From: Corynespora cassiicola
Lineage: Eukaryota; Ascomycota; Dothideomycetes; Pleosporales; Corynesporascaceae
NCBI GenBank assembly: GCA_022059125.1
Contig: JAEUWY010000001.1
Coordinates: 62,001-126,000 of the forward strand
Direction of reading: 5' to 3'
DNA: 64,000 nt
In this document: one piece after another, positions 1 through 64,000 of the stretch
Position numbering within the stretch: position 1 is the first letter of the stretch
How the letters are laid out: every line of letters begins with the position of its first letter
Notes under the pieces: model-generated
The model's database searches: none
What the model saw: only the letters and a program-made list of their open reading frames with translations
What the model was told of the DNA's origin: nothing
Made by a program: the position numbers and the translations under genes

Positions 1-233
1 CGCTGGTCAATAGTGATAACCTGGAAACCATGGCCTAGGAAAAATGGGATCTGAAGGATCCAATCGCTATGATCGCAGGCCCGGCCGTAGATAAGAACAA
101 TCGGATCGCCAGAACCTTCGACGGTATAGAAGAGATTGACGCCGTTGTTGTTGTAGTAGTAGTAGTAGTAAAACCCCCCTACTTTGTTCCAGACTTCGGT
201 TCCGTTCTGTATATTGCGGTCTAGCCCACGCAT
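1..233 (-). CDS. alpha/beta hydrolase, 5' part (runs off left edge)
   Basis: The 5' end of a gene whose remainder lies outside the window. From the ATG at 233-231 the frame stays open to the edge and encodes about 77 residues. A run of six Tyr then three Asn codons (a TAC/AAC microsatellite, 149-175) precedes a typical alpha/beta-hydrolase N-terminus: VNLFYTVEGSGDPIVLI, then YGRACDHSDW and the second strand FQVITIDQ. In the family the oxyanion segment is usually HGWACDHSDW; here His and Trp are replaced by Tyr and Arg, which may lower activity. The catalytic Ser, Asp and His would lie off-window. The start is the only upstream in-frame ATG I see; an intron near the microsatellite cannot be excluded. 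An imperfect copy of the CTTGGCGAAA motif (one mismatch) is at 759-768. Confidence 0.7.
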   Translation of the reverse strand, partial: MRGLDRNIQNGTEVWNKVGGFYYYYYYNNNGVNLFYTVEGSGDPIVLIYGRACDHSDWILQIPFFLGHGFQVITIDQ

Positions 234-986
234 TTGTGCTACTGGGATTTAACTTGAGTAGACACAAGATCGCTTGAGAAAGCTGACCTACCTCCGCTCG
301 CGATGGCTATTTTTTTCTGCCATGTCTTGTTTACTGATAGATGTCAAGCATTGCAATTCAAGCTTATCTAACGCAGATATAGCCACAACGTATACAGCTG
401 CGACAAAGCAGGAGAACGCAGTCTTCATGTCGGCGAGAATTATGGAAAGAAATATGTTCAAGAAACTTCGACCTAGATCTAGACATTTCTCATTTGTAAA
501 TTCAAACTGTATACCGGGGTGAAGCTTGCTAATCTACAAACCTCAACATCTGGTCAGCTCATCGGGCTAGCTCTCATTTTTCTTACTAGTATTCGGACTA
601 ATAGACGTCCGCAGCTAAATGGCTTTGCCTAAGCAGTGTTAAGTTTAGCAGGATTACCCATATTTTGTATTTCAAAGCAATCGAACTTAGAGCTAGACGA
701 AGATGTATTGGACGGGTCCACCGATACATTTATAATCTAGTCCCTTTCGAGTAGCTGGATTCGCCAAGTAGACGCTAACAAGATGAGGCAATAGCACCTA
801 AAACAGGGCCTACAGCAGAAGCCCGGTTGTTAGTTCGCCGAAGAATCCAGGGAGCTTTGCGGTTAAACTCTATAGTCTATGATTGCTCAAATCTTCTCGA
901 TTCGGCTATGGTATTCATCTCAACTGCAGCCTACCTCAGTACGAACGCACCAAGTTAGATGATAGGAACATCGATAATTAAGCTAT
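234..986. other. intergenic, no gene recognised
   Basis: No reading frame here resembles a known protein. The only notable sequence is a diverged copy, at about 735-770, of the bipartite block (TAGTCCCTTTCGAG, a short gap, then TTCGCCAAG) also found upstream of other genes in the first 25 kb. Confidence 0.5.
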
Positions 987-2651
987 CTACGCAGGGATTT
1001 CTGGAACTAGAAGATAGGACTCATAAGGTCCACCAGTATGAACTACGTGCTTGCCTTTGTTAAGTGTACTAGGATGGGTAAAGGATGGATTATGTCCTGG
1101 GTGTGGATCGCTTCCTTTGAGTGTGAGACGGATTTTCTCCCCCTTCTTAAACAGAACACTGGTTGGCCAAATTTCAATGTCGACTGGAACAATCTCGCCA
1201 TGCTTTAGCTTGAGCTCACGGGTATGTTTGTGTACAGGCTGGTGAGGCGTCGATAGCCTATCGTCCAACTCGCGATGCGAGACACGGAGCCAACCGCCAG
1301 CAAAAGGTCCATCTGCAGATAGGGTCCTCCATGGGAATTCAACTCTGTTTCCCGTCCGGTCGATCTTGTCGAATTCAACAAAGAGATCCATGTCATCATG
1401 ACCCCGAGCCTCTACGCAAAGCCTGAGCTTGAAATGACCAGTGAATTCCATGTCTTTGGGAATAATGTAGTCAAATGCAAGATGTTGGGTTTCTTCCGGT
1501 GCTTGATTGACATCATATTCGGACTCGGATGAGTCTAAGGATAATTCTGGACGCATGGATCGCTTCCCAGAGTCCAGAAAGAGTTTGGCGTATCTCGTTC
1601 GATTGAGCGGCCATTACTGCTCCGCCCTATAATTACCAATGTAATATCGTTCTCGAATTTCAAGATTCACCTGCGGCCAGTAATCTACTTCGCTGTCTGT
1701 CTCTTTCAGGAACTTGTCAAAAAACTGCCGTTGGCGCTCTTGATCCTCGTAAAATGACGGAAATTTGCGCCGGCCGTGGAAACGGAGCCACTTCTTGGAT
1801 GAACTGATCTTCTTGAAACCTTCGAGCATGCCTCGAGTGTGTAATCCGAAGTCGCCCCAGTTTGCAACTACATATGCTGGAACTGTAATCGCAGACAAGT
1901 CTGCGTTCTTGCTCTTCCAGTAATCATCGAAGAAAGGGTGCGCATCCTGTAGACCACTGAAGTTTTCGATCAGATTCCTACCCCTGCCCCACGGGGTAGG
2001 GATGGTGTTTTCAATAAAAGGTGATTTGATGCCGCCGTGGTAAGCTAGCTTTCGATAAAAGTCGGTAACACCCTCGTTCGGGTTGATAGCCTTCAGATGA
2101 GGAGGATTCATGGCTGCGACCCTCCACTGAGACCAGGCAAGGTAAGATACCCCCGTCATGCTGACGTTTCCTTGGCTCCACTCCTGAGTTCCCGCACTGT
2201 CAATGGCATCATAGCAGTCCTGTATTTCTCGGATCATCTCCATGGTCGTCTTGCCCACTGTGGCCGTGTCCCTGGCGGTGGCCCTTGTTTCTTCCGCCGT
2301 GTTAAGGGTCTGCTGTGTAATCGTAGTCGTCTGGCGGATGAACTCCGTCGTGCTCTTTACTTTGCTTCGGATCTCGCTGAGGGCTTGCGTGGTGCTCTCG
2401 ACTGCAGCTCTGGCTTCGGTTTGCGCCATGTTCAACGCGTCGCACACGGTGTTGAGGTCGGGCGCGTGTTGTGTTTTCAGGATAAAGGCCACTGTGCTGT
2501 GGATAATGGTTTTGACGAGGTTGGCTGGTACGGGCTGGTCGTTCGTGCGCTCAATGCAGCTCAGTGTGTCCTGAAGATAAGTGCTGAGGCGGATGGCATG
2601 CTCGCGGATTGAGATTGGCCAGGTTGACTTCTGAGGCCCTTGCGTCGCCAT
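987..2651 (-). pseudogene. LINE gag / CocE-NonD hydrolase chimera with in-frame stop
   Basis: From an ATG at 2651, about 144 residues of a Tad-type LINE ORF1 (gag-like, Thr/Ala-rich coiled coil) run in frame into a CocE/NonD-type hydrolase (x-Pro dipeptidyl-peptidase superfamily). The hydrolase part starts near DCYDAIDSAGTQEW (about 2219) and keeps the nucleophile elbow GVSYLAW, the cap region and the ERQRQFFDKFL segment. A TAA at 1616-1614 interrupts the frame after RAEQ. Translation in the same frame continues WPLNRTRYAKLFLDSG and on through the C-terminal beta-sandwich domain to the stop at 987. The first hydrolase strands (start and oxyanion region) have been lost to the retroelement sequence. 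Because both halves stay in frame on each side of the TAA, the break is recent, or the stop is read through. A retained intron at the stop is possible, but I see no good splice pair. Confidence 0.75.
2220..2651 (-). mobile_element. LINE (Tad-like) gag N-terminal fragment
   Basis: Residues 1-144 of the chimera. The opening WPISIREHAIRLSTYLQDTL, the segment PANLVKTIIHSTVAFILK and the long Thr/Ala/Gln-rich helix are characteristic of ORF1 of Tad-clade LINEs in Dothideomycetes, from my memory of that family. No reverse transcriptase, endonuclease or poly-A end is present. A 5'-end fragment is unusual for a LINE, since these normally truncate at the 5' side, so capture or rearrangement is likely rather than simple retrotransposition. 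Confidence 0.6.
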
Positions 2652-2839
2652 GGCGCCTCAGTCGCACTGGGAGATGCGTCTAGGGCCAGACAAGTCAGCT
2701 GGCGTCGAGAGCGAACGTTTATGTGCGATAAACGGCGTTGATTCCCAAAAATCGAGTTCTCGCTATTTTCGTGTTTTTTGTTCTACAACCTATTGATTGG
2801 CTTAGAAAGCTTCTGCTTGGCTTTAAAGTCGGTCAGAAC

Positions 2840-2849
2840 CTTGGCGAAA
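2840..2849 (+). promoter_or_regulatory. CTTGGCGAAA motif, shared promoter of chimera and MRJP-like gene
   Basis: An exact copy of the recurrent 10-mer, with a second nine-base copy (TTGGCGAAA) at 2880-2888. It lies about 190 bp upstream of the chimera start (2651) and about 325 bp upstream of the divergent gene at 3173, so one cluster of sites could serve both. Confidence 0.45.
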
Positions 2850-3172
2850 TGACTCTTCTAAACTAGATTAGCCTACAGATTGGCGAAACCCAAAACAAGA
2901 TAATTTCCATGACAGGTTCAACGTTCGTTTATAACTCCGCGAAGCTAACTCTCTTAAGTAGCATACTTGCTTGTAACTGACGTAACGCTTGATAAAACCT
3001 TCGGCCCGAAAAAGAGCCAAGAGCTTGGCACAAAAGCAGTAATTAATCCATCTGTATCTGCTGATTAATTGTCGTGATCTGTAGCGGATAAAAGACTGAA
3101 GTCCTGTGTTGAACCTGTACATAGACTTTGCTTACTCACAGGTTTTGCCTAGTGTCGTTTGAGAACGGAACC

Positions 3173-4684
3173 ATGCGTTTAACACAGATATACACGCTGA
3201 GCATACTGCTCCCCGGCCTCGCAAGCTCGCAACAACTCCTTACCGACCCGGGCACCGCCGGCCCTACCCTCGAGATTGCCCACCTGTATTATGACCAATA
3301 CCCAGCAGGTACAACCTCTCAACCTAACTCTAATCTAAAGGAAATATCCAGAAAGATCTAGGAGTTCATTCTCAACTAACATGAAAAAGGAATAACAATC
3401 TCTCGCACCGGCCGCAAATTCTCAACCTACCCTCCAGGGCTCGACCCAAATAATACCAATACGGGCACAAGCAACAAATACAACGTTGCCGAGCTCTTTC
3501 CTAACAACACTGAGCGTGCTTATCCCTCTGTAGAACTCAACTCCCCACCCGGCGGCGCTATAAATTACACTACTGTTCCCCTCTCCGGAGCAAATTATGC
3601 CACGCACCTTATCGGTGTGCAAAGCGCGGTTGTAGACCCCCTAGACCGCCTCTGGATCCTGGACACGGGCCGGGCACTTACGCCCCAGGGCATCCTGGTG
3701 CCCGCCAGCGTGGGCGGGGCGAAACTTATGGCGGTAGATTTGAGCACCAACAAGGTCATCAGGACCATTATTTTCCCGGACTCTGTGGCGTATCCGACGA
3801 GTTATTTCAATGATATCAGGTTTGATCTTAGCAAAGGGGAGGGGGGCGAGGGTGTAGCGTACATTACGGATTCGAGTACCGAGGGGAGCAATGGGATTGT
3901 GATTGTGGATCTCGGGAGTGGAGAGAGCTGGAGACACTTGGATGGTATGTTCATGCGTTTCTTATTGTTTTGCTTGCGGGTTTGAAACGGGAAGCATATT
4001 AGAAAAGTTCGTGGTTGGACAGTACCACGTAACGACATCTTTTCGATGGGAAAAATCCCATGCTGACATATTGTTGCATTGTAGGTACACCCGAGGTCCG
4101 CCCTGAGCGCGGTTTCGTGCCCTATGTCTGGGGTAGTCCCATGTATTCGATTCCTGGTCCCGGTCAACCGAGCAACACGATATCGGTAGGTGCAGATGGA
4201 ATAGCGATTTCGGCCGATGGAGAAGACCTGTTTTGGGGCGCGGTGGGTGGACGTTCCCTGTATAGTATACCCACTGCAAGGCTGCTTGACAGAAGTCCTG
4301 CTTCCGAACTGCTAGCTCAGGCTAGTGTCATGAACCGTGGACAGAGGGGCTTCAGTGATGGATTTGAGACAGATTCGAATGGGCTCATTTATACTGGAAA
4401 CATGGAGCACAACGCTATAACCTTCTACAGCCCCAAGAATTCAAGCGTAGGGTTGTTTGTTCGGGATCCAAGGATTAATTGGATTGACACAAGTAAGCTA
4501 GAATACTCTCTCCTAGTAATAAGATAGTAAGCAGAAGCTAACAACAGCAGTGTCAATTGCCAACGATGGCTTTTTATACTTTACTGTTAACCAGCTGCAC
4601 CTTTCTTCAAGTACACGTCAGAAACCTTTTGTCTTGTTTCGAGCACGTCTTCTAGACAATAGTACAAGAGTATTGTTAACGTAA
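3173..4684 (+). CDS. secreted major royal jelly / yellow-family protein
   Basis: Exons 3173-3308, 3390-3944, 4085-4492 and 4551-4684 join in phase into 410 codons plus stop, with good GT-AG introns of 81, 140 and 58 bp. The protein starts with a signal peptide (MRLTQIYTLSILLPGLASS). It then shows the family signatures YYDQYPAGITISRTGRKFS, YPPGLDPNNTNTG, VDPLDRLWILDTGR, YFNDIRFDL, YITDSS and DGFLYFTVNQLHL. These belong to the yellow/MRJP six-bladed propeller fold (SMP-30-like). It is probably extracellular; the fungal members have no firmly established reaction. The gene looks intact. Its last sense codon and stop (ACG TAA) are the first bases of the Fot1-type element inserted at the 3' end; before insertion the frame would have ended GCT TAA. 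It diverges from the CocE chimera. Confidence 0.88.
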
Positions 4685-6492
4685 CCCACAAGCGAGCCGA
4701 TCAGCTCCTAACTGCCCCCAACGCTCATCACCACCTACTTAACCACCTTAAAAAAACACAATAATAAATCAACACAGAAAGTAACTAGAGTAGTTATACT
4801 GTTATTTTACAAATACAAGAGTTATATCCTTGGTCTCTGCAACGCGTGCAGCGCGCTCTAGCCTGCCGGCTGCCATTAAGGCGAGCCTTACCTTCACGCG
4901 TCTCCTCGTTCAATTGCTTCTTAACGTCCTTTTGAGCGACAATATCAGCCCCCTTAGCCTTTGTTAAGGTTCCTTCACGCTGGATCCGCTTTTATTTTCG
5001 CTTTATACGTTGCGTGGCAGCTGTATTAGCCTTTTTAAAGTTTTTAATTTGCGTACAAAACAATACAACTTTATAAGTTAGTATTACAGCACTCTTGTTA
5101 AACTGAGCGAGCGCTTCAATAATAGAAACAGGTAGTAAGCTTTTATGCCTCCTAATCTTGTTGCGGATTAACGTTGATTGAGCCTCCAGCTCGTACGCGT
5201 TGCTCGGTGTTCTGGCCTCCCACTGGGCAGCTTTAGGGAGGGCTGGCGTGGGCGCGCGTAGCTTCACGTCAAGCTTTGACAGAACTGCCTCTGGGTTGTA
5301 CGGGACTATTCCTGCCTCTCGGAAGCTTGCCCGTATGTTGCTCTCTGTAAAGGATTGTTCAAATGCCTTCCTAAAGGCCGGCAGAAAGGTGATTTTGTTG
5401 ATATGATTGATGTGGTCGCGCGCCAAGCCAGAGATCTTATTACCGTACGCCCGCTTTAAGGGCGAAAAGCACCCTATATTAAGTGGCTCGAGAAGGTGTG
5501 ACGAATGCGAAGGCATGCAGAGAGTGATAATCTTGCTCTCTTTGCAGAGGTTCTGGAAGGCAAGAGGGTTATGGCTCTTGTGGCCGTTAGTAATAAGGAG
5601 TTAGTAGGCCCCCGTTGTACGACTCTGCGTATAGGCTTTAAAGCGTTCTAACTAACGTACACCAGCTTATTTGTTGTCCAGCCTGTCTCGCTGAGTGCGA
5701 TGTACTAGCTAGGTAGGAAATTGTCGCTCTTGTACCACGTAGAGAGGTAGTGCTTACCCGCGAAGATAATGAAGGGAGGAATTGCCTAGCCGCACGCGTT
5801 AATCCTCTGGATCACTGTGGCCCACTCCTAATTGCCTGGCTGGACGCCCTTAGGTCGATTTCGCCTCTCTGATGCTGTGACTACTAATTAAGCTGACATT
5901 CTGCCCAGCATAAAGCCCGTTTTGTTAAAGTTGTATATGTCTTTATCAGGAATGCTGTACTTCTCTTTTGTATGATGCAGCAGCTCAAACCAGGGCGTAT
6001 AACCTTGGGAACCTTACACAGGACCCACTGGCGATCCTGCTGGCGGGTTGATTAAACTTGGAGGTCTGGCTGACGCTTAACAAAGTTGCTAGGCCAGTTG
6101 ATACTAACGTGGCCCGCCCCTCGGGCAGTAAGCAGCTGATCAGCCATATTACGTACGGCACTTAGTGTGGGCGCAAATCCTCGTGAGTCCAGCTCAAGGA
6201 TATGAGCGAAAATCACCTCCTCTTCAAGCTTGGTCAGCCGCTTTGAGTTGGGCTGGCAATCGCGTCGCGCAGGTCGTTCAGCAGAGCGATTATAGAGCGT
6301 AGTAAATAGAACGTTATAGGTCTTAGCAGCGCGTCGTACGCTTGCAATTAAGTTATTTTAAATTACTGTAAAAGCAAGAACGATAAGAGCTTCGTTGCAA
6401 GTTGATTAAGGATTATTTTGTGGAGGCATTGTGGGTGTAAGTTGCACGCGTTGGGGCAGTCACAAGCTGATCGGCTCGCTTGTGGGTTACGC
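4679..6492 (-). mobile_element. Fot1/pogo element E, decayed
   Basis: Bounded by imperfect terminal inverted repeats. The left end begins ACGTAACCCACAAGCGAGCC and the right end is its reverse complement with one mismatch in 28 bp, with weaker similarity further in. A TA target duplication is at 4677-4678 and 6493-6494. The transposase lies on the minus strand and is broken. The longest surviving frame (5516-4992) shows the third-Asp region of the DDE_1 domain (SSHLLEPLNIGCFSPLKRAYG, with LN where intact copies have LD) and FREAGIVPYNPEAVLSKL. Upstream parts are readable only across several stops and frameshifts. Length is 1814 bp, normal for this family. It is non-autonomous and inactive by its own protein, but the ends are still good. 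Confidence 0.88.
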
Positions 6493-6505
6493 TAGCTTAA
6501 AGATA

Positions 6506-6928
6506 ACGTGTTTCACCACCGAGCGCCGCACTTTTAAAAGTACAACGCCTGCGCAACAACAACGCGTGATGTCTCAGCCACAACAATCTTCTAAACTCTA
6601 TACTGAAGCTGACATGCAGCTTGCAATATATAATATCTTAAGAAACCAAATTAAAAGTATCCGATGCGCTGAGAAAGTCTATAAAGTGCCTGAACGAACG
6701 CTCCGACGGCGACGCGACGGAACACGCTCTCCACGCGACTGCGAGCCGAACGCAAAGCGCCTTACAAAGCTAGAAGAGAAGGCAGTTGTACTACGTATAA
6801 TTAAGGAGTCTGATCGTGGGATATCCTCCTCAAAGGCAGATATACGAGATATGGCAGATAAACTGCTAAGAGAGCGTGGTAGTGGCGCTGTTGGCAAGAA
6901 TTGGGTTGACAGGTTCATCCAGCGTACA
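6506..6928 (+). mobile_element. Fot1/pogo element F, 5' fragment
   Basis: Begins ACGTGTTTCACCACC after a TA at 6504-6505, only 12 bp right of element E and its TA duplication. From an ATG at 6570 (MSQPQQSSKL) it encodes the N-terminal helix-turn-helix and CENP-B-like DNA-binding part of a transposase (KVYKVPERTLRRRRDGT; VGKNWVDRFIQR). Homology ends abruptly at about 6928, where sequence of the antisense Zn2Cys6 gene begins. The DDE domain and right terminal repeat are missing. Confidence 0.8.
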
Positions 6929-8550
6929 CTGGGATTTGCAGTCGTCTTTGTTTTCCTGGAACACTCGAATTGCCGTCGTAAATGGGAAATAGGTAGAGGC
7001 AGGGCCCCACAACTTCATCTCAAGCCTCATTAGAAACGGCATACTATCGCATATCATCTCTGCCAACTTTATGTTAAGTCTTTGAGAAGACGATTCGCAG
7101 GGGTATTGCTCGCAGGTTCGGTGGCCAGATTCCTTCGTTGATTTCAAAGTCCTACAGATAAGGTCTAGATGCGTCAGCACGACAATCTTGAATGACCAAC
7201 AGTGCATCAAGCTACTAGCAGTCATAATGTCTGGAAACCAGAGAGTATATGTCCCTGGGGCTGATCCATATGCCGAGTCGAACCTCTGCCAGTACAGAGG
7301 AGATAACGATTGGCGTGCCGCCTCAACTTCCCAATTTTCGAAAGATTGAAGAAAGAGACCAGCATCCCTGTGGAGATGCTCCAGAGCCGTAAAGTTAGAG
7401 TCCTCAATCGGGTGTTCCAAATCAGCACATCGCTCTAGCAAGCCTGGAAGCTGAGCGGCCTTATTGAGAAGCGACTGCAGAAGTGAGAGAGGCTGCTCTT
7501 GGGGCCGAATCGTCCACTCATCGCGTGCAAGAAAAGTTTTCTTTCGATTCTTTATAGCTCGGACCACCTAGAAGATGGCAGACACAATAAGCACAGAAGT
7601 TTAGCCGTGCCATTAGCAGCCAAACTTACCAGCAAGGGTCTAAAGCCGACCAAAAGCTTATGTAAAACACCATCAGCGAATGGCTCAGGTCCAAGATGTT
7701 CCATAAAGTTCTCAACGGCTGCTGCATGCTTCATCCAACTACTTTCCGATGTTGGCACCACAAGCTTGAGATCACCAATTAGCTCTGAACTTTTAGCTGT
7801 TTGGATTTCATTTTAGAGTTAGCGCACTTACTTCTGTCACTGCCAAACACATGATAGCAGTGCTGTGTCCAACTCCAAGGTCGCCGCGGGCTTTATGAAG
7901 CGCAGAGCCTACAAGGCTGAGCGACTTGCAATACGCTTCAAGCATCTTAGGCTGAGATGTTTCGTACCCAAGGCTGTAGTGGCGAAGAGCTGCTGCAAAA
8001 GCTACGATGGCTGCTGAAAGAAACTCCTCAATCTGCCCTTTCGCAAACAATAATGGGAGTGCCTCCACCCAAGCTCCGCAGATTTGGTTGTGCCACGGAT
8101 TGAACTCTGCAGGCGTACTACTGTTGAAAGGGGCATACTGCTCCACGATGAATCGAATGTCTTGTTCCAGGCTATAGCATTGGCTTCCCTGTGAATGATC
8201 CAATTTATTTAAATTTGCCAGTCCACTGCAACCGACAGTTTGAATCTTTTGGCCATTATGAACTGGAGATAGCGACGCCCTTTGGTCACTTGGTTTCTTT
8301 GCGTTGTTCTTCTTGGCATCCACCGCATTTCGGGCGCTGTTGCTAGATTGAGGTACGAAAACACAAGCTTGCTGATAACCACTACAGGGAATGCGCCGGA
8401 TAGTGCATTGCCAGCAAGCCGGTAATTTTCCATCACACTGTGAATGTTAGTTCTCGTCTCCCTGCGCTTATACGGACCGGAAGAGCGATAACATACACCA
8501 AGCTTCCGTAGCCGGCATTCTTGACAAACATTAAAGCGCTTCGCTCTCAT
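6929..8550 (-). pseudogene. Zn2Cys6 transcription factor, 3' end replaced by transposon F
   Basis: Exon 1 (8550-8497, MRAKRFNVCQECRLRKLG) and exon 2 (from 8437, CDGKLPACWQC...C) join across a 59-bp GT-AG intron to rebuild a Zn2Cys6 binuclear cluster. Further exons cover about 8437-7832, 7796-7630 and 7567-6929, with a clear 62-bp intron at 7629-7568. The regulatory region shows HSTAIMCLAVTE, SSWMKHAAAVENFM, GPEPFADGVLHKL, FLARDEW and MLIWNT-region helices typical of this fungal family. The junction near 7831-7797 offers only a 35-nt canonical intron of the wrong phase, so a one-base frameshift is likely. The protein ends at DDCKSQ, where frame F sequence takes over. A second fragment at 22.7-23.4 kb preserves the missing C-terminus (SCCKRLVNRLAEVRVHFPD). 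Probably non-functional. Confidence 0.75.
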
Positions 8551-9400
8551 GAGATTGACTGATTGAGTGCTGATTGGATATTGAAAGCCCAAGCAAATAG
8601 ACGATTACGAGCTCTCGGCGAAATTCCGATAAAAGAAAAACCCTAAGGATGAGAACACGGCAAAAGGTCTACTTAAGGCAAATTCGTCCGCCAAGCCTTC
8701 CAAATTTGACCGTCAATCTCATAGCGAATAGGATTGGCCTTACTGCGCGTTGCGTACGAATCATTGGATATGTCTTTCCTGTCTTGGTCCACGAAAGGAA
8801 ATAGACTTTCTTCAGCTATTCCAATACTACATTCGGGCCTATTCTAAAGACCCCAATTCGCAGCCCAATCATTTGACGTTTTTACCCTACACTATGCTCC
8901 ATCGGCGTTATCATGGAAACCCTTGCGATGTGACTTTTACCCGGCAGCGTATAAACTTACAGCTACGGAAGAAGAGGTCTTTCTTGTAGAATTGACGAAA
9001 TTGTGTTCCATTTAACTTGTCCGTGGTTCGACTAGCAATCTGTTGGTCTCTGATTCGTTTGATCTGCAAACCATTTATTAAGTTAGTCCCTTTCAGGTAA
9101 ATACTTTCGCCAAGACAAATCATTCAAATTGAGTGTCTTTTAAGTTCTGGACACGCTTTTAACGAAACAATTTCGCAAGGATCTCCCCGCTTATTTTAAT
9201 TTTTAGTAAGCTCAGCAACCTAGCTTCCGCGCACCTCCGGTTTCCGCGCATCCCACCAAAATGGTCATGTCCATAAAAACATGTATATTGCCACTACGCT
9301 TGCCAATTAAAACATGTAGATTTGAGGGAAGCTATCGCAGCAGCTCTAGAGGCTTCTTCTTACTTTGTACGATTACCTTGTTGAGCCAGTTGAGCCGGGT
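8551..9400. other. region upstream of the Zn2Cys6 gene, no gene recognised
   Basis: No coding region supported. It contains the motif copy at 9105-9114 and its associated TAGTCCCTTTC block at about 9084-9094. Confidence 0.4.
9105..9114 (-). promoter_or_regulatory. CTTGGCGAAA motif upstream of Zn2Cys6 gene
   Basis: Exact 10-mer on the minus strand, 555 bp upstream of the start at 8550. It is preceded by TTAGTCCCTTTCAGG, closely matching the block next to the copies at about 740 and 18474. Confidence 0.4.
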
Positions 9401-9407
9401 GAGCTAT

Positions 9408-9700
9408 TTATCGGCTCATCGCAGCCCTTACACTCCCAATATCAGCAAATTGTTGATTAGGGTCTATATGAACCCGATGACGAGGGCCTCGAGGCCTGCA
9501 GCCCTTTTGTTGGCCTTTGAGAGAGGTGGCTCTAAAGCCTTCCGTTGGTGATGCATCCCTCTTCTGGGCTGGTGGAGTGGCTGGCCGAGTCATCATTTGG
9601 GAAGACCCCAATACGTGATCAATGTTGAATAGTGACAAGCCAGCTGCCTTCCAGCCAGCCCGAATCACATGCTCAGTGATGTTTTGCTCTCTAGCCTAGC
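9408..9700 (-). pseudogene. relic of a pogo/Fot-type transposase C-terminal region
   Basis: The minus-strand frame reads QNITEHVIRAGWKAAGLSLF then NIDHVLGSSQMMTRPATPP. This matches the segment after the third catalytic Asp of DDE_1 transposases (usually IRAGWKAAGLWPFNPEKVL). No start, DDE triad or terminal repeat is identifiable nearby. Confidence 0.55.
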
Positions 9701-10540
9701 TATAGCAAGTAATACCGCGTCCGTGCGCGTGATACGCGGATTCGCCTAATGCGCCGAATCAACCCAATGTACACCTGCAAAAATGAGACAGCAAAGCCAC
9801 ATACAATAGCTGTCGCCACAGGATGTTTTGGTGGAGTGCTCTATAGGCTCACGCGACAATATCATCTCATACATGCTAGTTGTATAGAGTTGTGTTAACC
9901 TTTACATAACTAGCATAGTTATAGTATATTTACTTTTAGTATATAAAACCTACTATCTTACGCACTTTAAACAAACTTTAATTTATAAAAAATATAAGTA
10001 TAAAGTAACAGTTATCTATAGCAATTAACTTAGTTTTTATTCCTTTTCTCTACACCTATACTTTAGATATACCTTGTGCTTAATCATATGGCGCTCCACA
10101 TAATTCTTTAGATCTTAGCTAGGTATATTAAGCAAGTGTCGAGACAGCAGTGACGAGGACTGGCGTCTGTGAGGTGACTGGTTCATCTAAATCTCAGGAA
10201 ATCTTAATAGATTTTATTGCTACCGAAGCATTCATCCGGAAGCTTCCCAAAGACGGACAGAAATGTTCTGCTAAACATTGTTTGCGGAGGTTTGCCAATT
10301 TTAAAGATATTGGTATCTCATGTGATATCGTGTTTTGACCGCGCTGCTGCCTACTGTTCCCTTCGCTAGTGCGACGGCCATTCACTCTGTTCAAAGCGTA
10401 TATCTACCTAGTTAGACCTACTCATTATAGTCAATCCAGTCTTCATTCTTCTTACCCACATCCATACTTGAGATAGTCTGGCTGGTAGTCGGGCACTACA
10501 TGGGTACTCTGTACCAGATTTATACTTAGGGAAAGATATG
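9701..10540. other. AT-rich gene-free stretch
   Basis: No coding region recognised. The part at about 9880-10100 is strongly AT-rich and low in complexity, as expected of old, repeat-derived fungal DNA, possibly altered by repeat-induced point mutation. Confidence 0.4.
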
Positions 10541-10678
10541 CGTCGCGCGCCAGGATGGACTGCATTACTAAACTTGCCGTGCGGTTCCTGTTAGATAGCC
10601 AGGCTAGGGTGCAACCAAGAATAATATACCAATTTTTCACAATATGAGACCACCACCCAAGCACGCGAAAGTGCGACA
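10541..10678 (+). repeat. 138-bp solo-LTR-like repeat, copy 1 (empty site)
   Basis: Matches the element at 20675-21344 along its whole length once the insertion in that copy is removed. It begins CGTCGCGCGCC (first base changed from T) and ends AAAGTGCGACA. It has no insertion at the equivalent of 20732, so it documents the pre-insertion state of the nested MITE. Confidence 0.75.
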
Positions 10679-11010
10679 TCATGTGATTGATTTAAATAAT
10701 TAACCAGAGCCAATACTTAGTTTTAGATCTTATTTTGACGGTAAAACAACTCTTACATCCGAAAGTTCTGACAACAACTGCCTAAGCTGCTGGCCGAACT
10801 ATCGAGCTCGCCGTGTAGCTTGAGTGGTGAGGCTGGACTTACACGGCAGCGATAGCAGTGAGACCAACAATGTTTTGAAATATGGCGCCCATAGCTCTAT
10901 TTTGTAGGTAAGAGAAAGAATAGAGATAGTGCGTTAAAAAGTTTGTGGACACGTTAGACGTATTGTACTTCTAAAGTATAGGTGCGGGGAAGAAGAATGA
11001 GAGCCGAGTT

Positions 11011-11147
11011 GATTGCTATAACTACAGCTCTCTACTTACATCCTCTATAGACTAGGTTCTGTCTGAAGTGTGTAGGATAATAGGTTTTATGTATTAAAAG
11101 CAAATATATTTACAACTATGTTAGTCACGTGAAGGCCAACATTATAG
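11011..11147 (+). repeat. dispersed repeat, copy with transition-type changes
   Basis: Aligns with 18903-19042 (GACTAGG, TCTGTCTGAAGTG, AAAAGCAAA, CACGTGAAGGCCAACAT). By eye most differences are C-to-T and G-to-A changes in this copy, the pattern left by repeat-induced point mutation. It lies just beyond the 3' end of the aldehyde dehydrogenase gene. The parent element is not recognised. Confidence 0.6.
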
Positions 11148-11229
11148 TTAATCCATTCTTAAAATATGCTTCCTTACATGATGAAATCTGCTAGATATTT
11201 CCTTCTGCTGAAAGACGCATACAAATAGT

Positions 11230-12879
11230 CTACACAGACAAGCTAATGCTAACAGTCTTTGCCTGCAAGTAAGCGTACAGCCCCTCCTTCCCGCACTCCC
11301 TGCCTTGACCACTCTGCTTATATCCACCAAAAATAAGCTCATGACTTGGTATGAAAGGCGCATTGACACCTACGGTGCCAGCCCTAATCTTGGATGCTAC
11401 ACGCAGAGCACGTCCTGTACTCCCGGTGTAGACGCTGGCTATTATAAATTAGTCCCCGTACTCACAACTTCATATTAGAATACTCCGGGCATCGAACCAC
11501 TCACCAGAGAGACCATAGCTTGTATCATTCGCTAACTTCACAGCCTCTTCCTCCGTCTCGAACGTCAACACAGTCAGAACAGGCCCGAAGATCTCTTCCC
11601 TATAAATCTTGGCATCTTTCACGGGGTTTAAGAAGATAGTGGGCTGCACAAAAGCCCCCTTGTCGCCCTTGCGCTCGCCGCCGAAGAGCAGATTCGCTTC
11701 CGATTTGCCTGTTTTCACGTATCCAAGGACGCGCTCCATCTGACCCTTGTCGGCGAGAGGGCCTAAGAATGTATTAGGGGAGTTAGGATCTCCGACGGTA
11801 GCATCTAAGCTTTTGAACCGGGCCTTAAGACCTTCGATGAATTTTTCAGCGATGGAATTTTGTACGAAGAGGCGAGAGGCTGCGATGCAGGCTTGGGAGC
11901 TGTTGAAGAGAAAGCCTTGGGAGTTCCTAATCTCACATTAATAGTTGTATACATTTAGAGGAGAATGCATACGAAGTCAAGGCGTTCTCGATGTCTGCAT
12001 CGTCGAAGACAAGAGAAGGCGATTTGCCGCCCAACTCTACAGTGACCTTCTTCAAGTTGCTCTTAGCTCCTGCCTCAATAATCTTACGACCAGTTGGTCC
12101 ACTGCCGGTGAAGGAGACCTTATCAATGTCCATATGGGACGCAATGAGAGCGCCAGTTATCCCGTCTCCAGAGATGAGGTTGAAGACACCGGCAGGGAAT
12201 CCAGCCTCCTTGAACAGTTGTGCGAGGACAAGCACGCTAAAGGGCGATTTCTCTGAAGTCTTATAGACAATGGTGTTACCTGCAGCCAGGGCAGGAGCTA
12301 CCTTCCACGAAAGTGTTCTATCGTTAAATAAGCTTGAAACCGACTCATCCCCTTTTGTAAACTCACGAAAGTGTGACATTCCAAGGGCCAATACCAGCGC
12401 ACACACCAAGTGGCTCATATTGCGTAATATTAAGTTTACCACCCTCCGAAGGCAATGTCAAACCCTCGATCTTATCTGCCCAACCAGCGTAGTATCTGAA
12501 TGTTTGCGCTGTCGCAGGTATAACGACTCCTCGAGCAATTGAAGCTGGTTGGCCCATAGCCTTTACTTCCTCTTTGGTGAGCTGGTCGGCGTGGGCATCA
12601 ATGAGATCGGCGAGCTTGTTGAGTAAAGATGCACGCTTTACAGCGGGCGTAGCTGCCCATGGCTCGAAGGCTGCGCGTGCAGCGGCGACGGCAGCATCGA
12701 GTTCTGCTTCGCGGGCGCAGTTTATCTTGCCAGCAGACTCATCGGTGGCGGGGTTAAAAACCTCTAAGGTGGCGGATGATGAACCCGTGACCCACTAGTA
12801 GCACATGTTAGCAATGACCGGAAATATTGATAACAGCTGTACATACCTCATTATTGATGAAGTGAGAGTATTCAACCAT
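11230..12879 (-). CDS. aldehyde dehydrogenase (NAD(P)+), intact, five exons
   Basis: Exons 12879-12847, 12794-12367, 12317-11973, 11926-11505 and 11438-11230 join in phase to 478 codons plus stop. Introns of 52, 49, 46 and 66 bp have canonical borders. The product oxidises an aldehyde to the acid. Visible motifs are GPWN and [16 protein letters not shown] (coenzyme site), [11 protein letters not shown] (Rossmann loop), [10 protein letters not shown] with the general-base Glu, [14 protein letters not shown] with the catalytic Cys, [11 protein letters not shown], and near the C-terminus [14 protein letters not shown]. There is no targeting peptide, so it is probably cytosolic. Length is typical of the family. 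The start [12 protein letters not shown] matches the usual family N-terminus. A CTTGGCGAAA motif lies 218 bp upstream. The substrate is not predictable from sequence. Confidence 0.92.
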
Positions 12880-13096
12880 ATTGACAGTTGTTGAATATTT
12901 CTTTAGTTTTATAAACAGCAGATCAGGAATGAAAGATACAGTGTTGCCACAAAGTAGTCTCACCACGCCTCTTATATACGTCGCAGGCTTCTCCACAAGT
13001 ATGGATAACAAACGACTGTATAGCTTCCTCGAACAACGCTTGACGCCCTACCAGTTGGTTCCATAGTTTCGGTTTAGTCTTAGGAGGACTTGACGC

Positions 13097-13106
13097 CTTG
13101 GCGAAA
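13097..13106 (+). promoter_or_regulatory. CTTGGCGAAA motif upstream of aldehyde dehydrogenase
   Basis: Exact 10-mer 218 bp upstream of the start codon at 12879. On the opposite strand it is preceded by CTAACTCTTTAAGGAG, resembling the TAGTCCCTTT block of the other copies. Confidence 0.45.
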
Positions 13107-15270
13107 CAATTCTCCTTAAAGAGTTAGTCTTTATTTTTGGCTAAGAGGTTGAAGCTTAGCCCGGACATATGGTCACAAGCAGAAAACACATCATGGAAGC
13201 AAAACGGAGGAAGATGGGCCGCTCCTAGCGAAAGCCTTCCCGTCAATTTTTGTCCGTTAGGATAAACTAAAATTACTCATACTAAGAACACCGGAGGAAA
13301 GAGAAAAGTCAGATACAGAATCGGCCCTTATCTCCATGCTAGATGGTGTTTCAAATTGGGCAGAGACTGAGCGTTTGTAAATAACTCAGTATTAGCTTTT
13401 ACGGGGGGGGAGGGGTGGGGCTGAACCACACAGTTATCGACCAAGCTTTACGTTATTATTTAAGCTAATTACAGGGACCGCACGGCAAGCTTAGTAATGC
13501 AGTACATCCTAGCGTGCAATACCTCTCAACCCAACTACCTGGTTGTAAACTCTTAATTAGCGTTTTAATGCATAACTTAGCGCTGGTGGGCCAAGCTATA
13601 CCAAGAGTCGGATAGCCTGAAGTCACGAAAACTAAGACATATCTGTGCAGCGCAAGCTGCACCCAACTTAAGCGAATCTGCCGCAGGGGGTTTGTCTAGA
13701 CTGATGTTTATATCATTTGCACCTGTGCACCTGTGCACTTGTAATGCGCCATGGAGAGATGGGGCCTATGTAGATCTAAAGTCTGAATTAGAGCGTGCGC
13801 TAGCATCTTCACAGATGAGAGGCTCATACGCCAGCTTGGCTTCCGCTGCTACTGAATGGCCGGGCCCTGCAGGCGTGCGGAATTGGTAGGTTGCGAGCGT
13901 GTAGTCTAGCTTGCGCGTCCTATTTGGTAGGGCCAGACCCACAAAGCGCCCGAGACTTCCTCGTCCTGATGATAGTGTTTCGAGCACGCATGTTTCAGGC
14001 CTATCCATCAATCTAGCCGTTGAGACAGGCCCAGGACGTATGGGAGACCCCATGACCTCTGTGTATAGGTGGCTTATGGCCAGGTGTCGTGTCCAAGGCA
14101 TGAAAAGCTACCAAATCGCAATGCCAGACACCAACACCACACTCCTGCTTCGGTTTTCGTGGTACTAAATGATATTGCTTTCGACATCCGAATATCCATG
14201 CAATTACACCGCAGCATTTGGCTCTCGATCATTAGCTGCATAGCCAACCTCTCCGGACACAGGCTGATACCAAGGTCTAATGCTCCTAGTTTGTTTTCGG
14301 CGGTAATGTCGGTACCTCTGAGTCCCTGGCCGCTGCCACCGCCACTGGTGCTGCGCCGCGGCAGAAAGAGAAAGGCGAGCGCGACTTTCCGGACACGGGC
14401 TGGTGGTTGGCGCTGGTGGAAGATAGATGGATTGTCTCCGAAGACCGCCACTCAAACGGCAAATGACCAGATCCTAAGACCGTAAGTGCAGATCTGTAAG
14501 GGGCTATACATTCTCGTCCAAGGTCTGGCCAGGGCCACCGGACGGCGTAGCTAGGACATAGGAAACGGCTTCCTTGGGCTCGGCCAAGTCCCGAGACGGT
14601 CGAGAGAAGATGCCATCAGTATACGCATGTGGCCGTACGCGGGTCCGCGGCGCCTTCTACGCTGAAACAGGATACGATCTCCTGAAGCCAAGTTGTAAGC
14701 TAGAAAGCCAAAGCCAAAATGAGAAAGTTGATCGATACGCACCTCCGGTGGTACGTACTTCCAGCCTGCTGAGGCAAAGCTGGGATCGAGCGCGCTCTAT
14801 GGAAGGGTGAGGTTTCAGAGCACAATTGACTCTAGGCTGCGGACCCGAGTCCAATCTTCACTTTGTGCAGATCAGCTATAACATGCATGGCGTCTATGAA
14901 GCCTGTGACGCTTGTACGGGGCATAACGATGCGATCTTTCGGGCTGTGCGCTGCTGCATTTAACTGTTCTGTCAGAATTTTGGAATATAAGAGTGGTTGT
15001 ATTGTCAAGGTGTAAGAGCTATCCCATTGGGGCTGAGGATCGCTAGACTAAATACAAGCCCCGAGATCACGTGACTACTATCAGCATCGCCCAATCTTTG
15101 ACAATTGCTCTATTCGAAGTGCGGAGAAGATCTTCGTACTACAAACGCTATACTTAATTGGGTAAGGATGATATACAGGCTTCTGTGTGCCAAGTCATAG
15201 AGACTGTTTTATCCCAGCGCTTACTGTTATACTGATTTCGGGTAGCACTGTAGACGCTGCTTAACAGAAG
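13107..15270. other. 2.1-kb stretch without a supported gene
   Basis: Several open frames overlap on both strands between 13.7 and 14.9 kb, none with recognisable domains or convincing splice structure. A G-rich run lies at about 13400-13420. I see nothing I can name. Confidence 0.4.
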
Positions 15271-15325
15271 CTCGTTGATGCTTCACTCCGTTTCATTCGC
15301 TCACACTCAGGCTTTTGCAACAACC

Positions 15326-15559
15326 ATGCAACTTCTCCGAATCTTGTCTTTCGCTTCTACACTCACTGTTGTCACAAGCTCCATCGATACGTCGCAGACA
15401 GATACATTCAGCTCCTGGTATCTGGATGAGCTTGCTCCATTAATGCTTGTAGGCACCCTGCCTTCGCCACACGGCCTCCAACTCAAGTGCATGCTTCTCG
15501 GCGTCGGCACGCAATCAGAAACAACTCAGTTCTCATTCTTCCACACACCCATACTATAG
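15326..15559 (+). pseudogene. truncated DUF3455-like secreted protein
   Basis: ATG at 15326 in good context (CAACCATGC), a signal-peptide-like start (MQLLRILSFASTLTVVTSS), then LPSPHGLQLKCMLLGVGTQ. This resembles the LPxPxGLxLKxxxLGxGTQNYTC signature of DUF3455 proteins. Right after GTQ the expected NYTC is replaced by SETTQF and the frame stops at 15559, about 80 bp from the 3' end of the convergent GMC gene. The rest of the domain is missing. Family assignment is from memory and moderate. Confidence 0.45.
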
Positions 15560-15643
15560 AAAAATGCAATGTAAATAGCCTTTAAGAGAGATTGATGAAA
15601 CTACACGGCCCTCGCACAGGTTGCAGATTGAAGTAAAAAAAAT

Positions 15644-17702
15644 CTACTTTCCAGAGAGAATATCATGAGATGCCTTCTCGCTCATCATGAAGACTGCAGC
15701 GACTGGAAAAGCTCCGGGGGCTTCAGGGAATGCACTGGCGTCGACAACACGGAGGCCTGCTACGCCGCGAACACGGAACTTGGAATCAAGGACAGCGTTT
15801 TTGTCAGAATCTGGCCCTATGGAGCACGTGCTTGTAGCATGATGGCCAAAGTTGTTATCCCGAATGAATTGTTCGTCGTTTTCAGGATCTGAGCAGCCAC
15901 CGTCGGCGGTAATAGCTCCCGAGCAAGTAGGCCAGATGGTTTCCACAGGGCCAACAGGTGGTGGGACGCTATTATATACTCGTCGATAGAGGGCAACGGC
16001 CTCTTTTATGGCAGCAATATCCTGCTCAGCGCCCTCGTCAGAGAAGTGACGGAAGTTGATCTCAGGTTGAGCCGTTGGATCAGCAGAGCGCAACTTGACA
16101 TATCCAGCGCGATTACTGCCATGCATATGAATAGTATGCATGCCCCAGGTATTAGGGGGGTCAACAAATGATTGATTTGGAGTTGCGGGCCAGAAACCTC
16201 GAACAGCGAAAGGCCCAGAATACATGCCGATATCACGTTCGCCAGTATTCGAGTGATTTGTCTTGAGGAAGAACATGCTTCCCATGGGGTTGCCCTCTGC
16301 ATATGGACCTGTACCTTGTCGCCAAAGATCGTAGCAAGGATCGTTAAGAGTACCGTTTGTACATTGAGATCGAGGGAAGCCGGGATCGGCATCGAGGTTA
16401 ATGTTTTGAGCAGCCAGTCCAATAGTTCCGAGCTCGTTGTGATCTTGCATGTTACGACCAACTCCCGGAAGATCCACTACCACTTTTATGTTAAGCGCCT
16501 CTAAATCCGAAGCTGGACCAATACCACTCAGCAAGAGGAGCTGAGGCGTGTTGAAGGTTCCACCACTAAGAATGACCTCTTTTCTAGCATAGACTTGCCT
16601 AGTAGTCGCCGTGTTCGAAGCGTTGTAACGGAGGTCACCTTGGTAGACACTCTTGCCTTCAAGATATTCAATGCCAATAGCTCGAGGAGTTGAATCATTC
16701 TTCGCGTTGTCGAAAAGTACTTTGCTGGCATAGGAGTTTAGCCTAACATCCAGCGGATATCTCTTCCTTCCGCGCCTATCGGCTGCGCGCAAGGTATCGA
16801 GAACACGATCCCTGGCGCTATAGCGACCCCAAGTGGCGTTGGCATGGAAAGCTCCTCCAGTGAGGCCAGTGGACTGGTCTCTGTCCGGGTTCAGTTGATT
16901 GGGGTCCGTAGTGAGAAGCTTTTCCAAATTATCTGGGTTTTGTCCAGCTTCGGCAGCCAAGGTCCTGTAAATTGCTGAAGACTGGGGTGAGTTAAGGTGT
17001 ACGCTGCCATCTCCTTGATTTACTTGAAAATAACCATTGAATCCATGTCCAGGGGTTCCGGGTGGGAGATATAAATTCTTTTCCATTTTCATGAATATTT
17101 CCCTCATTCGTGCAGCACTAGAGGTTATCAGATCATCTTATCTTAAAATAATCGGCATTTGTTATGACTTACTTCCACGAAGAGTCTCCCGTAAGACTTT
17201 CAATCCGGTTCCAGTCCCTTTCGCTAGGCAGAATGGTGAAGGCAGCATTCACCAAAGTCGAACCTCCCAAAGAAGAACCGCGAGGGTATTGAACACCAAG
17301 TAGCTCGGCGCCTGCCGGCGCCGAACTACCAGGACCCACCCATAGGTCTCCATTAGGAAGCCTCCAGGTGAGTCGCTGATACCTCTTAGTTTGTTCATCA
17401 TCATCGTAGTGACGAACCCAGAATGACCAGCCGAGGTTTGCAGGTACAGGCGTTGCCAATAAGGCAAGAGGTTGCGTCCGTACATCAGCACTCTCATCGT
17501 CGCCAGCTTCGAGCAACAGAGTTTTGAAACCGGCTCGGGCGAGGTTGGCGGCCAATGGGCCACCGCCTGGACCACTGCCTACAACAATGTAATCGTATGT
17601 ATCAATAGATCGGTGGGCCTCGGCGGTAGCCACGATGCTGCCGGCAAGGACCAGAATAGTACTAAAGCCCAGTATATTCTGTTTGCTGTTGAAGAACCGC
17701 AT
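15644..17702 (-). CDS. secreted GMC-family FAD oxidoreductase
   Basis: Exon 1 (17702-17173) and exon 2 (17117-15644) join across a 55-bp intron (GTAAGT...CTAG) into 667 codons plus stop. The signal peptide is MRFFNSKQNILGFSTILVLA. The FAD-binding motif GSGPGGGPLAANLARAG lies at about residues 43-59, and the second GMC signature includes GGTFNTPQLLLLSGIGP. The C-terminus has NFGHHATSTCSIG with the catalytic-type His, and DASAFPEAPGAFPVAAVFM. Related enzymes oxidise alcohols, sugars or aryl alcohols outside the cell using O2 or quinones. Length is normal and the frame is undamaged. It converges on the DUF3455 relic. A CTTGGCGAAA copy lies 772 bp upstream. An ATG at 17729 would extend the N-terminus and weaken the signal peptide, so 17702 was chosen. 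Confidence 0.9.
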
Positions 17703-17759
17703 GGCTGCTGTTATGAGACAAAATATCAATGGGGAATGATGGCGAAATAATGAATAAGA

Positions 17760-18470
17760 AGTTTAAGGTAAGGTCTTTCTGGAGCGGAGGACTAGAGACT
17801 ATTTATGCGATTTTAATCTTTTTCATCCTGTCTGGATCTCTAAGAGGCAGCACTGGCAAAAACAGACAACGACGCTAACGCCTACGCAGCTACCAGCTCA
17901 TCTCTCGTAAGCAAAAAAGTAGTCCAACCAATGTAGGAATAGTACAGCCAGGTATTTAAAGGTTACGGTCCTTTTAAGCCTTGACTAGGTAGTTAGACCA
18001 ACAATTGGAAGTGTACGGACAAAAGGCGGAAACGTACTCGTTGCTTCCACCCCGAGTCTTGCCACATGGGTTCGCTCTATTTCTCAGCTCCATTGCATTT
18101 CGATCAATTTCCGAGCCGTGGGCCTCCGGATTAATGTGCTAGTTAGTTGCCAAGGAAATTTTCCAGCATCTACGCTGAAGGCTGCGGAAAAGCTTTGACA
18201 TGCTGCAGGCTGGGTGTACTGTAATTACCTACTTTCTGTGAAACTTTTCTAACCCACTTTTACAGGACTTCAGTCTGCGAGGAATCAAAACCCAAACGCG
18301 TCTTAGTCGCAGCCGTGGTTTACATGAGAGCTCGCTTTTAGTCTTGATTGTGATGCGAGACATACATCGACAACATCCAAGTCGGTGAAGTACGCGTTTT
18401 ACATATGCACTTAGACTAGAAAAGTGAAATTAGCGTCTAGAGTGCTTGCCAAGCTTGCTTAATACAGGTT
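17760..18470. other. upstream region of GMC gene, no gene recognised
   Basis: No coding region supported. It presumably contains the GMC oxidoreductase promoter. Confidence 0.4.
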
Positions 18471-18473
18471 GTC

Positions 18474-18483
18474 TTGGCGAAAG
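18474..18483 (+). promoter_or_regulatory. CTTGGCGAAA motif (GMC side)
   Basis: Exact 10-mer. The reverse strand reads GGTCCATTTCGAGCAG, a few bases, then ACTTTCGCCAAGACAA, one of the two best matches to the extended block (the other is at 9105). Confidence 0.4.
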
Positions 18484-18543
18484 TAACTGCTCGAAATGGA
18501 CCATCGAGTCCGTGCGCGCGATGCGCCAACCTGCTCAATGGGC

Positions 18544-18677
18544 CGATACTGTTAGCTGATGGAAAGGACTGGAAAGAGATGAATGAGTGTATTGTGTAAG
18601 CTTGGTTGACAGCAGATATATATACATGAGCCAAGATGGTGGCGTAGTGGCTGGGAAGTCTCATCAGCCAACAGTTA
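18544..18677 (+). repeat. 134-bp repeat, copy 1
   Basis: Nearly the same sequence as 23423-23556, from GATACTGT through GGAAAGAGATGAATGAGTG and GATATATATACATGAGCC to CCAACAG. In the second copy it directly follows the stop codon of the Zn2Cys6 fragment. It may therefore be 3' untranslated sequence of that gene family, which would make this copy another 3' remnant. Confidence 0.6.
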
Positions 18678-18902
18678 ATGTCCAAAGAGTGGTTACAAGT
18701 AGAGCGCCAACGTTCTAATATAGCAGGCAGATGAGAGATAGAGCAAGCTTGGATGAAGGAAGTCTGGGACGGCCAAATTCTCCAAGACGGTGAAGATGCC
18801 CGATGGTGGACGGGATGTGGGTTTGAGCTCAGAGATGAAGAATGGTAACGGCGCCTGACATCTATTCTCTAAGGTATGAGTGTGGTGAAGAAGGACTTTG
18901 TT

Positions 18903-19042
18903 TATTGCTATAGATAACTACCGCTCTGTACTTATATCCTCCATGGACTAGGGTCTGTCTGAAGTGCGTGGGATGGTAGGTTTCATATACCAAAAGCAAA
19001 CATACCACAACTATGCTAGCCACGTGAAGGCCAACATAATAG
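18903..19042 (+). repeat. dispersed repeat, less altered copy
   Basis: Partner of 11011-11147. This copy keeps more G and C (GTGCGTGGGATGGTAGG against GTGTGTAGGATAATAGG), so it is closer to the ancestral sequence. It ends just left of the 3' end of the short-chain dehydrogenase gene, and the partner lies just left of the 3' end of the aldehyde dehydrogenase gene. Confidence 0.6.
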
Positions 19043-19119
19043 ATCATCAAAGACTTAAAGAAAGCAAGTTGATTGTCTATGTAAGCGAATAACCTGTAGG
19101 GTGTATTTATTCTATTTTT

Positions 19120-20113
19120 CTACTTCTTCTGGTAGCCGTACAAAGATTCCACTGTGCTAAAACCCCCATATCTGTGGTCTACTACATCTTCAGCATTAAG
19201 TTGCGGTAGAACTGCACAGCTATTTCTCTCAAACCACACGTGACCTTTTCCTCTTACAAATGTTGCCAACGGCTCCTTTTGTTCTTCACTCTCTGCAAGC
19301 TCCAGGAAAAACTCTGCATGACCTGGTCCAGATATGTGATGCATCGCCTTTCCATCAGGCGTCCGCTCGTCTACATAATAGAACCGATAGCCCCTCGAAA
19401 TAAAACTAGGAGTGGCAACCAGGGTTTGTATCAGATACCAGGAACCTGACTTCCCAAGACCGAGCATGAGGAATTCCGGCGTTATCTAGGTGTGTAAGGC
19501 AATCCTCTTATTTAGTGTTGAAATCAAACGACTTACGTGTGAGTGACCCGAATTGCCGGTATAGATAAAAGTTTTTTTCGCATCTCCGGGAAGTTCACCG
19601 AAACCTCTCACTGCTGCTTGAGCAGCGGCATAGGCACTCACAGTATTGATTGAGAGATCTTTTTGAAAATCCTCTAGTGATGCTGAGATGGGATTTGTTG
19701 GTACAGGGCCCAAGGACCAAGAGTAGGCTGCTTTGATGTAAGCTGTTGGCGGAAAGACCGTTCAAAAAAAAAAAAGCCCTCCCCGGTTTGTCCGCACAAT
19801 TTCAACACATCAGCCAACTGTCTATTCGTTTGGCTGGTAACTCGCAATGATAGAAATTCCCAAAAACAGACTCACGATTGTAGACTACAACATTAGGTAC
19901 TCCTAATTTCTGTTTCACCTTTTCAAAAATTGGCCCTATCACACGGGGGTCGCTGAAATCGGCAGTCAAAAACATATCCACATGTACTTTGACGTCTTGC
20001 TTGACCGTGCGAGCCACGGCTGCGATCTTGTATCCTTGGCTCTTGAAAAGTGCCACTGATGAGGTCCCAACATTCAGCCCTGCACCTAGGAAAAGAAGAA
20101 TTTTGTAAGCCAT
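19120..20113 (-). CDS. short-chain dehydrogenase/reductase-like protein
   Basis: Exons 20113-19876, 19730-19537 and 19485-19120 give 265 codons plus stop. Introns are 145 bp (unusually long here, with a T12 run) and 51 bp. The N-terminus has the Rossmann motif GAGLNVGTSSV and a second strand YKIAAVART; later come VPNVVVYN, FIYTGNSGHSH and GYRFYYVDERTPDGK. The usual YxxxK catalytic pair is not evident. This places it in the divergent fungal NAD(P)-binding SDR group typified by ALFxSxGYKIAAVAR, where the reaction is unknown. The acceptor of intron 1 could alternatively be 11 bases upstream of the one chosen. A CTTGGCGAAA site lies 187 bp upstream. The frame appears intact. Confidence 0.75.
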
Positions 20114-20299
20114 GTTGTCAACCGAGACTTCTGAAACAGGTTGAGGAAGAAGAAGTAGAAGAAGTAGTGAGTAAAGTAGCGGGATAAACCCCTACATATA
20201 GCCAGAAAGCGCTGATATGCTGATGCTCAAGCGGTTTTAGAAAGACATGTCTTAACCCTGATGCCCTCGCTATGAGAATCTAGCCTTTAGGTCCATTGT

Positions 20300-20309
20300 C
20301 TTGGCGAAA
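20300..20309 (+). promoter_or_regulatory. CTTGGCGAAA motif upstream of SDR
   Basis: Exact 10-mer 187 bp upstream of the start at 20113, with the extended context TTGTCTTGGCGAAAGT shared with the copy at 18474. Confidence 0.45.
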
Positions 20310-20674
20310 GTGGTGTCTGCAAACCCCCTAGCCTGCGCAATAGGCACAAGTCCCAAAAGATCAGCTAGTGTAAAAGTAGTCAAGCATGTTGAATGAGCAG
20401 GGAACTAGCAGGTAGACACTCGGTGTGACTTTGTTGAAACGCGCATCTGCGCTTAAGCTGTGCATTGCCGACGACTTAGCGGCTCCTCTGGGTTGCCGTT
20501 ACCCAAAGGTTTGCTCTATTGATCTTGCAACCTCGGTCCTACTATTTCGGCTCTGTTCCTTCGGACTTCGGCTTTGACATGAACCCAGATAGTCTATGTT
20601 ACGTGCCTAAATCTGGCAAGTCATCTTAGATTAGGCGGTCTTAGCTTGCGCGCGCTATTTTGCAGATGCGAATT

Positions 20675-21344
20675 TGTCGCACGCCAGGATGGACTGCATT
20701 ACTAAGCTTGCCGTGCGGTTCCTGTTAGAAAGCGGCTAATGACCGCCACACCACTGCTTGGCGTAATAATTCCCCAACTACCACTGTTTTTGATACACTA
20801 CCACACATGTGACCTCGGCTCGAAGAAGGACCCAAGTACCACTGTTTCTGACCCAAATGCCACCGTTTCAATAGTGGGCTTTGCGCCTCCCTCAGACGCT
20901 CTCGAGTAGTAGAAGACAAAAATAGCAGTTTTACATAAAAAGGGATAGGTCAGAGTCTGTAATATAATGTCGTTTCTTTTGGTGTTGGGTGATAGGACCT
21001 CCTTTATTCGCGTTGGACGCGTTAGGGCTGTCGGCCGCCTAGCTTATGGGGACCAGCCCCCCATGAGCTGGGAGCGACCGCCCAAAAGCCGGTGGGAATC
21101 GCCTATTGGCATGAGGTCGCCAAATTTTAGTGGGTCAGAATCAGTGGCATTTCGGTCAGAAACGGTGGCATCCGGGTCATTTTTCGAGCCAAGGTCACAT
21201 GTGTGGTAGTTGGAGAATTATTACGCCAAACAGTGGTGTGGCGGTCATTAGCCTTGTTAGAAAGCTAGGCTAGGGTGCAACCAAGATAATACACCAATTT
21301 TTCACAAAATGAGATCACCCACCCGAGCACTCAAAAGTGCGACA
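20675..21344 (+). mobile_element. 138-bp solo-LTR-like repeat, copy 2, interrupted
   Basis: Begins TGTCGCAC and ends GTGCGACA, a perfect 8-bp inverted terminus of TG...CA type, flanked by GAATT on both sides (20670-20674, 21345-21349). With the nested MITE and its duplication removed it is exactly 138 bp, the same as copy 1 at 10541. Features fit a short solo LTR or a TRIM-type repeat. No internal coding region is seen. Confidence 0.7.
20733..21254. mobile_element. Mutator-like MITE, 522 bp, long terminal inverted repeats
   Basis: Inserted in the solo-LTR-like repeat with a 10-bp target duplication, TGTTAGAAAG (20723-20732 and 21255-21264). The ends are inverted copies beginning GGCTAATGACCGCCACACC; similarity extends for roughly 120 bp with one gap of about 18 bp. 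Within each arm a shorter unit (ACCACTGTTTCTGACCC / TGCCACCGTTTC) is repeated. No transposase frame. Long inverted repeats with a 9-10-bp duplication point to a non-autonomous Mutator-like (MULE) element. Confidence 0.8.
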
Positions 21345-21484
21345 GAATTTATCTATCAACCGTTCATGCTTATCGTAGTGCTTCCTGTTGAAAAGGTGAA
21401 GCTTGCCAATGGGTGGTGTACGCAAGCAATTTACGTCCAGAGCAAGACCAACAGCCGGCTCTTGTTTAGTAATCATGACCGGTA

Positions 21485-22690
21485 ACGTGTTCCACCACTC
21501 AGTGGCCAGCACCACTCAGTGGCCAGCCCCACCAAAATCACGACGCGTCCTCCACAGAACGCGCTATCCTACCCACGTAGTATACTCAGCAATCCGAAAA
21601 AGAAGGCCGACTTGCTCTATCAATACAGGCGATTCAATCTAAACAGATATTAAGCACTCAAAGAGCTGCTACTCTATATAGCGTTCCACGTACAACTCTC
21701 CGTCGACGCGTTAAGGGTATCCTACCTCAGGCTTCTACTAACGCCCAGAAACGAAAGCTACATTCTACAGAGGAGCGCGCCCTAGTAGAGTGGATCCTAG
21801 AGCTTGACCAACGTGGATTTCCACCCCAGATTATTGACGTACGACGAATGGCAGACAATCTACTTGCTGCACGTGGCCACCTGTAGGCAAGAACTGGGTA
21901 TCGCGCTTTATTAAGACCCAGCCAGAGCTACAGACAAAGTGGGATAGGAGTCTGCATAGTCAGCGCGCCCTATGCCAGGATCCTGTTAAGATCTCTGCCT
22001 GGTACAGGCTTGTAGAGGCAACACGCCAGAGGTACGGCATACAGGATGGAGATACCTACAACTTTGACGAGACTGGCTTTATGATGGGTGTTGGATCTTC
22101 GTCATCTAAGGTAGTCACAAGCTCAGACACCATAGGCAGGGCTGTACGGATCCAGCCAGGTAACAGAGACTGGGTCACGACAATTGAGGGGATCTGCGCT
22201 GCTGGCTGGTCTATACCGCCCTTCATCATCCTAGCTGGCAAGATCCACCAGGCTAGCTGGTATCATAGCCTACCTGCTGACTGGGTAGTCGCCGTCAGCG
22301 ACAACGGCTGGACTACAGATCAGCTAGGGCTTGCCTGGCTGGAGCACTTCAATCGGAATACAGAGCCTCGTACAGTAGGCACCTGGCGGCTGCTCATCCT
22401 GGATGGCCACAGCAGTCATGCTACCCCAGAGTTCGACAAGTACTGTACAGAGCACAAGATAGTCACCCTTTGTATGCCTGCCCATACGAGCCACCTTCTC
22501 CAGCCTCTAGATGTGAGCTGCTTCTCCCCACTTAAGGCAGCGTACGGGCATGAGATTACTGAGCTCGCCCGCCAAGACGTCTTCCATATTGACAAAGAGG
22601 AGTTCCTCTCTCTCTACCCACGCGTACGGAGCTCTGTATTCACAGAGCAGAATATCCAAAGTGGTTTTCGAGCAACAGGGCTTATTATAT
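21485..22690 (+). mobile_element. Fot1/pogo element D, frameshifted and truncated
   Basis: Close relative of the intact element at 39773-41602. The left terminus ACGTGTTCCACCACTCAGTG follows a TA at 21483-21484. The transposase is readable from about 21580 but contains a frameshift near 21880-21885, where the intact copy has a Pro-rich stretch before PVGKNW. The frame from 22081 keeps LLILDGHSSH and HLLQPLDVSCFSPL. Homology stops after IQSGFRATGL at about 22690, where Zn2Cys6-gene sequence starts. There is no right terminus. Inactive. Confidence 0.85.
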
Positions 22691-23424
22691 TTGCGATATT
22701 CTAGGTGATCCGAGCTATAAAAAGTCGAAAGAACACCTTCCTTGCACGTGACGAGTGGATAGTCCGGCCTCGAGAGCAGCCTGTCTCACTCATACAATCA
22801 CTTCTTAATGAGGCTGCTCAGCTTCTAGGCTTGCTGGAGCGATATGCTGATTTGGAAAACCTAATTGAGACATCTAGCTTTGCGGCTCTGGAGCATCTCT
22901 ACGGGGATGTTAGTCTTCTCTTTCAACGTCTCGAAAATTGGGAAGCTAGGGCAGCGCGCCAGTCGTCATATCCTTTGTACTGGAGGAATTTCGATTCAAC
23001 AGACTGGTCAGACTCAGAGACATCTTCTCTTTGGTTTCCGGACGTCATGACTACTAACAGCTTGATGTATTGTTGGGCGTTCAAGACAATCTTGCTGACG
23101 CATCTAGACCTCATCTGTAAGGCTTTGAAAACGACCAAGGAATCTAGCCAACAAACCCGCGAGCAACAACGCTATGAACCGTCTTTTCAAAAGATCAGCA
23201 TAAAGTGGGCAGAGATGATATGTGAAAGTATGCCATTCCTACTAAGGCCCGAGATGAAGTTGTGGAGCCCTGCTTCTACTTATTTCACGTTTATGACAGC
23301 AATTCGAGTATTCCAGGAAAATGAAGAGGACTGCAAATTCCAGCTCTCATGCTGTAAGCGCTTAGTTAACCGGCTGGCAGAAGTAAGGGTTCACTTCCCC
23401 GACATACAAGGACTGAACTTATGA
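22691..23424 (+). pseudogene. Zn2Cys6 regulator, last-exon fragment
   Basis: Starts inside the last intron (TTCTAG acceptor at about 22699-22704). It then encodes VIRAIKSRKNTFLARDEW, LLNEAAQLLGLLERYADLE, WFPDVMTTNSLMYCWAF and the natural C-terminus SCCKRLVNRLAEVRVHFPD, ending at 23424. It matches exon 4 of the broken gene at 6.9-8.5 kb and supplies the tail lost there. No zinc cluster or earlier exons are present, and the upstream sequence is the truncated transposase D, so it is not a functional regulator. Confidence 0.75.
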
Positions 23425-23556
23425 TACTGTCAGTTGATGGAAAGGGCTGGAAAGAGATGAATGAGTGCATTGTGTGTGAGCTTGGTTGACAGTGGATATA
23501 TATACATGAGCCAAGATGGTGTAGTAGTGGCTGGGAAGCCTCATCTGCCAACAGAT
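23423..23556 (+). repeat. 134-bp repeat, copy 2
   Basis: Partner of 18544-18677. It begins at the stop codon of the Zn2Cys6 fragment, which supports a 3' UTR origin. Confidence 0.55.
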
Positions 23557-24200
23557 ACTATGAGCGACTGTTAATTTTTCATTTTTCGAGCTACTTGCGC
23601 AGAATTTAGTTCGATGAGATCTAAAATCCTTCGTCACGTGCTGGGAAAGTTCTAATATTCATAACAAGAAGCCTCTTTCACTCAAATGTATAAGGTTGGC
23701 AAAGTCGTCAGCTGTTCCGTCGGGAAAAAATTTGACTGATGTCATGGCAGGCAGAACTCGATCAAAGAGGGTAAGGCTCGATTAGACGCCTCAAATCCCC
23801 ATCCGTCTCCAAACACCGTACACTACGTTAGCACTGTAGATCAGGCACCTCTTATGAGGGATTTCACACCTAGCTTCAAACAATCAACTCAGTTGCACAC
23901 TCACAGTCAATCCACTACTGCGATTAAAAATGACATGTGGGTGTTGCCACTGCACGTTCTTCAATGCCTCCCACAGTTACTACTGCAGTGGCTGCATCAC
24001 TGAGCCAGAAAAAGGTAAAAGCAGGGCAAGAGCTGCATACTCCTATAGTTCATTGAACTCAGAAATTGTACAATAGTCCCTGTCTTAGGTGGCTACAGAG
24101 CCTTGTGACGATGTGAGATTCAAGATAGTAGGGCTTTGCACAGCTCTGAGGTGTACACGGCGTGTACAGACATGGCAACTCCGACTTAGCAAACAGACCA
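23557..24200. other. no gene recognised
   Basis: Intergenic between the Zn2Cys6 fragment and the hydrolase. No coding, repeat or RNA feature supported. Confidence 0.35.
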
Positions 24201-24203
24201 AGC

Positions 24204-24993
24204 TTAACCTCTTGCTATGGTCTCAATCCAAGCAATGGTATCATCTGGGTGGCTTAAAAATGGACTGTGTCCGGCTTTTATCCTCTGTACCTCAATCACA
24301 CCTCCCGCATCCTGTACTCCTTTGACCATAGCTTCTTGAGCGGATATTGGGATTGATTGATCTTCTCCACATAGCAAATAACTTGTTGGAATTTTTTTCC
24401 AGCTCGCGGCTTCGGTCTTGGCTGTAAACGTGGCAAACGAATGGGATTGCAGTCTTGTAAAGAGAGCTTGTTGTTGAGACATGGGAAGGTCGCTGTAGAG
24501 TGCAGTGGCGTCTTTGGCATAGACATACGGTCCCTAAGAAGTATTGTCACTGGCAAGATCCTTACTCAGGTAGCTATCGTCATACCTGAACATCGAATGC
24601 TGTTGGTAATGTGCCACCGATCGCATCCATCAAACTCACTCCTTCTGGAACAAGGAAAGCTGTCATGTAGCCAACACACAACACACCACCTCTCTTGTCC
24701 TCTGCTTCCCTTTCTATTTTTCCGAGTCCAGTTAGCCCAGAGCCGGCTATAATGCCTCCCCAGCTGTGCACAATGACGACAACATCATTACCGTCACCAA
24801 TAGCTCGTTCTATGAGGGATCGAGCTGCAGCAACGTCCTCAGATAGATCTTGAGGTGGATTGGCGGCGCCAACGGCAGGCATCTGACGTGTGTGAACGTG
24901 GTAACCTAAGCTTTCCAGTCTGGTCCTCAACGGGTCAATATGGAACGGGGTGTGCCAGGCACCAGGAATGATGACAATTTGAGGTCTTGCCAT
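24204..24993 (-). CDS. alpha/beta hydrolase (AB_hydrolase_6 type)
   Basis: Exons 24993-24586 and 24533-24204, joined over a 52-bp GT-AG intron, give 245 codons plus stop. The fold starts IVIIPGAWHTPFHIDPL; the nucleophile elbow is IVHSWGGIIAG (Ser); LLCGEDQSIPISAQ carries the acid, and IKAGHSPFLSHPDD the catalytic His. The triad is therefore complete. Related fungal proteins are small esterase- or hydrolase-like enzymes often found in secondary-metabolite gene clusters; the substrate is unknown. An ATG at 25002 would add three residues. A CTTGGCGAAA site is 203 bp upstream. Confidence 0.88.
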
Positions 24994-25195
24994 ACTGTGC
25001 ATTGCGGGTATTCGGTTCGATTGCCAGAAGAGTACCGCTTGGAAAGTATTGTTCTAGCAAGCTGTGACATGAGTCGTACTGCAACTACAAAGCTACAAAA
25101 CTCTTAGACCACGAAGGTCTGTATATCCATTGCTTTTATACTTGGGCTACTCTAGCAAGATACGCAATGCGCAAGGGTAGTAGCGCCGAATTCGC

Positions 25196-25205
25196 CTTGG
25201 CGAAA
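25196..25205 (+). promoter_or_regulatory. CTTGGCGAAA motif upstream of alpha/beta hydrolase
   Basis: Exact 10-mer about 203 bp upstream of the start at 24993. The reverse strand has CTAGTACTATTGAGGG before ACTTTCGCCAAG, the same bipartite layout as the other copies. Confidence 0.45.
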
Positions 25206-25511
25206 GTGTTTCCCTCAATAGTACTAGCTTTGTGATTAGCCCCGTTCAAGGCTGCGAGGCTATGGTCACACTCGGGTTCAATTTTTGTCCGACCTAGCAC
25301 AGCAGAGACATCCGTCAGTGTTAGGTGCGTCAAAAATCCCGACGGAAGCTTCTTAGACGAGAGGACAACTAGTCTGAAATAACATCTGGAAGAACACGCA
25401 GAATAACGCAGAGCTTCAGTGTTTGCCCATAACGTTTTGGATAAGCGAGTGCGTCAGACAAGCGAGTGCGTCAAAAAGCCAGATTACAGCACTCTCGCAC
25501 TTTAAATCGCC

Positions 25512-27149
25512 ATGGCCCAACGGAACAACGCTCAATCAAATAACAAAGAAGGCAGAGTTACTCTAGCTATTAAGGCTATACAAGAACGCCAGTTAAGTAG
25601 TGGTAGACGCGCAGCAGCTATCTATAATGTAGTTCCATCTACAGTTAATCGTCGCCGTGCTGGGATGCCTTCTCGCACCGATTGTGAGCCAAATTCAAAG
25701 AAGCTTACTAAACTTGAAGAGGAGGTTATTGTCCGTTACGTCCTCGAGCTAGATTCGCGCGGATTTCCCCCTCGGTATGATGGAATTCGACAGATGGCCA
25801 ATAAGTTACTCGCTCAGCGCGGCGCTGGCCAGGTAGGCATTAAGTGGCCGAACAACTTTGTCAAACGTCGAGACGAGCTTACAGCCAAATTCGCGCGCCA
25901 GTACGATTACAAAAGAGCAAAGTGCGAGGATCCTGTATTAATCCAAGGCTGGTTCACGCTTGTACGCGGTATAATCAGCAAGTACGGAATCGTCGACGCG
26001 GATATGTACAATTTCGACGAGACAGGCTTCCTCATGGGTATCCTACACACGACGAAGGTTATAACAGGCTCGGACAGAAGAGGCTCACCAAAGCTAATAC
26101 AGCAAGGCGACCGCGAGTGGGCGTCTGTTATAAGCGCAGTCAGCGCGGCAGGGTTATCGATTCCGCCATTTATTATTGTTCAAGCGCTCGTACACCTGCA
26201 AAGCTGGTACGAGGACTCGCCCCTACCAGACACATGGCGAATCCACCCAAGCTCAAATGGATGGACGACAAATGAGCTTGCCATTCGCTGGTTGGAGCAC
26301 TTTGATACACATACGAAGGATATATCGATTGGTGCATATCGGCTGCTGATTCTCGACGGACACGACAGCCATCGCTCGCTTGAATTCCAGGAGCTATGTG
26401 AGCAGAAGAAGATTGTTACTATTTGTATGCCTCCACATAGCTCCCATCTCCTTCAACCACTTGACGTTGCTTGCCACGGGCCGCTTAAAACAGCGTACAG
26501 CAAGCAGATTGAAAATCTAGCACGTACAGGCATCAACCACGTCACGAAGGAGCTCTTCTTAGAGGGGCTACACGCAGCTTATCTTAGCGCAATAACTGAG
26601 ACAAATATCAAATCAGGATTTGCTGCTTCTGGCCTTGTTCCATTTAATCCTGAAGCTGTACTTGATCAGCTCGATATACTGCCTTCGACGCCATCAGCAG
26701 CAGCAGCAGCAGCATCAGTGTGGGCATCGGCAACACCTCAGAACCACGCCGAATTCAGCTCTCAAACAGCTCTAATTCGAAAGAGGATTGAGCAGCATCA
26801 GGATAGCTCACCTTCGCCAATTGTTGAATCGCTTGAGCAGCTGCAAAAGGGTATCGCGATGGTACTGCATCGACAGGCGCTAATCGAGGACCAGCTAGCA
26901 GCTCTACAACAGGCTAACGAAGCTGCGTCACAACGGAAAAAACGAAAAAAGCGACATCTACAAACTAGAGGAGATCTATCTATTGCTGAAGGGCAAGCAA
27001 TTATAGCTCAAAATGAGCTTAATGCCCAAATTCAGGCGGAGGAAAAGGAAAGTAGAAAGCGCGCTCGAGCTGCTGGCCAGCAGCAGCGACGCTGTGGACG
27101 CTGCAGAGAACCCGGCCACACTGCCCTCACATGCCGGAAAGATAGATAA
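25512..27149 (+). CDS. Fot1/pogo transposase (element A), 545 aa
   Basis: Full-length, undamaged DDE_1-superfamily transposase in one exon. Order: N-terminal psq-like helix-turn-helix (RRAAAIYNVVPSTVNRRRAG), CENP-B-type second helix-turn-helix (MANKLLAQRGAGQVGIKWPN), then the catalytic core. The core Asp residues are in MYNFDETGFLMG, RLLILDGHDSH and HLLQPLDVACHG. A basic C-terminal coiled region ends in a CCHC zinc knuckle (CGRCREPGHTALTC). It cuts and pastes DNA at TA sites. The start ATGGCC is in strong context, 80 bp inside the left end. Confidence 0.93.
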   Translation: MAQRNNAQSNNKEGRVTLAIKAIQERQLSSGRRAAAIYNVVPSTVNRRRAGMPSRTDCEPNSKKLTKLEEEVIVRYVLELDSRGFPPRYDGIRQMANKLLAQRGAGQVGIKWPNNFVKRRDELTAKFARQYDYKRAKCEDPVLIQGWFTLVRGIISKYGIVDADMYNFDETGFLMGILHTTKVITGSDRRGSPKLIQQGDREWASVISAVSAAGLSIPPFIIVQALVHLQSWYEDSPLPDTWRIHPSSNGWTTNELAIRWLEHFDTHTKDISIGAYRLLILDGHDSHRSLEFQELCEQKKIVTICMPPHSSHLLQPLDVACHGPLKTAYSKQIENLARTGINHVTKELFLEGLHAAYLSAITETNIKSGFAASGLVPFNPEAVLDQLDILPSTPSAAAAAASVWASATPQNHAEFSSQTALIRKRIEQHQDSSPSPIVESLEQLQKGIAMVLHRQALIEDQLAALQQANEAASQRKKRKKRHLQTRGDLSIAEGQAIIAQNELNAQIQAEEKESRKRARAAGQQQRRCGRCREPGHTALTCRKDR

Positions 27150-27272
27150 TCAGTTGTGTTTTAATCTCTAATGGTTGATTTTCTGCTCTCTGCTTTATGT
27201 TAAGCGGAATTTGTACGTTAAGTGTGTTGGTGCTGATTTCTGACGCACTCGCTTGTCTGACGCACTCGCTTA

Positions 27273-29126
27273 ACGTACGTGATAAGCGAAATGGACAGAC
27301 AAGCGAAATGAACACTTTTGCCAAGACCTACAACACCCCACTGTATGTTCAATGCCACCACGCCAGGAACAGCCATCATCTACTCGTGAAGAAAACATCA
27401 TCAAGGCTCTTCGAACATTGAAAACCAATCCCTCTTTGAGCTTGCGACGCGCTGCTGCCGTGTACAACGTCTGTCCTTCCACTCTTCATAACAGACGCGC
27501 GGGAATCACTTCACGACGCGATTGCCATCCCAATTCATCTCGGCTTACAAAGTGCGAGCAGGAGGCTGTTATTCGGAGGGCCCTTGAGCTAGATGCTAGA
27601 GGATCAGCCGTCACGCTTGACTACCTAGGAGATATGGCTAACCAACTGCTTGCTGCACGCGACGGGGGCAAGGTCGGCGTCCGCTGGGCTCACAATCTCG
27701 TCACTCGCATACCAGAGCTCAAAACGCGAAGGACTCGGCAGCAGACTCGTCAGAGAGCCTTGTGTAGTGATCCGGAGGTGATCAGGCCGTGGTTTGATCT
27801 TGTTCAGAATACCAAAGCAAAGTACGGCATCCTCGACGACGATGTCTACAACTTTGACGAGACTGGTTTTACTATAGGCCAAGCAGGAAGCGTGGTAGTG
27901 GTTACTGCATCGGAGAGGAGGCATCGGCCACTTGGGCTGCAGCCTGGCGATCGTGAGTGGATCTCGGTGATCCTAGGGATCAATGCGATGGGCTGGGCGA
28001 TCCCGCCCTTCTTCATCTTCAAAGCAAAGAACCACGACCAGACCTGGTACGACGAGGTTCCAAAAGATTGGCGTATTGGCGTCAGCGAGAACGGGTGGAC
28101 GTCAAATGATCTTGGCGTAGAGTGGCTGAAGCACTTTGTTGCCCATACTAAAGACCGCACTGTAGGTAGGCACAGGTTGCTGATTCTGGACGGTCACGAG
28201 AGCCACAACTCGCTTGCGTTCCAAGATCTCTGCAAGGATCACAACATAATCACTCTTTGCATGCCTCCACACTCGTCACACCTCCTCCAGCCACTTGATG
28301 TGGGGTGCTTTTCGCCCTTGAAGCGAGCGTATTCTAAAGAGATCCGAGCCTTGGCAACCAGTCACATCAGCCATATCGAGAAAAAGGTTTTCCTGGAAGC
28401 CTTCAAACAGGCTTTCAAGGATGCTGTTACTGAGAAAAACATCCGCGCTAGCTTCCGAGCAGCTGGTATCGTCCCATACGATCCAGAGGCGGTGCTATCA
28501 AAGCTTCAGGTGAAGCTGCGCACGCCAACGCCTCCTGCGCCGGGTGCTACTGAATGGACACCCAAAACACCAAGCACTCTGCAGGAGATTGAGGCTCAAT
28601 CATCGCTGATCCGGGATAGAGTTAGAAGACACAGAAGCTCATCGCCTGCTTCTATCATCGAAGCCCTTGATCAGCTTAAAAAGGGCGCTGAGATGATGGC
28701 TCATTCAGCTGCGTTGCTCAAGGGCCGAGTCCAGGAGGTTGAGGAGGCAAATAAGGCAGCCTCACAACGAAAAAGCCGAAAGAGGAAACGGATTCAGGAA
28801 GGAAGAACCCTCTCAAAGGCAGAGGCAGACGAAGTAGTAGCGCAAATTGATGTAGATGAACAACTAAAGAAGGAGATGGGCGAGCGCAAGGCGCGATCAG
28901 GAAAGCGCCGGCAGACAAAGACACGCTGCAGCCGCTGCGGCAGGACAGGACATAACACGCGCACTTGTAAAGAAGACGGATACAACTAGATAAAGCTAGG
29001 GAACTGTAGAGTAGGGCCTTACCGCACTCAGTTTCAATCGAAATAGGGCGTGCGAGTGGTAGTGGTTGCAGGCCTTGGCAAAAGTGTTCATTTCGCTTGT
29101 CTGTCCATTTCGCTTATCACGTACGT
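27273..29126 (+). mobile_element. Fot1/pogo element B, coding-intact, nested in A
   Basis: Inserted at a TA inside the right inverted repeat of element A, duplicating TA (27271-27272, 29127-29128). The termini are a perfect inverted repeat of about 53 bp beginning ACGTACGTGATAAGCGAAAT, containing the tandem subunit AAGCGAAATG twice. Length 1854 bp. The intact ends, TA duplication and open transposase suggest a recent insertion. Confidence 0.93.
27352..28989 (+). CDS. Fot1/pogo transposase (element B), 545 aa
   Basis: Same architecture as transposase A but clearly diverged from it. Helix-turn-helix RRAAAVYNVCPSTLHNRRAG, then MANQLLAARDGGKVGVRWAHN; catalytic Asp motifs VYNFDETGFTIG, RLLILDGHESH and HLLQPLDVGCFSPL; a C-terminal basic segment and zinc knuckle CSRCGRTGHNTRTC. 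Single uninterrupted exon from ATG 27352. It is the closest relative in the window of the decayed transposase in element E (shared SFREAGIVPYNPEAVLSKL-type segment). Confidence 0.93.
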   Translation: MPPRQEQPSSTREENIIKALRTLKTNPSLSLRRAAAVYNVCPSTLHNRRAGITSRRDCHPNSSRLTKCEQEAVIRRALELDARGSAVTLDYLGDMANQLLAARDGGKVGVRWAHNLVTRIPELKTRRTRQQTRQRALCSDPEVIRPWFDLVQNTKAKYGILDDDVYNFDETGFTIGQAGSVVVVTASERRHRPLGLQPGDREWISVILGINAMGWAIPPFFIFKAKNHDQTWYDEVPKDWRIGVSENGWTSNDLGVEWLKHFVAHTKDRTVGRHRLLILDGHESHNSLAFQDLCKDHNIITLCMPPHSSHLLQPLDVGCFSPLKRAYSKEIRALATSHISHIEKKVFLEAFKQAFKDAVTEKNIRASFRAAGIVPYDPEAVLSKLQVKLRTPTPPAPGATEWTPKTPSTLQEIEAQSSLIRDRVRRHRSSSPASIIEALDQLKKGAEMMAHSAALLKGRVQEVEEANKAASQRKSRKRKRIQEGRTLSKAEADEVVAQIDVDEQLKKEMGERKARSGKRRQTKTRCSRCGRTGHNTRTCKEDGYN

Positions 29127-29264
29127 TATCCAAAACGTTAGTACAAAGAGCAAGAAAGGTCTCTCCGCGTTCGTGATTCCTTACGTCTCAGGATCACGGA
29201 TGGAGAACATCCGATCCGGACAGTCACGTGCATGCATGTCACGCGGTCCCATGACAGCTTCTGT

Positions 29265-29515
29265 CTAAAAGTAGCTAAACGCTGACCCAAAAGCTGTCAC
29301 CGCGCGGGCCCGTTTTTGGATCCCGCTGTGGAGCATGCATCTCGGCCCTACTTTTGAACTCTAGTTCCGATTTGCACATTTTCGAGACTTCCCCCCTACT
29401 CTGCCTAATTCAAAGACACTGGAAACGCTCTTCATGCTTTTGCGCAACGAAATATCACAACTCAGTACCATAACAAGGGTGTAGCCGGTACGGGTCGGCC
29501 ATTGTTCCTGCTAGT
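29265..29515 (+). repeat. NLR-upstream module, copy 1
   Basis: Shares with 34910-35145 and 55250-55500 an ordered set of blocks: GGCCCGTTTTTGGATCCCGC near 29315, CTAATTCAAAGACACTGG (also in copy 3), CTTCATGC...CAACGAAA, and GGTCGGCCATTGTTCCTGCT at about 29490-29510. It lies just upstream of the ankyrin NLR. No coding potential recognised. Confidence 0.65.
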
Positions 29516-29891
29516 GGTGGCAATGCAATGTACCTTTCTAGCCGCCGCTTTAAGCCGTCAATCGACGTACATATTATGAAGAGCGGAGGGCCTTCTCTAG
29601 TTTGGTCTAAGTACCGCTCTGGGCAGCTCTTTACCAGATTCTACTTTTTATATACAGAAGCTTGTAAAGTCAGTTTCCTCTTTCTCGCGTGCATACGCCG
29701 CTTAAGGCTGCACGACCCCTGTGGTTCTTGACAGCCACTATGCCCAGATCAGCCTAGACTTGAGTTCTGCCTAGCTTGGGCTGTGCTACGAAATGCCAAG
29801 TGCCCCACCCAAGCTGAGCAACTTCAACCAGGCTGGCGACAACACCCCCGATATCTCTGTTCATGTCAGAAGTACTTGAACGAATGTCACG

Positions 29892-32886
29892 ATGAGCTTC
29901 GGGTTCAGCGTTGGTGACTTTCTGGCGGTAATTCAACTGGCCAACAAGATCAGGAAAGACTTTCTTGGCGCTCCAAGTCAGTTCAGCGATATAACCGATG
30001 TGTAAGTGAATGCGACAGACAAGAGCTAGACTGACATGGTTGATAAATAGCCTCCGAAGCCTTTCGATCGTCCTTACCGACGCTGAAGTAACCGTATCCG
30101 GACAAGATCTCAGTCTCCAAGACAAAGCAAACCTCCAGGATGTTCTTGATGGTTGCCAACGTGCTCTTCGCAAGCTAGAACACACGATAGACAAGTATAG
30201 CAAAATCGGCTCACAGCAAACGAGCATCGGCAGCAAGCTGAAAAGAATATGGAAGCGACTATCTATAGAGCCGGAGGACATCCGCGAGCTTCGGAGTAAC
30301 ATCAATGTCAACATTGCTCTACTCACTGCATTTACCGGGCGGCTGACTAGGGAAAACACAATTAGATTGGTACGATACCAGGAAGATAAGGAACAGCAAG
30401 CTGTGCTTGAATGGCTAACGCCAACCGACTATGCTCCCCAGCAGAACGACTTTCTCAAGCAGCGGCAAGCCGGATCTGGAAAATGGCTTCTAGACTCGGC
30501 GGAATTCAAAAGCTGGGTAGAGACGGAGAATCAGACCTTGTTTTGCCCGGGTATACCGGGCGCTGGGAAGACAATACTCACATCTATTGTGGTAGAAGAG
30601 CTCTCCACACGCTTCCAAGCCAAGAGTAGCCATGCCGTTGCATATATCTACTGCAACTTCAAACGGCAGACCGAGCAAACGCTGGAAGATCTACTTGCAA
30701 GCGTACTGAAGCAGCTCGCCCAAGCAACACCTTCTCTACCACAGAGTATCCGATCCCTCCATGATCGGTGTAGATCTAAGAACACCCGGCCTTCAATAGA
30801 TGATATCTCGATGGTCCTTCAGTCGATGGCTGCTGAATTTTCGCGAGTCTTCATCCTCGTCGATGCGCTGGACGAATGTCAAGTCAATGATAGCTGCCGA
30901 GCGAAGCTACTCTCACAGCTCTCACAACTTCAGAACAAGTCTGGAGCGAATCTTTTCGTGACATCAAGATTCATCCCAGACATCATGGAGAGATTTGAAC
31001 CGGACCTGTGGCTTGAAATCCGTGCCAATGAGCACGATGTGCAGAGATACATAGAGGGGCATGTAGATGAACTGCCGCGTTTTGTCCGACGTGATCCAGA
31101 CCTACAGCGGGAGATTAGTTCTGGGATCGTTAAAGCTATTGATGGCGTGTACGTAATTCCTTACAATTTTCTTGAGGATCTTTCTGACTGTACTAGGTTT
31201 CTACTTGCACAGCTTCACCTCAACTCGTTGAAGGGGAAGAGAGCCCCTACAGCTGTTCGAGATGCTTTGAAGAAGTTGCCCACTGGCACAGAATCGTATG
31301 ATCGTGCATACTCTGATGCGATGGAGAGAATCGAAGGACAACTTTCGGACGAAGAGGCGCTTGCGAAAGAAGCTCTGTCATGGATCACATGCGCCAAAAG
31401 GCCACTGACTACTACAGAGCTTCAGCATGCTCTTGCTATCCAAGTCGGACAAGCAGACTTCGATGAACAAAACAAGCCAGATATTGAGGATATCGTATCG
31501 GTATGTGCTGGACTAGTCACGATTGACGAAGAAAGCGGCATCATCCGCTTGGTGCATTACACAACGCAAGAATACTTCGAACGGACGCAAAAGCAGTGGT
31601 TCCCAACCGCAGATTTCGACATCACGGCGATCTGTGTGACTTATCTCTCATTCACTGTATTTGGAAGCGGAATCTGCCTTACAGACTCTAGCTTTGAAGA
31701 GCGGCTGCGACGCAACCCGTTGTACGATTATGCCGCAAAATATTGGGGTTGCCATGCTCGTCGAAGTAGGAGTCAAAATTCAAATGTCGTGGACTTCTTA
31801 CTGCACGAGATGAGTGTGGAAGCAGCAACTCAAGCAATGCTAGTTCGCAAACTTTATTTAACGCAATCTGACTACAGTCAGAAAACACCGAGGCAAACAA
31901 CCGGACTGCATTTAAGTGCATACTTCGGGACAATAGGAGTAGCTACGATCATTCTTGGTTGCGCAGATCCTGATCCAAAGAACTCTGACGGCCGCACGCC
32001 GCTATCGTGGGCCGCCGAGAACGGGCATGCAAGTGTCGTCAAGCTGCTGCTCGACACGGGCAAGGTCGACGTCGACTCAAAGGACACTGACGGCCGGACG
32101 CCGCTATCGTGGGCCGCCAAGAACGGGCACGAAAGTGTCGTCAAGCTGCTGCTCGACACGGGCAAGGTCGACGTCGACTCAAAGGACATGCGCGGCCGGA
32201 CGCCGCTGTGGTGGGCCGCCGGGAACGGGCATGCAAGTGTCGTCAAGCTGCTGCTCGACACGGGCAAGGTCGACGTCGACTCAAAGGACAAGTACGGCCG
32301 GACGCCGCTGTGGTGGGTCGCCAGGAACGGGCACGAAAGTGTCGTCAAGCTGCTGCTCGACACGTGCAAGGTCGACGTCGACTCAAAGGACACTCACGGC
32401 CGGACGCCGCTGTGGTGGGCCGCCGGGAACGGTCACGAAAGTATCATCAAGCTGCTGCTCGACACGGGCAAGGTCGACGTCGACTTAAAGAACACTCACG
32501 GCCGGACGCCTCTGTGGTGGGCCGCCAGGAACGGGCACGAAAGTGTCGTCAAGCTGCTGCTCGACACGGGCAAGGTCGACGTCGACTCAAAGGACACTGA
32601 CGGCCGGACGCTACTGTGGTGGGCCGCCGAGAACGAGCACGAAAGTATCGTTAAGCTGCTGCTCGACACGGGCAAGGTCGACGTCGACTCAAAGGACACT
32701 GACGGCCGGACGCTACTGTGGTGGGCCGCCAGGAACGGGCACGAAAGTGTCTTCAAGCTGCTGCTCGACACGGGCAAGGTCGACATCGACTCAAAGGACA
32801 CTGACGGCCAGACGCCGCTGTGGTGGGCCACTAGGAACGGGCACGAAAGTGTCGTCAAGCTTCTACAATCAGCTAATGCTTCGTAG
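29892..32886 (+). CDS. NACHT-ankyrin NLR (STAND protein)
   Basis: Exon 1 (29892-30001) encodes MSFGFSVGDFLAVIQLANKI, a fungal STAND N-terminal domain. It joins over a 49-bp intron to 30051. A second, 48-bp intron (31149-31196, GTACGT...CTAG) is in frame and so is easily missed; its removal restores KAIDGVFLLAQLHLNSL. The spliced protein is about 965 residues. The NACHT core has Walker A GIPGAGKT and Walker B VFILVDALDECQ. The C-terminus carries nine 34-residue ankyrin repeats (GRTPLxWAAxNGHxSVVKLL) that are almost identical to one another. Such proteins are proposed nonself or pathogen sensors: the repeats bind a ligand, and nucleotide-driven oligomerisation activates the N-terminus. Intact. 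Confidence 0.88.
31987..32862 (+). repeat. ankyrin-encoding tandem array, 102-bp units
   Basis: About nine direct repeats of 102 bp, the last truncated. Each begins with the codons for (D/H/R/Y)GRTPL and contains the same 20-mer core AAGCTGCTGCTCGACACGGG. Differences cluster at a few codons: S/W after PL, the A/R/G/E/K-N-G-H positions, and the D-T/M/K/H positions before GR. The array is expected to change length by unequal exchange. Confidence 0.9.
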
Positions 32887-33514
32887 TTTTTTGTTCACTT
32901 TTTTCTTATTTATATCAGCCATTCTCCTACCCGCTACATCATAAAGCAGAGTTCATTTAATACAGTAGGGGGTGTAAGTAGTTAGACAGACCTTTAACGT
33001 AGTATTGATAGGTAACAACGCGTCTTAAGCTTACAATCGCAGACGAGGCAAAGCGTCCACTAATTCGACCACTCTTCCCAATTAGCATCCCAAGTGTCCT
33101 GGCATTTTAGTGAGCCGCTTCATTGCCGTGCTGTTCTTAAAACAGCTATAGTCACTCTGTTCTTCGCCCATACTACAAATCGTGTGGGGCTTTATTAACC
33201 ATGCGATACTAGCAAGTTCCATAGCCTAACGTTAAAGCAGCGGCTAAAAAGATAGGGCGGTACGTCACGTCACCACCACTAACAGGGAGAACGGCCGACC
33301 CGCTCCGGCACAGACCTTGTGTTGAAGATTGATCACATAGAGATTGACAATAATGTCATCTTTGCCGATAAGTTTGCAAAAAGCTAGGCCTGGGTGCTGT
33401 GAATTGTGAATGGTTCTTGAAACAGCAATCAGTGAAAGGCAGGCCATCACAGTGATAATTTTTGATAGTTTTATTACCAGAAGCTATCGCGATAGTTTCA
33501 TCGAGTCTAAAATC
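32887..33514. other. intergenic between ankyrin NLR and nuclease-like gene
   Basis: No gene recognised. It includes the inverted partial NLR-module copy at 33275-33325. Confidence 0.4.
33275..33325 (-). repeat. NLR-upstream module, inverted partial copy
   Basis: The reverse strand reads AGCGGGTCGGCCGTTCTCCC then TGTTAGTGGTGG, matching copy 1 (ACGGGTCGGCCATTGTTCCT then GCTAGTGGTGG). It lies 3' of the ankyrin NLR and faces copy 1, so the gene is bracketed by inverted copies. Confidence 0.55.
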
Positions 33515-34744
33515 CTATTCCGATGAGCTTTTTTTTGATGAGGTATCCTCGTAATCAGAGTCATTAGCTGCTATGCGCTTAGCTGCTCTCTCTTCCAGCA
33601 TCCTATATGTCGCTTCGTCACCTGAGACAATTTGTTCGGGGGGAGTTTCAGATCGTTTTCTCTTCTTGACTCCAGGAGCAATGACATGGTGGCTAAGTGA
33701 TTCGGTCTGCCGTGTTTTGGCCTCTGCTGCAGTGAGATACTCGCAAAGTTGCCGAGTCGAAATGGTCACATCTTGATCATAATCCCCTATTTCCTGTTGC
33801 ACTAACTCCTGATGTGCGAAATCATGAAGATGGAGTCGCAGGCCTGCGTTATCGGTAGGATTCCCTTGCTCGTCACGAAATTCCTTCTGAGATGTTAGCA
33901 ACCGTCCAGACAGTGCTTCACTAGTCTTACCTCATCCGCGACCTCTTGAACTACGCGTAGCTCGTACCCATCCTCAGTGGGAAACTCGCCCGTTCGCCAG
34001 ACTGACAATGCTGCTTTGCGTGACCCTTTCTTTCCATACTCGATATCTAAACCGACAACAGCCTGTATGCTAGCGTCTGAGTCTAGAAGATAGTTCTCCG
34101 CTAACCGGTATAGTCTTTTCCTCTTCTGCGAGTATGCGACTTCGATGATGACCCCCGGGTATTTTGCATCCTCATGCCAGAAAGAAGCATCCGGCTCGTG
34201 CTTTGACTGCTTTGTAACGGGCCCATTCTCGACCGGAAAGAATATTTCCGTAGATCGTGCCGGGTGCACTTTCCTAGAGAAAATCGCTGCATCGTCTGAG
34301 CCTTCACGAATTGTCTTCAGTTGGCTCAATATGTTGTCCTCAACGCGGGCGATGAATAGTTCGTGTATAGCCGTAGGCATACGGACGAATAGGCGATGCG
34401 TATTTCCGTCGTAATCATAACTGCCCGACTCTTGTCAGCTATTAATGTTCACTACGCCTGATGCGCACCTACCGGATCTTGTCTTTTGCGTAGCCCCACA
34501 GGTCTTCGTCTTTCCGAAGTTGACGCTCTATCTCATCATGTTCTCCTTCAACAAGCTGAAACTCTATCTGCGACCCTCGCTTGATATGTCTTCCTGATCG
34601 TTTTTCTCTGAAGAGCGCGAGGACTCGTGGGGCTTGGACGAACTGCTTCTCATCGGTCGGCGGCGGCGTCAAAGGGGGCTTTGCGAAGCTCGACGGCGGT
34701 GTGACGTGCTGTTTCTGTATCATAGAAGCCTGCGGTGTAGACAT
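33515..34744 (-). CDS. fungal PD-(D/E)XK nuclease-like protein, three exons
   Basis: Exons: start to 34473, 34420-33931 and 33886-33515, with introns of 52 and 44 bp, all in phase. From the first ATG (34744) the product is about 377 residues; the frame is open to 34858 without another ATG. The core reads DKIRYDYDGNTHRLFVRMP across the first junction, then KHEPDASFWHEDAKYPGVII followed by EVAYSQKRK. This is the PD...E arrangement of restriction-endonuclease-like folds, though the classical Lys of ExK is not obvious. A Lys/Arg-rich tail (KKRKRSE) could be a nuclear signal. It is divergent from HNWD gene A, with starts about 760 bp apart across the shared module. Family assignment is from memory of similar fungal proteins; activity is unproven. 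Confidence 0.7.
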
Positions 34745-34909
34745 AGCCGCATGTTGCACCGCATCGCGAAGTTGTACGAGGGCTGTCGCGGGGACTGATC
34801 GCGGTTTAGGTGCTGGCGCGCGGCGGTTGTTGACTCGACAACGTTCCGCGATTGCCAAGGCGGATACCGTAATCGTGAGCGCTAACCCAAAAAGACAAGA
34901 CGCAGGGGC

Positions 34910-35145
34910 TTATTAGGTCTGGTTTCGTTTCCTCGGGCCCGTTTTTGGTTCCCGCTGTGGAACCCTGTGTCACGGTAACGCTTGTACATATTTCGAAGCT
35001 CCGTCCCGCTCCACCCACTTCAGAGACGCTGGCGTCGCTCTTCATGCCTCTACGCAACGAAAAACACACGGCTTCGCACCACAACAAGGCCCGGGCAGGA
35101 AAGCGTCGGCCGTCATCCCTGCTAGCGCAGCCGAGGTGTTCATGC
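34910..35145 (+). repeat. NLR-upstream module, copy 2
   Basis: Contains GGGCCCGTTTTTGGTTCCCG near 34937, CACTTCAGAGACGCTGG, CTTCATGC...CAACGAAA, and GTCGGCCGTCATCCCTGCTA near 35105. It sits between the nuclease-like gene and HNWD gene A and could act as their shared promoter. Confidence 0.65.
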
Positions 35146-35500
35146 GCGTCTCTCATGTCCGCTTTCTATGACCACTACGCGCCTGCCTTGCCACACCACG
35201 CCACGCCACGCCACACTTTAGGCTGTGCAAGTGCCTGCACTCCGCCTCACACTGCTGTCTCAGCCTGACCGAAATCTTTCTCACGACACTAGATCATACA
35301 ATCATGCACTGCTATTACTACAGCTTTTGAATATACTTCTTCGGTATTTCTCAACGCTTCATCGTCTTATATGCTTGCTGACCTAATAGCCAGCCCTACG
35401 AAAGAAGACAGCCTAGTTGCGGGGTTCGTCTCTCTAGCTAGGCTGCCGCAAACGGTCGCAGCTAACGCCTGCTCTCACCGCGTCCCTTCTCTCCTCAACC

Positions 35501-38500
35501 ATGGCCGAACTTATGCGTCTTTTGAGATGCAGCGATACTGGAGACTTTGGTCTCCCTGAAGCTTTCGCCGGCCACAAAACTATCCCTCCCTATGCTATTC
35601 TGTCGCATACGTGGGAAGAGGGCCAAGAGGTCACCTTCGACGATCTTGTGAACGGTACTGGAAAGGACAAGACTGGCTACGATAAGATCCGACTTTGTTC
35701 ACAACAGGCTAAACGCGATGGCTTGCAATACTTCTGGGTGGATACCTGCTGCATCGATAAGTCAAACCCTGCCGAGCTTCAGAAGGCCATCAACTCGATG
35801 TTTCGCTGGTATAGGAATGCGAGGAAGTGTTACGTATATTTACAGGATGTTTCAACTAGGAAGCGAAAAGCAAGCGATGGAGCCTTGGAATATACTTGGG
35901 AGCCAGCGTTTCGGCAAAGCAGATGGTTCAGGCGTGGCTGGACGCTTCAAGAACTGATCGCCCCAGCTTCTGTTGAGTTTTTCTCTCGAGAATGGCAGAG
36001 GCTTGGCGACAAACATTTGTTGACACAGCAAATTCAGGAAGTTACAGTGATCCCAAAAACAGCGCTGCAAGGAACCGCTATATTTCGATTCAGCGCTGAG
36101 GAACGATTTTCCTGGATACAAAGCCGTGAGACGACGGAAAAAGAAGACAAGGCGTACGCTCTCCTCGGTATTTTTGATATTGAAATGCCACTTTGTTACG
36201 GAGAAGGATACGCAAGTGCCTTTAAACGACTTCAAAAAGAGATCAGCAAGCTGAAAACATGCCTTCAAGACCTACACTCAACCGATCCCCTTAGAGATAA
36301 GAAGCGCATCGAAGATACTAAAGGCGGATTACTGCTAGACTCGTACCGCTGGATCCTGGAACATCCGGATTTCCAGCAGTGGCAAGGAGAGTCGCAAAGC
36401 CGATTGTTGTGGATCAAGGGTGACCCCGGCAAAGGGAAGACTATGCTCCTATGCGGCATCATCAACGAACTGGAAAAGTCCATAGCCGAGACATGCTTGC
36501 TCTCCTACTTCTTCTGTCAAGCTACAGACTCACGTATCAACAACGCAACGGCTGTGTTACGGGGTTTGCTGTTCACGCTTGTTAGGCAGCAGCCATCGCT
36601 CTTCTCTCATATACGGGAGAAGTACGATCAGGTAGGTAAAGCGCTCTTCGAGGATGCAAATGCCTGGGTTGCTCTATCTGAAATCTTCACGAGTATTGTA
36701 CAAGACCCAAGCCTGAAGATCACATATCTCATCCTCGACGCACTTGACGAATGTGTCACGGACCTCCCGAAACTGCTGGATTTAATTATCCAGACGTCTT
36801 CCGCATCATCACGCGTCAGGTGGATTTTGTCGAGCCGTAACTGGCTTAATATTGAGGAACGTCTCGAGCGAGCGGAGGATAAGGTCAGGCTGAGCCTAGA
36901 GCTAAATGCTGAATCAGTATCTGCTGCCGTTTGTTCCTATATAAAACACAAAGTGTCGCAGTTGGCGCAAGACAAGAAGTACAATCATCAGACGAAGCAG
37001 GCCGTACTGGATCATCTTTACACTAACGCAAATGACACTTTCCTCTGGGCAGCTTTGGTATGTCAAAATCTCGGCAACATGTCGCGGTTTAACATTGTCA
37101 CGAAGCTAAAGGCCTTCCCTCCCGGACTCGACTCTCTCTATGAGCGGATGGTGCAAAACATCAACGATTCAGAAGATGCTGGTCTCTGCAGGCAGGCGCT
37201 GGGAATAGTTTCCGCCGTGTATCGACCTATCACATTACACGAGCTGGCTTCACTTATGGAGGAGCTCGACGGCACGGATGAAGATTTGGACTCTACCCGA
37301 GGGGTTGTCAGCCTCTGCGGCTCGCTTTTGACCATCCGAGATGGCACCGTCTACTTTGTGCATCAGTCTGCAAAAGATTTTCTGCTCAAAGAGACATCTA
37401 ACACAATTTTCCCGTCCGGAGGAGAACTTGTCCACTACGCTATCTTCTCTAGATCGCTACTAGCTATGTCTAATACGCTTCAACGAGATCTTTATAGGTT
37501 AGGTGCTTTGGGGTATCCTATTGAGCAGATCCACCAGCCAGATCCCGACCCACTAGTAGCATCACGATACTCCTGTATCTACTGGGTCGATCACCTCTGT
37601 GACTTTAGTGTGAGCGCTCATGGAAACATCAGAGAGTATTTGCAGGATAGAGGCATGGTTGATGTGTTTTTACGAAAAAAGTATCTTTACTGGCTGGAAG
37701 CTCTCAGCCTCTGCCGAAGCGTATCCAAGGGTGTTGTTTCAATAACAAACCTGGCGGCCTTAGTCCAGGTAGGTACTGGACAGGCAATACATCCCTGTTA
37801 CAACGCATATTAATATATCGTAGAGTAGAGCACACGCTTCCTCATTGTATGAACTAGTCCAAGACGCATATCGATTCATAATGTATTTTAAGGTTGCAAT
37901 AGAGAGTGCGCCTCTTCAGGTATATGTATCAGCACTTCTACTTAGCCCTAGAAGCAGCTTAGTAAAGACGCTTTTTCAAGAGGAAGCACCAAAGTGGATT
38001 ACAATAGCACCATCTGTGGCAGATGACTGGTCTGCTTGCCTGCAGACGCTCGAGGGCCATAGCGATGAGGTCACCTCGGTGGCCTTCTCGCCCGACTCGC
38101 AACGGCTGGCGTCGGCGTCGAACGATAACACAGTCAAGATCTGGGACCCGACGAGCGGCAAGTGCTTTCAGACGCTCGAGGGCCATAGCGATTGGGTCCT
38201 CTCGGTGGCCTTCTCGTCCGACTCGCAACGGCTGGCGTCGGCGTCACGCGACAAGATGGTCAAGATCTGGGACCCGACGAGCGGCAAGTGTTTGCAGACG
38301 CTCGAGGGCCATAGCGATGAGGTCAACTCGGTGGCCTTCTCGACCGACTCACGGCGGCTGGCGTCGGCGTCATACGACAAGACGGTCAAGATCTGGGACC
38401 CGACGAGCGGCAAGTGCTTTCAGACGCTCGAGGGCCATAGCGATTGGGTCCTCTCGGTGGCCTTCTCGTCCGACTCGCAACGGCTGACGTCGGCGTCATA

Positions 38501-39629
38501 CGACAACACGGTCAAGATCTGGGACCCGACGAGCGGCAAGTGCTTGCAGACGCTCGAAGGCCATAGCAGTTCAGTCAGCTCGGTAGCCTTCTCGCCCGAC
38601 TCACAGCGGCTGGCGTCGGCGTCATGCGACAAGACGGTCAAGATCTGGGACCCGACGAACGACAAGTGCCTGCAGACGCTCGAGGGCCATAGCAGTTCAG
38701 TCCTCTCGGTGGCCTTCTCGCCCGACTCACAGCGGCTGGCGTCGGCGTCATACGACAACACAGTCAAGGTCTGGGATCCGACGAGCGGCAAGCGCTTGCA
38801 GACGCTCGAGGGCCATAGCCATGCGGTGAGCTCGATAGTCTTCTCGCCCGACTCGCAACGGCTGGCGTCGGCGTCAATCGACGAGACAGTCAAGATCTGG
38901 GACCCGACGAGCGGCAAGTGCTTGCAGACGCTCGAAGGCCATAGCAGTTCAGTCAGCTCGGTGGCCTTCTCGCCCGACTCACGGCGGCTGGTGTCGGCGT
39001 CATACGACAAGACGGTCAAGATCTGGGACCCGACGAACGACAAGTGCCTGCAGACGCTCGAGGGCCATAGCGATTGGGTCCTCTCGGTGGCCTTCTCGTC
39101 CGACTCGCAACGGCTGGCGTCGACGTCAGTAGACAATACAGTCAAGATCTGGGACCCGACGAGCGGCAAGTGCTTTCAGACGCTCGAGGGCCATAGCAGT
39201 TTGGTCCTCTCGGTAGCCTTCTCGCCCGACTCGCAACGGCTGGCGTTGGCGTCAATCGACGAGACGGTCAAGATCTGTGACCCGACGAGCGGCAAGTGCT
39301 TGCAGACCATTAGTGTTGACACATTCCTTCACAGCACAGCTTTTACTGCTGATGGTTCATCCCTGCACACTGATATGGGCACTATTGCCGTTAATGCGCC
39401 TATGGCCTTGTCGTCTTCAAACATGACAGACATTACAGTTACTGAGCAGGCGCAGTTTCAAGGGGTTGCTTTGAGCTCAGACAAAGCATGGATAACTTAC
39501 AATTCACGAAACATCGTGTGGCTTCCACCTGAATATCGACCATCAGACTCAGCTGTATCTGGCGCACAGATAGGAATTGGGGTTGGAACTGGAAGGGTGT
39601 GGATATTTAGCGTTCAGTTTGAAGAGTAG
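35501..39629 (+). CDS. HNWD gene A: HET-NACHT-WD40 NLR, 10 WD repeats
   Basis: Exon 1 (35501-37768) and exon 2 (37824-39629) join over a 55-bp GT-AG intron to about 1357 residues. The HET domain (PPYAILSHTWEEGQEVTFDD; YFWVDTCCIDK; RGWTLQELIAP; ALLGIF) is followed by NACHT with Walker A GDPGKGKTM and Walker B LILDALDECV. A helical linker and ten 42-residue WD repeats (QTLEGHSxxVxSVAFSPDS type) follow. The architecture is that of the Podospora het-e/het-d/het-r family: WD repeats recognise a ligand, NACHT oligomerises, and HET triggers the incompatibility cell-death response. The ATG at 35501 has good context, but the one at 35513 (MRLL) matches the other two HNWD starts. Uninterrupted and likely functional. 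Confidence 0.92.
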
Positions 39630-39770
39630 AAGCCGATTTCAGAACGTTTTCATTTTTGTCTTTCTATCTTCTACGATCTCTCAAGAGGGGTCCGGGGATG
39701 TAGGTAAATATATTACAGAAGAGTTTGCCACAGAAACTTCGAGATTTATTTTAGTCATCAGCAAAGACAG
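37860..39770 (+). repeat. left arm of inverted duplication around transposon C
   Basis: The WD40 exon of gene A plus 141 bp of 3' flank are mirrored at 41605-44155. The innermost 87 bp are identical and end exactly at the TA beside the transposon. The coding part before the WD array is also nearly identical by eye. The arrays themselves differ in number and order of units. Confidence 0.85.
38037..39296 (+). repeat. WD40 array of HNWD gene A, ten 126-bp units
   Basis: Ten consecutive 126-bp direct repeats encoding 42-residue WD units. Frameworks such as CAGACGCTCGAGGGCCATAG and GTCAAGATCTGGGACCCGAC are nearly invariant. Variation concentrates just after GHS (D/S/H then E/W/S/A/L), at the residue before S in VxS, and at SASxDx (N, R, Y, C, I, V then N, K, E). 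Confidence 0.92.
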
Positions 39771-39772
39771 TA

Positions 39773-41602
39773 ACGTGTTCCACCAGTCAGTGAGCCACAC
39801 CACTCAGTGAGCCAGCCCCACCAAACACCCGACGCGTCCTACACCAAACACGCGATGCCGTCACAACACGATGTTCAGCAGCTCCAGAAAGAAGGTAGAC
39901 TAGCTTTATCGAAGCAGGCGATTCAGAATAAGCAGGTGTTAAGCTATCGGCACGCTGCAAAGCTTTACAACATTGATCGATCGACCCTGCGCCGTCGCGT
40001 CCATGGTACCCCCTCTCAAGCCACCAGCAACGCCCAGAAACGAAAGCTACACCAGCTAGAGGAGCAGGCTCTAGTACAGTGGATACTAGAGCTCGACCGA
40101 CGTGGATTTCCTCCTCAGATTATCGACGTACGGCGGATGGCAGACCATATACTAGCTGCGCGCGGCCAGACACCCCCACCAGCACCAGTTGGCAAGAACT
40201 GGGTCGATCGATTTATCAAGGCTCAGCCAGAGCTACAGACAAAGTGGAATCGTCGATTCCATTCCCAGAGAGCTCTATGTGAGAATCCAGAGGCAATCAA
40301 CACTTGGTTTAAGCGTGTAGAGGAGACACGCCTCTCCTACGGCATTGTTGACGAAGATATCTACAACTTTGATGAGACTGGCTTCGCTATGGGTGTCGCA
40401 GCTACCTCAAAAGTAGTTACTAGCTCTGACACTATAGGTCGACGAGCAACGATACAGCCAGGGAATCAAGAGTGGGTGACTAGTATTGAGTGTATCAACG
40501 CGTCTGGGTGGGCTATCTCTCCCTTCCTCATCTTCCCAGGTAAGGTCCACCAGGCAGCCTGGTACGAAGGCCTACCTGCCGACTGGATGCTCGCAGTCAG
40601 CGACAACGGCTGGACGACCGATCAGCTTGGTCTAGCCTGGCTACAGCACTTTGACAGCTCTACACGGACGCGCGTAGCTGGCACCTATCGACTCCTTATT
40701 GTCGACGGCCACAGCAGCCATACTACGCCAGAATTCGACACCTACTGTACAGAGAATAAGATAGTTACACTCTGTATGCCTGCACACACGTCGCATTTAC
40801 TACAGCCACTTGATGTTAGCTGCTTCTCTCCTCTTAAGCGAGCGTACGGACAAAGTGTACAGAAGCTGGCTCGGCAGGGTGTCCACCACATCGACAAGCT
40901 CAACTTTCTCTCCTTCTATACTAGAGCTAGACTACTAGCTCTAACTGAGCAGACGATCAAGAGTGGATTTCAAGCTACAGGGCTTGTGCCAGCTAATCCC
41001 CAGCGTGTGCTGTCGTCGCTGACAGTTATCAACAAGACTCCATCGCCTCCATCAACCTCGCATGGAGAGCCCTGGACGGCAGAGACACCTCATACAACCG
41101 CGCAGCTCGAGCAGCAGGCTCGCCTTGTTAAGCAGCTTCTCCAGCGCAACTCACAGAGCCCGACAAGCCAGGCAGTCAATCAAGTTATTAAAGGCTGCCA
41201 GATGGCTCTAGCCGAAACTGCTATTCTTAGGAAGGAAGTTAACGAGTTACGAGCTGCACATCAACGCCGAGGACATAAGCAGAATGTACGCCGTAGGTAC
41301 ATCGCTCAGGGAGGAGCTCTACAGGCGCAGGCAGGCCGGCAGCTTGTCGCAGGGTTAGATATTGTTGATCAAGAGGTGCTGGCGAGCGAAGGCTCTACTA
41401 CACGCCAGCGCGCACCACGAACGTGTTCGAAGTGCTATACACAAGGTCATGATAGTCGTCAATGTACAAGTAGCTAAAGAATGTATATATTAATTTCTAG
41501 CTCAATTAGTTTTATTATTGTAGTGCTATCGGCCAAAAAGCGTGCTCGATTTGGTGGGGCTGGCTCACTGAGTGGTGTGGCTCACTGACTGGTGGAACAC
41601 GT
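39773..41602 (+). mobile_element. Fot1/pogo element C, coding-intact, at centre of inverted duplication
   Basis: Perfect inverted repeats of about 53 bp beginning ACGTGTTCCACCAGTCAGTG, with the subunit CAGTGAGCCA twice in tandem, and TA duplications at 39771-39772 and 41603-41604. 1830 bp long. Element D at 21.5 kb belongs to the same family. The flanks are mirror images of each other. Confidence 0.93.
39855..41477 (+). CDS. Fot1/pogo transposase (element C), 540 aa
   Basis: Undamaged single-exon DDE_1 transposase from ATG 39855. Helix-turn-helix RHAAKLYNIDRSTLRRRVHG, then MADHILAARGQ...VGKNWVDRFIK; catalytic Asp motifs IYNFDETGFAMG, RLLIVDGHSSH and HLLQPLDVSCFSPL; C-terminal zinc knuckle CSKCYTQGHDSRQC. 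Uses of non-ATG starts further upstream would run into the terminal repeat and are unlikely. Confidence 0.92.
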   Translation: MPSQHDVQQLQKEGRLALSKQAIQNKQVLSYRHAAKLYNIDRSTLRRRVHGTPSQATSNAQKRKLHQLEEQALVQWILELDRRGFPPQIIDVRRMADHILAARGQTPPPAPVGKNWVDRFIKAQPELQTKWNRRFHSQRALCENPEAINTWFKRVEETRLSYGIVDEDIYNFDETGFAMGVAATSKVVTSSDTIGRRATIQPGNQEWVTSIECINASGWAISPFLIFPGKVHQAAWYEGLPADWMLAVSDNGWTTDQLGLAWLQHFDSSTRTRVAGTYRLLIVDGHSSHTTPEFDTYCTENKIVTLCMPAHTSHLLQPLDVSCFSPLKRAYGQSVQKLARQGVHHIDKLNFLSFYTRARLLALTEQTIKSGFQATGLVPANPQRVLSSLTVINKTPSPPSTSHGEPWTAETPHTTAQLEQQARLVKQLLQRNSQSPTSQAVNQVIKGCQMALAETAILRKEVNELRAAHQRRGHKQNVRRRYIAQGGALQAQAGRQLVAGLDIVDQEVLASEGSTTRQRAPRTCSKCYTQGHDSRQCTSS

Positions 41603-41604
41603 TA

Positions 41605-44155
41605 CTGTCTTTGCTGATGACTAAAATAAATCTCGAAGTTTCTGTGGCAAACTCTTCTGTAATATATTTACCTACATCCCCGGACCCCTCTATGAAATAG
41701 AGATCGTAGAAGATAGAAAGACAAAAAGAAAACGTTCTAAAATCGGCTTCTGACTTACTCTTCAAACTGAGCGCTGAGTACCCACACCCTTCCAGTTCCA
41801 GCCCCAATGCCAATCCGTGTGCCAGATACAGCAGAAGCTGATGGTCGATACTCAGGTGGAAGCCACAGAAGGTTTCGTGAATTATAAGTTATCCATACTT
41901 TTTCTGAGCTCAAAGCAACCTCTTGAAACTGCGCCTGCTCAGCAACTGTAATGTCTGTCATGTTTGAAGATGGCAAGGCCATAGGTGCATTAATGGCGAT
42001 AGTTCCAATATCAGTGTGCAGGGATGAACCATCAGCGTTAAAAGCTATGCTGTGAAGGTATGTATTGAAACTAATGGTCTGCAAGCACTTGCCGCTCGTC
42101 AGGTCCCAGATCTTGACCGTGTTGTCGTCTGACGCCGACGCCAGCCGTTGCGAGTCGGGCGAGAAGGCCACCGAGCTGACCGAACCGCTATGGCCCTCGA
42201 GCGTCTGCAAGCACTTGCCGCTCTTCAGGTCCCAGATCTTGACCGTCTTGTCGCGTGACGCCGACGCCAGCCGTTGCGAGTCGGGCGAGAAGGCCACCGA
42301 CCTGACCGAACCGCTATGGCCCTCGAGCGTCTGCAAGCACTGGCCGCTCGTCAGGTCCCAGATCTTGACCGTGTTGTCGTCTGACGCCGACGTCAGCCGT
42401 TGCGAGTCGGGCGAGAAGGCCACCGAGTTGACCCAATCGCTATGGCCCTCGAGCGTCTGCAAGCACTGGCCGCTCGTCGGGTCCCAGATCTTGGTCGTCC
42501 TGTCGCGTGACGCCGACGCCAGCCGTTGCGAGTCGGGCGAGAAGGTGACCGACCTGACCCATTCGCTATGGCCCTCGAGCGTCTGCAAGCACTTGCCGCT
42601 CGTCGGGTCCCAGATCTTGGTCGTCCTGTCGCGTGACGCCGACGCCAGCCGTTGCGAGTCGGGCGAGAAGGCCACCGAGCTGACCGAACCGCTATGGCCC
42701 TCGAGCGTCTGCAAGCACTGGCCGCTCGTCGGGTCCCAGATCTTGGTCGTCCTGTCCCATGACGCCGACGCCAGCCGTTGCGAGTCGGGCGAGAAGGCCA
42801 CCGAGCTGACCCATTCGCTATGGCCCTCGAGCGTCTGCAAGCACTTGCCGCTCGTCAGGTCCCAGATCTTGACCGTGTTGTCGTCTGACGCCGACGCCAG
42901 CCGTTGCGAGTCGGGCGAGAAGGCCACCGAGTTGACCCAACGGCTATGGCCCTCGAGCGTCTGCAAGCACTTGCCGCTCGTCAGGTCCCAGATCTTGACC
43001 GTGTTGTCGTGTGACGCCGACGCCAGCCGTTGCGAGTCGGGCGAGAAGGCCACCGAGCTGACCCAATCGCTATGGCCCTCGAGCGTCTGCAAGCACTGGC
43101 CGCTCGTCAGGTCCCAGATCTTGACCGTCTTGTCGTCTGACGCCGACGTCAGCCGTTGCGAGTCGGGCGAGAAGGCCACCGAGTTGACCGCACTGCTATG
43201 GCCCTTGAGCGTCTGCAAGCACTTGCCGCTCGTCAGGTCCCAGATCTTGACCGTCTTGTCCCATGACGCCGACGCCAGCCGTTGCGAGTCGGGCGAGAAG
43301 GCCACCGACCTGACCGAACCGCTATGGCCCTCGAGCGTCTGCAAGCACTGGCCGCTCGTCAGGTCCCAGATCTTGGTCGTCCTGTCGCGTGACGCCGACG
43401 CCAGCCGTTGCGAGTCGGGCGAGAAGGCCACCGAGTTGACCGCACTGCTATGGCCCTTGAGCGTCTGCAAGCACTTGCCGCTCGTCAGGTCCCAGATCTT
43501 GACCGTCTTGTCCCATGACGCCGACGCCAGCCGTTGCGAGTCGGGCGAGAAGGCCACCGACCTGACCGAACCGCTATGGCCCTCGAGCGTCTGCAAGCAC
43601 TGGCCGCTCGTCAGGTCCCAGATCTTGGTCGTCCTGTCGCGTGACGCCGACGCCAGCCGTTGCGAGTCGGGCGAGAAGGCCACCGAGTTGACCGCACTGC
43701 TATGGCCCTTGAGCGTCTGCAAGCACTTGCCGCTCGTCAGGTCCCAGATCTTGACCGTCTTGTCGCGTGACGCCGACGCCAGCCGTTGCGAGTCGGGCGA
43801 GAAGGCCACCGAGCTGACCGAACCGCTATGGCCCTCGAGCGTCTGCAAGCACTGGCCGCTCGTCGGGTCCCAGATCTTGACCGTGTTGTCGTGTGACGCC
43901 GACGCCAGCCGTTGCGAGTCGGGCGAGAAGGCCACCGAGTTGACCCAATCGCTATGGCCCTCGAGCGTCTGGAGGCAAGCAGACCAGTCATCTGCCACAG
44001 ATGGTGCTTTTGTGATCCACTTTGGTGCTTCCTCTTGAAAAAGCATCTTTACTAAGCTGTGCCTAGGGCTAAGTAGAAGTGCTGATACATATACCTGAAG
44101 AGGCGCACTCTCTATTGCGACCTTAAAATACATAATGAATCGATATGCGTCCCGA
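41605..44155 (-). repeat. right arm of inverted duplication around transposon C
   Basis: Mirror of 37860-39770: 3' flank and WD40 exon of HNWD gene B. It contains 15 rather than 10 WD units, so it is longer than the left arm. Confidence 0.85.
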
Positions 44156-46498
44156 ATTAGTTCAACTAATAAATGTGCGTGTTCTCTACTCTATATCATA
44201 TTAGCATGCATTTTTATAAAACTATATTGCTCGATTAGTACTTGCCTGGACTAAGGCTGCCAGCTTTGCCATTGAAACAACCCCCTTAGATACGCTTTGG
44301 CAGAGGCTGAGAGCTTCCAGCCAGTAAAGATACTTTTTTCGTAGAAACACATCAACTATGCCTCTATCCTGTAAAATCTCTTTGTCGATTTCAGCAGAGC
44401 TGATGATAAAGTCGCATAGATGGTCGATCCAGTAGATACAAGAATATCGTGATTCTGCTAGCGGGTCGGGATCTGGCTGCTGGATTCGTTCAGCAGGGTA
44501 CCCCAACTCCTGTAGGCCGTACATGTCTCGATGCAACGTTGTGGACATGCTATGGAGTGACCTAGAAAAGACAGACCAATGAACTTCCCCTTTTCCGGAA
44601 GGGAAGATCTTATGAAATGCTTTTGTCGACAGAAAGTCCTTGGCTGACTGATGAATAAAGTAGACAGTGTTCTCTCGTAGGGTGAGAAAAGAGCCGCAGT
44701 GGCCAATGATCTCATGGACAGACTCGAGATCGTCTGTCAAATCCGTAAGCTGGTCAGCAAGCGCCATCAGCTCGTCTAGTGTAACAGGCCGGTAAACAAC
44801 GGTGGCTAATGCCAGTATCTGCTTGCTAACCTCTGCATCATCTGACGTGTATATCTGCTGCATCATCCGTTCGTACAGCCCATCAAGACCAGCCGGAAAG
44901 GCGTTCAATTTCTTTACGACGTTTCGCTTTGGAACGCTCTCGAGGCTTTGACACACCAACGCTACCCAAAGAAAAGTGTCTTGTGCATTAGAAGATAGAT
45001 GCTCCAGCACAGCATCTTGTGTTTTGTCGTCGTATTTTTTCTTCTCCGCTATCTGACGCACTTTGTACCGAATAAACACCTCAACAGCAGTGGATACAGA
45101 CTTTGCATTGAGTTCGAGACTCAGTCTCACCTTGTTTTCTGCTCTCTCAAGCTTTTCCTCAATGTCTGGCCAGTTGCGGCTCGACACAATCCATTTAGCG
45201 CGAGACGACCTAACTGATTTAACGATAAAGTCTAACAGCTTTGGCAAGTCCGATGCTATACATTCGTCGAGTGCGTCGATGATGAAGTATGTCTTGTTCA
45301 TGTTCGGATCTTCTAGCATGTGTGTGAAGATTTCAGAAAGAGCCACCCAAGCATTCGCATCTTCAAAGAGCGCTCTTCCTGCATGGTCATACCTCTTCCG
45401 AATATGTGTAGTGAGCCATGGTTGTTGATTGACAAGCATATACAGCAAGCCTCGTAAGACTGCTGTAGCATTGTTGATGCGCGAGTCGGTAGCTTGACAG
45501 AAGAAGAAAGAGAGCAGATCTGTGCTAGGTATTGACTTCCTCAGCTCGTCGGCAATGCCACATAGTAGCATCGTCTTTCCCTTGCCGGGATCACCCTTGA
45601 TCCACAATAGCCGACCCTGGTTGCCGTTTTGCCATTGTTGGAATTCGGGATTCTCAAGAATCCAACGATATGAGTCTCCTAATAGGCCACCTTTGGTTTC
45701 TTCGATGCGCTTCTTGTCGTCACGAGGGTTGGTAAGGTGTAGGCCTTGGATACACTTCTCTAGTTTGCTGACCTCGTCCAGTAGCCTTCGGAATGCCTCC
45801 TTCGCTCCCTCGCCGTAGATGGGGGCTATGTATACCCCGAAAATGCCTAGCAATGAATATACCCCGTCTTCTTCGCGTGTGGTGTGCCGGTTTTCTCTCC
45901 ACAACAATCGATCATCAACATTGAACTGGGACAACGGCTTGCCTTCGAGGGCTGACACAGGAATACCTGTTATTTCGTGTATCAGTTGTTTGAGAAGTCT
46001 TTTGTCCCCTATAAGTTGCCATTCCCGAGAGAAGAACTCGACCGAGGGGGGAGCAAGAAGCTCTTGGAGCGTCCAGCCACGAGTAAACCACCTACTACTC
46101 CGAAGGGTTGGCTCCCAAGCAGATCCAGAGACTTGGTTGTTTACTGCCTGCTCAGGTTCTGAAACATCTAACAGATAGACGTAGCACTTGGCAGCCCTTT
46201 GGTACCAGCGAAACATGGAGTTAATCGCTTCCCGCAGTTCAACGTGGTCTGCCTTGTTGATGCAGCATGTATCCACCCAAAAGTATTGCAAGCCATCACG
46301 TTTAGCTTGCTGTCCACAGAGCTGGATCTTTTTGTAGCCATTCTTGCTCTTTCCCGTGCCATCTGTTAACTCATTATAGGTGACTTCCTCGCCGTCCTCC
46401 CAGGTGTGTGAAAGGATCGCATAAGGAGGAATCTTATCGCCAACCAAGAACTTGGTCAGAACAAATCCATCCTCGCTAGTGTGCTTTAGAAGACGCAT
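41755..46498 (-). CDS. HNWD gene B: HET-NACHT-WD40 NLR, 15 WD repeats, chimeric
   Basis: Exon 1 (46498-44246) and exon 2 (44190-41755) give about 1562 residues. The 55-bp intron has a GC-AG border (CAG|GCAAGT...ATAG), at the same place and length as gene A's GT-AG intron. HET: PPYAILSHTWEDGEEVTYNE, YFWVDTCCINK, RGWTLQELLAP; Walker A GDPGKGKTM at residues 302-310; Walker B FIIDALDECIA. Then a linker, 15 WD units and a C-terminal tail shared with gene A. HET-NACHT and the 5' flank are almost identical to gene C, but the end of exon 1, the intron, the WD exon and the 3' flank are like gene A. Intact and presumably a sensor with new specificity. Confidence 0.9.
42088..43977 (-). repeat. WD40 array of HNWD gene B, fifteen 126-bp units
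   Basis: Fifteen near-identical 126-bp units. Two-unit blocks recur: the pair ending SRDRTTKIWDLTSGQ / SWDKTVKIWDLTSGK, introduced by SSAVNS / SGSVRS, occurs twice in succession, evidence of recent block duplication. Variable codons are the same as in gene A. The antisense strand is also open along its whole length as a by-product of repeat composition. Confidence 0.92.
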
Positions 46499-46949
46499 TT
46501 CTTTGTATGGAGAGACAGAGGTTGCAGTCGAGAAGGATAGGGTTTCGAAGGCAACTCAAGCGCATCAGGCTGAGTGAAGCGACAGGAGCATGCCAGCTTG
46601 CTCGTCCGTTAAGAGCACAACGCCAAAACGTCAACGTCAACGATGGAAAAGGCGAATGAGAGAGCGACTCAATTCAAAAAGACAGGTGTGGAGTAGATCG
46701 GTGTGGACTATGTTGAGAGTCGATTCTGCTGGGTTGACAAATCTTCAGAAAGTGCTCCGCGGCTGACGGTAGGCGAGAATGTGGCGCAGCAAAGTAGGCG
46801 TGTTGGAGGCGGGGTAAGGCTATGGCGAAAACCATTTCGCGAGCGGCTGGGCGCGACATGCTCATAGGTCATGAGAGATGCTGCCTATCGCCTGATTGAT
46901 ATTTCGCCTTCTCCACGTAATTACCTATCTGTAATGTGGCGAGCTAACA

Positions 46950-47090
46950 CTTTGTTCCTAGTGTCTGCCCGAAGGGGAACTGGACGAACACCAGGGTCGT
47001 GCTAGCAGGGATGACGGCCGACGCTTTCCTGCCCGGGCCTTGTGATGGAGATATTGAAACTTCCGGGTGGAAAAGGAAAAAGAGATGAGA
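46950..47090 (-). repeat. NLR-upstream module, partial copy upstream of gene B
   Basis: The reverse strand reads CATCACAAGGCCCGGGCAGG then AAAGCGTCGGCCGTCATCCC. It is the same block as in copies 2 and 3, and continues into the 5' flank shared with HNWD gene C (TTCGGGCAGACACTA). Homology to the outer part of the module is not visible here. Confidence 0.6.
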
Positions 47091-47099
47091 TCATTGCTT

Positions 47100-47586
47100 A
47101 TGCGAACCGATAAGCATCGGCCTAGATAGCCGTTGCGGTTTTTGGGGCTTGCAAAGCGCGTGCAACATCATCTGCAGTTAGCCAAAAGCCACTGGACTTG
47201 CTCCACTGACTGTTTCCTAATGGGAATGACCATGAATTCCAGAGGCGTTTCGATATATACTATTGGAGTGTACAGCTACGCAAAAAAAAAAAAAAAAACA
47301 ATAAGTCCATATAAGTCCATTACAAGCTGTGCTCCTCTCAATTATCGCGGTGCGATCGGATAACCCCCGAAGAAGAACGCGACATCCAACCTCATACCAA
47401 AAATAAAATTTGGCCAGTGGAGGCTTCTAATAGACTATGGAAGCCACAGTAATACCCGAAATACCCGCTTCCCGCCGCATTTCCATCACATGCACCGATG
47501 TTATCATCTCAATCTGGACTGTATATCTGAGCTTTGTCCTCCCTGACACTCCCATCAGATCGCTATTTCCTGATGGCTAACACATC
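47100..47586. other. intergenic, no gene recognised
   Basis: Contains an A-run at about 47283-47298 and nothing else I can name. It separates HNWD gene B's upstream region from the 3' end of the Zn2Cys6 regulator gene. Confidence 0.4.
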
Positions 47587-49881
47587 TCAGATATCAGGTA
47601 TGTCTCCGCCTACAATTGCTCCATACGTTCTCAGAGCAACCTGATAGACCCTTGCTGACAAAGGATCCTCCATTGAACGTATCCATCGTAGTAACTTGCT
47701 GGCATAACGTATAAGCAAGTTTCTATCGTGGGAAATGCATGGGAAAGATGAGAAGCCTAACAAAAAGATTGAAAATGCTTGCATTAGGGGATGAAAAACG
47801 CTCCACCATGGCCCGTATTCATACAAGAGGAGGGGGTTAGGCTGGTCCGGTAGCAGATCGGCAATGGCCTTGGCTGATTCAATGCAAGCGATCGCTGTGC
47901 GGTGAACGAAAGGCCTCGATGTTTCCTTTTCGTCACCTTCTCCAGTAGAAATATCATGGCCTCCAAGACACGGGCGTGTCATCAGGATCTTGGTGCTGTA
48001 GAAATGAAACCCTAAGAGCATACGCTGCCGGAAAAAAGCTTGCGACTTGTTGGAGGTGCGTAAGCCATGGACCTGAAAATTGAACTGAGGAGGCAGTGAC
48101 GCAATCCAATGATCGAGAAGTTGACCAAAGTGCGAAATGCTCCCCTCGATCTCATCTGACGATAAAACCATGGTTCCTGGCGTATAGAGAGAAGAGAGAA
48201 TATCTTGCATTATTACTCCGATTCGAGCGACAGCTTTGAAATAAGAGTCTGAGGCTGGTTCATTTTTGCCGTTATGACTGAGAGAAAAGGATCGATCTAA
48301 TTTGGGACTTGGCGAGAGAGCCAGATTAGCAACCAGCGGTGATGAAGCCGATGGCATTATGGTGTAGATTTCTGCTGCATTGACACCTGTTGGGCTCTGT
48401 TCTTTTGACAGAGTCTCAGGCAAAGGAACAGAGCAGCGTGAATGAACTATAATGCTCGGACGTCCCGTGACGGCGCTGAGTAGACATTCGAGTGAATGTA
48501 AACTCCACCATATGTGCACCAACATTTCCCGTTTCGCATCTGTAGCCGATGGGTCTTCGTTGCGAACGTGGAGGCCTAGCGAGTACGCGAGACGCAGTGC
48601 CACGCCTACAATTACCCACGCACTTATGGCGTGTTGTCAGTAATCATCCAAAACAACTGTGATCTTGGCGTTATTGAATAGACGTGCCGTTTGCACTTAC
48701 CGGCTTACTTGTCCAACTGAGGTATAATAAAAGGCTAAAAGTCCTTGGAATTGGATCTGTGATATGTCTGGATGTGCTGTAAGGTCATCCTCAGACAGAC
48801 TAAGTTTTCTGGCTCGAGCCTGGTAAATGATGTGGTCTTGCTTGTGGCCACGCCAGCTTGCCTTGATCAGGTGAGAGTATCTTGCACCGATGGCAAAGAT
48901 GAGATTTAGTATGGCCTGCCATCGCGTGCTCACATTAGGTGCATCGCTGGCTCTCAGTTTTTCCAAGCATTCACGGAATTGATCCCCAAAAAACTTCCTC
49001 GGCAAAATGGGGAATGAGTCGTGAACCATGGTCATGTAACATCCTATAAGGCGCTCGGCTAATTCGGAGGTCGGGATTTCGTATGAAGTTATATGAGGGT
49101 CGAAATCGATATGCTCCGTGTCATTGTAAAACCAGAAGACTTTTACTAGACCGGTGTCTTCCTCTATACGGGATACTCGCTGCTCATCCCTGACCTGTGA
49201 TACGGCGGTTCGAATCCACTGAACCTCCGAGCTCTTTCCCACAAACCCAGTCGCTCGCGCTTCTTCATCTTTGAATATGTCTTCATCAACAAGATCCAGT
49301 CGTCCACTGTTAAGCAGGTTCATTAGCTCGTAGGATGACGACTCGTGCGCCACGGAGTCAGCAGGAGAGTTTTCTTTCAGGTTGTCTGCACCGGAGGGTA
49401 AATGCTTTCGCAGCGCGCCAGGGATATCTTCTTCAGCCTACGCAAGTGTTAGTGGTGAATTATTCCAGCGCTACTGATTGACATGACAGGCGCACAGCAG
49501 CTAGCAAACCAGTGATCGTAGCACTATCCTCAGCATTGGTGCGGCCCTTCAGTTCATTCAGCACATCCACCATTTGCACGCACCGCTCAGTGATTCTAAG
49601 TGATGCGTCAGTAACTATTGCGAAGGGCGAAAGGAGTTTAGCGAGGCTTACGCCTGAAGTCGGTCCTTCCTTCGCATTACATATACGCACTTTCGGCCCG
49701 CTGCTGCACACTGCCGGCATAGTGGAGCGTCGCCAGAGCACCTTATTTTGTGACTTCGGCATCGCATACACGCGCGTGCGACGCGTCGCCTATTTTTGAC
49801 ATCCTGCACTGAACCAGACTGCTCCAGGCGTGGGATAGCGACTTTTCCCGCAGTTGTATGGTTCGGGCGGTTAGATAGCAT
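47587..49881 (-). CDS. Zn2Cys6 transcription factor with fungal_trans domain
   Basis: Exons 49881-49652, 49595-49496, 49437-48701 and 48622-47587 give 700 codons plus stop, all in phase, with introns of 56, 58 and 78 bp. The zinc cluster RACMRCRSHKIRCSGDAPLC, RQCAAAGRKC is followed by a short coiled linker (RLQAITERCVQMVDVLNEL). The fungal_trans middle-homology region includes SYELMNLLNSGRLDLVDEDI, HDSFPILPRKFF, AWVIVGVALRLAYSLGLHVR and HIWWSLHSLECLLSAVTGRP. A nuclear DNA-binding regulator, probably recognising CGG half-sites; targets unknown. The first intron's donor is GTAAGC and its acceptor CTTAG; the second intron's donor GTGCGC is weak, so that junction could shift by a codon. Intact, unlike the other Zn2Cys6 gene. 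Confidence 0.88.
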
Positions 49882-50690
49882 AGCTAACGATCACACATCT
49901 GCTCACGCGAAGAGCCGTTTTGATGAAGTATGGAGAGCTTCATCGACTGACGAACCGGAAGATTGATAGACGATGACCCAACAGAAGAGCCATGATTAGC
50001 CCATTTCGAAGGGTCGGCTTTCAGACCAATCAGAAGCATAGCCGGGCTCCTCCGAGTGGACGTTGAGACGAGCGTGAAAGCCATGACATCATAGCCTCCA
50101 GTTTAGTCGCACAAAAGAACACCAGAGGGCTGGCTCTCCCCGTTTTCGAGAACATCATACTCATACCGGAGTGCACTTTTTTCCGTTTTCGAATTTTTGC
50201 AGTGGCGCCAAGCCTGGTTTGCCACTTCCGCAGCTCTCTCATACGCATTGCGGGGTGTTATCAGAAACGTGTCACGAAAGCTGTTGTTGTATATCTGGTC
50301 GTATGTTACACTGCATTGCGAAGTTATACAAGGTTGTCATGGGGGTTCATGTAGTTTGAATGTTGGCTGCGGGTTGGTTGTTAACTAAGCGGTGCTTCGT
50401 GACTGCCAAGGCCAAAGCTATATCTACCCTATGTTGATCCAAAAGCTACTGCCACACTCACACAAGCTTACCGTATCCCTTGTTCTGTATCCATAGATTT
50501 CAATGTGACACCTGCAGCGGAGCCCTATGTCTGCGCTCCAAATCCCAAGAATTCTCAAGATCAAGCGTAACTTATATTTTAGTAGGCGATTCGTTCAAAC
50601 TAGACTAGAGAGTCTTCTGTCACCGTAGCCGACAGGCTCCTCTATTCTATTCTGTGAACCAAGGCTTATCTACTTTCGTTCGCACTGGCA
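49882..50690. other. intergenic between regulator and small secreted protein gene
   Basis: No gene recognised; presumably the promoter of the regulator. Confidence 0.35.
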
Positions 50691-50696
50691 TACCTT

Positions 50697-50948
50697 CTAG
50701 AGTGTTGGAGCCAATAGCGTCGCTGCACATGCAGAATAACAAGTACCGAAGGCCGCGTTACAGGCAATAATCGTGGGCGGAGTAGACGCTCCTAACGTTG
50801 CTCCCCAGGTGAAGCCCGCCGCCGAATACCATGCCATCACGACAGTAGCACAGCCTGCCTGGCAAATTCCATAAGCTGCCGATCCAGCAGAAACAGCTGA
50901 AGCTAGTGCTAAGCACACTATGATTGTGGCAGGAAAAGAGGAATGCAT
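50697..50948 (-). CDS. small cysteine-rich secreted protein, 83 aa
   Basis: Single exon from ATG 50948. Signal peptide MHSSFPATIIVCLALASAVS, then a mature part of about 60 residues, Ala/Gly-rich and hydrophobic, with paired-Cys motifs YGICQAGCATVV and ACNAAFGTCYSACAA. This spacing (CxxxC, then CxxxxxxCxxxC) matches a widespread fungal family of short secreted proteins of unknown role, sometimes labelled zygote-specific-like. It could be a surface or effector-type protein; function not established. No intron. Confidence 0.7.
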   Translation of the reverse strand: MHSSFPATIIVCLALASAVSAGSAAYGICQAGCATVVMAWYSAAGFTWGATLGASTPPTIIACNAAFGTCYSACAATLLAPTL

Positions 50949-52247
50949 TATGCACGATGTGTCAGTTCAGGCTGCATGTTTAGGACAAGAACTGATGCTA
51001 CGAACTTGTGTTTAACAGATTTCTGGCTTTTCGTCTTTTTTTCTCTCTATAGATTGATTCAAGGATAGACTTGGAGGAAACTGGAGTAAGGAAGTTGATG
51101 TTTCTTTACGGCTCGGCATGGAAAACTATTAATGTCTAATGCGTAGCGATATGTTATCAGTGCAACGCGTTTTACGCAATGAAATTAGTTAAAAGTAAAT
51201 GAATACATGGTAGGAGTCTAAGATGAATTGCGTTTCAGCTGCTATGATCGGTGTGGGCGTACGACCAGTTAGAGACAACTGTGTTGCTTTTTATAAATTG
51301 CCTGCGTAGCCTTGATAACCCACTGAGCTGAATGAGCATCATAGAGAGGTTTAGATATGCAACCTTACCTACTCTATCAGTGATCCTAGAAAAAATGAAA
51401 TGAAATCTGAAAATATTCTCTTCCTTCGACCAGGATGTATTGTTGTTGCAAGAAATTCTCTAAAACCGATGTCACATACGACCAAATTTTTTAAAGAGAT
51501 GCATAACAAGATGTGGTGCCATGTTTGGGTATACCATGTGACATTTAAGCCGTCTCATCTTCTAAACATGAGAAAGGAGCGCTACTCATAGTCAGCAGAG
51601 CCAATTTAGGACTGAGAGGGTTTCCATCCCCTTGATCTGGCTTGTCAATAACCTTGAGATGCAAATACATGATTAAGTTTAGCCCTATAATTTGCCCCAG
51701 GTCTATTAAAATGTCTCGCCACATCAAACTTGATGTAGTGAAGTGATCTTAGCATCACAGGAAGCAAGTTATTCGTTCTGATCATGTGTTAGTGTCAATT
51801 ATTACTTTTAGTTTTTTGTTGAGAAGGATATACGTTGGGACTTAATGTTAGAATATGCGTATCATGTGATATCTAATTAGCTTTTAGTAGTCAATAAGTG
51901 CTGAGCGGTCTGGTCGGTGAGGCCTTCACATGAATCAGCCCAAGCAATCATACGCGACCACGTACACCATCTTCACGAGTGGCTGCATTCTAGATAATCT
52001 GTTCTAGCCTCTTTGTCTGTCTACTGGCAAAGTTTTTTTGCTGGGACGACGTATTGAGGCGCATGGCTAACTCTCGCTCAGAAAATGGCGCCTCAAGAGC
52101 AACTGAACGAATCAACTGTGTATAGAGGTGAGTTGAGAGATTGGCAATGTTTTTGTATAAATGGTGCGAATCACCGTCATGGCATTGATAAGTACCCGGT
52201 AAACTGAAACCAGATTCGACAATTTCGTGCATATCGTTATTCGAAAA
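50949..52247. other. 1.3-kb gap without recognised genes
   Basis: AT-rich with scattered short frames on both strands, none recognisable. Presumably promoter regions of the flanking genes. Confidence 0.4.
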
Positions 52248-53000
52248 ATGAGCTTGGCCAATATTCCCCACAGCCTTGTCGATACAGAGCCAAGAATAAT
52301 ATCCCTCATTGGAGAGCTCCAAAACCTTCCAAGAGACTCCCCTTCTCTTTATATCGACCTTGAAGGGGTACGGCTTTCCCGTCATGGAAGCATCTCGCTC
52401 GTCACTATTTTTGTGCAGCCACATAATTTCGTTTATCTTGTCGATGTACACAAACTTCAGGCCGCTGCATTCAACACTACCACAACCGATGGGATTAGTC
52501 TGAAAACTGTCCTAGAGTCTCCTAGCATTATCAAAGTATTTTATGACCTCCGGAACGACTCTGATGCTCTACATCACCATTTTGGCATTCAACTTTGCGG
52601 TGTTGAGGACATACAACTGATGGAAAACGCAGCACGTCCGGCGTTTCAGCGTCGCTACGTAAATGGATTGGATCGATGCATCACCTATGACGCACCGATA
52701 TCGTTGGCTGAGAAGCAAGAATGGAAGTCTACCAAGGAAATCGGTCTGAAACTTTTCCATCCAGCTAAAGGTGGATCATATGACGTTTTCAATGAGCGAC
52801 CACTCAACGCAGATGTCGAGAAGTATTGTGTTGTTGACGTCCAGTTCCTGCCACTACTGCGAAATCTGTATTGGGGAAGGCTCAATAGTATGTGGAAAAA
52901 GAAGGTGGCGGAGGAAACCGAGAAACGTGTACAGGAATCACAAGCCCCTAGTTATCAGCCTCATTCAGAGAACAAGAAGTTTGGACCTTGGGGGAAATGA
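52248..53000 (+). CDS. 3'-5' exonuclease-domain protein (EXD1-like)
   Basis: Single exon, 250 residues from MSLANIPHSLVDT (an ATG at 52227 would add seven residues). DnaQ-like exonuclease fold with all three motifs: Exo I LYIDLEGVRLSRHGS (D-x-E), Exo II KVFYDLRNDSDALHHHFGI (Asp), and Exo III EKYCVVDVQFLPLL (Tyr and Asp). The four acidic metal ligands are therefore present and it should be an active DNA or RNA exonuclease. It resembles fungal proteins related to the EXD1 / RNase D group. The basic tail (WKKKVAEETEKRVQE) may bind nucleic acid. Role unknown; its place beside a repeat-diversified NLR island is noted. Confidence 0.85.
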   Translation: MSLANIPHSLVDTEPRIISLIGELQNLPRDSPSLYIDLEGVRLSRHGSISLVTIFVQPHNFVYLVDVHKLQAAAFNTTTTDGISLKTVLESPSIIKVFYDLRNDSDALHHHFGIQLCGVEDIQLMENAARPAFQRRYVNGLDRCITYDAPISLAEKQEWKSTKEIGLKLFHPAKGGSYDVFNERPLNADVEKYCVVDVQFLPLLRNLYWGRLNSMWKKKVAEETEKRVQESQAPSYQPHSENKKFGPWGK

Positions 53001-53286
53001 AGATTCAGGCTCGCTAGGGGCTTGCTTTGAAGCTGAGAGTTTATTAGTGAGGTAAAGGCACAGACCCGAAGGTTCAAATTCTGGCTCTACTATCTGTTAT
53101 AAATTTGTTTTACATTGGCCTGTTTTATTAAATGAGTAAATAAAGATGGTGTTATCTGTTACACTTTGTAGCGCTTACCACTGGTTACAATGTTGATGCA
53201 GAATAAGCTAGCCGGCTGATACGACCTAGTAGCCGTTAAATGTGGCGACTTAATGTAATGCAAAATAAAAAACAATTACCATAATT
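53001..53286. other. intergenic, no gene recognised
   Basis: A GGTTCAAATTC string at about 53073 looks tRNA-like, but no stem can be built around it. No other feature. Confidence 0.4.
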
Positions 53287-53628
53287 TTATCGGGAGTGGG
53301 CCCTATTCCTACAGACCCATTTTCGATCGCCGTTGTAGAACAATGCGTCTCGGCACTGCCTCCGTAACCTTACCTTAAAACAGGGCAACCTTTGAAGTTC
53401 CATGTTATGCCATTCCAGCACACTCCAAGTACGAAATATCACCCCGAATGTTTCTGACCGAAAGCCAGCCAGATCGACATGGATTTTCCAGTTGTTGCAG
53501 GAATAAAATAGAATGAAACCAGGGTTTTGAGGGTAAGGGTCAACTGCTTTGCATTTGAACTTCGGCAGTTTCGCAAAAGAGAGCTGTGACTCGCCATTAT
53601 TCATCTCGCACAACTTCTCACGATCCAT
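53287..53628 (-). CDS. hypothetical open frame, 113 aa
   Basis: Starts MDREKLCEMNNGES only three bases downstream of the stop of the nuclease-like gene. No domain recognised; several Trp, Cys and Arg. It may be 3' UTR of the upstream gene or a small unrelated frame. Reported with low confidence because it is longer than most spurious frames nearby. Confidence 0.2.
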   Translation of the reverse strand: MDREKLCEMNNGESQLSFAKLPKFKCKAVDPYPQNPGFILFYSCNNWKIHVDLAGFRSETFGVIFRTWSVLEWHNMELQRLPCFKVRLRRQCRDALFYNGDRKWVCRNRAHSR

Positions 53629-53631
53629 ACC

Positions 53632-55114
53632 TTACGAAATATCAGCCAGCTGACACAGAATCGGTTTCAAAAACCCTCCCCAGTATCCATCTCTACTTTC
53701 ATCCATCCCATATTTTAGTATGTTTCCGTACATCTTAATCAATCTAAAGATTCCGCGTATTGAATCTGTACTCAGCCGTTCAAATCGATCTACGTCTGGG
53801 CCCAAAACATGCACACCACTTCTCCCCGATACAAGATCGTCACGCGGGTATGCATAATACACGGAGTGCTCGTGTCCAACAATCGTAAGCGCAGGCTCGA
53901 CCATCTCCGCTGGCTCAAATGAAACATGCGCAGAGCGAGCAAGTTCCTGTTTCTTGCGTAAAGATGCCGCAATCCAAATGCTCATCTGTAGCTCTGCCTC
54001 AGTATGGTTTCCAGACGCGGGCTTGATCTCAAAGCCAGAGAAGAGAGCGGTCCTCTTGGTGAAAGCATCAACGGTATGTCCTATGTGCCTATTGTTGGCA
54101 TCATCGAGCCTTTTGTAGAGGGCGGAGGTGCCAGGATCGCGATGCGAGTATGAGAAAACGTAGTCGGTTTTACGATCGATCGGTTTACGGCGGGTAGGAT
54201 CTGTGAGGGTAGGAGCGGGGATCGTTGAGAGATAGAGGGGGTTGATGGATTGAGATTGGCTAGCTGGGTCAGCTTTGTTCTTGCGAGGCTCCTAAGTGTA
54301 CGTACACGTTCTGGAACCACCATCTTTCATTACCGTACAGCTCCATGGCTATATGAATCAAAGGTTGCACTACATCATCGCACCATGCATTCTCATCGCG
54401 ACTACCATCTTTGCAATCGCGCGCATTGAGAAAAATTGTCTTCACTTCCTTCCAGATGCTTGACAGCTCCTCGACAGAGCGCACATCATTCTGGTCAAAG
54501 TCACCAGGCTTGGTAGTTTGGTAGCCGACGTCTGGATCATTCTTGAGAAGATGCTGAATATGTTAGATGTTACTGAGGTACACTGAGTGAGATGCACATG
54601 CCTGCAAGCCTTGGGGAATGAAGCCTAAATCGACGCCCTCCGCGAGCCGATCGCCGAGCCGTTCGACTTGCTCTGGAGGTGCCTCCCTCAGACCATTGAG
54701 GCTTTCTGTCAACACCGGTGGCCATGCACTCCGCAATATAATTGGTGTCTCCCGTGTCGGGCTTGACGAACGCTTCACGCTCGACGAAACACGACTACCA
54801 GGTGGACTGAAAGTATTCCTTTCGGTCAGAGCTAGTGGTGTTTCACTTCCTAGTTGTGATGCACTCTGCGCAGGGTGAACATCATCAACATCTTCGGTCC
54901 TTCGCCGTTTAGGGCTTTCGCTACGATGTGAGCCGGGTACGGGTGCGCTCGTGGGTAGGGACATGGCGCGCTTCCTTTTCAAGGGAGCTGGGTGCGGCTC
55001 TGAGCACTCGTCGGACGGAGGGGTAAGAAGGATACAGCTGTCATTTGCAGAGCTACCCAGCCACGAACGGACAAGATTGTGTTGAGCTGCCAAAGGACTA
55101 CTGCGTTGATCCAT
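53632..55114 (-). CDS. PD-(D/E)XK nuclease-superfamily protein (PDDEXK_12 type)
   Basis: Exons 55114-54602, 54553-54306 and 54259-53632 give 462 codons plus stop. Intron 1 is GC-AG (CAG|GCATGT...TTCAG, 48 bp). Intron 2 is GT-AG (GTACGT...GCTAG, 46 bp) and restores WWFQNVQSQSINPLYLSTIP. The N-terminal 170 residues are Ser/Pro-rich and low-complexity, with a basic patch SPKRRRTE. The C-terminal domain reads KPIDRKTDYVFSYSHRD, then the nuclease core HTVDAFTKRTALFSGFEIK (Asp ... Glu-x-Lys), ELQMSIWIAASLRKKQELA, MVEPALTIVGHEHSVYYAYP and LSTDSIRGIFRL. The catalytic D-ExK and the Gln after it are all visible. Divergent from HNWD gene C, with starts 871 bp apart, the same layout as at 34.7-35.5 kb. 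Biological role unknown. Confidence 0.82.
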
Positions 55115-55249
55115 TGTCGTCGGAGGTATGAGGGGTGGATGCCTAGTCCCGCGGTTCGTTTGTTTTCGCACCGACTCGCTGATTGGCGCGCTATCACGTG
55201 AGCAATAACTCGTGCTGCGATCGGAGCGACCGTCGTTCGGCGGCTCCCG

Positions 55250-55500
55250 TCTAAAATTAGCCAAACATTGACCCTCAAACTGTCACCGTGCAGGCCTCTT
55301 TTTGGTTCCCGCTGTGGGGCGTGGGCCCTGCTTTTGAACCCTAGTTCCGATTAGCACATTTTCGAGGCACCGCCCTACTCTGCCTAATTCAAAGACACTG
55401 GAAACGCTCTTCATGCTTTTGCACAACGAAACATCACAGCTCGGTCCCGGGCAGGAATGTGTCGGCCGTCATCCCTGCTAGCGCGATCCTGGTGTTCGTC
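55250..55500 (+). repeat. NLR-upstream module, copy 3
   Basis: CTTTTTGGTTCCCGCTGTGG near 55300, CTAATTCAAAGACACTGG, CTTCATGC...CAACGAAA, and GTCGGCCGTCATCCCTGCTA near 55460. It lies between the PDDEXK_12 gene and HNWD gene C. It is closer to copy 1 in the middle and to copy 2 at the right end. Confidence 0.65.
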
Positions 55501-55984
55501 CAGTTTTCCTTCGGGCAGACACTAAGAACAAAGCGTTAGCTCGCCACATTACAGATAGGTAATTGCGTGGAGAAGGCGAAATATCAATCAGGCGATAGAC
55601 AGCATCTCTCGTGACCTATGAGCATGTCGCGCCCAGCCGCTCGCGAAATGGTTTTCGCCATAGCCTTACCCCGCCTCCAACACGCCTGCTTTGCTGCGCC
55701 ACATTCTCGCCTACCGTCAGCCGCGGGGCACTTTCTGAAGATTTGTCAACCCAGCAGAATCGACTCTCAACATAGTCCGCACCGATCTACTCCACACCTG
55801 TCTTTCTGACTTGAGTCGCTCTCTCATTCGCCTTTTCCATCGTTAACGTTGACGTTTTGGCGTTGTGCTCTTAACGGACGAGCAAGCCGGCATGCTCCTG
55901 TCGCTTCACTCAGCCTGATGCGCTTGAGTTGCCTTCGAAACCCTATCCCTCTCGACTGCACCCTCTGACTCTCCATACAAAGCA

Positions 55985-58900
55985 ATGCGTCTTCTAAAGC
56001 ACACTAGCGAGGATGAATATGTTCTGACGAAGTTCTTAGTTGGCGATAAGATTCCTCCTTATGCGATCCTTTCACACACCTGGGAGGACGGCGAGGAAGT
56101 CACCTATAACGAGTTAACAGATGGCACGGGAAAGAGCAAGAATGGCTACAAAAAGATCCAGCTCTGTGGGCAGCAAGCTGAACGTGATGGCTTACAATAC
56201 TTTTGGGTGGATACATGCTGCATCAACAAGGCAGACCACGTTGAACTGCGGGAAGCGATTAACTCCATGTTTCGCTGGTATCAAAGGGCTGTCAAATGCT
56301 ACGTCTACCTGTCAGATGTTTCGAAATCTGGACAGACAGTAAACAATGAAGTCTCTGGGTCTGCTTGGGAGCCAGCCTTTCGGGGTAGTAGGTGGTTTAC
56401 TCGTGGCTGGACGCTCCAAGAGCTTCTTGCTCCCCCCTCGGTCGAGTTCTTCTCTCGGGAATGGCAGATTATAGGGGATAAAAGGCTTCTCAAACAACTG
56501 ATACACGAAATAACAGGTATTCCTGTGTCAGCACTTGAAGGCAAGCCGTTGTCCCAGTTCAATGTTGATAATCGATTGTTGTGGAGAGAAAACCGGCACA
56601 CCACACGCGAAGAAGACGGGGCATATTCATTGCTAGGCATTTTCGAGGTATATATAGCCCCCATCTACGGCGAGGGAGCGAAGGAGGCATTCCGAAGGCT
56701 ACTGGACGAGGTCAACAAACTAGAGAAGTGTATCCAAGGCCTACACCTTACCGACCCTCGTGACGACAAGAAGCGCATCGAAGAAACCAAAGGTGGCCTA
56801 TTAGGAGACTCGTATCGTTGGATCCTTGAGAATCCCGAATTCCAGCAATGGCAAAACGGCAATCAGGATCGGCTGTTATGGATCAAGGGTGATCCTGGCA
56901 AGGGAAAGACGATGCTCGTCTGTGGCATTGCCGACGAGCTGAGGAAGTCAATACCTAGCACAGATCTGCTGTCTTTCTTCTTCTGTCAGGCTACCGACTC
57001 GCGCATCAACAATGCTACAGCAGTCTTACGAGGCTTGCTATACATGCTTGTCGATCAACAACCATGGCTCACTATACATATTCGGAAGAAGTACGACCAT
57101 GCAGGAAGAGCGCTCTTCGAAGATGCGAATGCCTGGGTGGCTCTCTCTGAAATCTTCACGCACATGCTAGAAGATCCGAACATGAACAAGACATACTTCA
57201 TCATCGATGCACTCGACGAATGTATAGCATCGGATTTGCCAAAGCTGTTAGACTTTATCGTTAAATCAGTTAGGTCGTCTCGCGGTAGATGGATTGTGTC
57301 GAGCCGCAACTGGCCAGACATTGAAGAAAAGCTTGAGAAAGCAGAGAACAAGATGAGACTGAGTCTCGAACTCAACGCAAAGTCTGTATCCATGGCAGTT
57401 GAGGTGTTTATTCGGTACAAAGTGCGTCAGATAGCGGAGAAGAAAAAATACGACGAAAAAACACGAGATATTGTACTGAAGCATCTATATTTTAATGCAC
57501 ACGACACTTTTCTTTGGGTAGCGTTGGTATGCCAGAGCCTCGAGAACATTCCAAAGCGAAACGTTGCAAAGAAATTGAACGCCTTTCCGGCTGGCCTTGA
57601 CGGGCTATACAAGCGTATGATGCAGCAAATACACAAATCAGATGATGCGGAGGTTTGCAAGCAGATCCTGGCATTGGCCACGGTTGTTTACCGGCCCATC
57701 ACACTAGAAGAGCTGGTGACGCTTGCTGACCAGCTTACGGATGTGGCAGACGACCTCGAGTCTGTCCGTGAGATCATTGGCCACTGCGGCTCTTTCCTCA
57801 CCCTACGAGAGAACACTATCTACTTTGTTCATCAGTCAGCAAAAGAATTTCTATTCACCAACGCATTCAATGAAGTCTTTCCTTCTGGGAAAGAAGAAGC
57901 TCATTATGCAATATTTTCGAGATCACTCCAGACTATGTCTACGACGCTAAAACGAGACATTTACGACTTGGGTGCGCCAGGATATCCCGCGGAGCATATT
58001 CAATCACCAAATCCAGACCCATTATCGTCGTTGCGCTATTCGTGTATATTCTGGATTGATCATCTTTGCGACTGGAATCCTAATCCTTCTGTATGTAGGG
58101 GTACTGAATTACAAAATGAAGGAGCAACCCACAGGTTCTTAAGAAAAAAGTATCTTTACTGGCTCGAATCTCTTGGCATTTGTAAGAGCATATCAAAGGG
58201 AATAGTCTCTATGAGAAAGCTTGAGGTCTTGATACAGGTAACAGTTTTTTTAGAGATTCTGATACTCGTAACAGTTTCTAACCTATGTTAGGGAATGCCA
58301 GGCGCATCCGCGCTGATCGAGCTTGTTATAGATGCCCGCCAATTTTTATTGTATCACAAGCGGGCGATAGAGACCAGTCCTCTACAAGTATATACATCTG
58401 CACTCGTGTTCAGCCCAGCTCGTAGTTTAATAAGGCATATGTTTCAACAGGAACAACCTGAGTGGATCACAATAAAGCCAGGCATAAGAGACAATTGGAA
58501 TGATTTCGTCCAATCGCTTGAGGGTCATAGCGATACTGTTGACTCAGTCGCTTTCTCACACGACTCAAAACAAGTTGCTTCGGCGTCTTTCGATAATACG
58601 GTCAAGATCTGGGACATAGTCGGCAATGAATGTCTGAAGACACTTAAGGGCCATAAGAGTTGGGTCCGATCAGTGGCATTCTCTTGCGACTCAGCACGAC
58701 TTGCTTCAGCGTCATTTGATGAGACAATCAAAATCTGGGATACAAGAAGTGGAAATTGTGTATGGACACTTGAGGGTCATAACGACAGCATTTTCTCGAT
58801 CAGCTTTTCATCAAACTCAACATGGCTTGCATCAGCGTCCGACAGCATAATTAAGGTTTGGAATACAAACAACGGCAAATGTCTGCAAACACTTAAAGGT

Positions 58901-60442
58901 CATAGTGGCATAGTGTGGTCAGTAGCATTTTCGCCTGATTCTACACGGCTTGCATCCGCGTCACACGACTGCACAGTTAAAATCTGGAATCCAAGTAGTG
59001 GTGAGTGCCTACGGACAATCGCGGATCATAACGGTCCAGCTGAGTCAGTTGTCTTCTCACACAATTCTGCCTGGCTGGCATCAGCGTCTGGCTACTGTGC
59101 AGCTAAGATTTGGGATGTTGATAGTGGTGAATGCTTGCAGACGCTGAGAAGCAAGAGTAGCTCTGTCAGATCAGTCGCCTTGTCGCCGGACTCAGCATAT
59201 CTCGCGTCAGCGTCAGATAGCACAGTCAAGATCTGGAATATAAGTAGCGGCGAATGTGTGCGAGCACTCAAAGGTCATAGCGGCGTTGTGTGGTCCGTAG
59301 CATTCTCGCCCGATTCTGCACGGCTTGCGTCCGCATCAAACGATCGCACAGTTAAAATCTGGGACATATGCAATAATATGTATCTAGATATGGTCGATGA
59401 TAATGATAACAAGCCGGAGTGTACCACATTGTCAGGAGGCTCAACAGAATCTGCATTAGCGCCTATTGAGAATACGTTAAAGATTCGGGATATAAGCGGC
59501 GACGAGTTCCTGGGGTTGCTCAAGGGTCACAGCAGGGCTATTACTTCAATTACCTTATCGAAAGACCTGTTACGGTTTGCTTCCGCATCAGAAGACTGTA
59601 CGATTAAGATTTGGGATACAAGCAGTCATGAGTGTCTGCAGACGCTCGAGGGCCATGACGGCCCTCTCACTCTAGTAGCCTTTTCACACGACTCGACTCA
59701 GCTTGTATCAGCATCGCACGACTGTAAAGTTAAGATATGGGACAATAGTAGTTTCGAATGCTTGCAGACGTTTGAGGGTCATAGGGGTCCTGTTTGGTCG
59801 GCAGTCTTCTCGCATGACTCATCACAACTTGCATCAGGCTCACACGATGGCACAATTAAAGTCTGGAACGCAAGAAATGGCAAATGCCTACGAACATTTA
59901 AGGGTCACAGCAGTGCGGTCTGCTCGGTAGCCTATTCCTATGACTCGTCCTGGTTAGCATCCGCGTCGTACGACAACATGGTTAAGATCTGGGATATAAA
60001 TGGCGACGAGTGCTTCCAGGTGCTTAAGGGCCATAGTAGATGGGTCAGGTCGGTAGCCTTCTATCCTAACTCGGAACAACTTGTATCATCGTCAGATGAT
60101 TACACACTCAAGATTTGGAATTTGACCAGTGGTGAATGTCTTCAGACATTCACCATCAACGAAGCACTTCTCGACATTTCGATTGATGCAGACAGCCTCA
60201 ATCTCCGCAGCTCAACTGGAACAATTCTTTTAGCTGATAGCCGGAGAATAGCGGGTTCACAGAAGTTGAATTATCAAGGTTGGGCTTTAAGTTCAGACGG
60301 ATTATGGATAACCCATAATTCAAACAATGCAATATGGCTACCTTCAGATTACTTGCCATCTTGTTCAATTGTATCAGACAACATAATCTGTATAGGTGTT
60401 GGGTCAGGAGAGGTATGGACGTTCAAGCTCAACAATCTTTAG
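55985..60442 (+). CDS. HNWD gene C: HET-NACHT-WD40 NLR, 13 diverged WD units
   Basis: Exon 1 (55985-58237) and exon 2 (58292-60442) join over a 54-bp GT-AG intron (branch TTCTAAC) to about 1467 residues. HET and NACHT are nearly the same as in gene B (PPYAILSHTWEDGEEVTYNE; GDPGKGKTM; FIIDALDECIA). Exon 2 differs greatly: WD units such as CLQTLKGHSGIVWSVAFSPD and CLRTFKGHSSAVCSVAYSYD are diverged from one another. One unit near residues 1115-1157 has lost the GH and WD signatures (MYLDMVDDNDNKPE...TLKIRDI). This is an ordinary, non-homogenised propeller, in contrast with genes A and B. Intact frame. Predicted nonself sensor with a HET effector. Confidence 0.9.
58503..60150 (+). repeat. WD40 array of HNWD gene C, about 13 diverged units
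   Basis: Units of about 42 residues; nucleotide identity between units is low compared with genes A and B. One unit (about 59390-59515) is degenerate. Only one unit (about 59640) retains the CAGACGCTCGAGGGCCATG wording seen in genes A and B. Confidence 0.85.
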
Positions 60443-61398
60443 GAATGGTTTGTGTACAAATAGCTCAATTTCATAAACATTGTGTGTCTGCCTGATAAAA
60501 TTCCAATTCAAGCGCGCACATGTATACTGTTAGACTGCAACCTTGTGGTAAAGTACTTGAAATTCTCACTGATAGATAGGACGAATGACCCTTTCTGGCC
60601 ACGCCCCGGGGAACTTTCTGGAAACTACAGAAATGCACTAGGCTCTGCAAAAAAAACCTGTTCAGACTCTTCAGAAATCCCGTAAGGGGTTTTTGGTGTA
60701 GTGGATGTTTTCATGCAAGTTCACCTTCAGATGTTATCTGAAAAATCTCACACATAATAGGATATCCACAATCATCGTTTTCGCTGTCGTACATGCTTTA
60801 GTCTGGATTGTTGTTTCATGTGCAAGCCTTTCTTAGTTCATCTTCATATGGATCATAGATGGAATCTTGTTGAACTTGAAGTGTCGTCTTCTTTGCTTGA
60901 GTATTTTCAATTCCAATATTGTCTTCTAAATGAGGCAAGCTTTGCATACAGGTCATGTCCAAGGACCTTACTCTGACAACCATAATAACCGCAGATTACG
61001 AAGTCTGAATGAGAGTAATGGTTGCACTTTAGTGTGAGATCTAGACGGGATGAGTAAGAAGATGACTTGATTACAAATGGATTTTTGGTGTACATCCGGC
61101 TGCCGCCATGAACAGGGATAACCGCCGATCTTTTTCTGTCCAGATCTTGTGATGGAGACACCAGAATTCTTAAATTAAGGAAAGCCACTATACAAAGTTA
61201 TCAGTGATTGTTTGCTGTATGCGAAAGAGCGAGTGCCAAGAGTTTTCGGGTGCAGGTTCCGCTGGTGGCTGCATTAGGTCCTGAGACCCACCACGGGAAC
61301 CAGAATAGGACCCGACCTTAGTCACGCCCAGCGCGTGATTAGTGCGGAGACTGATTTCTTGCACTCCAATAAGTTCGTAAATAGCAAGCTTAGCTAAA
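60443..61398. other. intergenic between HNWD gene C and FunK1 gene (convergent)
   Basis: No gene recognised. It contains the inverted module copy at 61100-61325. Confidence 0.4.
61100..61325 (-). repeat. NLR-upstream module, inverted diverged copy
   Basis: The reverse strand reads, in the same order as the upstream copies, TTCTGGTTCCCGTGGTGG (about 61310) and then CATCACAAGATCTGGACAG...GATCGGCGGTTATCCCTG (about 61110-61155). It lies 3' of HNWD gene C, facing copy 3. Confidence 0.5.
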
Positions 61399-63884
61399 TT
61401 AGGCTTCGTTCCCTCCGCCCAAATCTTTCCATGCCTGCTCGAGTACGGACACCATTCGTGAGTACAGTTGGCGATCTTCCTTCAACCATCGCTTTCCCCC
61501 GGGAAACACGACCTTCCGTAGCTCCTGTACGCAAGGGATGAGCTGTTTACACTGCGTTGTAAACTCCTCTTCCACTTCTTTCGTAAATTTGTCTTCCTCA
61601 TCCACCTTCCCTTTTTTAATTTCCGCAAGCTTCTGTGTCGGTTCGTAGTTCCAAGAGTCATACCCTGTTGTGCTCCTTGAACGACCGGGTCCGTTCCAGT
61701 GAACACAAACCCAGAACAAGACCCAGAAGAACGACTCTAGATCGTGCATGAACGTATGCTCTTCTCCATAAAGTGCTCCGATCGCCATGAAAACTTTGGT
61801 TCCAGTTTTGCTCGGCGCTCCGGAGGCGCTCTCCCGGTCAATCTTGATGGCAAGGTCGAGATCGATTAAGAAACCATCGTCTTCGGCAGCATTCAACATG
61901 ACGTTACCCACGGATATGTCGCGATGTAGGATTTTCGCATCGAGTAACGACTCGTGCCCTAACAAGATCAGTCACGACCGCAAAAGAATACCTAGGGACT
62001 CACCTTTGATGCCTCCAATGAGGGCTTTTAAGATACTTGCCGGAGCACTTGCTTCATAGATGCTCTTTCCAACATCCTGCATGACAAGCCTTCGGTGAAC
62101 CCGATTCCTTCGACGTGGCATATCTTGCTTGACTGGCGAATTGGAGCATGACCGCTTCGAGGGCGGCATCGGCGCCTGGATACTGCTCGAGGATCTTTTT
62201 CTTGATGTTAAGAGAGTTTTGCTCCTGCCTCTTCCTGTGTCTGACGCACTTGAAGCCGTTATGTGCGTCACCGAAATAGAATGTGCTGCTCGTTGCAATG
62301 GGTTCCGTCCACTGGTGTCGCTTAGCCCTTTTCGCACATTATCCAGAACATCATCCACTTTATCACCAATGTACACTGTCTCATGGTGATAATACCGTGC
62401 CACGTTTCTGACGTTAGCTTCCGTTGCCTCTTTGAGCAGAAGGCCTTCCTCTGGCCGTTCTTCGTACTCCCACGAGTCCTTGATCACCAGCGCCTGTCCT
62501 GATGCATCCTGAAGGATACCTTTCCAGCATGTCGTGGCTCGACCAGCGACCGACCGCTGGCGTTTCATGACACCATCTAGTCGAATTCGCTCTATCTGGC
62601 CACGGCGTGATATATTGATCTGTTTTCCGTCATTCTCCACAATTGTGGGATCAAAACCCAACTCTTCGTCTGACATCCACAGCCAACCTAGGATAGTCAA
62701 TACGAACATGCGTGCATGCTGGTTAATATCGAACGAAGTAGACCCGACCACCCCGAGTCGATCAAACTCCCAAATGCGCATGATCGGCCCGCAGAGTGTG
62801 AAGCCTAGGACAAATCGCCGTGTGTCTTGCGCACTGAATATCTCTCTTGCGTATCTTACAAGATCCAGCCATGTTGTGCTGTGCTTATCCTCCCGTGCGC
62901 TGCTCTTTAACTCGCCTGGTACGAGAATATGTGACCAGTCATAACTCTCTTGAGTGCTCTCCTCAGACCCATTGCTTGAGTTGTATGCAAAGCCAATGTC
63001 TAGTTTTCGCTTGCTGATTGATCCAGGTATAGGCTTGTTCGGCATCGTGACGCACCGGCGGCGCTTTGAAGGATAAAATCCATCTTCATTTGCAAGTCGC
63101 AAGAATTGATCGACATGATAGCGAAGGAATTGCAAGACATCAGTTTCCGCACATCCTTCCGGCCACGACGCCCAGCCTGTGCCTTCTTGAAACAGCGCAG
63201 AGTCCCCGCGTTTGCAGCTCTGCAATACCACCGACGTCACCTCATCAAACCCTTGTATGCGACCAAAGAACTTATCTAGAATGTCTGGATGGTCGACCCT
63301 CAAGCCATCCTCCACTTCACTCTTGAGTATAGGGTCCACATTCTTCCTTAAGTCAGATGTATCTGCGAAGCTCCCAGTGGTGAACGACCAAGGTGTTTGT
63401 TGGAACAGCGTAGTACGCGATGGGCTAGGTGTCGAAGGCCTTGGAATTGACGCCAATGCTAGCTCTTCGAGAAGTTCATAAGTCTTATCCCAGATGGTGA
63501 TATCCGATCCATCACCAAGAATCATGACCAAGAGAGGTATGACGCGTCGCACATCGAATTCGCTGGTATTGATAGCCTGGTTGAGCTGAGAAAGATCGCC
63601 GAATAGATTCTTCCCTCCCCTGCTAGACGGTAATGCACGAGAAGCAGGAAGCGATTGGAGTGCTAGCACTAGATCAAGTGTAAGATCCTGGAGGGCTATG
63701 TTGGTCAGAAAGGCGCCATGAAACGTCGGGTGCTCTTACCTTCATTGTCGACTTGTTCGAGAGCCTCAGCGGGAATGAATGTACTGAATGAATCAGATAA
63801 GGACTGTGCAGATTCACGAAATGCATCCAGCCCGTGGCCTATAGGCTTTGCCTTGATTATCGCTGATCGAGATGCGCTTGTCAT
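61399..63884 (-). CDS. FunK1-family fungal protein kinase
   Basis: Exons 63884-63740, 63695-62004 and 61958-61399 give 798 codons plus stop, in phase, with introns of 44 and 45 bp. The N-terminal half is a FunK1-type extension (DILDKFFGRIQGFDEV; LVPGELKSS; WLDLVRYAREIF; RRFVLGFTLCGPIMRIWEFD; LVIKDSWEYEERPEEG with the probable ATP-site Lys). The kinase C-lobe has KILHRDISVGNVML (HRD, then Asn) and GFLIDLDLA in place of DFG, as usual for this family. A Ser/Lys-rich insert (TLLTSRKRSSSS, PSKRSC) lies between. Probably a Ser/Thr kinase; physiological role not established for the family. The start MTSASRSAIIKAK at 63884 is the first ATG in frame. Intact. Confidence 0.88.
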
Positions 63885-64000
63885 TGCGATGAAACGAAAC
63901 GGATGGCGCGCTCGAAGAGTAGACACGAACGGGGGTCGTGGGACGACCAAAGAAGATCCATGAGAGAAGTGTGCTGACGTTGAAAATGCGCAGACGTGTA
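63885..64000. other. 5' flank of FunK1 gene at window edge
   Basis: Promoter-side sequence only; no feature recognised. Confidence 0.3.

Follow-up and report, generated by a model that had tools for sequence, protein, structure and literature searches.

The window analysed here, a stretch of 64,000 nucleotides from Corynespora cassiicola, contains three HET-NACHT-WD40 NLR genes (A, B and C, assigned by their Pfam domains), and it raises the question of how gene B came to combine an effector half (HET-NACHT) like that of C with a sensor half (WD40) like that of A.

Gene layout and WD repeats

The HET domain (PF06985) and the NACHT domain (PF05729) were found above the cut-off in A, B and C by Pfam search, the translations contain GDPGKGKT, which we take to be the P-loop motif of NACHT, and exon 1 of gene A has Pfam matches to HET, NACHT and NPHP3_N. 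Each gene has a single intron of 54–55 bases at an identical position, which is common to the whole family (splice sites taken from the sequence):

35501-39629, + strand: gene A, one intron
35501..37768, + strand: gene A exon 1, 756 codons, with HET, NACHT, a weak winged-helix match and a helical hinge (splice sites, Pfam)
37769..37823, + strand: gene A intron, GT donor like that of A5, B2 and B3 (splice-site reading)
37824..39629, + strand: gene A exon 2, with a 72-codon lead-in, 10 WD repeats of 42 aa and a tail
46498-41755, − strand: gene B, one intron
44246..46498, − strand: gene B exon 1, 751 codons, with HET, NACHT, a weak winged-helix match and a hinge
44191..44245, − strand: gene B intron, GC donor common to A2 and A4
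41755..44190, − strand: gene B exon 2, with a 72-codon lead-in, 15 WD repeats and a tail
55985-60442, + strand: gene C, one intron
55985..58237, + strand: gene C exon 1, 751 codons (splice sites, Pfam)
58238..58291, + strand: gene C intron, position as in A and B
58292..60442, + strand: gene C exon 2, a divergent WD40 sensor

The arrays of A and B consist of 126-base units with a mean unit identity of 0.93 (A) and 0.97 (B) outside the hypervariable codons; stretches of the gene C array are only about 65–68% alike in DNA, and high internal identity is thus not found there. In a sample of 69 repeats from seven genes (C, D, E and F left out), codons 10, 12, 28 and 30 were hypervariable, codon 9 was variable too, and codons 11 and 29 were conserved. 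A counting estimate gave a mean pN of 0.51 and pS of 0.23 for codons 9, 10, 12, 28 and 30, and of 0.06 and 0.22, respectively, for the other codons. The AlphaFold2 model of the gene B sensor from position 44133 on has a mean pLDDT of 73.7 and a pTM of 0.43, with most repeats being good, a dip at residues ~340–390, and poor values at both ends.

The two halves of gene B and their relatives

The 5′ flank and the HET-NACHT region of B are near-identical to those of C (96.2% and 93.7%), as the first-pass annotation had stated, and the identity falls to 61.8% at the end of exon 1, 40.7% in the intron, and 57.3% in the pre-repeat lead-in. For B versus A, the corresponding five values are 43.2%, 65.8%, 85.1%, 60.0%, and 90.2%. 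The described turn toward A late in exon 1 was recovered by MaxChi, which placed the switch from C to A at codon ~661 (alignment column 3155, window ~44517), a signal reached in 0 of 1000 permutations. The A-like pre-repeat region and the match of the 3′ flank to A were likewise borne out, the latter with 98–100% identity directly past the stop of B (73–91% in other A/B-type members).

Once the paralogues were compared, a simple origin of B from just two parents, A and C, became unlikely. C is the nearest effector relative by a hair but not alone, as B2 (93.5%) and B3 (93.2%) are about equally close to B over HET-NACHT, and in the 5′ flank B3 (98.4%) is nearer than C. The intron position had been noted as matching A, which holds but is family-wide; in intron sequence, A2 (90.4%) and A4 (89.1%) are far closer to B than A is. 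The sensor of B belongs to the same cluster as that of A, but outside the hypervariable codons its repeats are nearer to A5 (96.8%) and A4 (95.1%) than to A (93.5%), and the B tail is only about 86–93% like the A tail, although the adjoining flank is identical. Judged from these comparisons, gene B is a small mosaic with an A2/A4-like intron and with repeats nearest to A5.

Trees were built for 11 distinct genes of the C. cassiicola genome; A2, C, E, and F are each present twice, on different contigs, and one copy each entered the trees. In the C3 copy of A2, the array is disrupted, perhaps as a collapsed repeat. The order in the effector tree (n = 11) was F; A, A2 and A4 (100/100); E; D; A5; and B, B2, B3 and C (100/100), which makes A, A2 and A4 a distant group and places B and C with B2, B3 and A5. 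In the sensor tree, built from lead-in and tail with the repeats left out, C and F lie outside, followed by E and D (99/99) and by a cluster of A, A2, A4, A5, B, B2 and B3 (100/100), whose internal order is mostly without support. The WD exon of C had already been noted as very different, and this agrees with its place far from the A/B cluster; its sensor branch is long, and the grouping of C with E by the tail alone (85/81) carries a long-branch warning. The two halves do not share one topology, and the genes that change place are A, A2, A4, and C. This supports the view that effector and sensor halves have been recombined in this family.

The p values of the AU tests are optimistic, as the groups were chosen after the trees were seen; the effector data rejected a union of the A group with the B cluster, whether C was included (p = 5.4e-4) or left out (p = 8.6e-51), and of B with the A group (p = 2e-8), and the sensor data rejected B+C (4e-5), B+B2+B3+C (1e-6) and, for DNA, an A group outside D (p = 4.5e-9). 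Two groupings withstood the tests, B+C alone on the effector data (p = 0.39) and A+B alone on the sensor data (p = 0.11), and the AU tests therefore do not exclude a reading with only the three genes. In wider protein trees, calculated from 43 usable rows of 104 with a simpler model without mixture, Polyplosphaeria P0097 groups with the A group in the effector (100/99) but with F in the hinge and lead-in (100/99). Here, the effector data rejected the A group with the B cluster (p = 1.5e-6), hinge plus lead-in rejected C with the B cluster (p = 4e-4), and a short protein set weakly rejected an A group outside the B-type sensor (p = 0.03).

The B-type pairing, an A5/B-type effector with the shared sensor, is present in B, B2, B3, and A5 (4 of the 11 distinct genes; the A-group pairing accounts for 3 of 11), and also in two proteins from C. 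cassiicola strain Philippines, P0032 and P0078. Outside this group, D and E stand closest to it in the effector and sensor halves alike, and the B-type pairing therefore looks inherited. The first-pass annotation had instead viewed B as a new gene, in which the C effector was recently joined to a copy of the A sensor, and we now regard this as rather improbable. The switch of identity from C to A, the marginal lead of C over HET-NACHT, the identical 87-base flank arm of the tail-to-tail genes A and B, and the unrejected B+C and A+B groupings would agree with it, but the same pairing occurs in B2, B3, A5, P0032, and P0078, the intron is A2/A4-like (90%, 89%) and not A-like (60%), the repeats are nearest to A5, and the tails differ beside an identical flank.

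Probably, recombination in the hinge before the intron gave the A group and C other sensor halves, and B keeps an inherited pairing. The A group would have kept its old effector and taken a B-type sensor, and C would have kept a B-type effector and taken a sensor from another source, for which no donor was found among the matches in this genome. A takeover in the opposite sense, with C keeping the original sensor of the B cluster and an A-type sensor having converted B, B2, B3, and A5, is unlikely. Podospora NWD repeats are described as evolving in concert within and between loci (PMC1805685), and in our set the A/A5 and B/A5 repeats reach between genes roughly the identity found inside one gene (A/A5 0.946 versus 0.928 within A; B/A5 0.968 versus 0.972 within B), with no identical 126-base unit common to two genes among the compared repeats. 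However, lead-in and tail are shared as well as the repeats, and with D and E as next relatives in both halves, these two genes would have to have been converted, too.

Breakpoints, palindrome and bracket motif

The recombination history proposed above, with sensor changes in the A group and C, places the exchanges in the hinge, and breakpoints were located as follows:

44364..44518, − strand: breakpoint zone in B, codons ~661–712 (MaxChi, Viterbi painting)
37598..37605, + strand: breakpoint in A, codons ~699–701, A2/A4-like before and patchy A5/B3-like after (MaxChi, Viterbi painting)
57905..57940, + strand: breakpoint zone in C, codons ~641–653, departure from the B cluster (MaxChi)

Of the 16 triplets examined with MaxChi, 13 have their break at columns 3095–3309 and three elsewhere (columns 2314, 2642, and 3520); most breakpoints lie within codons ~641–712, in the hinge directly ahead of the intron. 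The whole sensor half, including its non-repeat parts, appears on this sequence evidence to have parted from the effector at least twice, with breakpoints in the same hinge. Smaller tracts were likely added by gene conversion, which would have made the intron and lead-in of B A2/A4-like and its 3′ flank A-like; in the Viterbi painting, the A2/A4-like tract of B runs from about codon 714 up to the first repeat, with 95% identity to A4. The intron types prompted the consideration of a reciprocal exchange, in which one crossover between A and B, which lie side by side in inverted orientation, exchanged the 3′ halves of the two genes in a single step: B carries the GC-donor intron of A2/A4, A carries the GT-donor intron of A5/B2/B3, and A breaks as well, at codon ~700. 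The painting past the intron does not bear this out, as A is patchy there (pieces nearest to B3 and A4, and in the tail to A5, A4, and A2) and its tail is mostly A4-like and not B-cluster-like, so that we consider such an inversion very unlikely.

A and B are tail-to-tail neighbours; a perfect 176-base palindrome lies between them, with a transposon in its middle:

39684..39770, + strand: 87 bases of the A 3′ flank, perfect inverted copy of 41605-41691
39773..41602, + strand: transposon with DDE_1 and a Tc5-type HTH (Pfam, repeats), which we take to be Pogo/Fot1-like
41605..41691, − strand: 87 bases of the B 3′ flank, the other palindrome arm

The element has a DDE_1 transposase, 53-base identical terminal inverted repeats and TA target duplications; its nearest other match in the genome is 71% identical over about 1.2 kb, and additional matches are shorter or weaker. 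A recent fold-back copy of the A sensor at the transposon was considered as the origin of the B sensor, but the arms are identical and tail and repeats differ by about 7–14%, which makes a simple event of this kind unlikely. The 3′ flanks of A and B may have been homogenised later.

A shared inverted motif brackets five genes, and in the window it was found at these positions:

35088..35126, + strand: bracket motif 5′ of A
47001..47039, − strand: bracket motif 5′ of B
55444..55482, + strand: bracket motif 5′ of C, 3/39 mismatches
61108..61146, − strand: degenerate inverted bracket motif 3′ of C, 14/39 mismatches

The motif (about 40–60 bases) also occurs beside other NLR and fungal-kinase genes; D and E are without it, and at F two inverted arms match each other (53 bases, 85%) but bear only a weak resemblance to it. 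No target site duplication was found outside the inverted motifs in the six modules compared, the longest common stretch being 5 bases in one module, and this speaks against the motifs as ends of an ordinary transposon. The region C6:2819623-2824774 is 97–98% like window 50295-55448, ending near the bracket of C, but the window sequence that follows C on its 3′ side has its C6 matches only at other places, and the region is therefore not a simple empty site for gene C. That the NLR genes are receptor cassettes, with the bracket copying whole cassettes between loci and the hinge exchanging sensor halves, is a tentative and rather doubtful idea; if true, the logic of such a two-level system would be comparable to that of mating-type or VSG cassettes.

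Significance and comparison with known systems

Repeat turnover within the WD array is already known for fungal NLRs. The replacement of a sensor is a testable route to new NLR recognition specificities, and the family offers natural pairs: B and C have one effector type with two sensor types, and A and B have one sensor type with two effector types. The predicted functions follow those of Podospora HNWD proteins, with ligand binding by the WD propeller via the hypervariable codons, oligomerisation by NACHT, and the start of cell death by HET. If so, exchanging the sensor would couple a trigger that is already present to another recognition surface, and the different trees of the triggering and sensing halves would permit an old trigger to gain a new recognition module. 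Bracket motif and palindrome, if confirmed, would point to a physical route for the exchange.

In our searches of the open-access literature, we found no report of sensor exchange in Corynespora NLRs or of bracketed fungal NLR cassettes. Domain reassortment as such has been described by Dyrka et al. (2014), with swaps of N-terminal domains on near-identical NODs of fungal NLRs (PMC4986451), whereas in our case it is the C-terminal sensor that is exchanged. For NLR clusters in Sordariales, it has been proposed that clustering makes unequal crossover and gene conversion more likely (PMC12258605); this was a general proposal, and here individual mosaics were traced. Ament-Velasquez et al. (2025) reported conflicting trees for HNWD parts and repeats that move between paralogues (PMC12222747); the conflicts are called slight there and are shown for domains and repeats, whereas our halves are separated with AU support and with breakpoints in the hinge.

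The closest known system is the HNWD family of Podospora anserina (het-d, het-e, het-r), which has the same HET-NACHT-WD40 order and the 42-aa high-identity repeats seen in A and B, and gene C is matched over its length, at 49–50% identity, by named HNWD proteins from P. pseudocomata and P. bellae-mahoneyi. The hypervariable codons described for Podospora in PMC1805685 are 7, 9, 25, and 27, with 8 and 26 between them, and codons 10, 12, 28, and 30 have the same spacing. Podospora belongs to the Sordariales, whereas the host of the A/B/C family belongs to the Pleosporales, and the present family differs from the Podospora HNWD genes in that deep effector groups share the whole sensor exon and, along with it, the hinge, intron, tail, and 3′ flank, and in the presence of a transposon-centred palindrome and of bracket motifs.

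Structure of the three genes and the identity switch in B

The HET-NACHT-WD40 genes A, B and C are each predicted to consist of two exons and one intron of 54–55 bases, and in the domain scan exon 1 (the effector) matched HET, NACHT and, weakly, a winged helix, with WD40 repeats in exon 2 (the sensor). A and B are arranged tail to tail, with a transposon in between:

35501–39629, forward strand: gene A, two exons, one intron (predicted)
39773–41602: transposon with identical terminal repeats of 53 bases and TA duplications
46498–41755, reverse strand: gene B, two exons, one intron (predicted)
55985–60442, forward strand: gene C, two exons, one intron (predicted)

Upstream of A lie another NLR (30010–32886), in which NACHT is accompanied by ankyrin repeats of high identity (102-base units), and, at 22081–28989, three further ORFs with DDE_1 transposase matches, the two larger of 545 aa each. 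A gene for a fungal protein kinase (PF17667) lies 3' of C at 61399–63669, in two ORFs; related DNA adjoins the paralogues A4 and A5, and the C. cassiicola protein P0032 is annotated as a single protein combining a kinase and an NLR, which may reflect a fused gene model.

Searching the window's own genome (44.35 Mb, 23 contigs) at the DNA and protein levels, with gene counts that are lower bounds, revealed at least the paralogues A2, A4, A5, B2, B3, D, E and F; A2, E, F and C each have a second copy on another contig. More remote or disrupted relatives also matched and were left out of the analysis. The A2 copies (L009 on contig C3, L010 on contig C2) differ in their WD arrays, the C3 copy being 122 bases shorter and out of frame, which may be genuine or result from a collapsed assembly.

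The first-pass annotation had described B as C-like at its 5' end and A-like thereafter, and identities over an alignment of the eleven distinct family genes agree with this: B and C share 96.2% in the 5' flank and 93.7% in HET-NACHT, and B turns near to the A type from about codon 660–680. C is nearest to B over HET-NACHT by the narrowest margin, as B2 (93.5%) and B3 (93.2%) are about as near, and the 5' flanks of B and B3 are 98.4% identical. The breakpoint check by MaxChi likewise recovered switches, with the observed value reached by none of 1000 permutations in each of 16 triplets; 13 triplets place the break at columns 3095–3309 (codons ~641–712), and the remaining three at columns 2314, 2642 and 3520. 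In an AlphaFold2 model of B exon 1 (30 sequences, mean pLDDT 75.7, pTM 0.40), the break zone lies past the winged helix, around poorly defined residues 655–677 that separate two helical blocks, and because it follows the winged helix in the model, the exchanged unit would correspond to about the entire C-terminal half.

On a finer scale, Viterbi painting showed B to be mainly B3-like at the start (97%), C-like in the middle (96%), B2-like up to codon ~709 (95%) and A4-like between codon ~714 and the first repeat (95%; A reaches 87% here), with a few short pieces interspersed; A is patchy from codon ~700. The intron position of B had also been matched to that of A, and as predicted from sequence it is indeed common to A, B and C, but the donor is GC in B, A2 and A4 and GT in A, A5, B2 and B3.

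Effector and sensor phylogenies

DNA trees were computed with one copy per gene (11 of 15 rows). The effector tree has the order F, (A,A2,A4), E, D, A5, (B,B2,B3,C), the key groups being supported at 100/100. In the sensor tree, based on the lead-in (72 codons before the first repeat) and the tail, repeats excluded, C and F are outermost, followed by E and next by D, and A, A2, A4, A5, B, B2 and B3 form a cluster (100/100) within which branching is mostly unsupported; a tree of the tail only joins C to E (85/81), with a long-branch warning. The topologies of the two halves thus differ, in line with the first-pass annotation, as C stands with B, B2 and B3 in the effector and outside the seven-gene cluster in the sensor.

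AU tests, whose groups were picked with the trees already known, rejected on effector data B with the A group (A, A2, A4; 2e-8), the A group with the B cluster (B, B2, B3, C; 5.4e-4 with C, 8.6e-51 without C), and exclusion of C from the cluster of A5, B, B2 and B3 (5e-44); B+C alone (0.39) and B+B2+B3 without C (0.07) were not rejected. The sensor data rejected the groupings B+C (4e-5), B+B2+B3+C (1e-6) and A5+B+B2+B3+C (1e-7), a placement of the A group outside D (4.5e-9), and monophyly of the A group (0.019) and of A5+B+B2+B3 (0.003); A+B alone (0.11), the A group with B (0.48) and C+E (0.16) were not rejected.

Gene C served as query in two protein searches; the best 120 of 5883 matches from one and the best 120 of 632 from the other yielded 193 proteins, 94 of which had both required landmarks; together with the 11 own genes and after a length filter, 104 rows resulted, 43 of which entered the wider trees, computed without a mixture model. 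This wider set rejected the A group with the B cluster in the effector (1.5e-6), C joined to B, B2 and B3 over the lead-in and hinge, the helical stretch just before the intron (4e-4), and, weakly, the A group kept out of the shared sensor (0.03). The A-group effector groups with Polyplosphaeria P0097 (100/99), whose hinge and lead-in group with F. In C. cassiicola strain Philippines, P0180 is 99% identical to F in both parts, which makes this species (Pleosporales) the probable source of the window. In the same strain, P0032 and P0078 combine an A5/B-type effector (83–90% and 80–87% to B, B2, B3 and A5, respectively) with the shared sensor type, the same pairing as in B. The hinge and lead-in of C have at most 62% identity to any of the 104 rows.

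B's pairing occurs in four of the genome's 11 distinct genes (B, B2, B3, A5), and the A-group pairing in three. Judged from the trees, the simplest and probable history comprises two sensor replacements, with an inherited pairing in B, B2, B3, A5, P0032 and P0078. In an old replacement, the A group would have acquired a B-type sensor; in the other, C would have acquired a sensor from a donor not found among the rows compared. Of the initial idea that B is a new chimera of C's effector and a duplicated A sensor, the modularity of the halves is retained, but the direction would be reversed, as B shares its pairing with all these relatives.

Flanking repeats

B's 3' flank had been reported to match A, and directly outside the transposon's TA duplications, 87 bases of A's 3' flank are indeed identical to the inverted 87 bases of B's. 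Without the transposon, the junction (39684–41691 as a whole) is a perfect 176-base palindrome, in which the TA, one of 15 TA sites, is exactly central. Apart from the palindrome arms, the A and B tails are about 86–93% alike, and the chance of 87 bases without a difference at 10% divergence is about 1e-4. The nearest other genome match of the transposon is 71% over about 1.2 kb, besides shorter or weaker matches. Insertion at the centre of a pre-existing palindrome and later homogenisation of the flanks both fit these data.

Upstream of family genes there is a 39-base motif, at 35088–35126 for A, 47001–47039 for B and 55444–55482 for C. Of 12 rows, among which C and its copy both count, nine carry it with no more than 6 mismatches; the inverted 3' copy, 212–227 bases past the stop, reaches this level in five (A2, A4, A5, B2, B3). 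C and its copy have 14 mismatches at the 3' motif; F has 13 at the 5' and 17 at the 3' motif, the latter within chance, and its own ends form an inverted pair of 53 bases (85%). Matches do not exceed chance on either side of D and E or 3' of A and B, where the expected site falls beyond the transposon junction. None of 1000 mononucleotide shuffles produced a match with fewer than 16 mismatches. An 18-base core (at most 2 mismatches) matched the genome 59 times, 21 times exactly, versus 3 times for the reversed control, and these matches are concentrated in a few contig regions. In a domain scan of one chosen ORF at each of ten further core loci, matches were to ankyrin, NACHT or NB-ARC/TPR at six loci and to a fungal kinase at one; the remaining three had an AnmK-type kinase, a transcription-factor domain or no match. 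This suggests a possible association of the motif with NLR genes. A search for a target duplication at the motif found none. The copy of C (L018, C5:6054300-6062300) is 99–100% identical over window positions ~55390–61180, about 5.8 kb, except for a patch at 57389–57788 (91–96%), and identity drops beyond both ends.

Repeat variation and known systems

High-identity WD repeats, 69 in seven genes, vary widely in number across exon 2: 3 in B3, 4 in A5, 10 each in A and B2, 12 in A4, and 15 each in B and A2. The counts 3 and 10 differ by seven; one WD propeller has seven blades. Variability is highest at codons 9, 10, 12, 28 and 30, where a counting estimate, as opposed to a likelihood test, gave a mean pN of 0.51 versus a pS of 0.23, compared with 0.06 versus 0.22 at the other repeat codons. 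At codons 10, 12, 28 and 30, the 69 repeats show 58 combinations.

According to passages of earlier reports, genealogies conflict slightly along HNWD genes and repeats are exchanged (Ament-Velasquez et al., 2025, PMC12222747), and fungal NLRs undergo N-terminal swaps (Dyrka et al., 2014, PMC4986451), so the kind of event is already known. Our searches of open-access papers returned nothing on whole-sensor exchange with breakpoints or on the bracketing motif, and these two are what is added here. For Podospora HNWD repeats, the relevant passages report positive selection at codons 7, 9, 25 and 27 and conservation of 8 and 26 (Paoletti et al., 2007, PMC1805685). Our variable codon 9 has no equivalent among these four, whereas the spacing of variable codons 10, 12, 28 and 30 is that of Podospora HNWD as reported there, shifted by three.
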